From positions 9,967,898 through 10,031,897 of the forward strand of contig CM037864.1 of NCBI GenBank assembly GCA_021292105.1: 64,000 nt of DNA. Direction: 5' to 3'. Position 1 is the first letter of the stretch, and the number at the start of each line of letters is the position of its first letter. The notes beneath the pieces were generated by a model. That model was not told the DNA's origin, did no database searches, and saw only the letters and a list, made by a program, of their open reading frames with translations. A program made the translations under genes and the position numbers. Shown here piece by piece: positions 1-64,000 of the stretch. Source of the stretch: Anadara kagoshimensis. Taxonomy: Eukaryota > Mollusca > Bivalvia > Arcoida > Arcidae.

Positions 1-108
1 GTCCGAATTTACTAATGCTCAAGAAACCTTGCACTATTTATTAGCCAAGGCTCATTGTCTATGAATAGATTCTTAAGGACAGTAGGTACACTTGTTTTAC
101 TAACTTAC

Positions 109-322
109 CTTAATTTGGAACTTAGCAGTAAAGTTATCATTAGCTCCTGTGTCTTTTGTTATGGTGATTGTATTTCTACCTCCACTGGTGATCTCTTTGT
201 TTTCACGGAACCATTTAATTCCAGGCTGGGGTTTGGCCTCTAAGTTACACGTCATCACTAACATACCACCTTCCTGTTTGATGGTTGGTTTCTGTAGGAA
301 ATGTGGTGCTTTTCCTTCAAGT
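109..322 (-). CDS. unc-22: Twitchin exon 7: most of Ig4
   Basis: The acceptor is AAATTTTAG and the donor GTAAGT (108-103). It encodes LEGKAPHFLQKPTIKQ, C in MTCNLEA, W in IKWFREN, and the D-E strands, ending after FQIK in phase 0. The last strands of Ig4 (the D-x-G-x-Y motif) must be on the next exon, outside the window. Bases 1-108 are intron. Confidence 0.92.
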
Positions 323-3300
323 CTAAAATTTAAAAAAATGTTCAAAATGTAACTTAAGTTAAGATCAAGTCATGTTTGTGGCTTTTTGAAAACATATGCA
401 AAACCTTGTATTCATATTGCAGTTCATTCTATACCAATGGGGTTCATTGCTGTACCACGTAATCAATACCTCTTAATGTTTCTGCGGAGAGTTTTGGAAA
501 ATTGTCAACGTCAAAGATTCCTGGAATGATATCGTTTTTGCGGGAAAATGTCATTTCAAGCGATTTCATATCCATTGGAAATAAGTGTTCTGCTCAAACG
601 TTAGAGGGTATCACGTGGTTATAGCGGCGAACCCCATTGACTGTCAGTATCACTGTCTTTGCAAGATCAAATTTTTTTATAGTACATCTAATGGAACAGA
701 TTAAAGAGTACATGGGATTATGATTCTGAGTTAACCAAAGGTTTGAGTTTGAAATTCAAAACTGTACCAAATTAAAAACCGCTGGGACAAAATACAGACT
801 TTGATTTATCAATAGAAAAAAATTACCTACCGTATTCAAGTTCTTATGACAAATCATATCTACAGGCATTTATAAAAATCAATATTGACTTAACCCCTAA
901 AAAAGGGAATAAAAATTAATACTTACTTAGGTTTCTTTCCTGAAAATAAAAAAAATAAAAACATATTTATTTTTGGAATATATGGAAAACATGTAATTAT
1001 ATTGCAAAATAAATATAGTTACTTCAAACACTATAATATGTACTTCAAGTATATTTTTTATTTCACTCACCAATACAGTTACAATGAAACAAGTCATATG
1101 GTGTGAAAAATTGATTACCGGTAATTCTTCTTTTTAGAAAATATTCTTAACATTCACTTAATACAGAAATGAGTCAACAACAAGAATTGAAAATTGACTA
1201 TTTGTTAATTTTTTTTTTTTATGAAAATATGATAGAAAATTCTGAAACATTTATTTTCTTAAGTAATTTTTTTTATTAACAAATATTTTAAATTAAAATG
1301 AACATTTAAAAGTGAAGTGACATACAATATGACATACATTGTATATCCAAACATATACGACTATATTGAGATACAACACTACATAGGTTGTTGAAAAAGT
1401 GACAGATACAGCTTTGGATAAAACAAATTCTGTTCTTTTTGCATGGGACTGCCAGGATCATTTAAATATGTATTTTAAATATGTATTGTTGCAAGATTTT
1501 TCTAAAGCATATGTGGGTACCTTTGAGATTTCTGAAGCATATATTGGAACATTTGAGGAAAAAACAGCTGTATGACCAAAAACAAACATTATTTTGTCAA
1601 AATATATTTTTACAAGAATTCCAATACATTTTTCTGTAAATTAAACTTGTTTCTGGTCATACAAGATTTGGTTTGAGAATATATTTCATGACAGATAAAA
1701 GCGCAAGGTGTTTTTTGGAGGTGTTTCGTCTTACCAATGGTTATTACTATTTAGTTTTCCCTGATTGGCCGACTAAATAACAAAATTGTAATATTAATAT
1801 TAATTATAATCAATAAATAAATCATAAACAAGCTGCATATTAAATTCTTGTTACAATATAAAACATGCTATCAAAGTTGAAGTTTGAGGTTGCAAGCTGA
1901 TGATGGTTGTTGGAGTTTAACATATACATGTGGCCTGGAAAATGGTAGGCACCTTGTCAGAGTCAATCTTGAAATGACATGTCAATGTTGGATAAGCAAA
2001 ATGTTAGTTACTAGTAATTGGAATGGCAAGTTGATATGGAATTCATCTGGAAATGGAAAATGGTGTTTTATGTCTTTGGTTTGTAAATGGAAAATGGTGA
2101 ATTTTTTTTATGACTAGAGAAGAGTAAATGATGGTTCATGCAAATTCAACTTGGAGTGTTAACGGGGTGGGTGGGTGGGTGGGTGGGTGGGTGGCAAATT
2201 GACGTATCGCCATCACTGTACCAAAGCAGCGTCACAGCAACTAATGACTACTAGTGTCAGTGACGTCATTAAATTGCACAATTCAGGCCGAGTTTTCATT
2301 CTTTTTGTGTGCAATTCAAGGCCTTTGTTGGAACATTGTGGGGCATGCCCGTCAATCCATCAATTGTGGTTGGGATGGACACTGTACATTAATTTATGTG
2401 GATGAATACAAATTGATTCCAGGGGTTAGAGTGAGACAAAATTTAATTAGAATTATTCACCAAAATTAAAACATGATTATCAATAAGATTAAAAATAATT
2501 GTTACTATGATTACATGCATTGTTTTCATTAAACAAATTAAAAATTATTATTATTATTATTATTATTATTAATATTATTACATGCCTTCTAACAGTCTCT
2601 ATATCTCCATAACAAGTGCTACACATAGCTTTTATTGTAATAGCCATCTCTATAACTTTCACTGACTGCTTCTCACATGAACAGATGAAATCAAATCACC
2701 CTCTTCATAATAAGTTAGTTCAGACTAGCCACAATAACTAAGTTGGTTTTGCCAGTGTACAACACGACACCAAATAATGGTTGCCCAGAATGGTTACCTC
2801 ATATGGATAATGGAACACAGTAAAACCTTATTATAATGCCCCTCCATAACATTCCAACATTTCATATCAGCACAATATATTGAAGTTCCAAAATCTGGTT
2901 TTTTATGTCTTTTCAATTTATTGCCAAACCCTTTTATGACAACAAAATCTTACTGAAAAAATGATTGCAATAACTCCAGATTTTACTGTACTTCAATGTC
3001 AAATATTTTCCAAGAGTAAGTCATTTTATTGCATTACATCCCACTGGTAAACCCCATTAGTATCTTGTGAGTGAAATATCATTCTATTTTAATATTAGCA
3101 CAATCTAAAGTTCACAAGCTCAAAACTTTTTAATGTTATAGTATTACAGTTAATTTTTAGATTTTGTTTTATATAACTTACCTTCAAAGTTGAGTGTTAT
3201 TGTAGCATTGGATTCTCCTAAACTGTTCTTAGCGACAACTTTGTACTCTCCGCCGTCCATTTGTGATACGTTAACAATTTCTAAAGCTAAATCATGTTCC

Positions 3301-6300
3301 AATTTATTTTGTTTATGCGTGATTTTGTGTCGGACATCTTCTTTTAATAATTTCGTGCCTTGGAACCATGTTATTGTTGGTTTTGGCTCAGCGGTTAATT
3401 TACATTCAAACACTATATTATTTCCAACTTGTTTGATCATGGGTTTTTGTGTGAATTTTGGTGGTTGTCCTTGCTGTTTGGCAGAATCGTCACCTGCAAA
3501 TAATAATTTATGAATAAAAATTAAAATAAATTTTTAATTAGATTGTAAATCTATAAATTTCCTGAAAATGATTCTAAATGTTAGTTTGTATTATAATGAT
3601 TAAACATGTTGAAATTAATTATGTATATAAACATGTGAAATTAAATGTGATTTAAAAAAAAAAACAATTAAAAAAATAAGTGTAAAGCATGGACAACCAA
3701 ACTAAGAAGAAATGATAAACATGAAGAAATTTATCCAAATACAGAATGTACAAATTCATGATATTTGAAGTCATAAGTAAAATATATATAGAATGTATGA
3801 AGTTTTAATCTTAAAGGTATTTTTAGGAAGAAATGAAAGAAAAAAAAGCTATTGCCTAAAATTAGAAAAAATAATTGAGTTTCATCGTTTTTTCAGTTTA
3901 AGGACACATACAAATCTATTACCAGTATTTTTAATATACACGTTATGATATTACAAATATGTCTCTAAATATATTCAAATTTTTGTATTTAAATCATGAT
4001 AACTTTATTCCTTTAAAATAATTTCAACATCCTGAAGATTCTTAAAATCAGTAAAACTTTAATTGTATAAAACATATGGATATAATACAGAAAGTGAAAC
4101 AAAACATTTTGTACAAGGTTAACCAATGGCGTTCGTCACCATATCACACAATATCCCATAATGTTAATGTAAAAAATTATATCCATTGGAAATGGGAGTT
4201 TAAAGTTGACATTTTCCACAAAAATTGTTACTCTGGGAAAATGCAAACTTTTTTTCCAAATCATACCACACAAATGTTATAGGGTAATTATCACATGGTA
4301 TGCTTGTGAACCCTTGTTAAAACATAAAAAGATAAGTGACTTCAGCCATGAGACCATTTCCATTATTTTGCCTGTCTACTACTATCTAAAGAACTGACAA
4401 TTACATTTGCATTTATTTATTAGAACAACATCTACTATAGATTTGTGTACAACATTTCTAGCATTTGAACTTCTTAAGAAAAAGCAAATTTGTTGAAAGC
4501 ATATACATTTGTATATAAATATAGTAAATAACTGAATATTAAGCAGAAGAGGGCAGTATTTACTCAAGCTGAATATGCAGAAAGCTGTGAATTCAGATTC
4601 AACGTCATGAAAAAAAGTCAGAAAAAATAAAGGTATAGACAAAGTGGAAAAATGACATATGACAATATGACAACAGAAATGTGACGTTATGACAACAGAA
4701 ATGACATTATCAAAAAATGTTATCATTACAACAAACTCTGATGTTATGACAACAGAAATGACATTATGACAACAAAATATGACATAAGATTATGACAACA
4801 GATGTGCTGTGAATTTATTCAACGTTTTTGCATTGACAAAATGCTACAAGTAACAAAATATGACATGGAACAGGCTTACAGTAAAACATGATTTCATAAT
4901 TTTAATTTACATAAAGCATGTAAAGGGAAAACACCAGTTGTTTTACTGAGCAAGTTGAAGCTGTAATTTAAAATATTACATTAGGGATCATTTGGTATGG
5001 GGTAAAATAACCTCCTGTAGATGTAAGCGGAAAGGGTTTTTCAAAACGGACCATTTATTGCATGGCAATAAAAATACCAATGTGTTTGTTTTAAAAGCAA
5101 TATTAAGCAAGAGAATATTTACATAAAAGCCAGAGGTGGGATTTGTATACTAGTTACTTTCGTTGGAAACGATACGAGCCTAGCCATAATAGTGTCAATT
5201 CAAGACGCTACATCAAAACTGAAAACTCATGATTGTGTATTATTTCACATCCAACATAATCGAAATACAAATTACATATATACAAGTACATTGACAAATG
5301 GTGTAACAAAGAGAAATTGATGACAAACAAAGTGCACAGAATTAAGTTTACTTTGACCATGCGCAAAGTGTTTCGACATCTAAAGCAGGAAAGAGCGTTG
5401 CGAATTACAGGTGTGAATTAGAGGTGTCAGAACATTGGCATATACCGGTATGCATTTTCAGTGAATTATACATTGTAACTATTTGACAAAGGTGTACACA
5501 TTTGGTGTAGTACAAAATCTACAATCAATGGTACGGATAGTACCAATGACCATGGTGTATAATTCCATTACGAAGGAAGGGGAGCTTACCGCGACCACCT
5601 AGCCTCATCATGGCTATCGTCCGTGCTGAAATATAAAAGCCTCATGCTCTAAATACAAAGAAAATTACAAATAATTCCCAACAATCTATGATTTAGTATG
5701 ATTATAAACTAGAGGCAGAGTGTCTTGAAAAATGGAGTCATGAGAAAACAATACTTCTGTAGTCTGTAGACAAGAAAAATTCTACGGACTGTAATTTCCA
5801 GATACAACAGAACTTAATTAATAAATTTTTTATTTGATAATGTGAAAGGAGTAAAGTTGAGTTGAGTAATAGTGTTTAACGTCCCAGTCGAGAATATTTC
5901 ACTTATATAGAGATATTCCAGCTATAGGGGAAGGTGCAGAAATTTTGCAGGTGCATTGTTCTGATGGCATTATACAGCAGGGTTCTTTAGTGTGCCAAGC
6001 CCACTGTGACACAGGACCTCATTTCTATTAAGTTCCCATTCGAAAGAAACATAACTCTCATTTCATAATGCCGAGTGCTTGGCAAAAGGACAGTCACTAC
6101 CAACTTACAAGTCTTGTTTCAGACCCGGCCAGGGATTGAACCCACGGCCTCCTGCTAACAGAGCGAGCACTCTACCAACTGAGCTAACGCAGATAATGTG
6201 AAGGAGTATGTTTTAGGGTTGGTTATCAAAAAGCTGGATCCATTCATCCTCCTCTGAAATAACTAAATCAGGTCTCATCCAGAAATTGCTAAATCCTGTC

Positions 6301-9300
6301 TTGTCATAAAACAATACTTAGGAGATGCTACTGTCTTAGATAAATTAAGTTTATTAAAACCTAAATGTACAATTACAAATCAATTTACATATACACAAAC
6401 TATTATGAGCAGCTACCGGGAAATAAATATACTAGTACTATAATTATCTAGGTTTATACAAATTTAAAATTATTAGTAGTCTTGAAACTTCTAAAATTTG
6501 TTTTTTTCACAAATTTTCTAAAATTTACTTTTAAAAAGACTATTTTTCATAAATTAGTAGTCAATGGCAATTTTGGCTACCAGGGAGGAAAGTATAGATT
6601 TTATTTTCTTTAACTACTCAAAATAGCCTAAATATTCTATAGCAAGCAAGTATGAGCATGTTTTTATTTATTTTGTAAATGTGTATGTTTTTTGTTACCC
6701 CATAAACTTCTAGCTTAAAATTTACAGATTTTTTTCTTTTAAAACTGTACTTACTGTCAAAGTTAAGTCTGATAGTAGCGTTGCTCTCCCCCAGTGCATT
6801 TTTAGCAGTAACTCTATAATTTCCAGCATCTTGTGCATTGACATTGTCGATTTCTAGTACCACAAAGTATTTCTTATTTCCTTGAGCATCTGTCTTCATT
6901 TTTATACGACCTAAAAATAGTGACATTTGTTATATAACATACGATAAATCTGTACATAAACTGTCCAAAGGATCAGGGGGTCAAAATTATGTTTTGTAAT
7001 GGAAGGTCTAGGACATTTTGCCTTTGTTTTTAGCAGGTCTCACATAAAGTCCAGTATTAAGATTAAGAGATTCATGTGCAATTATGTTATCATATAGAAA
7101 AAGTAGAAATATTATTGGTAATTCAACTTTTACTTTCACAGTTTAAATGTCAGAAATCAATATGTCCCTGACCTCTGACCCAGGGAATTTGAAACCCTGC
7201 ACAGGATGCAACAAAATGGATTTTTATAATATAGACAGGCAGGGTTCGAATTTGGTACTGGCATACTGGCCAAAATGCCAGTGTTTTTCACAAAGTGCAA
7301 GTTAAAAATCTACCCTTACATGCAAAAAAAGTGAGTGCCTTTTTGCCATGAAAACTTTTCCTATTAACTGTAGAAAACATTTTTAGTTTGACAAAATAAA
7401 ATTGCCAGTTGAAAACTTAGAATGCCAGTAGAAAAAATTTGTACTGGCAAACATTTGCCTGTGGGGAGAAAAAATAAATTCTACCCCTGACAGGTGGTCT
7501 TTATGTTGAGGCTTGTATATAAAGACTATTCACAGAATTCATCAAATTTTGATGTTTTAGACACATAATTTTATATGTACATCTACAGGACCCAGTTGCA
7601 CTAAGCTTGATTAGTTTAATCAATAATAAGCAGAAATTTAAAACATGATAAAAATCAAAATATCATTATCAAATCGATAGTTTTATTACAGTTACTTTAG
7701 TTTGATTGAATTTTTATTCATTTTCGACATTTTAACTTTAAGTTCATAAATATATCTGAAATTAAGCCAAATTTAAATTTTGACTAATTAATTGATTAAA
7801 CTAATCTGGCTTCCAGCAACTGACCCCAGGTTTTGTTGGGAGTTAAAATATAAAGCAAAAGGACGTTAAAACACTGGTTTTAAGGGTCTTTATACAGAGG
7901 TGGTTGATATAACAGGTTTTACTGTATATTTGATATGATTTTCAGAAAACAATGTCATCATTACATGTACAGAGACGTGCAAGAAGTATTCGGACACTTT
8001 GTAAAATCCTTCTTTGTTTCATATAAAACAATATATTTAAAAAAAAATTCTCAAAAATAAATTTCCTGGCTAATTTCTATGGATTTTTCACTGTTAAATA
8101 TAAAACTTGTTGAAGTTTTCCTTATATATTAGAAAAGGGAATTTCATTGTTTTTTATAGATAAACATTTCAAATTCAAAAAAAAAAAAATCTAAAATTGA
8201 AATCTACTATATACATGATATAATCATGCTTCATATGGCTGTTAAAAATTAACCATGCTATTCAACTTAAGTTTTCTTTCCTGCTATAAGATGGACAGTA
8301 TTTTAAAAATTATTGGAAGAAACTACAATTAATTTTACATTTAACGGTGAAAAATCATGGAAATTGACCAAGAAATATTTTTTTGAAAAGTTTTTAAAAA
8401 TATATGGTTTTATCTGAAACAAAGAAGGTTTTTTAAAGTGTCCAAATATTTTTTTGCATGTCTCTGTATTTAGTAATGTAAGTTGCTTGATGGTAATAAA
8501 CTACTGGCAATGATTCAAGGTCAAAAAGGATTCTTAAACATCTAAGAAACATAACCAAAACTAATACATATACACAGTCTGATTGATTAAAATTTAAAAA
8601 CTTACAGAATTTTGATAATTTATCTAATGTATAAACATACATAAATATTTGGGGGATGATGAACTCTTCCGTAATATAAGTACAGTCCAACCTGCCATAA
8701 AGGCCACTTCTATATAAGGGCCACCTGATTAAAAGGCCACTGGAGTTTTATCCCAATTGTTCTTCATTCATATTATTTGATCTTGTATACAAAGGCCACC
8801 TGCCTATAAAGGCCACTTTTACTGTTTCCCTTGGGTGGCCTTTATAGACAGGTTTGACTGTATGTGAGTTAAGAAAAGTTTTAAAAGTCATAGATAATTA
8901 GATGATCAGATTTTATACAGATGATGTATATACCTCCAGCATTTATGGGTTGATCATCCCTGAACCAGGCTATCTGAGGTGCTGGGTCTGCTGTTAACTG
9001 GCACTCAAAAAGTAATGTACGGCCATTGTTAGCTTGCTTGGTGACTGGTTTCTGTGTGAAATTTGGTGCAATTCCATCTTGTCTGCAAAGAGATATTGAA
9101 ATACATTTTTAATATCAAAATTATTTCACAAGTAATACAAGATGTAGAACAGCTGTATAGTGAAAATTGTCATTAAACATTTTGCACAAATGGTAGGGGA
9201 TATTGTTCAAATGGTGTATAATGTTACCTATTCAAGATTCATGCACTTCTTTCAAAGTTGTCAATTCTTGAGAAAGTTGAGGAAACTGAAGTACACTAAC

Positions 9301-12300
9301 CTCCGGCAAGTGAACTGACAAACTTTCTCACACTAGGATTTGCTTTGTGTGAAGCAAATCCTCACAGGTTAAAAACCTAGACAAAAGGTGATGTGATACA
9401 TAAGCACACACTTTAGATCATTCACCCACCAAGGCCCCCAAACCAACATATGGGGTACTGATCATTCAGAACATTGAAAAATGCATTCCATGTAAGGTTA
9501 AAACAATTTGATAAGAGTTACCTGGTAAAAACAAAAACTAAAACAAGAATACAACTTGAGAGAGGACAGAGGAGAAAAAAATTCTTGCCAGTAAGTTTTT
9601 AACATTTTAAAATCTGCTGATGTTGCATAATAAGATGATTGCAATTCGCATCTGATTATGAATCTGAAGTTATGATATAAACCATGATACTTATATTCAA
9701 AGGAGTTTGTGAAAACCATATGGCTCAGAGAAGATATTTACCAGAGGAGTTTTAAGCTGAGTCAGATTCATAACATTTATAATATACAAAAACAATTAAT
9801 AGTTTACATATATAGGTATTCATGAAGCGTGTCATTACGGGAGCACAAGTATCAGAACATTTTATTTATATACATACAGTACAGATCTGTCAAAAGTTTA
9901 ACACTGGGCTGAACGGAAAACATTTACATTTATGATGTTTGATTGTATTAAACTCTCTTTGTGACCAAATGAAGTTATAGGACTATAATTTCATTTGCTA
10001 ACGTGACATCACTCATCTCTTGGTTATGCCTATATCCATGACGTCATTAATTGGCTGTTCCAGCAATTGGAATTGCATGTCTTACACAACATTGTTTTAA
10101 ATTTATTTCAGGATTCAAAAACAAAAATAATTTTTTTCAAAAAATGCGAAATGTAAATACATTTGTATAACCATTGAACGGTCTAGATATGGCGTTTATA
10201 GTACTGTAACTTCCATTGCCGTGCAAATCAAACTGAATAACACGCTCTATACAAGCATTATAAACGCTATTATTGGACAGTTCAATGGTTAAGAGACTAA
10301 ACTTGGTTATGAGATATGAATAGCTTGTGGGATACAAGATACTGAGAGATAGGTTGCAGCTATTAAGAAACCTGTCAAGATATAACTAACAAAGGATCAA
10401 GATGAGTGGCAGCTTCCAAACTAATCTGATAGCTTGGTGGGAGTAATGGTGTTTAACTTCCCAGTCAAGAATATTTCACTTATATGGAGACATTGCCAGC
10501 TAAAGGTGAAGGTGCAGAAATTGTGCCTTGCGTTTTACTAATGGCATTATACAGCATGGTTCTTTAGTGCGCCAAGCCCACCGTGACCTGGGACTTCGTT
10601 TATTTTAAGTTCCCCTGAGAAAGAACCATGACTTTTATTTCATAATGCCAAGTGTTTGGCGAAAGAACAGTCACTACCCACTTTCAAGTCTTGGGTCAGA
10701 CCTGGCCGGGGTTCGAACCCACGACCTCCCAGAGTGAGCACTCTACCAACTGAGCTACTGCAGTGGTTAGCTTGGAGTTAAATTTTTGACAGGTCTGTAC
10801 TGTATATAGAGATTACGCCAGATGTAGCTAGTGTGGTATTAGGTCATACAGAACAAATAAATTAAGTGAAGGAGAAAAACTTGAAAAAATGACTTTGTAC
10901 CTAGAACTCATAATAAAAAACAACAACAGATTAATATGTAAGAGAATACCGGTACACCAGGTGGATAGGACTTGACTACTAGAGAATCCTGGGTAACTGC
11001 CAAACAATCTTGATCTTAAAAAAATGAGCATATCCGGGGAAATGGAGAATTTGCTGATCAATAACAAAACTATAACACCCTTACTGACACTGAGAAAAGG
11101 CTATTGCTGACATTGATAATGATACTCAAAGACTAATGCCAGGGATGAAGATTAGCAGGGGCCTAGTAGCTAGCCCATGGCTCCTAAAAGTAAGCCTGGG
11201 TCCCTAAACTTTTACACATTTATGCTATTTATTACTGTTACAACTTCTTTTCTGAAGTGAATTGGGCCCCAAACTGAAAATAGTTCAGCTTTATCCCTGC
11301 CAATGCTGACACTGACAATGTAGCTGAAAACATTGGTTACACTAACAATGGACCTTAGACACTATCAATGAAAATAAAGAGTTGATCTCCATGAGATTTC
11401 ACCTCTACCAAATATTTCTAGTACATAAATATCTTGATTAAAGAGCAAGAGGTTGCATGATGTTTCCAATTACATGAACTTCATTAAAATGGCATAGTTT
11501 TTAGATGCCTTGTCATTTAAAAGAGAGTGCCATGTTAATAACATCAAATATGTAGTAAGCTAAATTTTATAATCATTTTTATGAAAACACCCATTTAATG
11601 ATTTCTTATACAGGACTATGGCAAATAATAGATGTTGGGTCACTTTAGGTAACAAAAAATCATCTTTAAACAAGGAACCCTACGAGAGGACAAACAATAT
11701 GCCTCTATTTTAAGCAATTAAAAGGAAGAAATGGGAATGGGAAGTGCATGTTGGAAGAATGCACCCTGAATCCATTTCCAAGGGGTACCAAAGCAATGGA
11801 TTCTACCAGGCAATAGGAGAGAGAGAGATAGAGCAAAAGAGACATGCAGAAGATCTACTGAAAAAGAGGTACAAGACAAAAGGTTGGTCATGAGAGCAAG
11901 TACAACAGGGATTCCAATACAGGCAGAAATTGAAGTCTTTGGCTTATTTGCATCCAAGCAAAGCAATGAAGCTTGACTATTTCGAGTTAGGGGCCTAGTT
12001 CACTTCAGAAAAGAAGTTTTAGTAGTAATAAATAGCTAAAATGTTTAAAGTTTAAGGGGCCCAAACTGATTTTTAGGAGCCATGGGCTACTGACGCCTTG
12101 CCAATCGTCATCTCTGCAAGCATGGGGATTAGGTAAGTACACCAAATAGGATATGAAGAAGATCCACTGAAAAAGAGATGCATGACAAAAGGTTGGCCAT
12201 TGGCACAAGACTATAAGTACAATATTGGTTCCAATACAGGCAGAGATTGAAGTCTTTGTTAATGGTCTTATTTGCACCCAAGAATGAGAAATGACGTATC

Positions 12301-15300
12301 AAAGGCCATGCCTTTTATGTTCTGACATTGGCCGCCATCACAGTACCAAAGCAGCGTCAAGGCGACTAATGACATATTAATGCCAGTAACGTCATTAAAT
12401 GACACAATTCAACCAAGTTTTCATTTTTTTTGGTGTGTAATTCAAGCATACCGGGCATTTGTCGGAACATTGTGGGTTTGGCTGGCGATCCGTCAATTTG
12501 GTAGGTATGAAAGGTGCCTTAGTTACCATATTAATTCCTTTCATACACAGATCAGATAATGGATACCGACATGGGACCATGAAAGTACTCTTGATACCAG
12601 ACCTGTATGAGTTTATACCAGCATGCAGGAACACTTCTACTTACGCAGTATTATGTTAATAAGTTTGAATCTATTTTCAAGTATGTTTACATCAACAAAA
12701 TGATCAGTAACCATGGTGATAAACAACAGATAAATTCATATAAGTATAATTAAAATGCCATCATCCTGCTGCCCTTACTACTTCAGATTATAAAGATATG
12801 TATAGAAATAATTACTGGTAAAAGCAATTTACATTTAACAACTGTTTACACTTAGGTATAGTAACAGAGGGTGTTTAAGATACCATTTAGAAAATAGAAA
12901 TTTGTCTGAATTTTGCACAAACTATAAATAATTTATGCTGGCAGTTATAAACAGTCAAAACTGGTTAAATATCACATAGGCAAAATTCTATGTGATTTAC
13001 CAATATATGTGCAATATAGTTTCCCCAAATCTAAAATCACTAGTAGCCAAATTTTCGAAAATCTGTGAAAATAGTGTCCTATTCAAAGTTTTTTTTTAAA
13101 AAGAAAAAACAAATATGCTAAAGTAGGTTACTTTAACTTACTTACTGAAACCAATAACAAACATACTGATCCATGTCTAAATCACAATCCAGAAGCAAAG
13201 TAAAACTTTAAAACTGACAAGTTAGGTTTAACATGTAAACTTAAGCTTCAACCAGAGAAGTGAGGCCAGGTGCTTTGGAAGGGTAAGCATCTTTTGTTTA
13301 GATAGAATTTTCAGACATTAGCAGCCAATGGCGATTTTTGGTACAATGATTGGAAAGCACAGTATATACCTGTTCATGTATATTGGCTCAATGGTTAAGG
13401 TTTACTCCTTTCAGCTCATAGTGCCTCATCAATGAAATTCTGTATACTACAATGTACTTGACAGGAATGGGTTGATATGAAACTTTACTGGTCAATTTGG
13501 TGCCAGTATCTTGGTGACAGGACCAGTGTACTAGTATTGACCTCTTAAAGATGCAATAGTCATGCATTTATTCAAAACAGATCAGCAACACAAACAGGGA
13601 TATTTCATCATTGTTTACTTATATCAACCTTTCTATGTTTCCATTTATAGTAGTTAAAATTGTCATTGTATGCATACCAATGTCTGAGAAATTGATTCAA
13701 AATGTAACCTATTTCAGCAAATCTGTGAATAAATACTTTAATAAGACTACTGGTACACTTTCACAAATTTTGGAAATGCCAACTGTTAATTTTAAATGGT
13801 AAAAATCTAGAGAATGCCATAAACATGCATTTATTCAAATTAATGCACGCCAGAATAACAAACTGTTAGGTTTGTGCCACTTATCACTATTCCATATCTG
13901 CATCGATATTTGATACAGGTAAAACGTCTTTGGCAGAGTACATTAAGTACTGTACCATTCCCTCTCCTCAACAATACACACATGCTAAATTGTTAAGTAT
14001 ACTTTATACTTACTGCTTCTGTCCGGCTCCTGTAAAATAGAAAAAAAAGTTTTAAGAAAAAATGAAGAACATATCTCATTAAGTTATCGTAACAATATAA
14101 GTCCCCTGAAGCTCTCAGGACTGAACCTTATGTCCATAAGCTAAAACTGCTTTTACAGTAGTTTAATACATTACAACATACTGTTAATGCATGCATAGCT
14201 GAATAATGCAGAAAATGTGCACGGCAATGCTAAAAAGAGAGCAATTCTAATATCAATAAACATTTTAAAGACTTATAAACAGGAAGGACTTTAAAATTTA
14301 TTTTGGTCCTTTGGGTATCTTTTCAACATCCTGATAACAATTTTGGTGTCATAGTTTTGGTCAAAGCACTACCTGCTGAGGAATTGTATTCCAAAATGGC
14401 CGTCTAGTGCTATAAAATTAAAATTGGTATAATATGTAATAGAGCTTTTTCTACCAATGAATTAGGACCGAAATTGGGTGCCATTCCAAATGGCAAAAAC
14501 ATTAACATTTTTCCATTTTATGAGCCATTTTTCCCCAATTATCTTTAGGAACCTTACTTTTTGTAGTTTGGCTCATGAAAAGTACCAGTATAAATTCGTT
14601 TAAACAGTATTTACATAATCTTTTAAATTACACAATTTTGACACTTTGGATGAGGTATATAAATATGCATTTCTGTAGACATGTTGAATGAAATAGCTTG
14701 ATTTTTTAATTTGAAATTCCCAATCTGTATAGACTTAAATGCTCTAAATTCCCAAACCCAAGTACCTGACCACTTTTTAAAGAAGAAAAAGCTCAATATA
14801 ATTATATTACTTGTACACATTTGTATCAGGACATTAAAAAATTAGGTATTTTACAAACTGTTTAAGTTTATCATTTACTGTTCTAACTTAAAAACACATA
14901 TTCATTCTTATTCCAACAAACCCATCCTAAATCATATATACATAGTACCATACAAAGATTTACACACAAATTACTAGTATATAACATGATGCTGTTTTTA
15001 TCTGTTTACTAACAACATCACAGAGAATACATAAGTATTTAATTATGATAACTTTATTACCAACAGTATTCCCATATCTCAATGATAAAACTACTTCAGT
15101 GCTGAATTTTTACACTTTACAGTAGTAAATCTTTGATAATTTTGAAAGGATCTTAAGAGTCTGATGTCTTTTATAAGTACAGTCCAACCTGCCTTAAAGA
15201 CCACATCTATATAAGGGCCACCTGCTTATAAAGGACATTAAAATTTTGTCCCAAATGTTCTTTATTCATATTATTTGAACCTGTATATTATAAAGGCCAC

Positions 15301-18300
15301 CTGCCCATAAAGGTAACTTTTACTGGTTCCCTTGGGTGGCTTTTATAGACAAGTTTGAGTGTATGTGAATCTAGAGTGCATGCGATTTTAAATATAATTT
15401 CCCATAATCAATACTAACTTAACCACCGGAGGACTTTTAAAACTTTTTAAAAAGTGCATGTGGATGTTCAAGTCACAAAAATGTTAATCCGGAAGTAACT
15501 TTACAACTCTAACACAAGCATGGAAACGGTGTAACTTTAATAATTATAAATCCGGTCGTGTCACATGGTATCAACATTCTTCACATAATTTAAGTCTCCT
15601 TATTTCTTCAAACTGATTACTTTAATTTTCTAAATTAAAAGAGTTTATACTAATTACGGGATATTGTTTGGTGACGAGGTTAAGGCAAATGGGAGTTGTG
15701 TTGAGTTTAACTATTTGCAGTTTTTTAGGTGTTTTAAAAGCGAGTTTTTTAGGATGAAAGTGTTAGTAAAGTTGTTTTAATTCCTAGTCCATGTACTCTG
15801 TGTTGAGTCTATCACCATTAACAAACCTGTCTTTTTGAGTCGATAGATGCTATCTTAAAGACAGGACTGATTTACATGTACAGAGATTGTACTACAAGTT
15901 CTATCATTAATTTTACATTATCAGGTATTGACGTCGATGTTATCTATTTAATGGGTTGGTTTTTTGGGGGGAGGGGGGGTTTAATAAAAAAATTAAGCTC
16001 AATATAAGGGGAAATAATTAATTTAAGAGCCGGTCTAAATCATTATATTAGTAGTGATTATATAAATAAACAAACTGCTTAAGGCTGGTTAAGTCAGACG
16101 CTTTTGTTACTACTTCGAGAAGAAGAAGAAGAAGAAGAAGAAGAAGAAGAAAAAGAAGGACACCTTCAAGATTAGACTGTGACAGAAAAATAAGAAAGAC
16201 CTCTTTATTATTCGAGTAGCGCCTTCGTTATTATAAAAGACGAAGAAGAAGATGGCGGTGGATGCGGAGGAGGAGGAGTAGGAGGGAGGGGGAGGAGGAG
16301 GGGGGCGATGATCCTTTAAGAATGCCATAAGAAAGATATAAACATACACTACGAAAGTTTTGACTGGTATCAATTTCAAAAAGCATTTTATACAGCACAA
16401 CCCATCCTTACTTCAAAGTTATACTAAATATTTATATTATGTTGTTTGGATAATAATAGTTTATGTGATTTTATCAGATTCTGTAAAAAGCAGCAATAAC
16501 ATCGGTATTTATATATTTATATTTTTGTGTCTATCCTAACATTTTTGTTTTATCGGTTTTTATAAGATTCCTCAAACATCATGTTTTGTTTCGTAAGAAC
16601 AGCTTGTATCTTAATATACATCTTAACATACACATGTAACATTATGTTGTCTTCCGTTTTTACGTCGATCAACGGGACCATTTTGGCATTTTCAATTTTC
16701 TTCATCAGATACCGGTCCTGTAGATCTACAGGCCTGTCGAAAGTTAAACGACGAGCTAATGATACTGAGAAGTCAACTTGAAACTCATTATCAACTGTCG
16801 AGTGGCTTTAATAAGAGTAGTGTATCGCAAAAAGCCGCGGAGATATGGATAACTGCTTTTGACGACAGTTCGGGATATACAAGAAGCTAACAAGAGGCTG
16901 AGATGAATTGCCGATTTGCTACTTAGTGTTAAACTTTCGACAGGTCTGAACTGCACATAGTGGTACAAATATTCCCCTTGTATGACGTCAATGTATAGTT
17001 TATATCTATACCTAGGAAGTAACATTTAACACCTCGCCTACACGTGCATATATACCTTACATTCTCAGTGATTTATGTTTTAGGTCTTGTGTATTTCTAG
17101 ATAGTCGGTTACTTAGCTAAGCTATTTGCTGACTGAGGTAAAATAAAAATAAAAAATATGTGAAATTTACAGTGAAACTATCTTTACATGTTTCCTTTAT
17201 ATCTAAAGGTATATATAAATGTTTCTTGTCGGTCACTTAGTTAAGCTATTTGCTGACTGAGGTAAAATAAAAATTACTGACATACTATACCAGCTTTAAT
17301 TTTACAGCACTAGACGGCCGTTTCGGAATAAAATTCCTCATCAGTAGTGCTTGGACCTAAATTATGAAACCAAAATTATTTGAAGATGTTGCCAAGCTAC
17401 CCAAAGGACCAAAATATATTTTACCAAATTAAGCTAAGGAAATACTTTGCATGAGGAAGTATACCTTAGTTTTACTTTTAATTCAATTTCAAATTTTAAC
17501 TTGTTGGAAATTTAGACAATTATAGTATATTTCTGACAATAAAACGAAATTATTGCCTACTGAGTTTGTGATATCCTCGGGGCACCAGCCACCAGCAGAG
17601 ATATCGGCTCAGGAGATGAGATATATCTTTACATGTTTCCTTTATATCTGATTGTATATAAATGTTTCCGAAAGTTAGTTTCAAATAATGTTGTACTAAT
17701 ATCAGAATTTTTTATACCTTTATTTCCAAAAAGGTTTTTTCATCATGACTACCGTGCCTTTCGCTATGGTTTTATTCCCAATGGAGGAAGAATAGGCAGA
17801 ATACATATTAATCTAGGTTATGGTGCCGGCAATATCACGCATCTTATTTGACTATTAGTATACGGAGGCCACGCCTTTAAGCATATTGTGTTCCTAACTA
17901 TTTATTTATTCTTTCGAGTTATTTTGTTCAACTATTTTGTGATACAATTCAGCGATGAATGATGAAAACAGACCACCCACAAAGTTATTAAAGTATTCAA
18001 GACTACCAGTTCATGTATTTAATATTTGTTCTTTGAGCTTGTGCATCAATCTTTCAGTAACTATTTTATCATGTGCATCAGGCGAAAGAAAACTGACGAA
18101 TTTAATTGATACATATCGCCGTATCTGGATAGGTGATAGATATATACCAGAGATGTCTGAAAAATCAGACGAAAATATTTTGCATTAGGTGTTGTAAGTT
18201 TTGGCCTATCGCGTACCGTTTCTCATTGGATAAAAAATATATAACAATTGTTTTCATTGGATGATTTTGTTGACGAAACGCATCATGGGTATTGACCTAC

Positions 18301-19352
18301 ACGGGATTTCATTGGATAATTTTGTTGACCAAATGCATCATGGGTATTGACCTACACGGGATTTCATTGGATGATTTTGTTGACCAAATGCATCATGGGT
18401 ATTGACCTACACGGGATTTCATTGGATAATTTTGTTGACCAAATGCATCATGGGTATTGACCTACACGGGATTTCATTGGATGATTTTGTTGACCAAATG
18501 CATCATGGGTATTGACCTACACGGGATTTCATTGGATGATTTTGTTGACCAAATGCATCATGGGTATTGACCTACACGGGATTTCTGATGGATAATATGT
18601 TAACCATTGATTCTCAATGGAAGTTGACACATTTTCGACTAAGCAAACGACGAGCAAATCCATTAAAACCGTGAAGTGATTTTAGTGAGGCATTTTAATT
18701 TACTCTTATTGTAAAGGATACTTTCGGTAAAATGTACTCTTTCAACACCATGGTTTAAAATAATTTTTCTTCATATTCACAAGAATAAAAAAAACCTAAC
18801 TTATCCATATCCAAATCACAATCCTAAAAGCATTTTATGTTTATAAATCAATAACAAACATACTAATCCATGTCCAATTCACAATCCCAAAAACTTTGAA
18901 ACTGAGAAATTAGGTTACATTCGTGAGCTTCCACCAGGCGGAACTGATCATGAGACCGGATGCTCCGGAAAGGTAAGCACATCCGGTCAAGTTAACTAAC
19001 TACACCCGTGAATCAGTAAGTAAAGAAACCAATACATACCACTAAAGTTCAGATTGATAGAAGCAGAGACCTCTCCTAGTTTATTTTTAGCAGTAACTTT
19101 GTATGTCCCTGCGTCACCTTGTCCGACACCAATAATGTCCATCATTACATTATATTTATTTCCACCTGATGGTTCCACTCGCATTTTAATCCTATCAGAT
19201 TGTTTGATTGGAGTTGTTCCTTGATACCATTGTATATCCGGTTTAGGAGAAGCCTCCAATGTACAGTGAAATACCAGCCTGTTTCCATTGTCTTCTTGTT
19301 TGAGGACTGGTTTTTGTGTAAACCGAGGTGCGACGTCGTCTCCAACCCCCAT
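109..19352 (-). CDS. unc-22: Twitchin gene, 5' part (N-terminal Ig domains)
   Basis: Giant muscle protein of the titin/twitchin family, a sarcomeric thick-filament Ig/FnIII kinase; in molluscs twitchin phosphorylation controls catch. Seven coding exons (19352-19040, 14029-14014, 9082-8934, 6910-6755, 3493-3182, 939-927, 322-109) join to 1173 bases, 391 codons, with every junction in phase. Ig1 is residues ~8-104, Ig2 ~115-211, Ig3 ~222-315 and Ig4 ~325-391 (cut by an exon end). Each domain opens with an A-P-x-F-x-Q-K-P type strand, has the Cys and Trp of the I-set fold (C30 and W42 in Ig1), and Ig1-3 close with DAG/DGG-x-Y and L-N-F. The opening MGVGDDVAPRFTQKP resembles the known twitchin N-terminus. 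No signal peptide, as expected for a cytosolic protein. The remaining Ig, FnIII and kinase parts must lie left of the window. Family assignment is secure; the symbol is by analogy with C. elegans. Confidence 0.93.
323..926 (-). other. Twitchin intron 6
   Basis: AT-rich spacer between the 13-base microexon and exon 7. I see no coding sequence or recognisable repeat. Confidence 0.7.
927..939 (-). CDS. unc-22: Twitchin 13-base microexon, linker Ig3-Ig4
   Basis: The exon GAAAGAAACCTAA sits between TTTATTTTCAG and GTAAGT. It enters in phase 1, leaves in phase 2, and joins exons 5 and 7 to give N-F-E-G-K-K-P-K-L-E-G-K-A-P-H-F. With the acceptor at 323-324 it is needed for frame. An in-frame route that skips it also exists through an AG at 315-316 inside exon 7 (exon then starting at 314), which shortens the linker by seven residues. 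Confidence 0.8.
2164..2194 (+). repeat. (GGGT)n microsatellite, possible G-quadruplex
   Basis: Six consecutive runs of three or four G separated by single T on the + strand, which is the template strand of the twitchin intron. The spacing fits a parallel G-quadruplex. Confidence 0.85.
2201..2370 (+). repeat. Dispersed repeat family R2, copy 1
   Basis: Starts GACGTATCGCCATCACTGTA and runs through a TGACGTCATTAAATTGCACA stretch. A diverged second copy with the same order of blocks (CCAAAGCAGCGTCA, CGTCATTAAAT, CACAATTCA, GGAACATTGTGGG, GTCAATTTG-like) is in intron 2. Class unknown. Confidence 0.7.
2544..2580 (+). repeat. (ATT)n microsatellite
   Basis: About eleven ATT units, then an imperfect extension. 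Confidence 0.85.
3182..3493 (-). CDS. unc-22: Twitchin exon 5: linker and whole Ig3
   Basis: Acceptor TATTTGCAG, donor GTAAGT. It encodes the polar linker DDSAKQQGQPP, then a complete I-set domain: PKFTQKPMIKQ, C in FECKL, W in ITWFQG, and DGGEYKVVAKN before ATITLNFE. It leaves in phase 1 after E. As in Ig1 and Ig2, the position of the second Ig cysteine is Val. Confidence 0.93.
4645..4800 (+). repeat. Degenerate minisatellite
   Basis: Repeated ATGACAACAGAAATGACAT-like units of about 20 bases, with spacing variants, at least six recognisable. Confidence 0.7.
5590..5625 (-). CDS. unc-22: Candidate 36-base twitchin cassette exon, linker Ig2-Ig3
   Basis: The intron between exons 4 and 5 contains TTTTATATTTCAG, 36 bases, then GTAAGC. 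The length is a multiple of three and both ends can be read in phase 1, so it could be included or skipped without disturbing Ig3. In that phase it adds T-R-T-I-A-M-M-R-L-G-G-R plus a Gly at the junction to the linker; phase 2 is also open and phase 0 is not. The peptide is basic and would lengthen the flexible linker. Only the splice signals, length and open frame support it; there is no transcript evidence here. Confidence 0.5.
5854..6191 (-). mobile_element. tRNA-derived SINE (V-SINE-like), full length
   Basis: Read on the minus strand it starts with a tRNA-like head: A box TTAGCTCAGTTGGTAGAG and B box GGTTCAATCCC. A conserved middle (GAATGGGAACTT...GAGGTCCTGTGT) resembles the V-SINE central domain, and the 3' end is CTGGGACGTTAAACACTATT then ACTCAACTC. 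Target duplications GATAATGTGAAAGGAGTA (5836-5853) and GATAATGTGAAGGAGTA (6192-6208) flank it, showing LINE-dependent insertion and a moderate age. A second copy is at 10438-10767 and a 3' fragment at 27341-27390. Confidence 0.85.
6755..6910 (-). CDS. unc-22: Twitchin exon 4: second half of Ig2
   Basis: The acceptor is CTATTTTTAG and the donor GTAAGT. It continues Ig2 with R-I-K-M-K-T-D, then EIDNVNAQDAGNYRVTAKN and the closing strand ATIRLNF. It leaves in phase 1 (A of a split Ser/Thr codon), the phase needed both by exon 5 directly and by the candidate cassette at 5590-5625. Confidence 0.92.
7591..7827. mobile_element. MITE with imperfect inverted ends
   Basis: Left end CCCAGTTGCACTAAGCTTGA followed by TTAGTTTAATCA; the right end, read in reverse, is GGGTCAGTTGCTGGAAGCCA followed by GATTAGTTTAATCA. 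AT-rich centre without coding capacity. Superfamily not determined. Confidence 0.6.
7968..8468. mobile_element. Tc1/mariner-type fold-back MITE
   Basis: Begins TACAGAGACGTGCAAGAAGT and ends with the imperfect reverse complement of it (reverse reading TACAGAGACATGCAAAAAAA). The arms then match for a further long stretch (GGACACTTT...CCTTCTTTGTTTCA...), so most of the 501 bases can fold on itself. Ends of this kind with TA targets are typical of Tc1-like elements. No transposase. Confidence 0.8.
8681..8862 (+). mobile_element. Pogo/Tc1-like MITE family P, copy 1
   Basis: Ends TACAGTCCAACCTGCCATAA and, reversed, TACAGTCAAACCTGTCTATA followed by AAGGCCAC. TA at both borders fits a Tc1/mariner-pogo type. 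Three further copies are at 15178-15363, 23116-23288 and 27019-27201. Confidence 0.8.
8934..9082 (-). CDS. unc-22: Twitchin exon 3: first half of Ig2
   Basis: The acceptor is CTTTGCAG (at 9083-9084) and the donor GTATAT. It encodes the A-B-C strands of Ig2: APNFTQKPVTKQ, then C in FECQL and W in IAWFRDD. It leaves in phase 1 inside the C-D loop (N-A-G-G), where exon 4 continues. Splitting an Ig domain between two exons, unlike Ig1 and Ig3, is a detail of this gene. Confidence 0.92.
9875..10805. mobile_element. TIR DNA element family Q, interrupted by a SINE
   Basis: The left end is TACAGTACAGATCTGTCAAA followed by AGTTTAAC; the right end read in reverse is TACAGTACAGACCTGTCAAA followed by AATTTAAC, two mismatches in 28 bases. 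TA borders suggest Tc1/mariner type. Inside is another inverted pair (around 10165-10190 and 10258-10292) and the SINE at 10438-10767, so the element predates the SINE. A smaller relative is at 16729-16952. No transposase. Confidence 0.75.
10438..10767 (-). mobile_element. tRNA-derived SINE (V-SINE-like), copy 2
   Basis: Same family and orientation as 5854-6191: A box GTAGCTCAGTTGGTAGAG and B box GGTTCGAACCC on the minus strand, and the same middle and 3' part. TAGCTTGG at 10430-10437 and 10768-10775 is a plausible short target duplication. Confidence 0.8.
11145..12280. repeat. Inverted repeat pair with internal duplicated segment
   Basis: AGCCCATGGCTCCTAAAA near 11180 recurs inverted near 12072 (TTTTAGGAGCCATGGGCT), with similarity extending to about 11270 and 11998. 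Between and beyond the arms, a ~110-base block (GATCTACTGAAAAAGAG... to GGCAGAAATTGAAGTCTTTG) at 11850-11960 is repeated directly at 12150-12280. Probably a rearranged non-autonomous element. Confidence 0.6.
12292..12503 (+). repeat. Dispersed repeat family R2, copy 2
   Basis: Diverged copy of 2201-2370 in the same orientation, with about 40 extra bases near the start. Confidence 0.7.
13153..13293 (+). repeat. Dispersed repeat family R1, copy 1
   Basis: Blocks AACAAACATACTGATCCATG, AATCACAATCC, AAACTGACAAGTTAGGTT and GAGGCCAGGTGCT. Other copies: 18849-18985, 24210-24327 and 53668-53806 (plus), 25630-25716, 38853-38900 and 53453-53525 (minus, partial). No terminal repeats or tRNA head recognised; class unknown. 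Confidence 0.75.
14014..14029 (-). CDS. unc-22: Twitchin 16-base microexon, linker Ig1-Ig2
   Basis: The exon GAGCCGGACAGAAGCA is bounded by a pyrimidine-rich tract ending in TTTTACAG and a consensus GTAAGT donor. It enters in phase 1 and leaves in phase 0+2, giving the linker G-A-G-Q-K-Q between exons 1 and 3. It is not a multiple of three: joining exon 1 directly to exon 3 would shift Ig2 out of frame, so its inclusion should be obligatory. The joined linker NFSGAGQKQQDGIAPNF is what one expects between twitchin Ig domains. Confidence 0.88.
15178..15363 (+). mobile_element. Pogo/Tc1-like MITE family P, copy 2
   Basis: Same ends and internal order (AAGGGCCACCTGC..., TTTACTGGTTCCCTTGGGTG) as copy 1, same orientation. 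Confidence 0.78.
16117..16158 (+). repeat. (GAA)n microsatellite
   Basis: About thirteen GAA/AGA triplets ending in an imperfect AAAAG stretch. A second purine tract, (GGA)n with interruptions, follows at 16264-16306. Confidence 0.85.
16729..16952. mobile_element. TIR element related to family Q
   Basis: CAGGCCTGTCGAAAGTTAAAC on the left and its near reverse complement GTTAAACTTTCGACAGGTCTG on the right, as in 9875-10805. No coding capacity. Confidence 0.6.
17103..17274 (+). repeat. Direct repeat pair in intron
   Basis: TAGCTAAGCTATTTGCTGAC then TGAGGTAAAATAAAAAT occurs at 17113-17150 and again at 17237-17274 (TAGTTAAGC variant). Confidence 0.7.
17280..17625 (+). repeat. Dispersed repeat family R3, copy 1
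   Basis: CACTAGACGGCCGTTTCGGA, GGACCAAAATATATTTTACC, AATACTTTGCAT and CACCAGCAGAGATAT recur in the same order at 59220-59640, and the CGGCCGTTTCGGAATA block recurs inverted at about 60008-60026. Confidence 0.7.
18254..18592 (+). repeat. 55-base minisatellite, about six units
   Basis: Unit CATTGGATGATTTTGTTGAC, CAAATGCATCATGGGTATTG, ACCTACACGGGATTT, repeated at exact 55-base spacing with few substitutions (ATGATT/ATAATT alternate). Confidence 0.9.
18849..18985 (+). repeat. Dispersed repeat family R1, copy 2
   Basis: Same block order as 13153-13293, with a partial copy immediately before it (18789-18836). Confidence 0.7.
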
Positions 19353-19365
19353 CTTCACCCACTAC
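19040..19365 (-). CDS. unc-22: Twitchin exon 1 of the coding part: start codon and Ig1
   Basis: The ATG at 19352-19350 starts MGVGDDVAPRF and has a good context (AAGATGG). A GTG six bases upstream stays in frame but is not a plausible start. Just upstream, a T-rich tract and TGTAG look like a 3' splice site near 19366, so a non-coding leader exon probably lies further up (right). The exon encodes the whole first I-set domain and ends in phase 1 at a GTATGT donor (19039-19034). The final strand reads D-A-G-T-Y-K-V, without the second cysteine of the classic Ig pair. Confidence 0.93.
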
Positions 19366-19611
19366 CTACAACAATAAAAATATATAGTAAATATATTTTG
19401 TTTGTAATCCAGTGTTTATCTTTTGTGTAAATCAATGTCTAAGCCAAAAGATTAGAATAACACATGTAATTTCAACTAAAGACTATTGAGATGTCATTGC
19501 ATGTTTAAGACAGACAGTTGTCTTGACAATGGTCCTGTGCAGGATTTAATTTTTTTTATAATACTTCAATTTCTGAAAATGACAATTAGTTTACGTTGCT
19601 CAGTCTGTTTT

Positions 19612-19861
19612 AATCGCTTGTAGTTGCAAGCGTCCTTTGTAGCGGCCACAAATGACCTACTTTTTTCGAATTCTACAGAGGCGTCTTTAGCTTGCAATGA
19701 GACACGGGACCTCGGTTTTTGAGTCTCATCCGAAAGACTACTTGATAACGAGCTTTTTACAGCTCTAGTATGGGCAAGAGATGAAAATCATCTCAGAAAA
19801 TTTCCAAGTCCCGATTGAGGTTCGAACCCACAACCCTTGACTTCGAGTACCACTCGGCTGT
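19612..19861 (-). mobile_element. V-SINE copy (RUDI-like)
   Basis: On the minus strand: tRNA-Leu/Ser-like head with GCCGAGTGGT and B box GGTTCGAACC, then the V-SINE core signature CTTTCGGATGAGACTCAAAA followed by ACCGAGGTCCCGTGTCTCA. Flanks GTCTGTTTT (19603-19611 and 19862-19870) look like a target duplication. V-SINEs of this kind are known in molluscs and fish. Confidence 0.8.
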
Positions 19862-21932
19862 GTCTGTTTTTACTTTGTTTGAACCGATATGTCTTATGAT
19901 ACAAAATAATTGAACACAAAATGGCACGATGCGATTGAGCTAGCTTTTTCCTTCTCGAAAGGATTTGGTTGCAACGTTTCCAAAAACATAAAAAAGTCAT
20001 TACATAATCTCTCGACATCAGATTTATAGAGATGTACCATTGATCTAAATGGAAGTTTTTATTCTATGAGAGAAAATAAAAAGTTTGGCATATTTTCAAA
20101 TACATGTGGGATATTTCCAATCTGACATACATAAATTCATGTTAACATCACATCAAGGTATATTTCCAAAATCGCAAAAAAGTGCATTATATATAGGACA
20201 AGATTCAGCTGATGTCATTTTATCGAAGAGATGTATTGGCTTTCGTACCAAAAGTTCAAACAAATGATATATATCCTAAAACAAATACAAAACTCTTATC
20301 AAATCAGTTTTATAGATCGTAAAAATCATTTGTTAAACATGAAACTTGTATCCGGTTATCAGAAATCTTCTTTCATCTTGAGAAATATCATGTTTTCACC
20401 GACATGTTTTTGAAAAATTATGTTTTGTTGATAAACATTGTGATACTGTTACACCAACTGTCAGAACCTCGCGGTATAGCATTAAACAACTACTATAAAA
20501 TCTCTGTGAAGTATAACCATATAATGAACGGATAAACAAAATTTGTCTTATTGCGTTATGCAAGGAGATTTATTATCACTAATTTAGTTTTTGTTGTCAA
20601 GTTGAATTTTATACTGCCATGTGATCAAATTAAATGTCTCATTGTACATGTATATAGATATTCAAAACAAATAATACTAATAAAACACAATTTTATAACG
20701 ATGGCATAATTCAGTCACGAATCTATAAGGTTATTAATTTTCACATGAGCAAATTAAATAATGCCTGCTTTTTAAACTAATTGACACAGAAAAATTGCAA
20801 GAGTGTTGTCATATTGTATGTTTGTCAGCACATGCCAATAGCGTTTGAATTTAGTTATTTTTGTGTTAGTGTTTTCTCAAATATTGAACGGTCCATCTTG
20901 TATTACATCATTGTTTCGTTTTTTTTTAATTAATTGGCTTTTGCTTTTTTTTTTTTTTTGCTTGAACAGAAAAAGCAACCGTTCCGGACAACGCTAACTC
21001 TAACTTAAAGATATGAAATAACAAATATTGCCAGTATTATTTCCAGAACATGTATATATAACCCTGCCTTACAAAAACACATGCAGGGGGCATATCGGCG
21101 GGACACTGACATGTATACAATAATTTTTTCTACACGAGTGCACGTGCAATCTGCACATGATTTATGATCTATGCAAACACCTGTTTGTGTTTAGGCATAA
21201 CAAGATGCCATTCTTTATCGTCAAGTTAAACAAAACTGGCTAATTCAAAGGATTCCGATGGAGCCATATCTTTTTATCATGATGATAAATATTTATTAAT
21301 TATACACATAGATGATCTCAATAAATTTTTTGTACTGTGTATCATAAGAAATATCTGGCAATGGTTTGTAGTTTAGTTACAAAAGAAGAAACAATGTAAC
21401 TGAAAAACTGTTTTTGGCAATAATCAACTCAACCAATGCAAGAACATGAACAATAAATAATATAAATAAATGACAGAAACAGCAAAAAACGAAAGGAATG
21501 AAGGGAAAAACCAGATTTGGATCACAGAGTACCAAAAATACCCTAATTTGAACGACCTCGAACAATAGAGTAAAAACCTAGTAGAGTGTGATTATAATAC
21601 GATAAGCAAGCCATCATCCATATGTTTTTTCAGTGTTGTACTGCTGTCAAGATTGTTTCATTTTAATGTCAAGGCGGTCAGTTTTGGTAAAGTGTTGAAA
21701 TCCGGGGTACTAGGAGGCGATAACCCACTCCCGATAAACTGAAAAATTAACACACAAGGCTCTGTCCTGAGAGGAATTCGAAATTATCCGTAGGTGGACT
21801 AGTTGTCGATGATGTCGAGGCCCGGTTTTATAACTAAATAGTATCTATACAGGCCAGGGTAGTGGTTTAACTACATTTCAGGGTCCTCAGTCAACCATTC
21901 AGAATAGTCCTAAAGATACACCTTATACTACT

Positions 21933-22011
21933 GTCATGTGCTGATTTTGAAGTTGTCATGTGCTGATTTTGAATGCCTTATCTTAATAAAAATTCAAAAT
22001 CAGCACATGAC
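21933..22011. repeat. Hairpin with duplicated left arm
   Basis: GTCATGTGCTGATTTTGAA occurs at 21933-21951 and 21955-21973 and its exact reverse complement at 21993-22011. Nineteen-base perfect arms around a 19-base loop. Confidence 0.9.
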
Positions 22012-22278
22012 ACTACTATGCAGTGCCTCATTACTTGATGATTTGCGTCTAATATACAATTGGACCTAAGAGTGAAAACTTTTCACAAACGTGTAAACTC
22101 GTATTATTCATAGTGAAATAGAATACTAGTATTCCTTTATCCTTTTCAATGTTATCACAAACGGTATTACTTTGTCCAAACTCTTCAACAGATGGTACGC
22201 TAGTCTTGAAATAAGACACAGAAATATTCCTTTAAGTGGTAATAAATACCTGTATAGACCTCACACATGTCTGTGACC

Positions 22279-22416
22279 AGATATGTTATAAAATGGTTCA
22301 AGTGTAAAATGGTGCAATTGATCTGAACAATTGGTTTAGCAGAGTATAGATATGTTATGAAATGGTTGAAGTGTAAAATGGTGTGATTGATCTGAACAAT
22401 TGCTTTAACAGAACAT
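22279..22416 (+). repeat. 69-base tandem duplication
   Basis: AGATATGTTATAAAATGGTT through GATCTGAACAATTGGTTTA is repeated once directly with a few substitutions. Confidence 0.88.
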
Positions 22417-22509
22417 CCACGATGATTTTATCACTTAAGGTACTTCCAGTAGTCAGTCACGAAAACGTCTTCAATGAAGTAATTACTTGTGCTTCAAGCT
22501 ACTATTGTT

Positions 22510-22790
22510 TTTTATACCCCCCCCCCCCGCTTAAAAAGTGGGGGGGGGGGTATATAGTGATATGGGTGTCCGTCCGTCCTTCCGTCCTCCCGTTACACCT
22601 TAGGATACCTATCTCTTATCCGCAACTCCTCCTAAACCCTTCAATGGATTTTCATGAAACTTTCACACAATCTTTGTGATATAACGTAGATGTGCACCTC
22701 CTATTTAAAAATTTGATCCGATGGATTTTTTTTATGTGGGGGGAGCGGGGGTATTTTTTGTGAGCTTGTGGCTCACAATTTTTCTAGTTT
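22510..22790. repeat. C/G-run hairpin-headed dispersed repeat
   Basis: TATA, a run of 12 C, GCTTAAAAAGT, then a run of 12 G and TATA forms a strong hairpin. It is followed by GTGTCCGTCCGTCCTTCCGT and AATGGATTTTCATGAAACTT, ending near GGGGGGAGCGGGGGTATTTT and a GAGCTTGTGGCTCACA palindrome. From memory, similar sequences are common in bivalve genomes; the class is not known to me. Confidence 0.5.
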
Positions 22791-23115
22791 TTAATGTTGC
22801 ATACAAGATAAAATAGTGAGAGGCATGTTTTTTCTTTTTTATTTTATTATTTAATTTTTTGAAAGCTTATTCTTGTTGAAATTTCTTTTTGAAAGCTTAT
22901 TGTTTTTGATACGAAAAGGAAAATCTCTTTTTTTCACGTTAAATGTAAAAATACAAAATGGCTAAAATACGAATAATGCCCTATTTACTTGGTATTGCAA
23001 AGCCCGTAAACTGGCACTGATTTTTTCGTTACAAAGAAATATTTATTTGGTCTAAACGAAATAACATATTTATAAATTCGTTTTTGCTTTGTGTATGTTT
23101 TTCAAAAAATCTATA

Positions 23116-23288
23116 TACAGCCAAACCTGTCTATAAAGACCACCAAATGGAACCAGTAAAAGTGGCCTTTATGGGCCTTTATAGAGGTTCTGAAATATGA
23201 ATAAAGAACAACTTGGATACAATTCTACTGGCCTTTATAAACAGGTGGTTCATATATAGAGATGACCATTAAGACAGGTTGGACTGTA
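23116..23288 (-). mobile_element. Pogo/Tc1-like MITE family P, copy 3
   Basis: Same family in reverse orientation: TACAGCCAAACCTGTCTATA at the left and GGTTGGACTGTA at the right. Confidence 0.78.
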
Positions 23289-24209
23289 CATGTAATAATG
23301 ATTCTCCCGAAATTCTAGAAAGTATGTCGGAATAGAACCAAAAATGTGTGTTTATATTATGAATTGCAATAAAACATCAAATGCAGGAAAGTACATCTCA
23401 CAAGATCTCTCTTCTAACCTTAGTCTCGTCGTACGTACTGTGTATGGATGTAAGATCCAAGGAAGAAAATGATACCTCAAGTAATGTAATAAACAATTAC
23501 AAAGTCATATGTGTTTATAAATATAACCAGAACGGTAAGTTAGTAATTAGTTACCATGGCAACCGATTATTAAACATCAGCCTAGACTCAAGGTTGTTGT
23601 AAAGTGTGGAAATAGAAAAAAGTTGGCTAGGTAAACATAATGTGATTACCAAACGGTGTAGTCATACCAAACATTTAATGATACTAGTATCAGGGGATTA
23701 CTTCAGAAAAGAAATAGAATTATGGAAATAACATACAGAAAAATGAAAATAACAGATACGGTTATTAAAAGTAATAAAAATACACGATTTCAAAGAAAGC
23801 ACCGAAAGTTCAGACATCCAGGCATATTATAACAAAGTGTCATGGCAACCTGTTGTATAGCATTTTAAATATTCTTGTTGCTTTTGATGTATAAAGTCGT
23901 CAATTCTAGTTCTGTGGACACCAATCAAGAATAATACAATCCAATAATATATAGCTGACACTTGACCTGTATGTTATATGCAATCAACATTTGTTTCCTC
24001 AAGTTGTCCATTTCACTTGATCCTATGCAACCACTGTCAACGTACTACAAATGCACTGCTTCTTGCAAGAAGCCATGCGGGGGACGTCTAGTCACTCGCT
24101 ATGGAATGGATTTAATTTTATTGAAAATTTCATATTGACCGACTTGATAAACATGTCCAAGCAACGACATTTTGTACGTCAACGTTAAACATTTTCAGAA
24201 GTAAGATTT

Positions 24210-24327
24210 AACGTGATTCATACTGATCCGTGTCCGAATCACAATCCATAAGCAAAGTAAAAACTGACAAGTTAGGTTAAACACGTGAACTTCTACCAGG
24301 GAATTGAGGCCGGGTGCTCATTTTGTA
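24210..24327 (+). repeat. Dispersed repeat family R1, copy 3
   Basis: CATACTGATCCGTGTCCGAA, AAACTGACAAGTTAGGTT and GAGGCCGGGTGCTC in family order. A partial inverted copy is at 25630-25716. Confidence 0.7.
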
Positions 24328-24971
24328 AACCTATTAAGACTCTTCAAATAATTTACCATAAAACTAAAAAGCAAATGCCATGAAATCGGTCTTTAAAATG
24401 ACACTTTATATTTGTATATCTTAACAAAATGGTTCAGTTTTCAATTTTTCAGATTGTAGAAGAAAAACATTAGTAAAGCATAGTTGCGAAATTAAACTGG
24501 AACTCACTAAGAGTAAAAAACATACAGACATCATAAACTAAGCACCGACACAATAAAGATTAGTACCGACAAATATGCTAGTATGTTTGGTAATTGCTTG
24601 ATGTAGATGACCGGTTGAGTTCAAAGGTAACATTTGCCCATCAATAACTCTAGTAGGTTAACTTTATATTTCTGTAACTAGTGTGTTAGTTATGCCATTT
24701 CTCAGCCAGCTTCACATTTAGAAAAAAACAAGTCTGAGTTTTTGGCACACAGAGGAAGATTTAGTTAGAATGAATAACTTTTGACTATACTTCATGGCAT
24801 CATGGAAATGTAGCGTATAGCTATCAGTCATATATGGTGTTCTCGTATCGTATAGAGAGATACGAGGGCTGAGAATCAGGATGGTATGTAAACAACTGAC
24901 TTTATCATATTATCATTATTATCATACTACTGTAGTGTAGATATGTATAATTTGTTTTGTGGTTTCCTACT

Positions 24972-25091
24972 GTTCCAGTTACCACTGTACTCCCCTGATG
25001 ACTTTGTAATTCTATTATATATATCGCTGTTCTTTTTACCATTGTGCTCCCCTGATGACTTTGTATTTCTATTATATATATATCACTGTGT
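24972..25091 (+). repeat. 57-base direct duplication
   Basis: CTCCCCTGATGACTTTGTA and TTCTATTATATATAT occur twice 57 bases apart. Confidence 0.85.
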
Positions 25092-26074
25092 TCCTCAGGT
25101 TATCCTATAGCTACGTTATATTACTTTGTTTATAAGCCAAAATCAGCAAAGTCAGCAAACCTTGTCATATACACGTACCACTTTTATGATTAAATTCAAA
25201 AAGTGGCATATGGCACCTCCATAAAGACGATTGTCATATAGAATGTTTTTAATATAATAATAAATATTTGAAGGAAAAATGGAAAATCTAACTCTTTAAA
25301 ACACCATAAATATTTGAAAGAAAAAAAAGAAACTTCACAAATACCATAAACATTATGCTTATTCTCATTAAAATTACTGCTACAGGAACTTGTTGTTAAT
25401 AAACAAACATTTTAGTAATTCTATGATATTTATTTTTCCTTATTGCAAATAGTATTCTCATATCGGGCCGGGTTTTTTTTAATTTAATCATAAAATACAT
25501 TAAAAAACGGTATATGAGAATAATTCATAAAACGGTATATGACAGTATTATAAAGGACGATACCGTAAAGTATTATTATATTCAGTGCAAGTTCACGGGT
25601 TTAACTTAATTTGTCAGTGTTCAAAATTTAAGCTTTGCTGTGGGATTGTGATTTGGAGATGGACCGGCATGTTTGTTTTAGATTGCAACCATTGGCGGAA
25701 ATATGTATTTGTTACAAAGGAATTCCTAGCATCATTTTATACTTAAAGTTGGATACATACAGAATAATCTAAAATGAAACAAAAAGAAATTTACAGCAGA
25801 TCCAAAATCATGGAATCTCTATGAATGAAATAGTATTCTTAATGTGGAATAAAACAAACACACAGGATTGCAGCCATGTCCATACTATACATAACATTAG
25901 TTTGCAAAACAGGAAATCCAGTATATACAAAACATAATACATGTGTGTTATGTACATCTCTGATGGCAATAGCCAGAAAAACCAACAGCAACAACAACAA
26001 AGCGACCAACATGGAAAACAAGAAACTAAAAATCTCGTCCACATTTGATAAATTAAAACTATATTTTCCAATTA

Positions 26075-26385
26075 ATTTATAAAATAAATGTAAGTTTCTA
26101 AATAGAAATTGTAAAATAATTGTACCATTCCTATTGTGAAACAGATATACATATTTCTAATAAAATTGGGAAATAAATGTACAATTCCAATAAAAATTGT
26201 AAAACAAATATTTATTTCCAATAAAAATGTAAAATATTTGTTCAATTTCCAAAAAATTGTAAAACAATTATTTATTTTCGATAAGATGGTAAAATAATTG
26301 AACAATTCCAATTGTGAAACAAATATATATATATTTCCGATAAAAAGGGGAAATAATTGTATAATTCTCATAAAAAAGTATGTAA
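26075..26385 (+). repeat. AT-rich degenerate minisatellite
   Basis: Repeats of TTCCAATAAAAATTGTAAAA and CAAATATTTATTTCC-like units at roughly 30-35 base spacing. A 99-codon open frame on the minus strand (repeated F-T-I-F / Y-F peptides) is a by-product of the repeat. Confidence 0.75.
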
Positions 26386-27018
26386 AATAAAGCAGAGGTA
26401 TTACCTATAGATGGCTTCTTTTGAACTATTTTTTCTGGACGTTTTCACCAATTAATCCAATAAGAATCAGAACAACGATTTCCAGCTGATGGTTTTAGAA
26501 GAGTTTCTGTATTAATAATCCTTTCAGAAACTCAGGAATTCATCTGTAAAGGTATGTTCAGTGGTTAAAGGAAAATTGCTAAATGCCATCAGAGACGATT
26601 CACGGTGATCGTAACACATTCGAACCCATATCAAATGTCTTATCATATATCAAAGTAAACTAGGATTACAGACACTTCAATATTATAACCGTTAATTATT
26701 ACACAACGTACGTATGTATAACAGATAAGAACCCCCCCCCCCGTCTGTTTAGAATTATCTCATTGATTAAGTCTAAACATACAGTGATAATATGGACCAT
26801 ATTTATATCTTACTTAACTGTGTGTATGATTACGTTTATTAGAAAAACAAATGTTTATTGCTAATGAAAAACAAAAGTTATTTTTCACAATTTTGGTTTC
26901 AGAAGATAGTCGGGTTTTTTTTATTCTTGACTATATAAAAATGATTTTAATAAATCGAGGTATCCTTATATTAAAATATTCAAATTCAATTCAAATGGCC
27001 ATTGTAGTTTTTAGAACG

Positions 27019-27201
27019 GCTAGTCCAACCTGCCTTAAAGGTCATATCTATATAAGAGCCCCCTGCTTATAAAGGTCAGTAAAATTGTATCTCAATTGTC
27101 CTATTTCATATTATTTGAAGCTGTATGTAAAGGCCACCTGCCCATAAAGGCCACTTTTACTGGTTCCCCTTGGGTGACCTTTATAGGTAGGTTTGACTGT
27201 A
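27019..27201 (+). mobile_element. Pogo/Tc1-like MITE family P, copy 4
   Basis: Starts TAGTCCAACCTGCCTTAAAG (left tip altered) and ends GTAGGTTTGACTGTA. It sits about 640 bases outside the Foldback-like element. Confidence 0.75.
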
Positions 27202-27340
27202 CTAGTAACATAATTTAACAAGAGTGCTATTTTTATTATTTTTCCCACTCATTCCTGGAAAAAAATCAACATGTTATAAGGTTTGGCAATATTTATAGTT
27301 CGGCCTTCTAATTATTTGTCACGTCTCAATATACTAGTAA

Positions 27341-27390
27341 GTAAAATATTCTTGACTGGGACATTAAACACCATTACTCAACTCACTCTA
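27341..27390 (+). mobile_element. SINE 3' fragment
   Basis: TAAAATATTCTTGACTGGGA then CATTAAACACCATTACTCAA matches the 3' end of the SINE at 5854-6191 (read on its own strand). Confidence 0.65.
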
Positions 27391-27827
27391 ATTTTTCCCC
27401 ATTTATAATTTTCTTAAAAGCAAGACTTCCTTTTTTCATTTTTTTGAGTCTGTACATTAATTGATGAATGCCAGAGATCGAGAAGTCAACTGGTATAATT
27501 TCTTAATGCAAATCTTAAACTGTATGTTCATCATTAAGCGTTTATGTCCATTATGCTTGGAATATATACGTAGTAAGCATGTAAGGTGTGTGGGGGAAAA
27601 TGTTCAGTATCAAAGTTTTAAATCGAAAATGTTTGGAATATATACAAAAACTATAGAAAATACTAAAAAGAACGAAAGAACCCTCTTTTTTCGACGTAAC
27701 AAAATTGAATCAATAAGCGCCTTATGTTCTGATGGATCTGACCAAGAAAAAACAGCCATTTCAAAAGTCGGTGCAAACATCAGGAATCACCTCTTACAAA
27801 ACCTTGACCTCACCATAATATATACAA

Positions 27828-27836
27828 GAAATTAAT
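27828..27836. repeat. Target site duplication, left (GAAATTAAT)
   Basis: Exact 9-base match to 48172-48180, immediately outside the first base of the terminal inverted repeat. Confidence 0.9.
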
Positions 27837-28063
27837 ACTGGTGTGAAGCTAGCCCGCAATTCTAGCCCGCAATTTTTTTAAATATCATCAAGCGGGCAAT
27901 TCGATTTTATTTAAATACGGTCAATCCTTACATCATTCTATTTATTAATATTTGATATTTAGGGCGACCTGGTATTGCACAAAACTTTTTATAAAGACCA
28001 CCTGTATATTAAGACCACAGGAACCGTGATTTTGAGTGTGATTACGAAATTACGCATAGGGCG
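27837..28063 (+). repeat. Foldback-like element, left outer tip
   Basis: About 230 bases matching 47943-48171 in reverse with roughly 13 mismatches and no gaps by eye (~94%). A 13-base direct repeat TAGCCCGCAATTC is at the very tip, possibly a transposase binding site. The inner edge GATTACGAAATTACGCATAG leads into the first satellite unit. Confidence 0.88.
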
Positions 28064-31000
28064 TAAAATGCGTTTCCCATCTAGGCCTTTTAACCACGGG
28101 TAGATCTATCCAATTGCAACATTTGGTGAAAATTTCAAGAACCCTAGAGGGGTAGAACGGGTCTTACGAGAGCTCAGAAGGACCATACCCCCCTTTTGAT
28201 ATGTGATTTCGTAAGGACCTGCTACGTTTGAAGTAGCGTACACAGAGAAAATGCGTTTCCCCATCTAGGCCTTTTAACCACGGGTAGATCTATCCAATTG
28301 CAACATTTGGTGAAAATTTCAAGAACCCTAGAGGGGTAGAACGGGTCTTACGAGAGCTCAGAAGGACCATACCCCCCTTTTGATATGTGATTTCGTAAGG
28401 ACCTGCTACGTTTGAAGTAGCGTACACAGAGAAAATGCGTTTCCCCATCTAGGCCTTTTAACCACGGGTAGATCTATCCAATTGCAACATTTGGTGAAAA
28501 TTTCAAGAACCCTAGAGGGGTAGAACGGGTCTTACGAGAGCTCAGAAGGACCATACCCCCCTTTTGATATGTGATTTCGTAAGGACCTGCTACGTTTGAA
28601 GTAGCGTACACAGAGAAAATGCGTTTCCCCATCTAGGCCTTTTAACCACGGGTAGATCTATCCAATTGCAACATTTGGTGAAAATTTCAAGAACCCTAGA
28701 GGGGTAGAACGGGTCTTACGAGAGCTCAGAAGGACCATACCCCCCTTTTGATATGTGATTTCGTAAGGACCTGCTACGTTTGAAGTAGCGTACACAGAGA
28801 AAATGCGTTTCCCCATCTAGGCCTTTTAACCACGGGTAGATCTATCCAATTGCAACATTTGGTGAAAATTTCAAGAACCCTAGAGGGGTAGAACGGGTCT
28901 TACGAGAGCTCAGAAGGACCATACCCCCCTTTTGATATGTGATTTCGTAAGGACCTGCTACGTTTGAAGTAGCGTACACAGAGAAAATGCGTTTCCCCAT
29001 CTAGGCCTTTTAACCACGGGTAGATCTATCCAATTGCAACATTTGGTGAAAATTTCAAGAACCCTAGAGGGGTAGAACGGGTCTTACGAGAGCTCAGAAG
29101 GACCATACCCCCCTTTTGATATGTGATTTCGTAAGGACCTGCTACGTTTGAAGTAGCGTACACAGAGAAAATGCGTTTCCCCATCTAGGCCTTTTAACCA
29201 CGGGTAGATCTATCCAATTGCAACATTTGGTGAAAATTTCAAGAACCCTAGAGGGGTAGAACGGGTCTTACGAGAGCTCAGAAGGACCATACCCCCCTTT
29301 TGATATGTGATTTCGTAAGGACCTGCTACGTTTGAAGTAGCGTACACAGAGAAAATGCGTTTCCCCATCTAGGCCTTTTAACCACGGGTAGATCTATCCA
29401 ATTGCAACATTTGGTGAAAATTTCAAGAACCCTAGAGGGGTAGAACGGGTCTTACGAGAGCTCAGAAGGACCATACCCCCCTTTTGATATGTGATTTCGT
29501 AAGGACCTGCTACGTTTGAAGTAGCGTACACAGAGAAAATGCGTTTCCCCATCTAGGCCTTTTAACCACGGGTAGATCTATCCAATTGCAACATTTGGTG
29601 AAAATTTCAAGAACCCTAGAGGGGTAGAACGGGTCTTACGAGAGCTCAGAAGGACCATACCCCCCTTTTGATATGTGATTTCGTAAGGACCTGCTACGTT
29701 TGAAGTAGCGTACACAGAGAAAATGCGTTTCCCCATCTAGGCCTTTTAACCACGGGTAGATCTATCCAATTGCAACATTTGGTGAAAATTTCAAGAACCC
29801 TAGAGGGGTAGAACGGGTCTTACGAGAGCTCAGAAGGACCATACCCCCCTTTTGATATGTGATTTCGTAAGGACCTGCTACGTTTGAAGTAGCGTACACA
29901 GAGAAAATGCGTTTCCCCATCTAGGCCTTTTAACCACGGGTAGATCTATCCAATTGCAACATTTGGTGAAAATTTCAAGAACCCTAGAGGGGTAGAACGG
30001 GTCTTACGAGAGCTCAGAAGGACCATACCCCCCTTTTGATATGTGATTTCGTAAGGACCTGCTACGTTTGAAGTAGCGTACACAGAGAAAATGCGTTTCC
30101 CCATCTAGGCCTTTTAACCACGGGTAGATCTATCCAATTGCAACATTTGGTGAAAATTTCAAGAACCCTAGAGGGGTAGAACGGGTCTTACGAGAGCTCA
30201 GAAGGACCATACCCCCCTTTTGATATGTGATTTCGTAAGGACCTGCTACGTTTGAAGTAGCGTACACAGAGAAAATGCGTTTCCCCATCTAGGCCTTTTA
30301 ACCACGGGTAGATCTATCCAATTGCAACATTTGGTGAAAATTTCAAGAACCCTAGAGGGGTAGAACGGGTCTTACGAGAGCTCAGAAGGACCATACCCCC
30401 CTTTTGATATGTGATTTCGTAAGGACCTGCTACGTTTGAAGTAGCGTACACAGAGAAAATGCGTTTCCCCATCTAGGCCTTTTAACCACGGGTAGATCTA
30501 TCCAATTGCAACATTTGGTGAAAATTTCAAGAACCCTAGAGGGGTAGAACGGGTCTTACGAGAGCTCAGAAGGACCATACCCCCCTTTTGATATGTGATT
30601 TCGTAAGGACCTGCTACGTTTGAAGTAGCGTACACAGAGAAAATGCGTTTCCCCATCTAGGCCTTTTAACCACGGGTAGATCTATCCAATTGCAACATTT
30701 GGTGAAAATTTCAAGAACCCTAGAGGGGTAGAACGGGTCTTACGAGAGCTCAGAAGGACCATACCCCCCTTTTGATATGTGATTTCGTAAGGACCTGCTA
30801 CGTTTGAAGTAGCGTACACAGAGAAAATGCGTTTCCCCATCTAGGCCTTTTAACCACGGGTAGATCTATCCAATTGCAACATTTGGTGAAAATTTCAAGA
30901 ACCCTAGAGGGGTAGAACGGGTCTTACGAGAGCTCAGAAGGACCATACCCCCTTTTGATATGTGATTTCGTAAGGACCTGCTACGTTTGAAGTAGCGTAC

Positions 31001-34000
31001 ACAGAGAAAATGCGTTTCCCCATCTAGGCCTTTTAACCACGGGTAGATCTATCCAATTGCAACATTTGGTGAAAATTTCAAGAACCCTAGAGGGGTAGAA
31101 CGGGTCTTACGAGAGCTCAGAAGGACCATACCCCCCTTTTGATATGTGATTTCGTAAGGACCTGCTACGTTTGAAGTAGCGTACACAGAGAAAATGCGTT
31201 TCCCCATCTAGGCCTTTTAACCACGGGTAGATCTATCCAATTGCAACATTTGGTGAAAATTTCAAGAACCCTAGAGGGGTAGAACGGGTCTTACGAGAGC
31301 TCAGAAGGACCATACCCCCCTTTTGATATGTGATTTCGTAAGGACCTGCTACGTTTGAAGTAGCGTACACAGAGAAAATGCGTTTCCCCATCTAGGCCTT
31401 TTAACCACGGGTAGATCTATCCAATTGCAACATTTGGTGAAAATTTCAAGAACCCTAGAGGGGTAGAACGGGTCTTACGAGAGCTCAGAAGGACCATACC
31501 CCCCTTTTGATATGTGATTTCGTAAGGACCTGCTACGTTTGAAGTAGCGTACACAGAGAAAATGCGTTTCCCCATCTAGGCCTTTTAACCACGGGTAGAT
31601 CTATCCAATTGCAACATTTGGTGAAAATTTCAAGAACCCTAGAGGGGTAGAACGGGTCTTACGAGAGCTCAGAAGGACCATACCCCCCTTTTGATATGTG
31701 ATTTCGTAAGGACCTGCTACGTTTGAAGTAGCGTACACAGAGAAAATGCGTTTCCCCATCTAGGCCTTTTAACCACGGGTAGATCTATCCAATTGCAACA
31801 TTTGGTGAAAATTTCAAGAACCCTAGAGGGGTAGAACGGGTCTTACGAGAGCTCAGAAGGACCATACCCCCCTTTTGATATGTGATTTCGTAAGGACCTG
31901 CTACGTTTGAAGTAGCGTACACAGAGAAAATGCGTTTCCCCATCTAGGCCTTTTAACCACGGGTAGATCTATCCAATTGCAACATTTGGTGAAAATTTCA
32001 AGAACCCTAGAGGGGTAGAACGGGTCTTACGAGAGCTCAGAAGGACCATACCCCCCTTTTGATATGTGATTTCGTAAGGACCTGCTACGTTTGAAGTAGC
32101 GTACACAGAGAAAATGCGTTTCCCCATCTAGGCCTTTTAACCACGGGTAGATCTATCCAATTGCAACATTTGGTGAAAATTTCAAGAACCCTAGAGGGGT
32201 AGAACGGGTCTTACGAGAGCTCAGAAGGACCATACCCCCCTTTTGATATGTGATTTCGTAAGGACCTGCTACGTTTGAAGTAGCGTACACAGAGAAAATG
32301 CGTTTCCCCATCTAGGCCTTTTAACCACGGGTAGATCTATCCAATTGCAACATTTGGTGAAAATTTCAAGAACCCTAGAGGGGTAGAACGGGTCTTACGA
32401 GAGCTCAGAAGGACCATACCCCCCTTTTGATATGTGATTTCGTAAGGACCTGCTACGTTTGAAGTAGCGTACACAGAGAAAATGCGTTTCCCCATCTAGG
32501 CCTTTTAACCACGGGTAGATCTATCCAATTGCAACATTTGGTGAAAATTTCAAGAACCCTAGAGGGGTAGAACGGGTCTTACGAGAGCTCAGAAGGACCA
32601 TACCCCCCTTTTGATATGTGATTTCGTAAGGACCTGCTACGTTTGAAGTAGCGTACACAGAGAAAATGCGTTTCCCCATCTAGGCCTTTTAACCACGGGT
32701 AGATCTATCCAATTGCAACATTTGGTGAAAATTTCAAGAACCCTAGAGGGGTAGAACGGGTCTTACGAGAGCTCAGAAGGACCATACCCCCCTTTTGATA
32801 TGTGATTTCGTAAGGACCTGCTACGTTTGAAGTAGCGTACACAGAGAAAATGCGTTTCCCCATCTAGGCCTTTTAACCACGGGTAGATCTATCCAATTGC
32901 AACATTTGGTGAAAATTTCAAGAACCCTAGAGGGGTAGAACGGGTCTTACGAGAGCTCAGAAGGACCATACCCCCCTTTTGATATGTGATTTCGTAAGGA
33001 CCTGCTACGTTTGAAGTAGCGTACACAGAGAAAATGCGTTTCCCCATCTAGGCCTTTTAACCACGGGTAGATCTATCCAATTGCAACATTTGGTGAAAAT
33101 TTCAAGAACCCTAGAGGGGTAGAACGGGTCTTACGAGAGCTCAGAAGGACCATACCCCCCTTTTGATATGTGATTTCGTAAGGACCTGCTACGTTTGAAG
33201 TAGCGTACACAGAGAAAATGCGTTTCCCCATCTAGGCCTTTTAACCACGGGTAGATCTATCCAATTGCAACATTTGGTGAAAATTTCAAGAACCCTAGAG
33301 GGGTAGAACGGGTCTTACGAGAGCTCAGAAGGACCATACCCCCCTTTTGATATGTGATTTCGTAAGGACCTGCTACGTTTGAAGTAGCGTACACAGAGAA
33401 AATGCGTTTCCCCATCTAGGCCTTTTAACCACGGGTAGATCTATCCAATTGCAACATTTGGTGAAAATTTCAAGAACCCTAGAGGGGTAGAACGGGTCTT
33501 ACGAGAGCTCAGAAGGACCATACCCCCCTTTTGATATGTGATTTCGTAAGGACCTGCTACGTTTGAAGTAGCGTACACAGAGAAAATGCGTTTCCCCATC
33601 TAGGCCTTTTAACCACGGGTAGATCTATCCAATTGCAACATTTGGTGAAAATTTCAAGAACCCTAGAGGGGTAGAACGGGTCTTACGAGAGCTCAGAAGG
33701 ACCATACCCCCCTTTTGATATGTGATTTCGTAAGGACCTGCTACGTTTGAAGTAGCGTACACAGAGAAAATGCGTTTCCCCATCTAGGCCTTTTAACCAC
33801 GGGTAGATCTATCCAATTGCAACATTTGGTGAAAATTTCAAGAACCCTAGAGGGGTAGAACGGGTCTTACGAGAGCTCAGAAGGACCATACCCCCCTTTT
33901 GATATGTGATTTCGTAAGGACCTGCTACGTTTGAAGTAGCGTACACAGAGAAAATGCGTTTCCCCATCTAGGCCTTTTAACCACGGGTAGATCTATCCAA

Positions 34001-35951
34001 TTGCAACATTTGGTGAAAATTTCAAGAACCCTAGAGGGGTAGAACGGGTCTTACGAGAGCTCAGAAGGACCATACCCCCCTTTTGATATGTGATTTCGTA
34101 AGGACCTGCTACGTTTGAAGTAGCGTACACAGAGAAAATGCGTTTCCCCATCTAGGCCTTTTAACCACGGGTAGATCTATCCAATTGCAACATTTGGTGA
34201 AAATTTCAAGAACCCTAGAGGGGTAGAACGGGTCTTACGAGAGCTCAGAAGGACCATACCCCCCTTTTGATATGTGATTTCGTAAGGACCTGCTACGTTT
34301 GAAGTAGCGTACACAGAGAAAATGCGTTTCCCCATCTAGGCCTTTTAACCACGGGTAGATCTATCCAATTGCAACATTTGGTGAAAATTTCAAGAACCCT
34401 AGAGGGGTAGAACGGGTCTTACGAGAGCTCAGAAGGACCATACCCCCCTTTTGATATGTGATTTCGTAAGGACCTGCTACGTTTGAAGTAGCGTACACAG
34501 AGAAAATGCGTTTCCCCATCTAGGCCTTTTAACCACGGGTAGATCTATCCAATTGCAACATTTGGTGAAAATTTCAAGAACCCTAGAGGGGTAGAACGGG
34601 TCTTACGAGAGCTCAGAAGGACCATACCCCCCTTTTGATATGTGATTTCGTAAGGACCTGCTACGTTTGAAGTAGCGTACACAGAGAAAATGCGTTTCCC
34701 CATCTAGGCCTTTTAACCACGGGTAGATCTATCCAATTGCAACATTTGGTGAAAATTTCAAGAACCCTAGAGGGGTAGAACGGGTCTTACGAGAGCTCAG
34801 AAGGACCATACCCCCCTTTTGATATGTGATTTCGTAAGGACCTGCTACGTTTGAAGTAGCGTACACAGAGAAAATGCGTTTCCCCATCTAGGCCTTTTAA
34901 CCACGGGTAGATCTATCCAATTGCAACATTTGGTGAAAATTTCAAGAACCCTAGAGGGGTAGAACGGGTCTTACGAGAGCTCAGAAGGACCATACCCCCC
35001 TTTTGATATGTGATTTCGTAAGGACCTGCTACGTTTGAAGTAGCGTACACAGAGAAAATGCGTTTCCCCATCTAGGCCTTTTAACCACGGGTAGATCTAT
35101 CCAATTGCAACATTTGGTGAAAATTTCAAGAACCCTAGAGGGGTAGAACGGGTCTTACGAGAGCTCAGAAGGACCATACCCCCCTTTTGATATGTGATTT
35201 CGTAAGGACCTGCTACGTTTGAAGTAGCGTACACAGAGAAAATGCGTTTCCCCATCTAGGCCTTTTAACCACGGGTAGATCTATCCAATTGCAACATTTG
35301 GTGAAAATTTCAAGAACCCTAGAGGGGTAGAACGGGTCTTACGAGAGCTCAGAAGGACCATACCCCCCTTTTGATATGTGATTTCGTAAGGACCTGCTAC
35401 GTTTGAAGTAGCGTACACAGAGAAAATGCGTTTCCCCATCTAGGCCTTTTAACCACGGGTAGATCTATCCAATTGCAACATTTGGTGAAAATTTCAAGAA
35501 CCCTAGAGGGGTAGAACGGGTCTTACGAGAGCTCAGAAGGACCATACCCCCCTTTTGATATGTGATTTCGTAAGGACCTGCTACGTTTGAAGTAGCGTAC
35601 ACAGAGAAAATGCGTTTCCCCATCTAGGCCTTTTAACCACGGGTAGATCTATCCAATTGCAACATTTGGTGAAAATTTCAAGAACCCTAGAGGGGTAGAA
35701 CGGGTCTTACGAGAGCTCAGAAGGACCATACCCCCCTTTTGATATGTGATTTCGTAAGGACCTGCTACGTTTGAAGTAGCGTACACAGAGAAAATGCGTT
35801 TCCCCATCTAGGCCTTTTAACCACGGGTAGATCTATCCAATTGCAACATTTGGTGAAAATTTCAAGAACCCTAGAGGGGTAGAACGGGTCTTACGAGAGC
35901 TCAGAAGGACCATACCCCCCTTTTGATATGTGATTTCGTAAGGACCTGCTA
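28064..35951 (+). repeat. 184-base satellite array, left (~43 copies)
   Basis: Head-to-tail units, each containing GCGTTTCCCCATCTAGGCCT, CACGGGTAGATCTATCCAAT, ACCCTAGAGGGGTAGAACGG and a short hairpin GCTACgtttgaaGTAGC. Spacing is exactly 184 bases in the units I measured. The copies look identical by eye except the first (one C fewer) and one near 30950 (five rather than six C). 184 is not a multiple of three and no frame stays open, so the array is non-coding. Confidence 0.95.
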
Positions 35952-37453
35952 TATTTTGGAACCCTACATATAAATAAGGTCCAATTTTTGGTGTTTAAAA
36001 AGCTCGTTTAAAATACTACAAAATATGGGGAAAAATAACAACCCTTAACAGATCGTTTTCGAGATAAATGACGTTCCGTCAAAGGTACAAAATAGCACTA
36101 TTAACATGTCGCATGAGACCATCATGAGCTGGCCGTAGATTCGTACACACACAACACAATTTACCGCTAGTTATATGTTCAAGTACGTTTCGCTGCATCT
36201 TCCTTTCTAATGTTTTTGATTTAATCATCATTTTCCGGTTGTTAGGGCAACAAGTCGTTGCTATGGCAATTTTCTTGATTATTTTTGAAGTTTAGACCGT
36301 GGACGAAAATACGAAACTTGTATGATACCTGAAGTGGCGTACATGGAGTAAAATAAGCCCTCGGTCTTTAGGCTTGTTAGGTAATCATATTACTACGCGA
36401 ATATCATATCACCGTATTCCAAACGTAATTGCCTTTCTAAAAAAATATCATGGCTCTGTTTCCATACATTTGTAATTTTATTTTTTTTTATTAAAAAATC
36501 TTTGAACGAAGCACATGGCCGCATATTGTGTTACGCACTATTTGGGTCCCTTGCACGGAATTACCTAAAACTGGAGCGCACGGAAATATAATCATATTAA
36601 AAACCCAACGTTGGTTTGCCAATATTCTTAGCCTACACTTTTTGAGGACTCTCTATGGAGTCTTTGTATGGAGTAAATTTCAAAGCTATTCATGAGAAAT
36701 AAGCAACTTATGTAAAGAATGTATTAGTGAAATATTCCCTTAAAATAGTATTCCAAGGAATACTAATTCACTGAATTTTCTTGTTACGTTTCTTTTTCAT
36801 CTTTTTTCACAAAAAATCATATGACCTTTGGTCATTCAGATGATGCGATATTTGACGTTTTAAGGATCTGAAACTTGTAATTTGTTCAGAGTGAAGGGTC
36901 AAGATCATGACTTAATTCATTTATTCCGTGTTTTACATATTTGATATACATTTGTCTATAACTTTTTTATGTTTAGAAGCAATGATTTTCAACACGAAGA
37001 CAAAGTCGAACTCGACAATAAAAACTGTATTGTTGATAAACTTTTAAAACTTTATGTGAGCTTAGGCCATTTTTAGTTTTCATGTTTTCATAGCATGGCA
37101 TTCAAAACGGAGTAAATGTTAAAGCTCTGAATTAGTTTTGAAATTGTGAGCTTTTTCCTCTATATTTGTTACATTTCAATTTTGAGTTTTTACTTACACT
37201 GCTCTTTTACCATTGATCAAGTTTAAAAGCCAAGGTACTGACCTCATTTGAAAATTAATCCTGAAAATGCTAAATCTGGACTATATTTGTTGCAATGGTC
37301 TTCATAATCATAATAGAGTTTTATATCTTTATGAGTTATAATTATGAATATATTTGAAGCCGATTTTAATTTAGATTTTAATTTTTGTAATTTTAAATAG
37401 ACATTTTTGGTCATGTGTAATTCCATGACTAAGATATTGATTTCGTTTGTATA

Positions 37454-37455
37454 GT

Positions 37456-37491
<36 letters not shown>

Positions 37492-37509
37492 TTATTTATT
37501 ATTTATTTT
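37454..37509 (+). repeat. (ATTT)n microsatellite
   Basis: About ten ATTT units, then imperfect ATT/ATTT. Confidence 0.88.
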
Positions 37510-39596
37510 GGAAAAGCCGAGACTTCGAAGCTTTTTGGTAAATTCAAAAGAAGTAAGCTAATGGAATTTAGTCGAGTTTGCAAATAAGCATATGATAGAC
37601 GCCAGGGTGGATGACGCATTGCAAAAAATGAGGTCAAAGGTCACTGAATGGAAAAAAAATTAATTATATCCTGGACATAATGTGCCCTTATCTTGCAAAA
37701 AACATATAACTTTTATTTGCAATAATTTTGAGATAAATAGAACATATTGTATAGTGATGTTTTTTAAAACTGCATGACGTTAAATAAACAAAATTTTAAG
37801 ATAAATATTGCCAAAATCTTGTCCAAATACATGTAGAATAATTAATTTTTGAAACATAAATTTGTGAAGATGTAAGAAAAGATCATATCCACCAAGTTTA
37901 CTATGCCAGTCTGCAAAAAATATATGTATATAGAAATTAATCAAAGTACTGAGAGTACTCTAGGTAGAGATTTAGCTTTTAGCTATATATAAAATATTAA
38001 TATATGTTATGTTCTGAATGTTACAATAAAACAGAAGTAAAATAAATATTTTCATCAGATAATAATATTACTAAGGACATATGTTTAATCGATATGAATG
38101 TGATGTTTTCAATGGCGTTTAAGTAATATTTAGTGCTAAGATGCTGTTGATTTTGTGACAATTGGATTACTCTGATTATCAAAATGGACATAGCGAACAC
38201 TTATACACTTTTTAACGTAGTAATATAAAAGAGAAAAATTTGCAATTGAAAACATTTTTAATATCCTATGCAAATAAGAATGTAAAACAATAAATGATTC
38301 AACAGACAAACAAGACCAGATAAATACATATCGGCACCACTGAGTATAAAATCCCGAGATTTGGACGGGAATCACCAGTAGTAGTTTAAAGGCAAAATCC
38401 GCTTTTTTATTAAAAAGTATATAGATGATAGGACAAAAACGAGGAATAAATAAATAAGGAACTATTATACCTTCTTTTGATGTTAGTTTCCTTAATGGCT
38501 GCCATTCATGTTTAAATAATTTTTGAAATGTGTAGATCATCACTAGGGTTTGGTACTGAAGATCATAAAAAGGTCAAAGGTCAAATGAGTGAATTATATC
38601 ATGAAATATACATATAAACTTTCTAATACTAGAAAATTCGGCATATTTATGAGTAATTACCTCAAAATAATATAAAACTAAGTTTTAGAAGTATATATAT
38701 GTATCAAACGAAATCGACCAGAATTTGCACTTGAGGTAGACCAAAGTATAGTGGATGAGTTAAATATTTTATTTTCAGTGTTGATGGCATATATTGTTTA
38801 ACAATCTTGATGATATTAAAATATATATTAGTAATATTTGTTTTTATAATGCTTTGGGATTTTGGTTTAGACATGGATTGGTATGTTTGTTATGATAACT
38901 TCATATTTATGATATGATGCAATGCTGAAAGCTATTATTCTTTTTCACTTTTTCTCGATTCTTGGAGGTTTTGACAGTTCTAAAGCAACTTTTTCCTTAC
39001 TACTTTCCAAAAGAAAATTTATGTTTGAAATTGAAATTGTTGGAATTGTTCATTTTCTTACAGACAACAATATCATTATGATCATGTACTTGTGTTTTGA
39101 CAAATATATTAACATTGATAATGATATGTAATGATTCCTTAAACTGTCTCAGTTTTTCAGCACTAGAAATCAGCCAAAATAGGCGCTTAGTAAGACCACT
39201 CGTGCATTTTGTATGTACTAATCTGTAAAAATTGGTGTAATGATGTTTTGGTGTTTATCTCAAAATGTGGTTGATAACTTTTCGTGTCAATAACTTTAAG
39301 GCAGGAAGATATAACTTTTCGCCTAAAAAAGAAAACCAAAACATTTTCTACAACATTAGGGCCCTATATCTTTTTAAATGTAGACTATAAAATTGCATCA
39401 ACTGTGTTTGCTAAACGAATTAAAACAGTCCTATGGTTTCGGTGATTCAATAAATAAATTGTTTTAAAGCATTAAATTGAGTAGATTACTTCTCTGTCTG
39501 TTCCGGTTTAAAAGCTATTTTCGATAAAAACAAGTTATTTAGATGGGGTAAACGGGGTTGTGGTGATAAACTTAGAACTGACAGAAAAATAGAATG

Positions 39597-39664
39597 GAAT
39601 TGAAAAGGAAATTTCAAACTTTTGGGTATAAATTGAAAAGGAAATTTCAAACTTTTGGGTATAA
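39597..39664 (+). repeat. 34-base tandem duplication in LINE remnant
   Basis: ATTGAAAAGGAAATTTCAAA then CTTTTGGGTATAAA occurs twice in direct succession. Confidence 0.88.
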
Positions 39665-40710
39665 AATATAATTTGGGAGATATAGATTTTTACCAGAAAA
39701 TTATACAGATTAACTTGAGTCCTTTAAGAAGCTTCTGTTCTGAATGATTTGTCATTCTTAAGTGCCAGATCTTCCAAACGACATAATAAATGAAATAAAT
39801 AGATTGATGTTCTCTTTCATATGGAACATCAAATTGAATAAAATAAAAACGAGGTGTATTGGTTTTTTGAATTATGATGAAGGTAGTTTAAAGGTATCCC
39901 ATATCAAGTTCTTTTGTCAAAAGATTTCATGGGTGCAGAAAATCCGCTCTGCCATTTTACCATGGAAATGTCTGCTTCTGGATGATCTCGAAGAGTTCGA
40001 GGGTGCTAATGTTTTTAAAGATGGGTTTGCTTCAATACACCGTTGATTAATAAATTCTGGTGATCGGTGATCACTGCATGGGCCAATTTACCAAATAATT
40101 ACATCACAAACACAAATGACGTAATGTCACAATATCTCTGGTAAAATCCTAACATTAAAACAAATAAAACTTTTGGAAAATGTGGGCAAAAGAAAATATT
40201 AATTTTTAAGGTTTTAACAAATGATGAAGGAAATATTATGTCTTATAATGAGTTTACAGCTAAGTTTGATTTTAATATTAATAATCTAAATTATTACACC
40301 TTGATTGATACAATTCCGGAAATCTGGAAAAGTGCAATCCAGCTACAAGAAAATCCGCTTAGAGAAGTCAGAAATAGTTTTATAACTAAATTGAAATAAA
40401 GGAAAATAGTTTCCAAAATGTTTTACATATATATCTAAAAGAAATTAGAAATTTTGCACAAAAATAAGAGATTGGATGTGTTGATTAATTATGTTTTCTT
40501 GTCACCGATGAAACAAAAATCAAGATTTCCAGTATAAAATTAAACACAATATTAATTTTATAAGCAGCCGAACAATGAAATGCAAGCTTCTTGAAACTGA
40601 ACTATGCAGTTTTTGTTGGAAAGTTAAAGAAACTGAACAACATTTATTTTTAGAATGTCAGTATGTAACAAATATATTAAACATATTTTTCGATCAAGAT
40701 AAAAATCAAA
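39600..40710 (+). pseudogene. LINE ORF2 3' end, decayed
   Basis: Fragments read as the C-terminal part of a LINE reverse transcriptase protein. First F-K-L-L-G-I-K-Y-N then D-F-Y-Q-K-I (39640-39710); then EINRLMFSFIWN-K-x-x-K-I-K-T-R (39790-39850) followed by a G-x-L-K-V-S-x-I-K-F segment; then a zinc-knuckle-like C-S-F-C...E-T-E-Q-H-L-F-L-E-C (about 40600-40660). Stops and shifts separate the pieces, and the 5' part and catalytic domain are absent. The clade cannot be assigned. It lies inside the Foldback-like element, either as an older passenger or a later insertion. Confidence 0.75.
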
Positions 40711-43700
40711 TCCCACGTGATTATAGAAAATGAAGTAAATAATGTTTATTTGGAAAGAAGCACAAAGTAATCATTTTTGGCATTTTTCATTTATGCATTT
40801 TAATAATTAAATAGTATATCCATATATGTAGAATGTCCAATACATTTCCCCAATACAATATTGCAATAGAAAAGATGTGTCTCTACAAACAGATCGAAAT
40901 GTATTCCATATATCAGTATTCCACGACAAGGGCACACAAAATTAGAATAAACTGGGAACATGTTGAGGTAGGCCCATACATTGAAAACATATTTTGAAAT
41001 TTTAATATGTTGTACATGGGCATTAACCACTCAACATGCCAAAATTTCAAGGTAGGTATTCAGAATACTTAAGAAAATTCTGAAGCGCCATCTGGTGGAC
41101 ATTTTCACGTCATAAATGGTCAAAAATAATAAGCTTTAATACTTTTTGCCATGCTTAGTATCCAAAAGAGTCTTGCATTTAAATTTAACATTATGTCATA
41201 AAGATAATTTGGACTAATTGATTTTACTTCCGGACATGCGGTATTTTTCTACTGCGCCGCCTATCAAGAAAGAACATTAAAATTTCGGAAAACTAAAAGT
41301 AACACCCTTTCGTTATTTTGATGTTTTATAAAAAATACGATCGCTGATTTTAACATGTGTTGCGCATGAATATATAAGTTTAGAAAGAATAGAGGGTAGT
41401 CAAGCTACTTTTTTCATAAAATTGCATTAAAATCAAAACCAAGATTAGAAACCTTATTCCTTACATAAGAACTCACCATTAATGTCCTAGGATACAATTT
41501 TAACTCAATGTTTTCGTTTGGTGTTAACAAATAAGCAAAAACAGTGATAATGAGCTATTTGGCTTTGCAAAACAAAACGAATTTGAAATACCATATTATC
41601 TGTACCCCTAGCAACCCTTACCAATACCAACGAATTAAATTGGAAAGAGGAGTCGTATACATTGATGAAGGGTTCTTAATTCTAGGCCGCTGAAATGAAA
41701 AGCAAATACAAGAGCATTGTCAAAATTTGACACTGAGAAAAATTATTATGAAGTATGTTTATTGAACAACCGTGCGTTTGCGTCGTACTATTTTTATTTG
41801 AATAACCCTTCTCCCAAACAGTCACATAAAGCAGCGATATAAAACACAGTACCTCAAATTTTAAACGACGTTCTCAAATCTTTCAAATATTTAGATTTGC
41901 GCCCTCAAAAGTGTAGATCTTCCTTATTTCCGTTAAATTATACATTTTGTTCTTTAAAAATAATACACAACATTGGTGTTGTGAATTATAAGCTTTTGTG
42001 AATGCAGATAATTATTCTAAATGATACGCATTAGAGCGTCCCGCCATAATTCGGTAGGTGCCGAACACCATTTATTCGTGACGTCATAGGTAGAAAGACG
42101 TAAAATCGGAGTTTGTCCTTACGCACAAAACGACGACGTCACCATGGTATGGATATACCTTAAAAGATTGTGGGATTTATAAGTTGTTATAATAATAGAT
42201 GTGTGTATAAATTGTTTTTGTTAATGCCTTTTAATTCTGTTCTGTAACATATACAGAGAAATAAAAATATTTAGAGCACTGTATAAGGGTTTTTACACTC
42301 GCTAGTGTGTTTTTATTTTGTCAATCTCTGAATACGGTGTTTTTATACTCACTGAATAAGGTGTTTGATTTTGATACTCGCTAAATAATGTTTTTTAGTT
42401 TTGATACTAACTGAACAAGGTGTCTTATTATAAAACGGAATACAAAAGTAAGTCATCCGGTTTCATTGAAATAACGATATTCTTTATACAATCTGAAATC
42501 ATTTTAATTATCTTTATTAATTAAACACTAGATATTTAACATTTTTATTACATTTATTCTGATGATCACATTACTAGTAAGTGAAACTCAAGTCAAGCAT
42601 TAGCTAGAACAAAATGTCGCCTTAGTAATTTAGCTATAAAAATATGTAGTGTAATTAATGTGCGATTACTTTTCGAGTTTGTTCAGTGGAATATGTCATT
42701 CAATTATTTATCTTACAAAAACTCGTCTGTAGTTTACGTTACATAATAAACATCATCAGAAACATCAATAGTGATGTACCGTAATTCGTCAGTCAGTTAT
42801 TTAGTTATTAAAGGTGTACCCAGTAATTCAAACAAGTGCGCGTCTAGTTGTTTGCAGAACAATTACACTAGGATTAAGATTTATTTATTTGAAATGTTTT
42901 GCAACTTTTACCCAATTGAGATTTAATGTTAAATCTGTTCTTTCTCTGAATTATAATTAGACTCTAATGGTTGTGAAAAAGTGTCATTGAGAAATTAGGA
43001 TATACGTTAGACAAAAGCATTGTATTCAAGACATCAGTATTCAGTTACATGTACACGTTAACGCTTAATATTGACAGTTCTTTTTAAAATATATGTGATT
43101 TTGGCACTTTCAAAGCGGGTGTTATATCAACAAAATGTTAAACTACAACCACAATTTCCTTATTTCCGGTACTCATATTGCTTGTTTTATATAAGTATTC
43201 GAATGAAATGATCGTTCACTTATTTGAACCTTTGACACCAAAATGACTTAACATCGTAACATCTGGATTGGAATCCACTCTAAAACCACTATATGTATCC
43301 CAAGCAAAAATTTCAGAATGAATTGTCAGTTATTGACCATTGACAAAAATATCATCAAATGTAAATTTAAGCATAAAAATAGAGTTGTCAGCCAGACTAT
43401 TACATATTATTGTTTTGCAATGACTGTTTTAAAGATACAGTGCCAAAATGAGAAAATGCATTCGTCACTCGGTTTAGTTTTGAAATATTAATACATTGAG
43501 AATTTAACATTACATCACATACTTTTAATTATGTGTTTCCTCATACGGTGTGGCTGAATGATTTAGGGGTAAAAAACAATTATATCTTCTCAATGAATTT
43601 ATTTGAAATTTGTCATACATCATTAAATAACATAGTTATATATATACATGTATATAGTAACCCACTATAGGTATAGTTCATATGGTGTAATATTGTTGTG

Positions 43701-44387
43701 AAAATAATCCTGGAGTCGTTTGTGTACATCCAACACCCAGATTTAACCTATCATTGACGTCATTGTCCTAACATCTTGACAGAATAGACACTTATCAATG
43801 AAATTTAAAACATCAGATTTTGCATATAAATTACGGTTTTAGAATTTACTCTCATATTAATTATTTACCAAATAAAAATTTAACTTACAAAATTAATTCC
43901 ATAAAACCACATTTAAAATAAACGGACAACATTTCTACACTTAAAATTGTTTAAACGTACTTGGAAACGTTAAATTCATATCATTTAAACAGACGATTAT
44001 GAGTATATGTATCTATCGCTTAAATAAACATGTTTTATATTAGTTGTTTTATTATAATTATGGTTACAGAATAAGTAAATGGTGATGTTGTATTTGCCGT
44101 TTAGAACTCATAGTCAACCTAATACATAGAGCACTTTCAGTACTTTGATTAATTCTGTAAACTTTTTATATGTGCCATAATGCGTTTGAAAAGGTACACC
44201 TGGTGCATAATTATGCAGTTTCTTCTTACATCGACACTATAATTTTTATTTTATGGTTAAAAAAAATAAACATTGTATTTAGTTTTTCAACTTGTTACAT
44301 TTTGTAATATATGTTCGAAATATGATTTCTAACATTCCATGTAATTAAAAACAAAACTAGTTATCATAGTAATTCCGAGCTCTTGTT

Positions 44388-47300
44388 AGTCCCGTTCTTC
44401 GCCTCTAGGGTTCTTAAAAACCAAATGTTGCAATTGGATAGATCTACCCGTGGTTAAAAGGCCTAGATGGGGAAACGCATTTTCTCTGTGTACGCTACTG
44501 TCCTTACGAAATCACATATCAAAAGGGGGGTATGGTCCTTCTGAGCTCTCGTAAGACCCGTTCTACCCCTCTAGGGTTCTTGAAATTTTCACCAAATGTT
44601 GCAATTGGATAGATCTACCCGTGGTTAAAAGGCCTAGATGGGGAAACGCATTTTCTCTGTGTACGCCACTTCAAACGTAGCAGGTTCTTACGAAATCACA
44701 TATTAAAAGGGGGTATGGTCCTTCTGAGCTCTCGTAAGACCCGTTCTACCCCTCTAGGGTTCTTGAAATTTTCACCAAATGTTGCAATTGGATAGATCTA
44801 CCCGTGGTTAAAAGGCCTAGATGGGGAAACGCATTTTCTCTGTGTACGCTACTTCAAACGTAGCAGGTCCTTACGAAATCACATATCAAAAGGGGGGTAT
44901 GGTCCTTCTGAGCTCTCGTAAGACCCGTTCTACCCCTCTAGGGTTCTTGAAATTTTCACCAAATGTTGCAATTGGATAGATCTACCCGTGGTTAAAAGGC
45001 CTAGATGGGGAAACGCATTTTCTCTGTGTACGCTACTTCAAACGTAGCAGGTCCTTACGAAATCACATATCAAAAGGGGGGTATGGTCCTTCTGAGCTCT
45101 CGTAAGACCCGTTCTACCCCTCTAGGGTTCTTGAAATTTTCACCAAATGTTGCAATTGGATAGATCTACCCGTGGTTAAAAGGCCTAGATGGGGAAACGC
45201 ATTTTCTCTGTGTACGCACTTCAAACGTAGCAGGTCCTTACGAAATCACATATCAAAAGGGGGGTATGGTCCTTCTGAGCTCTCGTAAGACCCGTTCTAC
45301 CCCTCTAGGGTTCTTGAAATTTTCACCAAATGTTGCAATTGGATAGATCTACCCGTGGTTAAAAGGCCTAGATGGGGAAACGCATTTTCTCTGTGTACGC
45401 AACTTCAAACGTAGCAGGTCCTTACGAAATCACATATCAAAAGGGGGGTATGGTCCTTCTGAGCTCTCGTAAGACCCGTTCTACCCCTCTAGGGTTCTTG
45501 AAATTTTCACCAAATGTTGCAATTGGATAGATCTACCCGTGGTTAAAAGGCCTAGATGGGGAAACGCATTTTCTCTGTGTACGCTACTGTCCTTACGAAA
45601 TCACATATCAAAAGGGGGGTATGGTCCTTCTGAGCTCTCGTAAGACCCGTTCTACCCCTCTAGGGTTCTTGAAATTTTCACCAAATGTTGCAATTGGATA
45701 GATCTACCCGTGGTTAAAAGGCCTAGATGGGGAAACGCATTTTCTCTGTGTACGCTACTTCAAACGTAGCAGGTCCTTACGAAATCACATATCAAAAGGG
45801 GGGTATGGTCCTTCTGAGCTCTCGTAAGACCCGTTCTACCCCTCTAGGGTTCTTGAAATTTTCACCAAATGTTGCAATTGGATAGATCTACCCGTGGTTA
45901 AAAGGCCTAGATGGGGAAACGCATTTTCTCTGTGTACGCTACTTCAAACGTAGCAGGTCCTTACGAAATCACATATCAAAAGGGGGGTATGGTCCTTCTG
46001 AGCTCTCGTAAGACCCGTTCTACCCCTCTAGGGTTCTTGAAATTTTCACCAAATGTTGCAATTGGATAGATCTACCCGTGGTTAAAAGGCCTAGATGGGG
46101 AAACGCATTTTCTCTGTGTACGCTACTTCAAACGTAGCAGGTCCTTACGAAATCACATATCAAAAGGGGGGTATGGTCCTTCTGAGCTCTCGTAAGACCC
46201 GTTCTACCCCTCTAGGGTTCTTGAAATTTTCACCAAATGTTGCAATTGGATAGATCTACCCGTGGTTAAAAGGCCTAGATGGGGAAACGCATTTTCTCTG
46301 TGTACGCTACTTCAAACGTAGCAGGTCCTTACGAAATCACATAAAAAGGGGGTATGGTCCTTCTGAGCTCTCGTAAGACCCGTTCTACCCCTCTAGGGTT
46401 CTTGAAATTTTCACCAAATGTTGCAATTGGATAGATCTACCCGTGGTTAAAAGGCCTAGATGGGGAAACGCATTTTCTCTGTGTACGCTACTTCAAACGT
46501 AGCAGGTCCTTACGAAATCACATATCAAAAGGGGGTATGGTCCTTCTGAGCTCTCGTAAGACCCGTTCTACCCCTCTAGGGTTCTTGAAATTTTCACCAA
46601 ATGTTGCAATTGGATAGATCTACCCGTGGTTAAAAGGCCTAGATGGGGAAACGCATTTTCTCTGTGTACGCTACTTCAAACGTAGCAGGTCCTTACGAAA
46701 TCACATATCAAAAGGGGGGTATGGTCCTTCTGAGCTCTCGTAAGACCCGTTCTACCCCTCTAGGGTTCTTGAAATTTTCACCAAATGTTGCAATTGGATA
46801 GATCTACCCGTGGTTAAAAGGCCTAGATGGGGAAACGCATTTTCTCTGTGTACGCTACTTCAAACGTAGCAGGTCCTTACGAAATCACATATCAAAAGGG
46901 GGGTATGGTCCTTCTGAGCTCTCGTAAGACCCGTTCTACCCCTCTAGGGTTCTTGAAATTTTCACCAAATGTTGCAATTGGATAGATCTACCCGTGGTTA
47001 AAAGGCCTAGATGGGGAAACGCATTTTCTCTGTGTACGCTACTTCAAACGTAGCAGGTCCTTACGAAATCACATATCAAAAGGGGGTATGGTCCTTCTGA
47101 GCTCTCGTAAGACCCGTTCTACCCCTCTAGGGTTCTTGAAATTTTCACCAAATGTTGCAATTGGATAGATCTACCCGTGGTTAAAAGGCCTAGATGGGGA
47201 AACGCATTTTCTCTGTGTACGCTACTTCAAACGTAGCAGGTCCTTACGAAATCACATATCAAAAGGGGGGTATGGTCCTTCTGAGCTCTCGTAAGACCCG

Positions 47301-47942
47301 TTCTACCCCTCTAGGGTTCTTGAAATTTTCACCAAATGTTGCAATTGGATAGATCTACCCGTGGTTAAAAGGCCTAGATGGGGAAACGCATTTTCTCTGT
47401 GTACGCTACTTCAAACGTAGCAGGTCCTTACGAAATCACATATCAAAAGGGGGGTATGGTCCTTCTGAGCTCTCGTAAGACCCGTTCTACCCCTCTAGGG
47501 TTCTTGAAATTTTCACCAAATGTTGCAATTGGATAGATCTACCCGTGGTTAAAAGGCCTAGATGGGGAAACGCATTTTCTCTGTGTACGCTACTTCAAAC
47601 GTAGCAGGTCCTTACGAAATCACATATCAAAAGGGGGGTATGGTCCTTCTGAGCTCTCGTAAGACCCGTTCTACCCCTCTAGGGTTCTTGAAATTTTCAC
47701 CAAATGTTGCAATTGGATAGATCTACCCGTGGTTAAAAGGCCTAGATGGGGAAACGCATTTTCTCTGTGTACCACTTCAAACGTAGCAGGTCTTACGAAA
47801 TCACATATCAAAAGGGGGGTATGGTCCTTCTGAGCTCTCGTAAGACCCGTTCTACCCCTCTAGGGTTCTTGAAATTTTCACCAAATGTTGCAATTGGATA
47901 GATCTACCCGTGGTTAAAAGCCCTAGATGGGGAAACGCATTT
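44388..47942 (-). repeat. 184-base satellite array, right (~19 copies, inverted)
   Basis: The same unit as the left array in opposite orientation. It is less uniform: several copies have shortened G runs (five rather than six), one reads CATAAAAAGGG, two lack 14-15 bases at the hairpin arm (near 44500 and 45590), and the innermost copy is clearly diverged (CCGTTCTTCGCCTC). The outer edge joins the tip at GGGGAAACGCATTTTACGCC. Confidence 0.95.
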
Positions 47943-48171
47943 TACGCCCTATGCGTAATTTCGTAATCACACTTATAATCACGGTTCCGGTGGTCTTAAT
48001 ATACAGGTGGTCTTTATAAAATGTTGTGTGCAATACCAGGTCGCCCTAAATATCAAATATTAATAAATCGAATGATATTAGGAATAACCGTATTTAAATA
48101 AAATTGAATTGCCCGCTTGATGATATATAAAAAAACTGCGGGCTAGAATTGCGGGCTAGCTTCACACCAGT
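47943..48171 (-). repeat. Foldback-like element, right outer tip
   Basis: Reverse complement of 27837-28063, ending ...GGGCTAGCTTCACACCAGT at 48171. Confidence 0.88.
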
Positions 48172-48180
48172 GAAATTAAT
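48172..48180. repeat. Target site duplication, right (GAAATTAAT)
   Basis: Exact match to 27828-27836. Confidence 0.9.
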
Positions 48181-51100
48181 GCATCTTTATACATAGTCCA
48201 CATGCCGACAAAACTTCAGACATATCCCATCTGGTCTTTAATATCTCTAGGTATCTGGATTAAACATAGCCATGGTATAAATTTTCTGGACAAATTCACT
48301 CAGCGGAAACTAAGTAACCATGTAAAGACCTTATCATAAAACCGTCCAGAGCGTGTAATTTATAAATTGTTAAATATATATTATTATAGCAATGTGTTTT
48401 TTCTTGATATAAAAGACCATCGGTGGTGTTAATTTGCCAGGTCAGAAAAAGTTTTGAGCAATTTTTCTGTCTGTGTTTATGCTTATCAAATGGTTAAAAA
48501 TTCCGGGTTTTTTTTTCAAAAAAGAACGTCTTCAAGGTAGTTACATGTACATTACCTCATGAATTTAACTAGGAAAAGTTTTATTTGGAACTAAATGTTT
48601 GGCATGTGTTTGACCAGAACCAAGGCGGCAAAGAGGTGACACGAAAAATCATTTTTATTTCACTTGCTAACATGAAAGTTATCGCGTACTTACGCCGAAT
48701 TGTTTTCGTGTCACGGGGCGCCGTAGTTTGTGTACATACATTTAAAATGAAACGATACGAGTGTGTGTGCAATTTTATGATTTGCCCCACCACAGCATTT
48801 AGTAAACCTAAACTCAACAGAACTCACAATGATCACGGAATCGACAGAATTGTTACGAGTTTCGTGAATGTTCTACATGTTTATACAAACATTATTTATG
48901 TATAGAGATGTAGAACATTACTATAATTATCTGGTTAAACTCTGTATCGACAGTTTCGAATTAGCCAATTAAAATACCGCCTACCGCGATAGATTTCTGA
49001 TGGTAGTGCAGTTTTATAATGCATCGTCAGTTCTGAGCATGTTTCGGCCTTCAAATACAAATGACAGGTGTTTAAATATTTCCCCCTGTACAAAATACTT
49101 AATTTTTCATTCGAAACATGTAATGTCAAAATGTCAAGGATAAACCATGTTCATTATTGCTGAAGTTGTTCGATATAGATTTTTTCAGTTTGAAGTGGAA
49201 TTGAAAGTTTTTGGAGTATGCAGACTTTTTGAAATACCATTTTGAGCAGATACATGTACGTGACATTGTACAACTTCCTAATAAAATGACGCCATTAGAA
49301 AAAATTGTAAATTTTTGTAAAATGTAAGGGGGTTTTAGTAATAATGAATATAGTTTAGTTGGCCGAGATGAACGAAGGATCGAGATTAGCTACAGATTTT
49401 GCACTAATCCATTAGTTGATTGTAAAAATGATTGACAGATCTGTTCGGTGTTTACTATAGTACATGATATGGCAATATCATTAGTGCCTGTCCCAATATC
49501 ATATTGCCAAGAAAGTAGGCATTGCTGACAAGATAATACCCGGTAGTAACTTTTTACAATTGCTCTGGATTTGCAAGCAAATGGTTTATTTGCTATTGCT
49601 TTCTGCATCTGTTCTGACGACAACATTAAGGTATTTTTAACATCAAATCTGTTCGCACCACTACGCAGTGATCTACAGTGATTGCATAATAAAATGCATA
49701 TGGTAAATTAATTAATTTCTTTGCGAAAGGCATGAAATCGAAATAAATTGGTATAGTCTGTATCTACTTGGCGTATTAAAGAGTTCAACATTAGATAACG
49801 CCTACCTCTCGGAACACCAAGTTGGGGTTGGCATTCCGACTGTATTTGCAGATTTTAATTCAACGCACGTGTCGTCTGAAATACCTATTAACCATGTTTT
49901 GTCAGAAACATTGCAGACGCACCTCTCTTATTTGAACGTCACGCATCGTTGGAAAATTTAAGCATAATTGCAAATTTTATGATAATAATAAAAACTATAA
50001 AAATAGAAACGTTTAAAAACAATTGAGATAGACTTGCAACGCAGATGTGGCGTAAACACTGGCATAAAACCACAAGCATTTCAAGGTTCAGCATGTTGTT
50101 TTATTTTTATATTTCACCAGGTGGGAGCATTTTATATAGAAGTTATGTTTTACTATAACAACGAAGACTGTTTTTAAAGCCACTAGGCCAAGGGTGCCAT
50201 AGGATACCGAGTTGCCATAATATACTGGCATAATGATGTTCTTCACAAAAAATAACATATGTAAGGAAATATAACTAGGTAAAGAAAAATGCACCGGAAA
50301 GCGTTTTGGGTTTCACAATATTTTGAACTTGTACTCGAATGTGAAAAATGTTGTAACACAAGGCGTGTGTTACTTTAGAATTTTATCACACATTGAGTTC
50401 TGAAGACAATTGTACGATATATTTCATTGGCAGTCATAATTTATAAACTTTTTGTTTTTATATGCAAAAGTTAGAATGAAAAATTGTGACCCGACGCCAA
50501 ATACTTGATACAATGATAACGGAAAACATTTGGTTCCCGACAGCACGTGTCATTTTACTAACAAAGGTTTATAAATGTAGTTTTTAAAGCTACTAAACCA
50601 AGACTGGCATAAGCTAACAGAGTTGCCATATGTTTTTTCTGATTTTAGATCAAAATATTATGTTCTCAATATGTATTTGTTGAAATATAGTCCATTTTCT
50701 CTTAGTTGCACAAAAATATGAAAAGTTGAAAGTAGCAATGGAAATAACTAGTGAATGAAAAATTTCATAAAGATTAAATGAAAAACAAATATAGATCTAC
50801 TATATCAAAAGTAGTCAATGTTCATGACACACTATGATATCGAATCTACTTATTATGATCTACATTTTGCCAAAGTGAAAAAGTCAAGTTCATGACACAC
50901 ATATCATATCGTATCTAGGATGAGACATTTTGATGCCACATTTTTAGGAAAAGTGCAAACCGGTGACCAGTAATCAACAACCAAATATAATGAATAAGGT
51001 GACAGGCAAACCTTTCGTCTATTGATAATACATTGAAGACGACCGCCCATAGAATAGGTAACAAGATTCTAATTTGAAATAGTGTGGGCTTAACTCTCTT

Positions 51101-51734
51101 TGTATCAAATGTTATTTTAAATGGGTTGAAGACAAAAATAACCTATATCATCTAAAAGATAAACAAAGCCACACCTAGCAAAAGAATTCGTACAATTATT
51201 CTTACTGATTTACAATGGTGGAAACTACTAGAAATGTTAACATACACAGGCACACATAAAACACATGTACACGTATGTATAAACATCATTACAATTCGGC
51301 ACGGACAGAGATAAAGTTGTTATTTTGAGTGAAGATACAAAAATACAAAATGTTACAATAGGCAAGATGATAACGGGAATAGGAATGTATTTTAATATAC
51401 TTTGTTTTATTGCTAGGGGGTTCCATGGTAACCAGGTAAAAGGTCAAACGGTATACTAGTATTCGAACCAAATAATGGATATGCATATTTGTAGATTATG
51501 GTGCTATATTCGGTACAAGATAATTATGCATTACAACACATAAAAACATAACAGAGGTAAGGGAACATTTTGGTGTGACTAAGGTTGTATGGAATCCAGG
51601 AAATTCCTACACAAAACCTGAAATTTCAGATGCTGATGGTATCTGTTATAGAACTTAAGGGATCTGGTTCTTGAAATCATGAAATCGTGTCATAATACAT
51701 TCTAAACACTGGTTTACATCCGTAGGTGAGGACT

Positions 51735-52168
51735 TGGCCCCAAGTTTCACAACCATTCTTTAATTAATTTCCTTAATTTCAATCAAGCAAATTTTGTTTT
51801 TTTAAAAAAGTTCTAATACATATTTTGACAAATAATTTAAGCTAGGAATCAAAAGTAAAAGCAAAAAATCAACAAAGAACTTGTAGTGGTTGAACTAATA
51901 CAGTAAAGACAATCGAAGACTTTTGACTACCCTACCATGACCGGGTTTCACAACCCTTAACTAAGATTTTCCTTAGCTTAAATTAAGCAAATTTTGGCAA
52001 GCTCTTTTTGAAATTGGAAATAAATATCTTTTTAAAAATTAAACACAGAAGTCATAAATTTATGGAATCTTTAAAATGACACTATTAACAAAATTATAAA
52101 AGTTTTATTTGACAGATTTTAGTTAAGGAAAATCTAAGTTAAAAAAATATTGTTAATATGGGGAACTG
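51735..52168. mobile_element. MITE-like inverted and duplicated segment
   Basis: AACTAAGATTTTCCTTAGCT near 51960 recurs inverted near 52120-52142 (TTAGTTAAGGAAAATCTAAG). A similar block, GTTTCACAACC plus TTTCCTTAATTT and AAGCAAATTTTG, precedes it at 51750. Superfamily not determined. Confidence 0.55.
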
Positions 52169-52407
52169 GTGTTATTTTTAGCATTTTTAATAAAAATGAT
52201 CTGTACGCATTACTTTTTACATAGTACATGACACTTGTACTGAGCGTCCATAGATTTGTGCAATCTGAAATGGTTACATATCTCATATTGTCTGTAAAAC
52301 ATCGAACCTTGATTTATCGGCCTTGCACTTTAGAAAGCAACCTTTGATATTTAGTATTACAAGGCCAAAGCCTGTATTAATGTTTTGGCACTTGTTGCAA
52401 CTGAGGT

Positions 52408-52469
52408 CAAAGTTCAAGGATCAAACTAAGTCAACAGAAACACGTTTGTCATACAGACCAATTAACATC

Positions 52470-52522
<53 letters not shown>

Positions 52523-52620
52523 AGAAGCAAATATACCTCAAAACCCTATGAGAGATACCAAATAAATTCTCAAACTCTTATGAGATAGAGAGAGAAAGAG
52601 AATAAACCTCAAACCAATAC

Positions 52621-52658
<38 letters not shown>

Positions 52659-52846
52659 CTGACCAGATGAACTCATTCCTTTTGAGAGATACAAAGAGAA
52701 AGAGGGAGAAATATCAAACCCTATGACAGACGGAGAAAGAGAGGTAGAGAGAACAAATTTGTGAACATCAAGACCCAACCGAGGTCAAAGCAAGGATCAA
52801 ATTAAGTCAACAAAAATACTTTTGTCATACAGGCCAATTAAACATC

Positions 52847-52880
<34 letters not shown>

Positions 52881-52910
52881 GAGAGAGAGAGAGAGAGAGA
52901 GTGTGTGTGT
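52408..52910 (+). repeat. Triplicated (GA)n microsatellite cluster
   Basis: GA tracts at 52474-52523, 52623-52657 and 52850-52910 (the last ending in GT repeats). The first and third are each preceded by the same ~65-base leader (GGATCAAACTAAGTCAACAG, TTTGTCATACAG, CCAATTAA), so the locus grew by segmental duplication. Confidence 0.88.
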
Positions 52911-53667
52911 TTATTTAAATATAACATAAGTATATCATGGTACTGTCATAGTACTACCAATGCCACATGTGGGGAGATATCATAACCACGTGCTGTGGTA
53001 TTCTGATAAGTATTTTGATACACGTGGTATTGGATCATTATCAATTATAATCAACTAAGTCCTGTCTGTAAACAAGATACATTGGAATCACATAAACAAA
53101 ACTAAAGGGTCATGTACTCTACTTTTTTTCTTAAACAATATAAAAAGAGACTTTCATGAAAAAGTTTAGCTGGATACCCAACCATAGATCAAACATACCA
53201 AGACCATGAAGACTTGAGTTTAAACTTACGAAAACGGTTTTTTGGTCAGTACTCGGTCAACTGAAACTAGTATTAATACGAGTTACTCTTTAAATTGACT
53301 GGTAACTCATTTATATAGGATAGTGATGTACTCCAAGTCGCATATTGCTGCTAAAAACGCCAAAAAAAGCTCTGGAACTCCTATATTACAATTAGTTTCA
53401 GCTGACCTCACCGCCCTGGTGGAAATTCAGGTGTTTAGCTAAGTTTTTTTTTTACTTCTGGGGTTGCGATTTCAACATAGACAGGTATGTTTGTGTTTGA
53501 ATTTCAGCTATGGCGCTTTCGAACCTGGTCACTGGTAATGTTTGGTGCGTGGAGGGAAATCTGGCTGTTTTATGTAAAAAAAAAATGCTGAATATTTCAA
53601 GTACCTGGCAAAATGAAAAAATCAGATAAAACCGATAATTATCAGCATTTGATTATCATTTTCATTA

Positions 53668-53806
53668 AACACAAATATACAGGATCATGTCCAAACCACA
53701 AAAATCCTTAAAAACCTCAAAACTTCGAAAACTTGCAAATTAAGTTAAGCATGCTAACTTTTACCAGGAAAGTGAGGCCGGGTGTTCTGGAAGGATGAGC
53801 ATATAC
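53668..53806 (+). repeat. Dispersed repeat family R1, copy 4
   Basis: GGATCATGTCCAAACCACAA to GAGGCCGGGTGTTCTGGAAG. A partial inverted copy is at 53453-53525. Confidence 0.68.
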
Positions 53807-53870
53807 TAATTTTGATCCAGCAAACATTGTCCAGATCCTGCTATTGCAATAACTACGACCAAACAAAGAC

Positions 53871-54006
53871 CAGGGTTAATTAGAAGGTCATTAGATGTTT
53901 GTTAACATTACAAACGGACTGTACCATCAGTTCTGACAGGGGTTAATAAGAAGCTCACTAGATATATGTTAACATTACAAACGGACTGTAACATCATATC
54001 TGACAG
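53871..54006 (+). repeat. 69-base tandem duplication
   Basis: GTTAACATTACAAACGGACT with GGGTTAAT and TCTGACAG occurs twice in direct order. Confidence 0.88.
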
Positions 54007-57000
54007 TTTCTGACAGGTAGCTCGTAACTATAACCGATCTCTCACGTGCCTTACTTGACCTTGTAGAGTGTATAAGTACTTACATGAGCGCACTAGTGTA
54101 CTTATCTGCCCATTAATCTGATGAAGAACTCAGCAGAGTTTGTTTTAGTGTGGGTGGCTTGTAATTGATAACGTTAGTCTGATTATGTTTCAAAAATCTG
54201 AAACTGATGTAGCAATTAATTCGTTAATGTTGGATTTGTTAATCTCAGACACGAAGATATTGATCTCGGACCAGTACTCTGTATCCAGGTGATTACTGCC
54301 ATATTTATTTTATTTAGATTTCAGTCAAAATAAAATTAAAATGACTCTTAAACTTTTTAAGGCCAAATATTCTATTGATGTTGGTGATTTACTGGTTAAT
54401 GTATAAATTCATGATCAGCTCCCGTACATCTTTAGAATATCAGTTCCGATTTGTAGTTTATATATTCATTTAAGGTCTAATCTATGTTTGATGGTAAGTT
54501 TAGCACCTAGCTAACTTCCCTAGCCTGTGGAAGTTCACGTGTTTCATTTAATTTCCCAATCTTCAAAAATGTACTGACATGGACCGGTAGGATAATCGGG
54601 GTTGATTATATGACCCTTTAAATGTCAATCTGAGACCCCTTGATAATATTTTTATGAACATTTAAATTTAAGCAGTTTGACCAAAGGATCTTACTTTGGG
54701 ATGTTAAATTAATATATGTTGTTTATGTCCCTTCATTTCTGTGTATGTTTTATGGTAAATAATGGTGTTCTAGAAACTCTGTTCATGTACTTCCGGTTTC
54801 AAGAAAGCCATATTTGACAACTTCCGGTTTTCATTAACTGGTTTCATAACCTCATGTTATTAAACATAACTATTGTAATATAGAAAGTTTGTATTACGTA
54901 ATATTCTTAATAGTGAGAAAAAGGATTGTCGAAAGGGTTTGAAACCGAAATGGGGTTTTTGAGTTGAGACCAGTGGTGTTACTCGGTTGTCTATGTGTAT
55001 GTTGCCTATCAAAATCTAACTAAAAATGACAACTAGTAATGAGAACGAAAAGAATAAACCATGGAATGAGGGAAATTTCCTAAAAATCTCTTAAAGAATA
55101 ACGCGGTGGTGTTAAAAGTAAAGAAATGTCATGTCAAAAGTCTATGGAAAAGATCATAACAAGGGGCCAATAAAGAAACTATCAAGCATGCATTGGGGTC
55201 CAGGGTTGGAATAGGGGCCTACTCAATATTTCCGGGTTCAAATATAAGCTGAAATCTGCTTCAATATTACATGCGTCTACCTATAGTTATCAAATGTTGT
55301 AAAGGAAGATGGTAATGTGTTATGAAAATATTGGAAATGTGGGTTTTACATAAATGTCACTGTAGAACATAATATTATGTAATGTTGCAGGTTGTAGAAG
55401 AAATGGATATTATGACTGTACTGCCGGTGAATCATTCATATGACATTTGATTTCCATAAAAGTAAAGCCATATTGGCCATGTCTTAATCAACAGGTTGAT
55501 CAATTAACATACAAGAAAGTAACTTCATTCCAAAAAACCCACATAACTTTCTATGGTATATCTGATTTTGAGTTTCAATTCAAACATGTTATTTATTTTA
55601 AGTTACAATTTAATTTATTTTAAACAATCCAAGGAAAATTAAAATAAAATAAAATATGTAAGACAAATTGTTATGATTACTTTATCTTATACAAGCAACT
55701 GTGTTTGTTGATTTAAATTAAATTTTATCAAACCTGATTCTAATCAAATCAAATAGGTCAAAAATGGCGACTGAGGTCACGTCAATTAATCTTGTTATGA
55801 AGAGTAAAAAAAATTAAAAAATGTTGAAACAAGCTCTGAAAATAAATGGTTTTACAAAATTGTCAATGAAATGATACAATTTGATATATCTTCAATTATC
55901 TGAAGAACGAAACTTTTTTCAAAAGATTTGTTTACCCGGTGTACCTTTACTTCCGATAGCAGACGACCGAACCATTTCCTGTTATTGCAATACATTAACT
56001 ATGGACAGGGCAGTGGGTATAAAGTAGAAAATATGAAATTCATAAATGAAATATGTCATATCTTGAGGGAAAATGTAATGAAAATTAAAGTTGTAGTAAA
56101 CTTACCTATCTACGAAGAATCTAATATCCCATAGGTTGAAAGGAACCCAGTTCTAATCAAAACTCGAAGTCGGCGAGAGGTTTAAACCTGACTGTCAGCC
56201 ATGAGGCTATACAGAGTAGGAGATATTACAAATATGTAAAAAATCCGGGCCGTCTTAGAGAAACCCAATATCTGCTAAACCCTAGCCATATATGTAAACA
56301 CTTGTGCCAAGAAGAGGCTAATACTGCACACACTCTCGGGGGATGGCACTTTCCATATACAGATTCCCCCACAACCAATAGTTAGAGTATTTGATTGTCT
56401 TGTGAGATGTAAAGGATGTCAGTAATAGTAGATAGTATCTATAGTTGATTACTATAACTGCACGCCAGACTGTGTTTACGTTTTTTACTTCCCTCTACAC
56501 GTGCATCACATACATGTTGGATGTTACTATCTTGTTATACATATAATGATCTTTACTCTTTCTTCTGTGTTTTTCTGATTTATTATTGTGAGCAGTTAAA
56601 ACGGATATTATAAAGGAGTTTTGTATATAATAATTGTATTGCGTTTTGGTTATCATTTTTAGTATGAAAAGCAAAAATATCTTTTTTGTGTACCACATGG
56701 CATCATTTCGTTTGTTTAACTGCCAAACCGAAATAGATTACTAGTCAATCATAATATCAACTTCCGCCTAAGGGAGCTAATGTCAAGGTCGTTTGTTTGA
56801 AGTCATGCATGTCTTGACACGAAGTTCTTTGTCAGTTATTGCAATGGCTTAAAATCTGTTTAAGTCAACTCCAGGGATGATGCAGTTTGCCATTTTTCGC
56901 GGCTAACTAACTTCTCTTATTGACATCTATATCACATTATAGTGTTTGTAACAATAAGCAACCAACTGTTGTTGAGGTTAAAAGTTTGTCTTATAAAATC

Positions 57001-59219
57001 ACACTGGATTTTTTTGGGAAAACTAAAATATGTCCATATACTTTGCTCCTGTTTCATCAAGACATGAAGCCATTCAAATGTTACCAGAACATATTAAAAC
57101 TCTCGATCACAGTCGATGGCACGATCACAGTCGATAGCATGTTAGAACTCCGGCTAGTACTGTTGAAATGTATTTACTACATACATTTGTGTACTTGTCA
57201 TATGCTACGTCATAGTTACCGTATTATACATGTTGTGACGTCATCAATAAAACACTTCTTGTTAGTCAGCCATACTGAGTTGGTGTTGTGTTCATGACAA
57301 TTGTGACATGTGCTAGGTCAAGTTCGAACAACAGTCATGTGGGTAAAAAGTAGGTCACTAAGCAAATCGTAGAAAAACATTGGAAACATTCACGAGGTCA
57401 CAATTTCGACATTCAAGTCGTTATCAAATGGTACAAATGGTGGGTGCTGATGTTAGGGTTATATTTCACATCCCAATTATGTTCACGCTTTTTAAAAATT
57501 CACGAAGCCCAAAATTTCTATTTCTTGTTACAAAAATAGATTTTTAAAAATACGCAAGGTTTCCTAGAATTATAAGGAAAAGCCAAGCTACAACAGTTGC
57601 TTGCCATTTATAAGACACACTTGTTTTGCAAAAAAGCAATAAAAAATAAAATATAGCATATAAAAAAACCAAAAGTATATATTTAAAAACTGTTTGAATT
57701 CAGAAGTGGAGATTTTTAAACAAATCAAATCTCTTTCCTGTAATTGACAAAAAGGATATTTGTCCGAAAGTACGATGAATATCTAAGCTCGTCATGAAAC
57801 AAACGGAATTAGCGATTTTAGGTTAAAAGAAAGGAGTGGTAAAAAACTGTTATAAATGACATTACGTAATTTTTTTTATGTGATCCACGTCGACGATTGT
57901 TCTCCTGTGCCATATTAAAAAGAATATTTTTATATTCAGGTACAAAAATCTAAATTTTTAGACGAGAATATTGCCAAGAACATGCTATCCAAGTGCATGT
58001 CTATAAATTATTTGATCACTGGTGAAATCTATCAAGATGATCTTGCACCTCTTTCAGGAATTTCACATAAACAAAACAACCACTTGCAGAGATTCCTCAA
58101 AGTCTATTAAGTAGTTTAGTTTGATGCCCTATGTCTTATAAATATTTTCATTATGCCCTTTCTCGCTGTTTAGGTATTTTAATGGTTTAGGAATCGCTAT
58201 ATCTGTAACAGCATTTAAGAGAATTGACACCGGGGGTGAGATAGGGTGGCATTAACTTTTTCAGTGTTTTCTTTATTTGTAGATGCCTGTCAAGTTTATA
58301 ACTTTGAAGTACGGAATGATTTCTACATGAACTCTCTAAGTTTTGTATTTAATAAAATTCTATGTTTTTGTACCTTTTTTGCCTGCCTGACGTATATAGT
58401 TTCAGCAGATCATGCAGGCCTTTGAATTTTTTGAAGATGTATGCCTTCAGGTGTATGGGGTGGGATTGGGGAGTAGTATTACTTTTGCAACATATATTGT
58501 AATATTGAGCAGTGTTCTTAACTTTTGATTTAAAATTCGGTTAATTGTTAGATTCTTTTAAAAATCTTATTTTGAGGATTGATTTTTACGATGTGTTTTT
58601 GCTTCCAAAAAGTGTATCGAGATTCAGTGTCAATTCGGTCTCATTCGGGATGTTCTAAAAATTTGTTAGTCTGCGCATCGAAGGTTTTCTCCAGGTATTC
58701 GTGTTTCTGTCACCATCCTAGAACCGACTACCTCAACATATGTGAAAGAACCATGATTGGGCGTAATATTCCATTCCAATTAAGATACCATTTTCTTATT
58801 CTTATTATGCATTGATAGTAAATGTTTTCTGTATGCGGCGGAATGTAGCCTTTTTGCCGCATTAAAGCGTTCTCTATATGCGTTGAAATTCCCCACATAG
58901 ACGTGTTGGAACACGTTTATGCGGCAACACCGCTATGTGGCGTAACAATGAATGTAGTTTTGGAGAAGTGTGCTCCCAGCTTCTCTGACTATTCTTAAGT
59001 TCAGTTTCTACTTTCTATTTTTACGTTCCTTTTGGTATTTACTTCGATATCTTTGCAGTTAGAGCAACAACTGGCTCATGAATACCGCCGAATCTATATA
59101 ACATTATCATTAATTTTGAATGATCACACGCGATGAAATTAAATGTACGTTTAGTTTCAAACAATACAGCAATGTCATTACAAAATGTAAACACGTAATT
59201 ACTATTAAATTACATATAT

Positions 59220-59640
59220 TACCAGTTTTAATTTAAAAGCACAAGATGGTCATCCCAAATACAATCCTTCATCAGCGAATTGTGAAATCAATTTTTTCAA
59301 GATGTTGAAAAGATACCCAAAGGACCAAAATATATTTTACCAACATAAGCTAATGAAATACTTTGCATCAGGGAGTATACCCGAGTCAGGAATATTAAAT
59401 TTTAACTACCAGCAAATTTAGACAATCGTACGAAAGCTTGTTCGTGCCACGTGCACTTTACAATCGTATATTTCTGAAAATAATACACAATTTTTGCCTA
59501 CTGAGTTATATTCTAGGGAAAACATCCACCAGCAAAGATACCGACTCAGTGGTTTAAACTACATATAATACCAGTTTTCATTTTAAAGCACTAGACAGCC
59601 GTTCCGGAATACAATCCTTCATCAGGAGTATTTAGAATAT
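59220..59640 (+). repeat. Dispersed repeat family R3, copy 2
   Basis: Same blocks as 17280-17625. The CACTAGACAGCCGTTCCGGA block is at 59590 and a diverged version at 59242. Confidence 0.7.
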
Positions 59641-60279
59641 TAGTTGAACATTATATTAAATCTGTCTTAAGCTTTTAACAATACCACGAATGTTATAGGT
59701 CAGTGCAACATGTAAACACTCCATTAATCTCGGAATTTGATATGGTTTGTTTCATGGTAAATTGACCTTAGTATCTGACGTTTTATTTAAGAAATAGAAT
59801 TGAACTATCTGTTTTATTCAGAAAAGAGAAAAAAATGGGTTAAAGTAAAGATAAAAGATTACGTAGAGAATTTATATAAGAAGGTTCCGTTGATTAACAA
59901 GATCCAAAACTTCTCATTGATCGTCATTACAATACTACACTATAAATGTTGATAAGAATAATGTCTCTGTATCCAAAATTACCCTGCGTATAGTTTCATG
60001 ATGAATCGTATTCCGAAACGGCCGTCTACACTGTGGTACAGCGTACACGGGATATTAAAGCATAAGTGAGCAAAACAGCCAGTGTAAACAACACCAGCGT
60101 GAGTCGAAAGCCGATTTTTGACTTATCTGTTCATTTTAACATGTGATTGTATTGGGGCATCAATCGGACACATAAACGTTTCTATTGAAATAGTTAACTG
60201 CATCTGATACACTGTTTAAACTTTGAAACAAATTGATAAAGCGCAAGTGCTCACCTGTGATTTTGCCGTCGCCGGGAGT

Positions 60280-60412
60280 TTCTGTTCAATATTTCAATTT
60301 TCACTTCTTAATTAAAAATTCTGAAGCGTACAATTCCTCTAGGATGTTAAGAACTACATGTCGACCAAATTTCAGCTCAATGTATTGCGAAATAAAGGAG
60401 CAGGAGACGTTG
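60280..60412 (+). repeat. Long inverted repeat, left arm
   Basis: Matches 63868-64000 in reverse over 133 bases with three mismatches and no gaps by eye. Starts TTCTGTTCAATATTTCAATT and ends GCAGGAGACGTTG. Just inside, GTGTACTGGGAATTG-type motifs recur on both sides. Confidence 0.92.
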
Positions 60413-60824
60413 AAAGATCGACGTGGTGTACTGGGAATTGATTCTCATCATTGTTTTAGTGTACTGGGAATTGCAAAATTACGGTTACCGGGAATCGTGT
60501 ATAACATTATTTTCAAGTCCCAATTTTTAAAGAAATCGGGGATTGCGAATGTATGATACAGTTTGTATGCATGGTGCATACAATAATAAATAAGTTTCAC
60601 GGTGCAAGTTAATATTAGGTGTTCATAGAAAAGGCTCTAACCTTGATTTCAAAATTGAATTAGGTAGATTGCCAATATTAAGAGACATAAAGTGATTCAA
60701 TAGTTTCATAAAAATGTTTAACACTTAAGGATATCCAAACTAATATGGTATCCACACTAGGAAAATATGACCTTCAAATTTAAAAGTAAAAATGTGGGTT
60801 GTGGGATTTAAACGCAACAGAAAG

Positions 60825-61376
60825 GCCCTTGTTCTAGAAGGTCTGTCATTGATGCAACCCCAGAAAAGGTCAATAAAGTTTATGATATTGTTACGACTGA
60901 CAAGCGAGTTACAGAATGGTATGTAGCTAGTTGGCATTTCACAGGAAATACATGTATTACATTTAATTCTGACAGAAAATCTTGCAATGAGAAATGCTTT
61001 CAGTTGGGTACCAACTTACCAAGGCATCTGACAATTGGTCAGAAGCACATCAAGTGCACTTTGTTGTGTGCTTTTTTCAGAGATCAGTTACTGTGGATGA
61101 AACGTGGGTTCATCATTTAAGCCAAGTTTACACTTGATCACCCTGAAAAAAGACCAATACTGTTACATCAGCTGGATAGGGTATGACCTCGGCTTCCAGT
61201 GATGCTGATCATAATCTGGTGGTAGGTTATCTCCAAAGGGGACAAACAATCAATGACACATACTATTCATCACTTATGATGCAGTTACGGAAAATTATTA
61301 AATTCAAGAAATGGGAAAGCTCAGTAAAGATGTGCTGTTCCACCAAAAGTAGCCTATTTAAATCAGACAAATCTTA
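60825..61376 (+). pseudogene. Mariner transposase fossil 1
   Basis: DDE transposase remnants: D-A-T-P-E-K-V-N-K-V-Y-D-I-V (about 60850-60890), L-A-M-R-N-A-F-S-W-V-P (60980-61015), then V-T-V-D-E-T-W-V-H-H carrying the first catalytic Asp (61088-61118), and after an internal loss Y-L-Q-R-G-Q-T-I-N-D-T-Y-Y (61219-61262). Pieces lie in different frames and the D,D(34)D core is incomplete. Inactive mariner copy, plus strand. No terminal repeats identified. Confidence 0.82.
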
Positions 61377-61731
61377 AGAAAAGTTAGTGAAACTGCAGCC
61401 AGTTGGTGCTTGGTATATGTGTAATACCTTATTTTATTCATTATTATTAGAACTTGTTCTTGTCTATATAATGATTAAAAATTGCCGATTCAAGGTAAAA
61501 TATATCACGTTTTAAACAGCATCACTTATGAGTGGCCGGAATTGTGCACCGTTATCAGTATGTAGGTTGCATTTACATAGAACATACTGGCTTCAATACA
61601 CAAGCTGTTCTTATTTAGAGGTGGTCTTTACGTTAATGTCACTAGACTCAAAAAGACAATATAGCATTATAAAACATTTATGTAGAATGTGTAGAGTTTT
61701 TTATATCTCATTTTACGAGGGACCATCCTAT

Positions 61732-61745
61732 CCCATTTCCGATTG
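61732..61745. repeat. SINE target duplication, left
   Basis: CCCATTTCCGATTG, identical to 62106-62119. Confidence 0.88.
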
Positions 61746-62105
61746 AGAGGCCGCGGTGGCCTAATGAATAAGACACCAGTCTACAAATCCAGGGTCTCTC
61801 ACCGCTGTGTGTTCGAGTCCCACTCAGACCACATGTGGGAAAGTGATTTTTCCTTGCCGTTGGCCTTTACTGGTTTACCTGTATCAGTATAATGTGCCTG
61901 GGGAGTGGTACGCTTGTCTGCGGCATACTGACTCTGTGAGCTAGCACGTTAAAGTCGCCATGAGTGGGCCCTAGTACAAAGCAGCCCATAAAACACACTC
62001 GCACTTCACATGCATACACGAACTTGTTCATAGATTAATAAAATTAATAGTTCTCGTCGCGAATAGCTGGAAAATTGCTGATGCGACGTTAACCAAACCA
62101 ACCAA
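61746..62105 (+). mobile_element. tRNA-derived SINE with intact target duplications
   Basis: Head GGCCGCGGTGGCCTAATGA (A box region) and GTTCGAGTCCC (B box). The 3' end GAATAGCTGGAAAATTGCTG then ATGCGACGTTAACCAAACCA is a mollusc-typical tail with an AACC repeat. A perfect 14-base target duplication flanks it, so insertion is relatively recent. Different from the minus-strand SINE family at 5854-6191. Confidence 0.88.
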
Positions 62106-62119
62106 CCCATTTCCGATTG
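62106..62119. repeat. SINE target duplication, right
   Basis: CCCATTTCCGATTG, identical to 61732-61745. Confidence 0.88.
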
Positions 62120-62639
62120 TCCGACACGGTCATTATTTTTGTGCCTTGTTTCAATACATGTTTTATACCCGGATACAAAATTACACGCGTATCGAGGTGT
62201 CAGTATAGTTTTAGGCACTTTTTTGCAGAGCGTAACGGAATACATATTTTTGAGTTGCACATCCGATATTAAGGAATTAAAAAATGTATATAATATTTTA
62301 CCAAGTGCATTATTTCTGAAATGCTATGGTTATTCGCGTAGTAATATGATAAACTAACAGGCCTAAAATGGCAGTGTCTAAAAACTGGAAATTTTGAATA
62401 CATGTACATGAAATTTGAGCTTTCATCGTGGATTTGCAGAAAATTGAATCGGTTGACATTAGGATTTTTTCTATATTATTTGATAAAACTATATTTGCTT
62501 TCTGAACACATGAATTTAAAAAAATCTATCGAGCGGATTTTTGACAACCAAAGCATCAGTATACGGCGCCTTGTTGAAGCGTTTATGTCAAAAGATTCTA
62601 AAGACTGTATACGAGATTTTGGTACAATAATATGAGCCA

Positions 62640-63125
62640 GACAATAAAGCACAGGGTCGTCATTGGATGGGGCCTGGGTCCCCTAGGTCAATGAAGGTTA
62701 AGAAGCATTAGTCTACTGGTAAGGTGATGGCCACAGTATTTTGGGACGCAAAACGTGTTATTGTGTGTGACTTTTAACCAAAGAGAAGTACAATGATAAC
62801 TGGAGTGTACTATATGCAAACTTGCTAGACCACCCGAGAACTGATATCCATGAAACCACCGCAACAGGACAACGCAAGAGTACACAGTTGCAAAGTTACA
62901 ATGAAGGCTGTGGGGCGAAATACCACATTCTGCCTAGCTCGTAGCGACTTCTTTTCCCAAAACCCGAGGACGTCATTTCAGGTCTGACCAAGAAGTCGTG
63001 ACGACAGTTGAGTGTGTCAATGGAAATGACCCTGTCTTTTTCAGTTCTGGGGTGATGGACAAGTGCATAACACTAGAGGGCACTGAATTACATTGAAAAG
63101 AAGAGGTGGATCTAATCTGGAAAAA
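62640..63125 (+). pseudogene. Mariner transposase fossil 2
   Basis: Remnants G-S-P-R-S-M-K-V-K-K, G-K-V-M-A-T-V-F-W-D-A (W-D-A near 62740), I-T-G-V-Y-Y, then Q-D-N-A-R-V-H-S (second catalytic Asp region, about 62865) and A-R-S-D-F-F (about 62940). Stops and shifts interrupt it. It overlaps in content with fossil 1 (both have the P/R-x-T-I-x-x-x-Y-Y segment), so these are two separate insertions, not one split copy. Confidence 0.78.
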
Positions 63126-63867
63126 AGGTTAAGCTGGTTTCTTATTGATTCGCCGTCGTAAATAAAAATTCAAAATAAACACATGACAAAAAATGAAAAA
63201 ATGTGTTATATTGTTAAAACTTTTTATTTATAAATCAGTTTCAAGACGTTTACTCTCGTCACATTTGTGGATCTGTTTTACACCAGATACCTCCTTCCGA
63301 CGACTGTCACATCTTGACCTTTGATATAAATAAGTCATATTTTAGCTGGTCGATTCGATCTAATGACATTAGGTTATAAAATATTTTAAAAGATTTCTCA
63401 AATTGCAATCTTCATTTTCCTGCTCAGTTCCAAACTACAAAGTTTTTTCCCCTTTACTTTCACTAGTTGCATTTGCTATGACACTGTCAAACTTTAACCA
63501 TTTAAGAACGGATTATATTTTGACATTACACATGGGCCTTTGTAATGGTTTGGTAACACTTAGATCTCTCTCAATCTACATATATCGGGGAAATATGTGT
63601 TTAAGATGTGGTCTATGTATGTTTCATCTTCATTCGTCTATAATGCATGATTAATAATTACAGATGTTGAAGATTTTCACTAGATAATTAATTGTTTTGT
63701 TTGTCATTGAAAAAGAAGTATAAATTTCTATACAAATTCATTAAAACATGAAAATCGCACAGCTGGCAAGATATTTGACCTCTCAATTCCCAGTACACCT
63801 ATTTGCTCCTTAATTTCCAATACCCAGTACACGTTTTTGCAATTCCCAGTACACCGCATGTTATCCC

Positions 63868-64000
63868 CAACGTCTCCTGCTCCTTTATATCTCAATACAT
63901 TGAGCTGAAATTTGGTCGACATGTAGTTCTTAACATCCTAGAGGAATTGTACGCTTCAGAATTTTTAATTAAGAAGTAAAAATTGAAATATTGAACAGAA
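63868..64000 (-). repeat. Long inverted repeat, right arm
   Basis: Reverse complement of 60280-60412; it reaches the last base of the window, so the arm may continue beyond. Confidence 0.92.

What the first reader, a model, noticed from the sequence alone, without database searches (positions are those of the whole stretch)
27828..48180. A 20-kb Foldback-like transposon with satellite-built inverted ends and a 9-base target duplication
The sequence directly shows GAAATTAAT on both sides, matching tips, and two inverted arrays of one 184-base unit. Known Foldback/NOF and related MULE-group elements have 9-base duplications and tandem-repeat TIRs, usually with much shorter units. A 184-base unit in arrays of ~7.9 and ~3.6 kb would be an extreme example, and a route by which a transposon can seed or spread a satellite.
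Basis: partly seen in the sequence, partly recalled or inferred. Interest (0 to 1): 0.78.

Follow-up and report, generated by a model that had tools for sequence, protein, structure and literature searches.

The report
Giant satellite-armed foldback transposon family
This is one copy of a family of very large jumping DNA elements whose two mirror-image ends are long runs of a single 184-letter repeat, an example of satellite-like DNA being carried around a genome by a mobile element.

Summary
Window 27828-48180 is a 20.3-kb insertion between two copies of GAAATTAAT, with inverted tips, arrays of one 184-bp unit (about 43 left, 20 right) and an 8.4-kb core without recognised coding sequence. 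The proposed refutation fails: the tip occurs at 397 places in the same genome, control 0. Of 38 tip pairs whose ends I read, window included, 29 have an exact 9-bp target duplication (mispaired control 1 of 870). One copy sits in an 81-bp tandem array whose neighbouring units are empty sites. All 19 further elements sampled inside a tip carry the same unit. Arms reach 62 units, probably about 81. It is a non-autonomous, Foldback-like family; a MULE-type driver is inferred, but none with these tips was found (12 of 76 MULE matches examined). One young copy, core 0.18% from the window's, has one pristine arm and one old arm with a 12-unit higher-order repeat, so arms seem exchangeable. Closest precedent: Tetris of Drosophila virilis. 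New variant of a known kind.

The parts
27828..27836 (.). left target-site duplication GAAATTAAT
27837..28064 (+). left tip domain (unique ~228 bp, begins ACTGGTGTGAAGC; contains CTAGCCCGCAATT twice)
   Evidence: 76 tips of the family, both window tips among them, aligned
28065..35951 (+). left array, about 43 units of 184 bp, nearly all identical
35952..44372 (+). core shared with other copies (0.18-4.2% substitution against six copies); no Pfam family at E<=1 in six frames
44373..47943 (-). right array, inverted, about 20 units; the innermost ~127 bp degenerate
47944..48171 (-). right tip domain, inverted copy of the left tip
48172..48180 (.). right target-site duplication GAAATTAAT

Best explanation
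A non-autonomous, Foldback-like cut-and-paste DNA transposon. Shown: a family with near-invariant tips, arms made of a ~226-bp tip domain plus an array of one 184-bp unit, an ~8-kb core without recognised coding sequence, and insertion with a 9-bp duplication; copies with an exact duplication run from 1.4 kb to 33.4 kb (the longest holds a nested insertion). Inferred: a MULE-type transposase supplied in trans acts on the tips and moves the whole unit, arrays included. Inferred from unit patterns: arms are rebuilt by recombination and local amplification. A single monomer can be amplified into a pristine array; older arrays gather point changes and block duplications; arms can be exchanged between copies through the shared units.
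For: Tip 26-mer at <=3 mismatches: 154+243=397 places, backwards-pattern control 0. Exact 9-bp duplications: 22 of 29 further tip pairs (30 rows, one an alternative pairing, which fails; mispaired control 1 of 870 at <=1 mismatch); 6 of 8 elements read whole, window included (flanks printed, compared by eye); 1 of 1 for C2:3620428. Together 29 of 38. Empty sites: taking the C12 element and one duplication out restores an 81-bp period; of its 4 complete neighbouring units 3 carry the 9 bases exactly and 1 with one substitution. The same unit lies just inside the tip in 19 of 19 elements sampled (20 fragments) and in both arms of 8 of 8 read whole. 35 of 35 exact core 39-mers on C1-C9 lie within 30 kb of a listed tip, 30 of them inside tip pairs. 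Array dynamics: in C7:44112502 the left arm has 0 of 34 substitution-free units, the right arm 35 of 36 analysed, yet its core is 15 mismatches in 8,260 aligned bases from the window's. C18a and C18b share one arm in order but not the other. MULE transposase domains exist in this genome (76 matches).
Against: 9 of 38 pairs lack the duplication. No transposase with these tips was found: 12 of 76 MULE matches (11 distinct places) were read around and none has the tip; the nearest listed tip to any of 40 MULE matches on C1-C10 is 97.7 kb away, but only 100 of 397 tips were listed. So driver and MULE membership rest on duplication length. Import of an arm after insertion by gene conversion is not separated from exchange before insertion. 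Many single-base deletions in arrays look like consensus errors, so unit counts may be off. Clear higher-order blocks appear in 3 of 7 informative arms tested.
Confidence: 0.82

Rival explanations
1. Two unrelated satellite blocks in opposite orientation, joined by assembly or by chance, with a fortuitous 9-mer.
For: Left and right arrays differ in length and homogeneity; arrays this uniform are hard to assemble; some copies look rearranged (C18b).
Against: Same tips, unit, core and differing 9-bp duplications at tens of sites; empty sites in an 81-bp array.
Confidence: 0.01
2. Foldback-like element driven by a P-superfamily (Galileo-like) or other non-MULE transposase.
For: Foldback structure has arisen in several superfamilies (PMC3169594 passages; PMC4079207 Discussion); no driver was found here.
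Against: Duplications are 9 bp in each positive case, as for MULEs with 8-11 bp (PMC6446971 passages); 7-8 bp for the P superfamily is recalled.
Confidence: 0.12
3. Segmental duplication of one locus rather than transposition.
For: C18a and C18b share 3242 bp of inverted flank at 99.88%.
Against: Flanks and 9-bp duplications differ from site to site.
Confidence: 0.02
4. Arrays grow after insertion, so the transposed unit was short and the arms are secondary.
For: A 1.4-kb copy with 4 and 2 units and an exact duplication exists (C14); arm lengths vary widely between copies.
Against: C7:44112502 is young by its core yet has a 36-unit arm far more diverged than that age allows, so this arm predates the insertion or was imported whole.
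Confidence: 0.25

Closest known systems
Tetris (Drosophila virilis; PMC4079207: abstract, outline, Results part 1, Discussion part 1 read)
   Same: Apparently non-autonomous, Foldback-like; flanking tip domain plus tandem ~220-bp units in both inverted ends; 8-10 bp duplications; middle without apparent coding capacity; no driver found; linked to satellite DNA.
   Different: Tetris ends are up to 1,735 bp and three structurally complete copies were reported; its long arrays (up to 66 units) were described as satellite-like arrays amplified within Tetris and proposed to disrupt its transposition. Here arms of up to 62, probably about 81, units lie inside elements with exact duplications. No sequence comparison was made.
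Tm1 (root-knot nematodes; PMC3169594, passages)
   Same: 8-10 bp, mostly 9-bp, duplications without consensus (45 of 53 elements); variable tandem repeats in the inverted ends; ends of one element unequal.
   Different: ~14-bp units; elements of about 1.1 and 2.6 kb in the passages seen; some encode a Phantom-like transposase.
Rehavkus and the MULE superfamily (PMC6446971, passages)
   Same: Rehavkus: 9-bp duplications and a minisatellite before the 3' inverted repeat.
   Different: Inverted repeats of tens to some hundreds of bp in that study; transposase-encoding; no recognised coding sequence here.
Cg_HINE Helentrons of the Pacific oyster (PMC7492417, abstract and outline)
   Same: Non-autonomous elements that carry and disperse satellite-like arrays.
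   Different: Arrays are central repeats; here two inverted terminal arrays and 9-bp duplications.
Drosophila FB/NOF and sea-urchin TU elements (recalled)
   Same: Long inverted ends of tandem repeats, 8-9 bp duplications (recalled).
   Different: Much shorter units (recalled).

Membership tests
Foldback-like element (structural class) | long inverted ends containing tandem repeats | tested here: met
Foldback-like element (structural class) | repeat number varies between copies and between the two ends of one copy | tested here: met
   left/right units in 8 elements: 43/20 (window), 62/29, 29/56, 22/12, 14/21, 17/20, 7/8, 4/2
Mutator/MULE superfamily | 8-11 bp target duplication, mostly 9 | tested here: met
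   exactly 9 bp in 29 of 38 tip pairs
Mutator/MULE superfamily | MULE-type transposase encoded by an element with the same tips | tested here: inconclusive
   no Pfam family in the window core; 76 MULE matches in the genome, 12 of them (11 places) read around, none with the tip
Tetris | sequence homology of tip or unit | not tested
   no Drosophila sequence was compared
P superfamily / Galileo | 7-8 bp duplication (recalled) | tested here: not met
   9 bp in each positive case
Helitron/Helentron | no inverted terminal arms and no target duplication of this kind (recalled) | tested here: not met
Satellite DNA proper | long arrays standing free of a mobile element | tested here: inconclusive
   the six places covered by the 100 rows listed in each all have a family tip; the other matches (of 5,089 and 5,421) were not listed

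The most novel reading that the evidence does not exclude
The arms are exchangeable, self-renewing satellite modules. One master monomer is repeatedly amplified into pristine multi-kb arms, arms are swapped between copies through the shared units, and whole elements of 10-28 kb or more with such arms transpose, so that a satellite is maintained, homogenised and dispersed entirely inside a transposon.
Probability: 0.45. Interest if true: 0.75.

Novelty: new variant of a known kind. Interest (0 to 1): 0.6.

Why it matters
Whether transposons give birth to satellites, or satellites ride on transposons, is an old question with few intact examples. Here 29 elements with exact 9-bp duplications were read at their ends, and the arms that were counted run from 2 to about 81 units, so array birth, homogenisation, block duplication and decay can be compared copy by copy in one genome. 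It also bears on two published expectations: that large arrays may disrupt a Foldback element's transposition (proposed for Tetris, PMC4079207), and that DNA transposition drops off above about 6 kb of cargo (PMC6431247, passage).

Tried and rejected
Assembly artefact or chance 9-mer: rejected. Coding core: six-frame Pfam scan of the window core gave nothing at E<=1. MULE driver: a 14-base tip at <=2 mismatches was sought in 12 fetched loci (L115-L126; L118 and L126 are the same place, L121 holds two matches, so 12 of 76 matches in 11 places); none. L115-L118 are 3.3-kb loci and L119-L126 5.0-6.5 kb, so tips further out would be missed. Unit derived from the tip: best match 21 bp at E 0.23; not supported. 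Fold of the unit as DNA: z -2.3, 4 of 200 shuffles as good; not used. Constraint on the unit: between C18a and window the arm consensus differs at 1 site where 7.4 would be expected from the core, but C2 goes the other way (10 consensus differences in its left arm and 4 in its right from the window's, with a core 0.83% away), so I claim no selection; cores and arms have different histories. Sister insertions sharing array order: two C7 copies of 23,556 and 23,563 bp did not share variant order in any arm, judged by eye. Higher-order repeats by lag (200 permutations): C7b_L lag 12, 0 reach it; C7a_L lag 17, 0; C18a_R lag 10, 2; not C18a_L (49), C18b_R (29), C12_L (21), C2_R (19); the two window arms were uninformative. 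A variant 31-mer of C7b_L occurs only in that arm, so the donor of that arm was not found; a like search for C18a_L did not complete. L085, a lone tip fetched, had no partner and entered no count of duplications.

Papers: PMC4079207 (abstract, outline, Results part 1, Discussion part 1); passages only of PMC6446971, PMC3169594, PMC6431247, PMC12628747, PMC11136912, PMC10294476; abstract and outline of PMC7492417; all others only as search listings. I saw no paper in the listings that by title or abstract start describes Foldback arms of this size; that is not proof of absence.

Full report
What is there. Window 27828-48180 holds, in order: GAAATTAAT; a 228-bp tip domain beginning ACTGGTGTGAAGC; about 43 units of 184 bp; an 8.4-kb core; about 20 inverted units; the inverted tip domain; GAAATTAAT. 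Of the 42 complete left units, 40 are identical. The right arm is more variable, with a 13-bp deletion variant and single-base deletions. Neither the core nor the rest of the window has an open frame of 150 codons, and the six frames of the core match no Pfam family at E<=1.

Is it a mobile family? The window's own genome is held (G000, 1,115,223,567 bases, 36 contigs, unnamed; from size and chromosome-like contigs I suspect a bivalve mollusc, untested). The 26-base tip at up to 3 mismatches occurs 154 times forward and 243 times reverse; the control, the pattern read backwards, gave 0. Only 100 exact places (C1-C10) were listed. From these I took 29 pairs of facing tips not already read in full, 5.6-28.3 kb apart, and fetched their ends. 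Of 30 rows (29 pairs and one alternative pairing that uses an extra tip) 22 show an exact 9-bp duplication; mispaired flanks came within one mismatch in 1 of 870. Among 8 elements read whole, window included, 6 have it (flanks compared by eye; C18b and C1 fail). The C2:3620428-3648073 element has it too (CATCGATCA). In all, 29 of 38. The 22 duplications show no evident target consensus. Lone tips on the list were left out, so 29 of 38 describes pairs only.

Empty sites. The C12 copy lies inside an 81-bp tandem array. Taking out the element and one CATCTCGGC restores the 81-bp period. Of the 4 complete neighbouring units shown, 3 carry the same 9 bases exactly and 1 with one substitution, none interrupted.

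The unit belongs to the element. All 20 fragments (19 elements) fetched just inside tips are arrays of this unit, as are both arms of all 8 elements read whole, down to a 1.4-kb copy with 4 and 2 units. A 24-mer of the unit at 2 mismatches occurs 5,089 times and a 26-mer at 3 mismatches 5,421 times, controls 0, roughly 1 Mb or 0.09% of the genome. The listed rows (100 each) fall in six places, each with a family tip; free arrays elsewhere are not excluded. The core 39-mer gave 228 places at 3 mismatches, control 0. Of these 66 are exact, and all 35 exact ones on C1-C9 lie within 30 kb of a listed tip, 30 inside pairs. A version of that 39-mer with three changes occurs 108 times exactly; of 59 such places on C1-C9 only 2 lie within 30 kb of a listed tip, so that part of the core is probably a stretch of another dispersed repeat.

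Size. Arms of elements read whole run from 2 to 62 units. The longest element with an exact duplication that was read whole is C18a, 33.4 kb, which holds a nested insertion of about 9.9 kb that may have come later. In C2:3620428 exact unit matches run at about 184-bp spacing or multiples of it from 3620736 to 3635559, about 81 units or 15 kb in one arm, in an element with an exact duplication; that array itself was not fetched.

How arms evolve. Position 27 of the unit is G in the first unit of 13 of 16 arms, and in some whole arms; position 176 is mostly G in C18a, C18b and C1 and mostly A in window and C19, in both arms of each. In C12, C18a, C18b, C1, C2, C7a_L and C7b_L units differ from their arm consensus by about 2-5 substitutions on average (7.0 for the two units of C14); in window, C19, C7a_R and C7b_R by 0-0.5. 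The sharpest case is C7b, C7:44112502-44136064. Its core differs from the window's by 15 mismatches in 8,260 aligned bases, the smallest distance found; the core tree leaves the join of the two unresolved. It has an exact duplication. In its right arm 35 of 36 units analysed have no substitution and show the same monomer as the window's left arm; the arm is about 45 units long by coordinates. In its left arm 0 of 34 are free of substitutions, with 4.79 per unit and a 12-unit block repeated in order (0 of 200 permutations reach the lag score). A variant 31-mer of that arm is found nowhere else. If mutation rates are alike, the left arm is older than the split of this copy from the window copy: it was already attached before insertion, or was imported whole later. 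In C7a (C7:42306899), oriented by its core like the window, it is the left arm that is older and the right that is nearly uniform, so neither end is always the young one. The second case is C18a and C18b. They share the core with its nested insertion at 99.67%, one arm with its variants in the same order, several units differing mostly by single-base deletions, and 3242 bp of flank, inverted, at 99.88%. Their other arms have different variant sets, and C18b lacks a duplication and has an unrelated flank there. A crossover inside the arrays, or a misjoin there, would give this; I cannot tell which.

Against my reading. 9 of 38 pairs have no duplication. Clear higher-order repeats were found in 3 of 7 informative arms; C18a_L, which by eye shows recurring variant blocks, failed (49 of 200 permutations). 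The arms of C2 differ in consensus from the window's although its core is only 0.83% away, so cores and arms do not share one genealogy; this fits exchange but forbids dating elements by their arms. Frequent deletions at homopolymers look like consensus errors. Arm exchange rests on two cases.

Driver. The genome holds 76 matches to the MULE transposase domain. Twelve of them, in 11 places, were read around; none has the tip. The nearest listed tip to any of the 40 MULE matches on C1-C10 is 97.7 kb away, with 100 of 397 tips listed. The MULE assignment rests on the 9-bp duplication and on the published 8-11 bp for MULEs (PMC6446971, passages). One of the loci read, L123, has ~120-bp tandem repeats inside its inverted repeats, so MULE-domain loci with tandem units in their inverted repeats do occur in this genome.

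Compared with the known. Tetris is the nearest published case I saw: ~220-bp units, ends up to 1,735 bp, 8-10 bp duplications, no driver, a link to satellites (PMC4079207). Tm1 shows the same plan with ~14-bp units (PMC3169594, passages). Relative to these the new features are arm length, element size, the number of insertions with exact duplications, and arms of unlike age in one element. I therefore call it a new variant of a known kind.

Noticed in passing
L009-L012 (C18:20958600-20992500) and L013-L016: The core of C18a/C18b carries a ~9.9-kb nested insertion with 446-bp inverted ends and, in C18b, a 1155-aa open frame that looks by eye like a non-LTR retrotransposon ORF2; the ends overlap the uninterrupted core by about 7 bp, as a 7-bp duplication would.
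   Followed up: partly
L012+L106 versus L107+L013: 3242 bp beside C18a recur inverted beside C18b at 99.88%, about 475 kb away: an inverted duplication, a polymorphic inversion or an unpurged haplotype.
   Followed up: partly
L123 (C9:22603000-22608000): A MULE-domain locus whose inverted repeats contain ~117-121-bp tandem units: possibly a coding example of the same architecture.
   Followed up: partly
G000 C15:32561701, C10:13221460, C18:9373990, C7:6124489, C9:27369325 and others: A multi-copy MULE family with long open frames and near-identical scores; two copies are 99.5% identical over 1,974 bp with short inverted ends TACATTACCGCGACATTTT.
   Followed up: partly
G000 C1:8314071-8436552: Five same-strand copies of a sister version of the core 39-mer at roughly 30-kb spacing, as if a large unit were tandemly repeated.
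   Followed up: no
G000 C6:22579043-22599918: An extra tip 6.9 kb outside an element that has an exact duplication; likely a nested or broken copy.
   Followed up: no
window 18252-18585: Six copies of a 55-bp tandem repeat, 97% alike.
   Followed up: no
window 8675-8867, 15172-15368, 23115-23289, 27022-27201: Four copies of a ~180-bp dispersed repeat, 77-87% alike.
   Followed up: no
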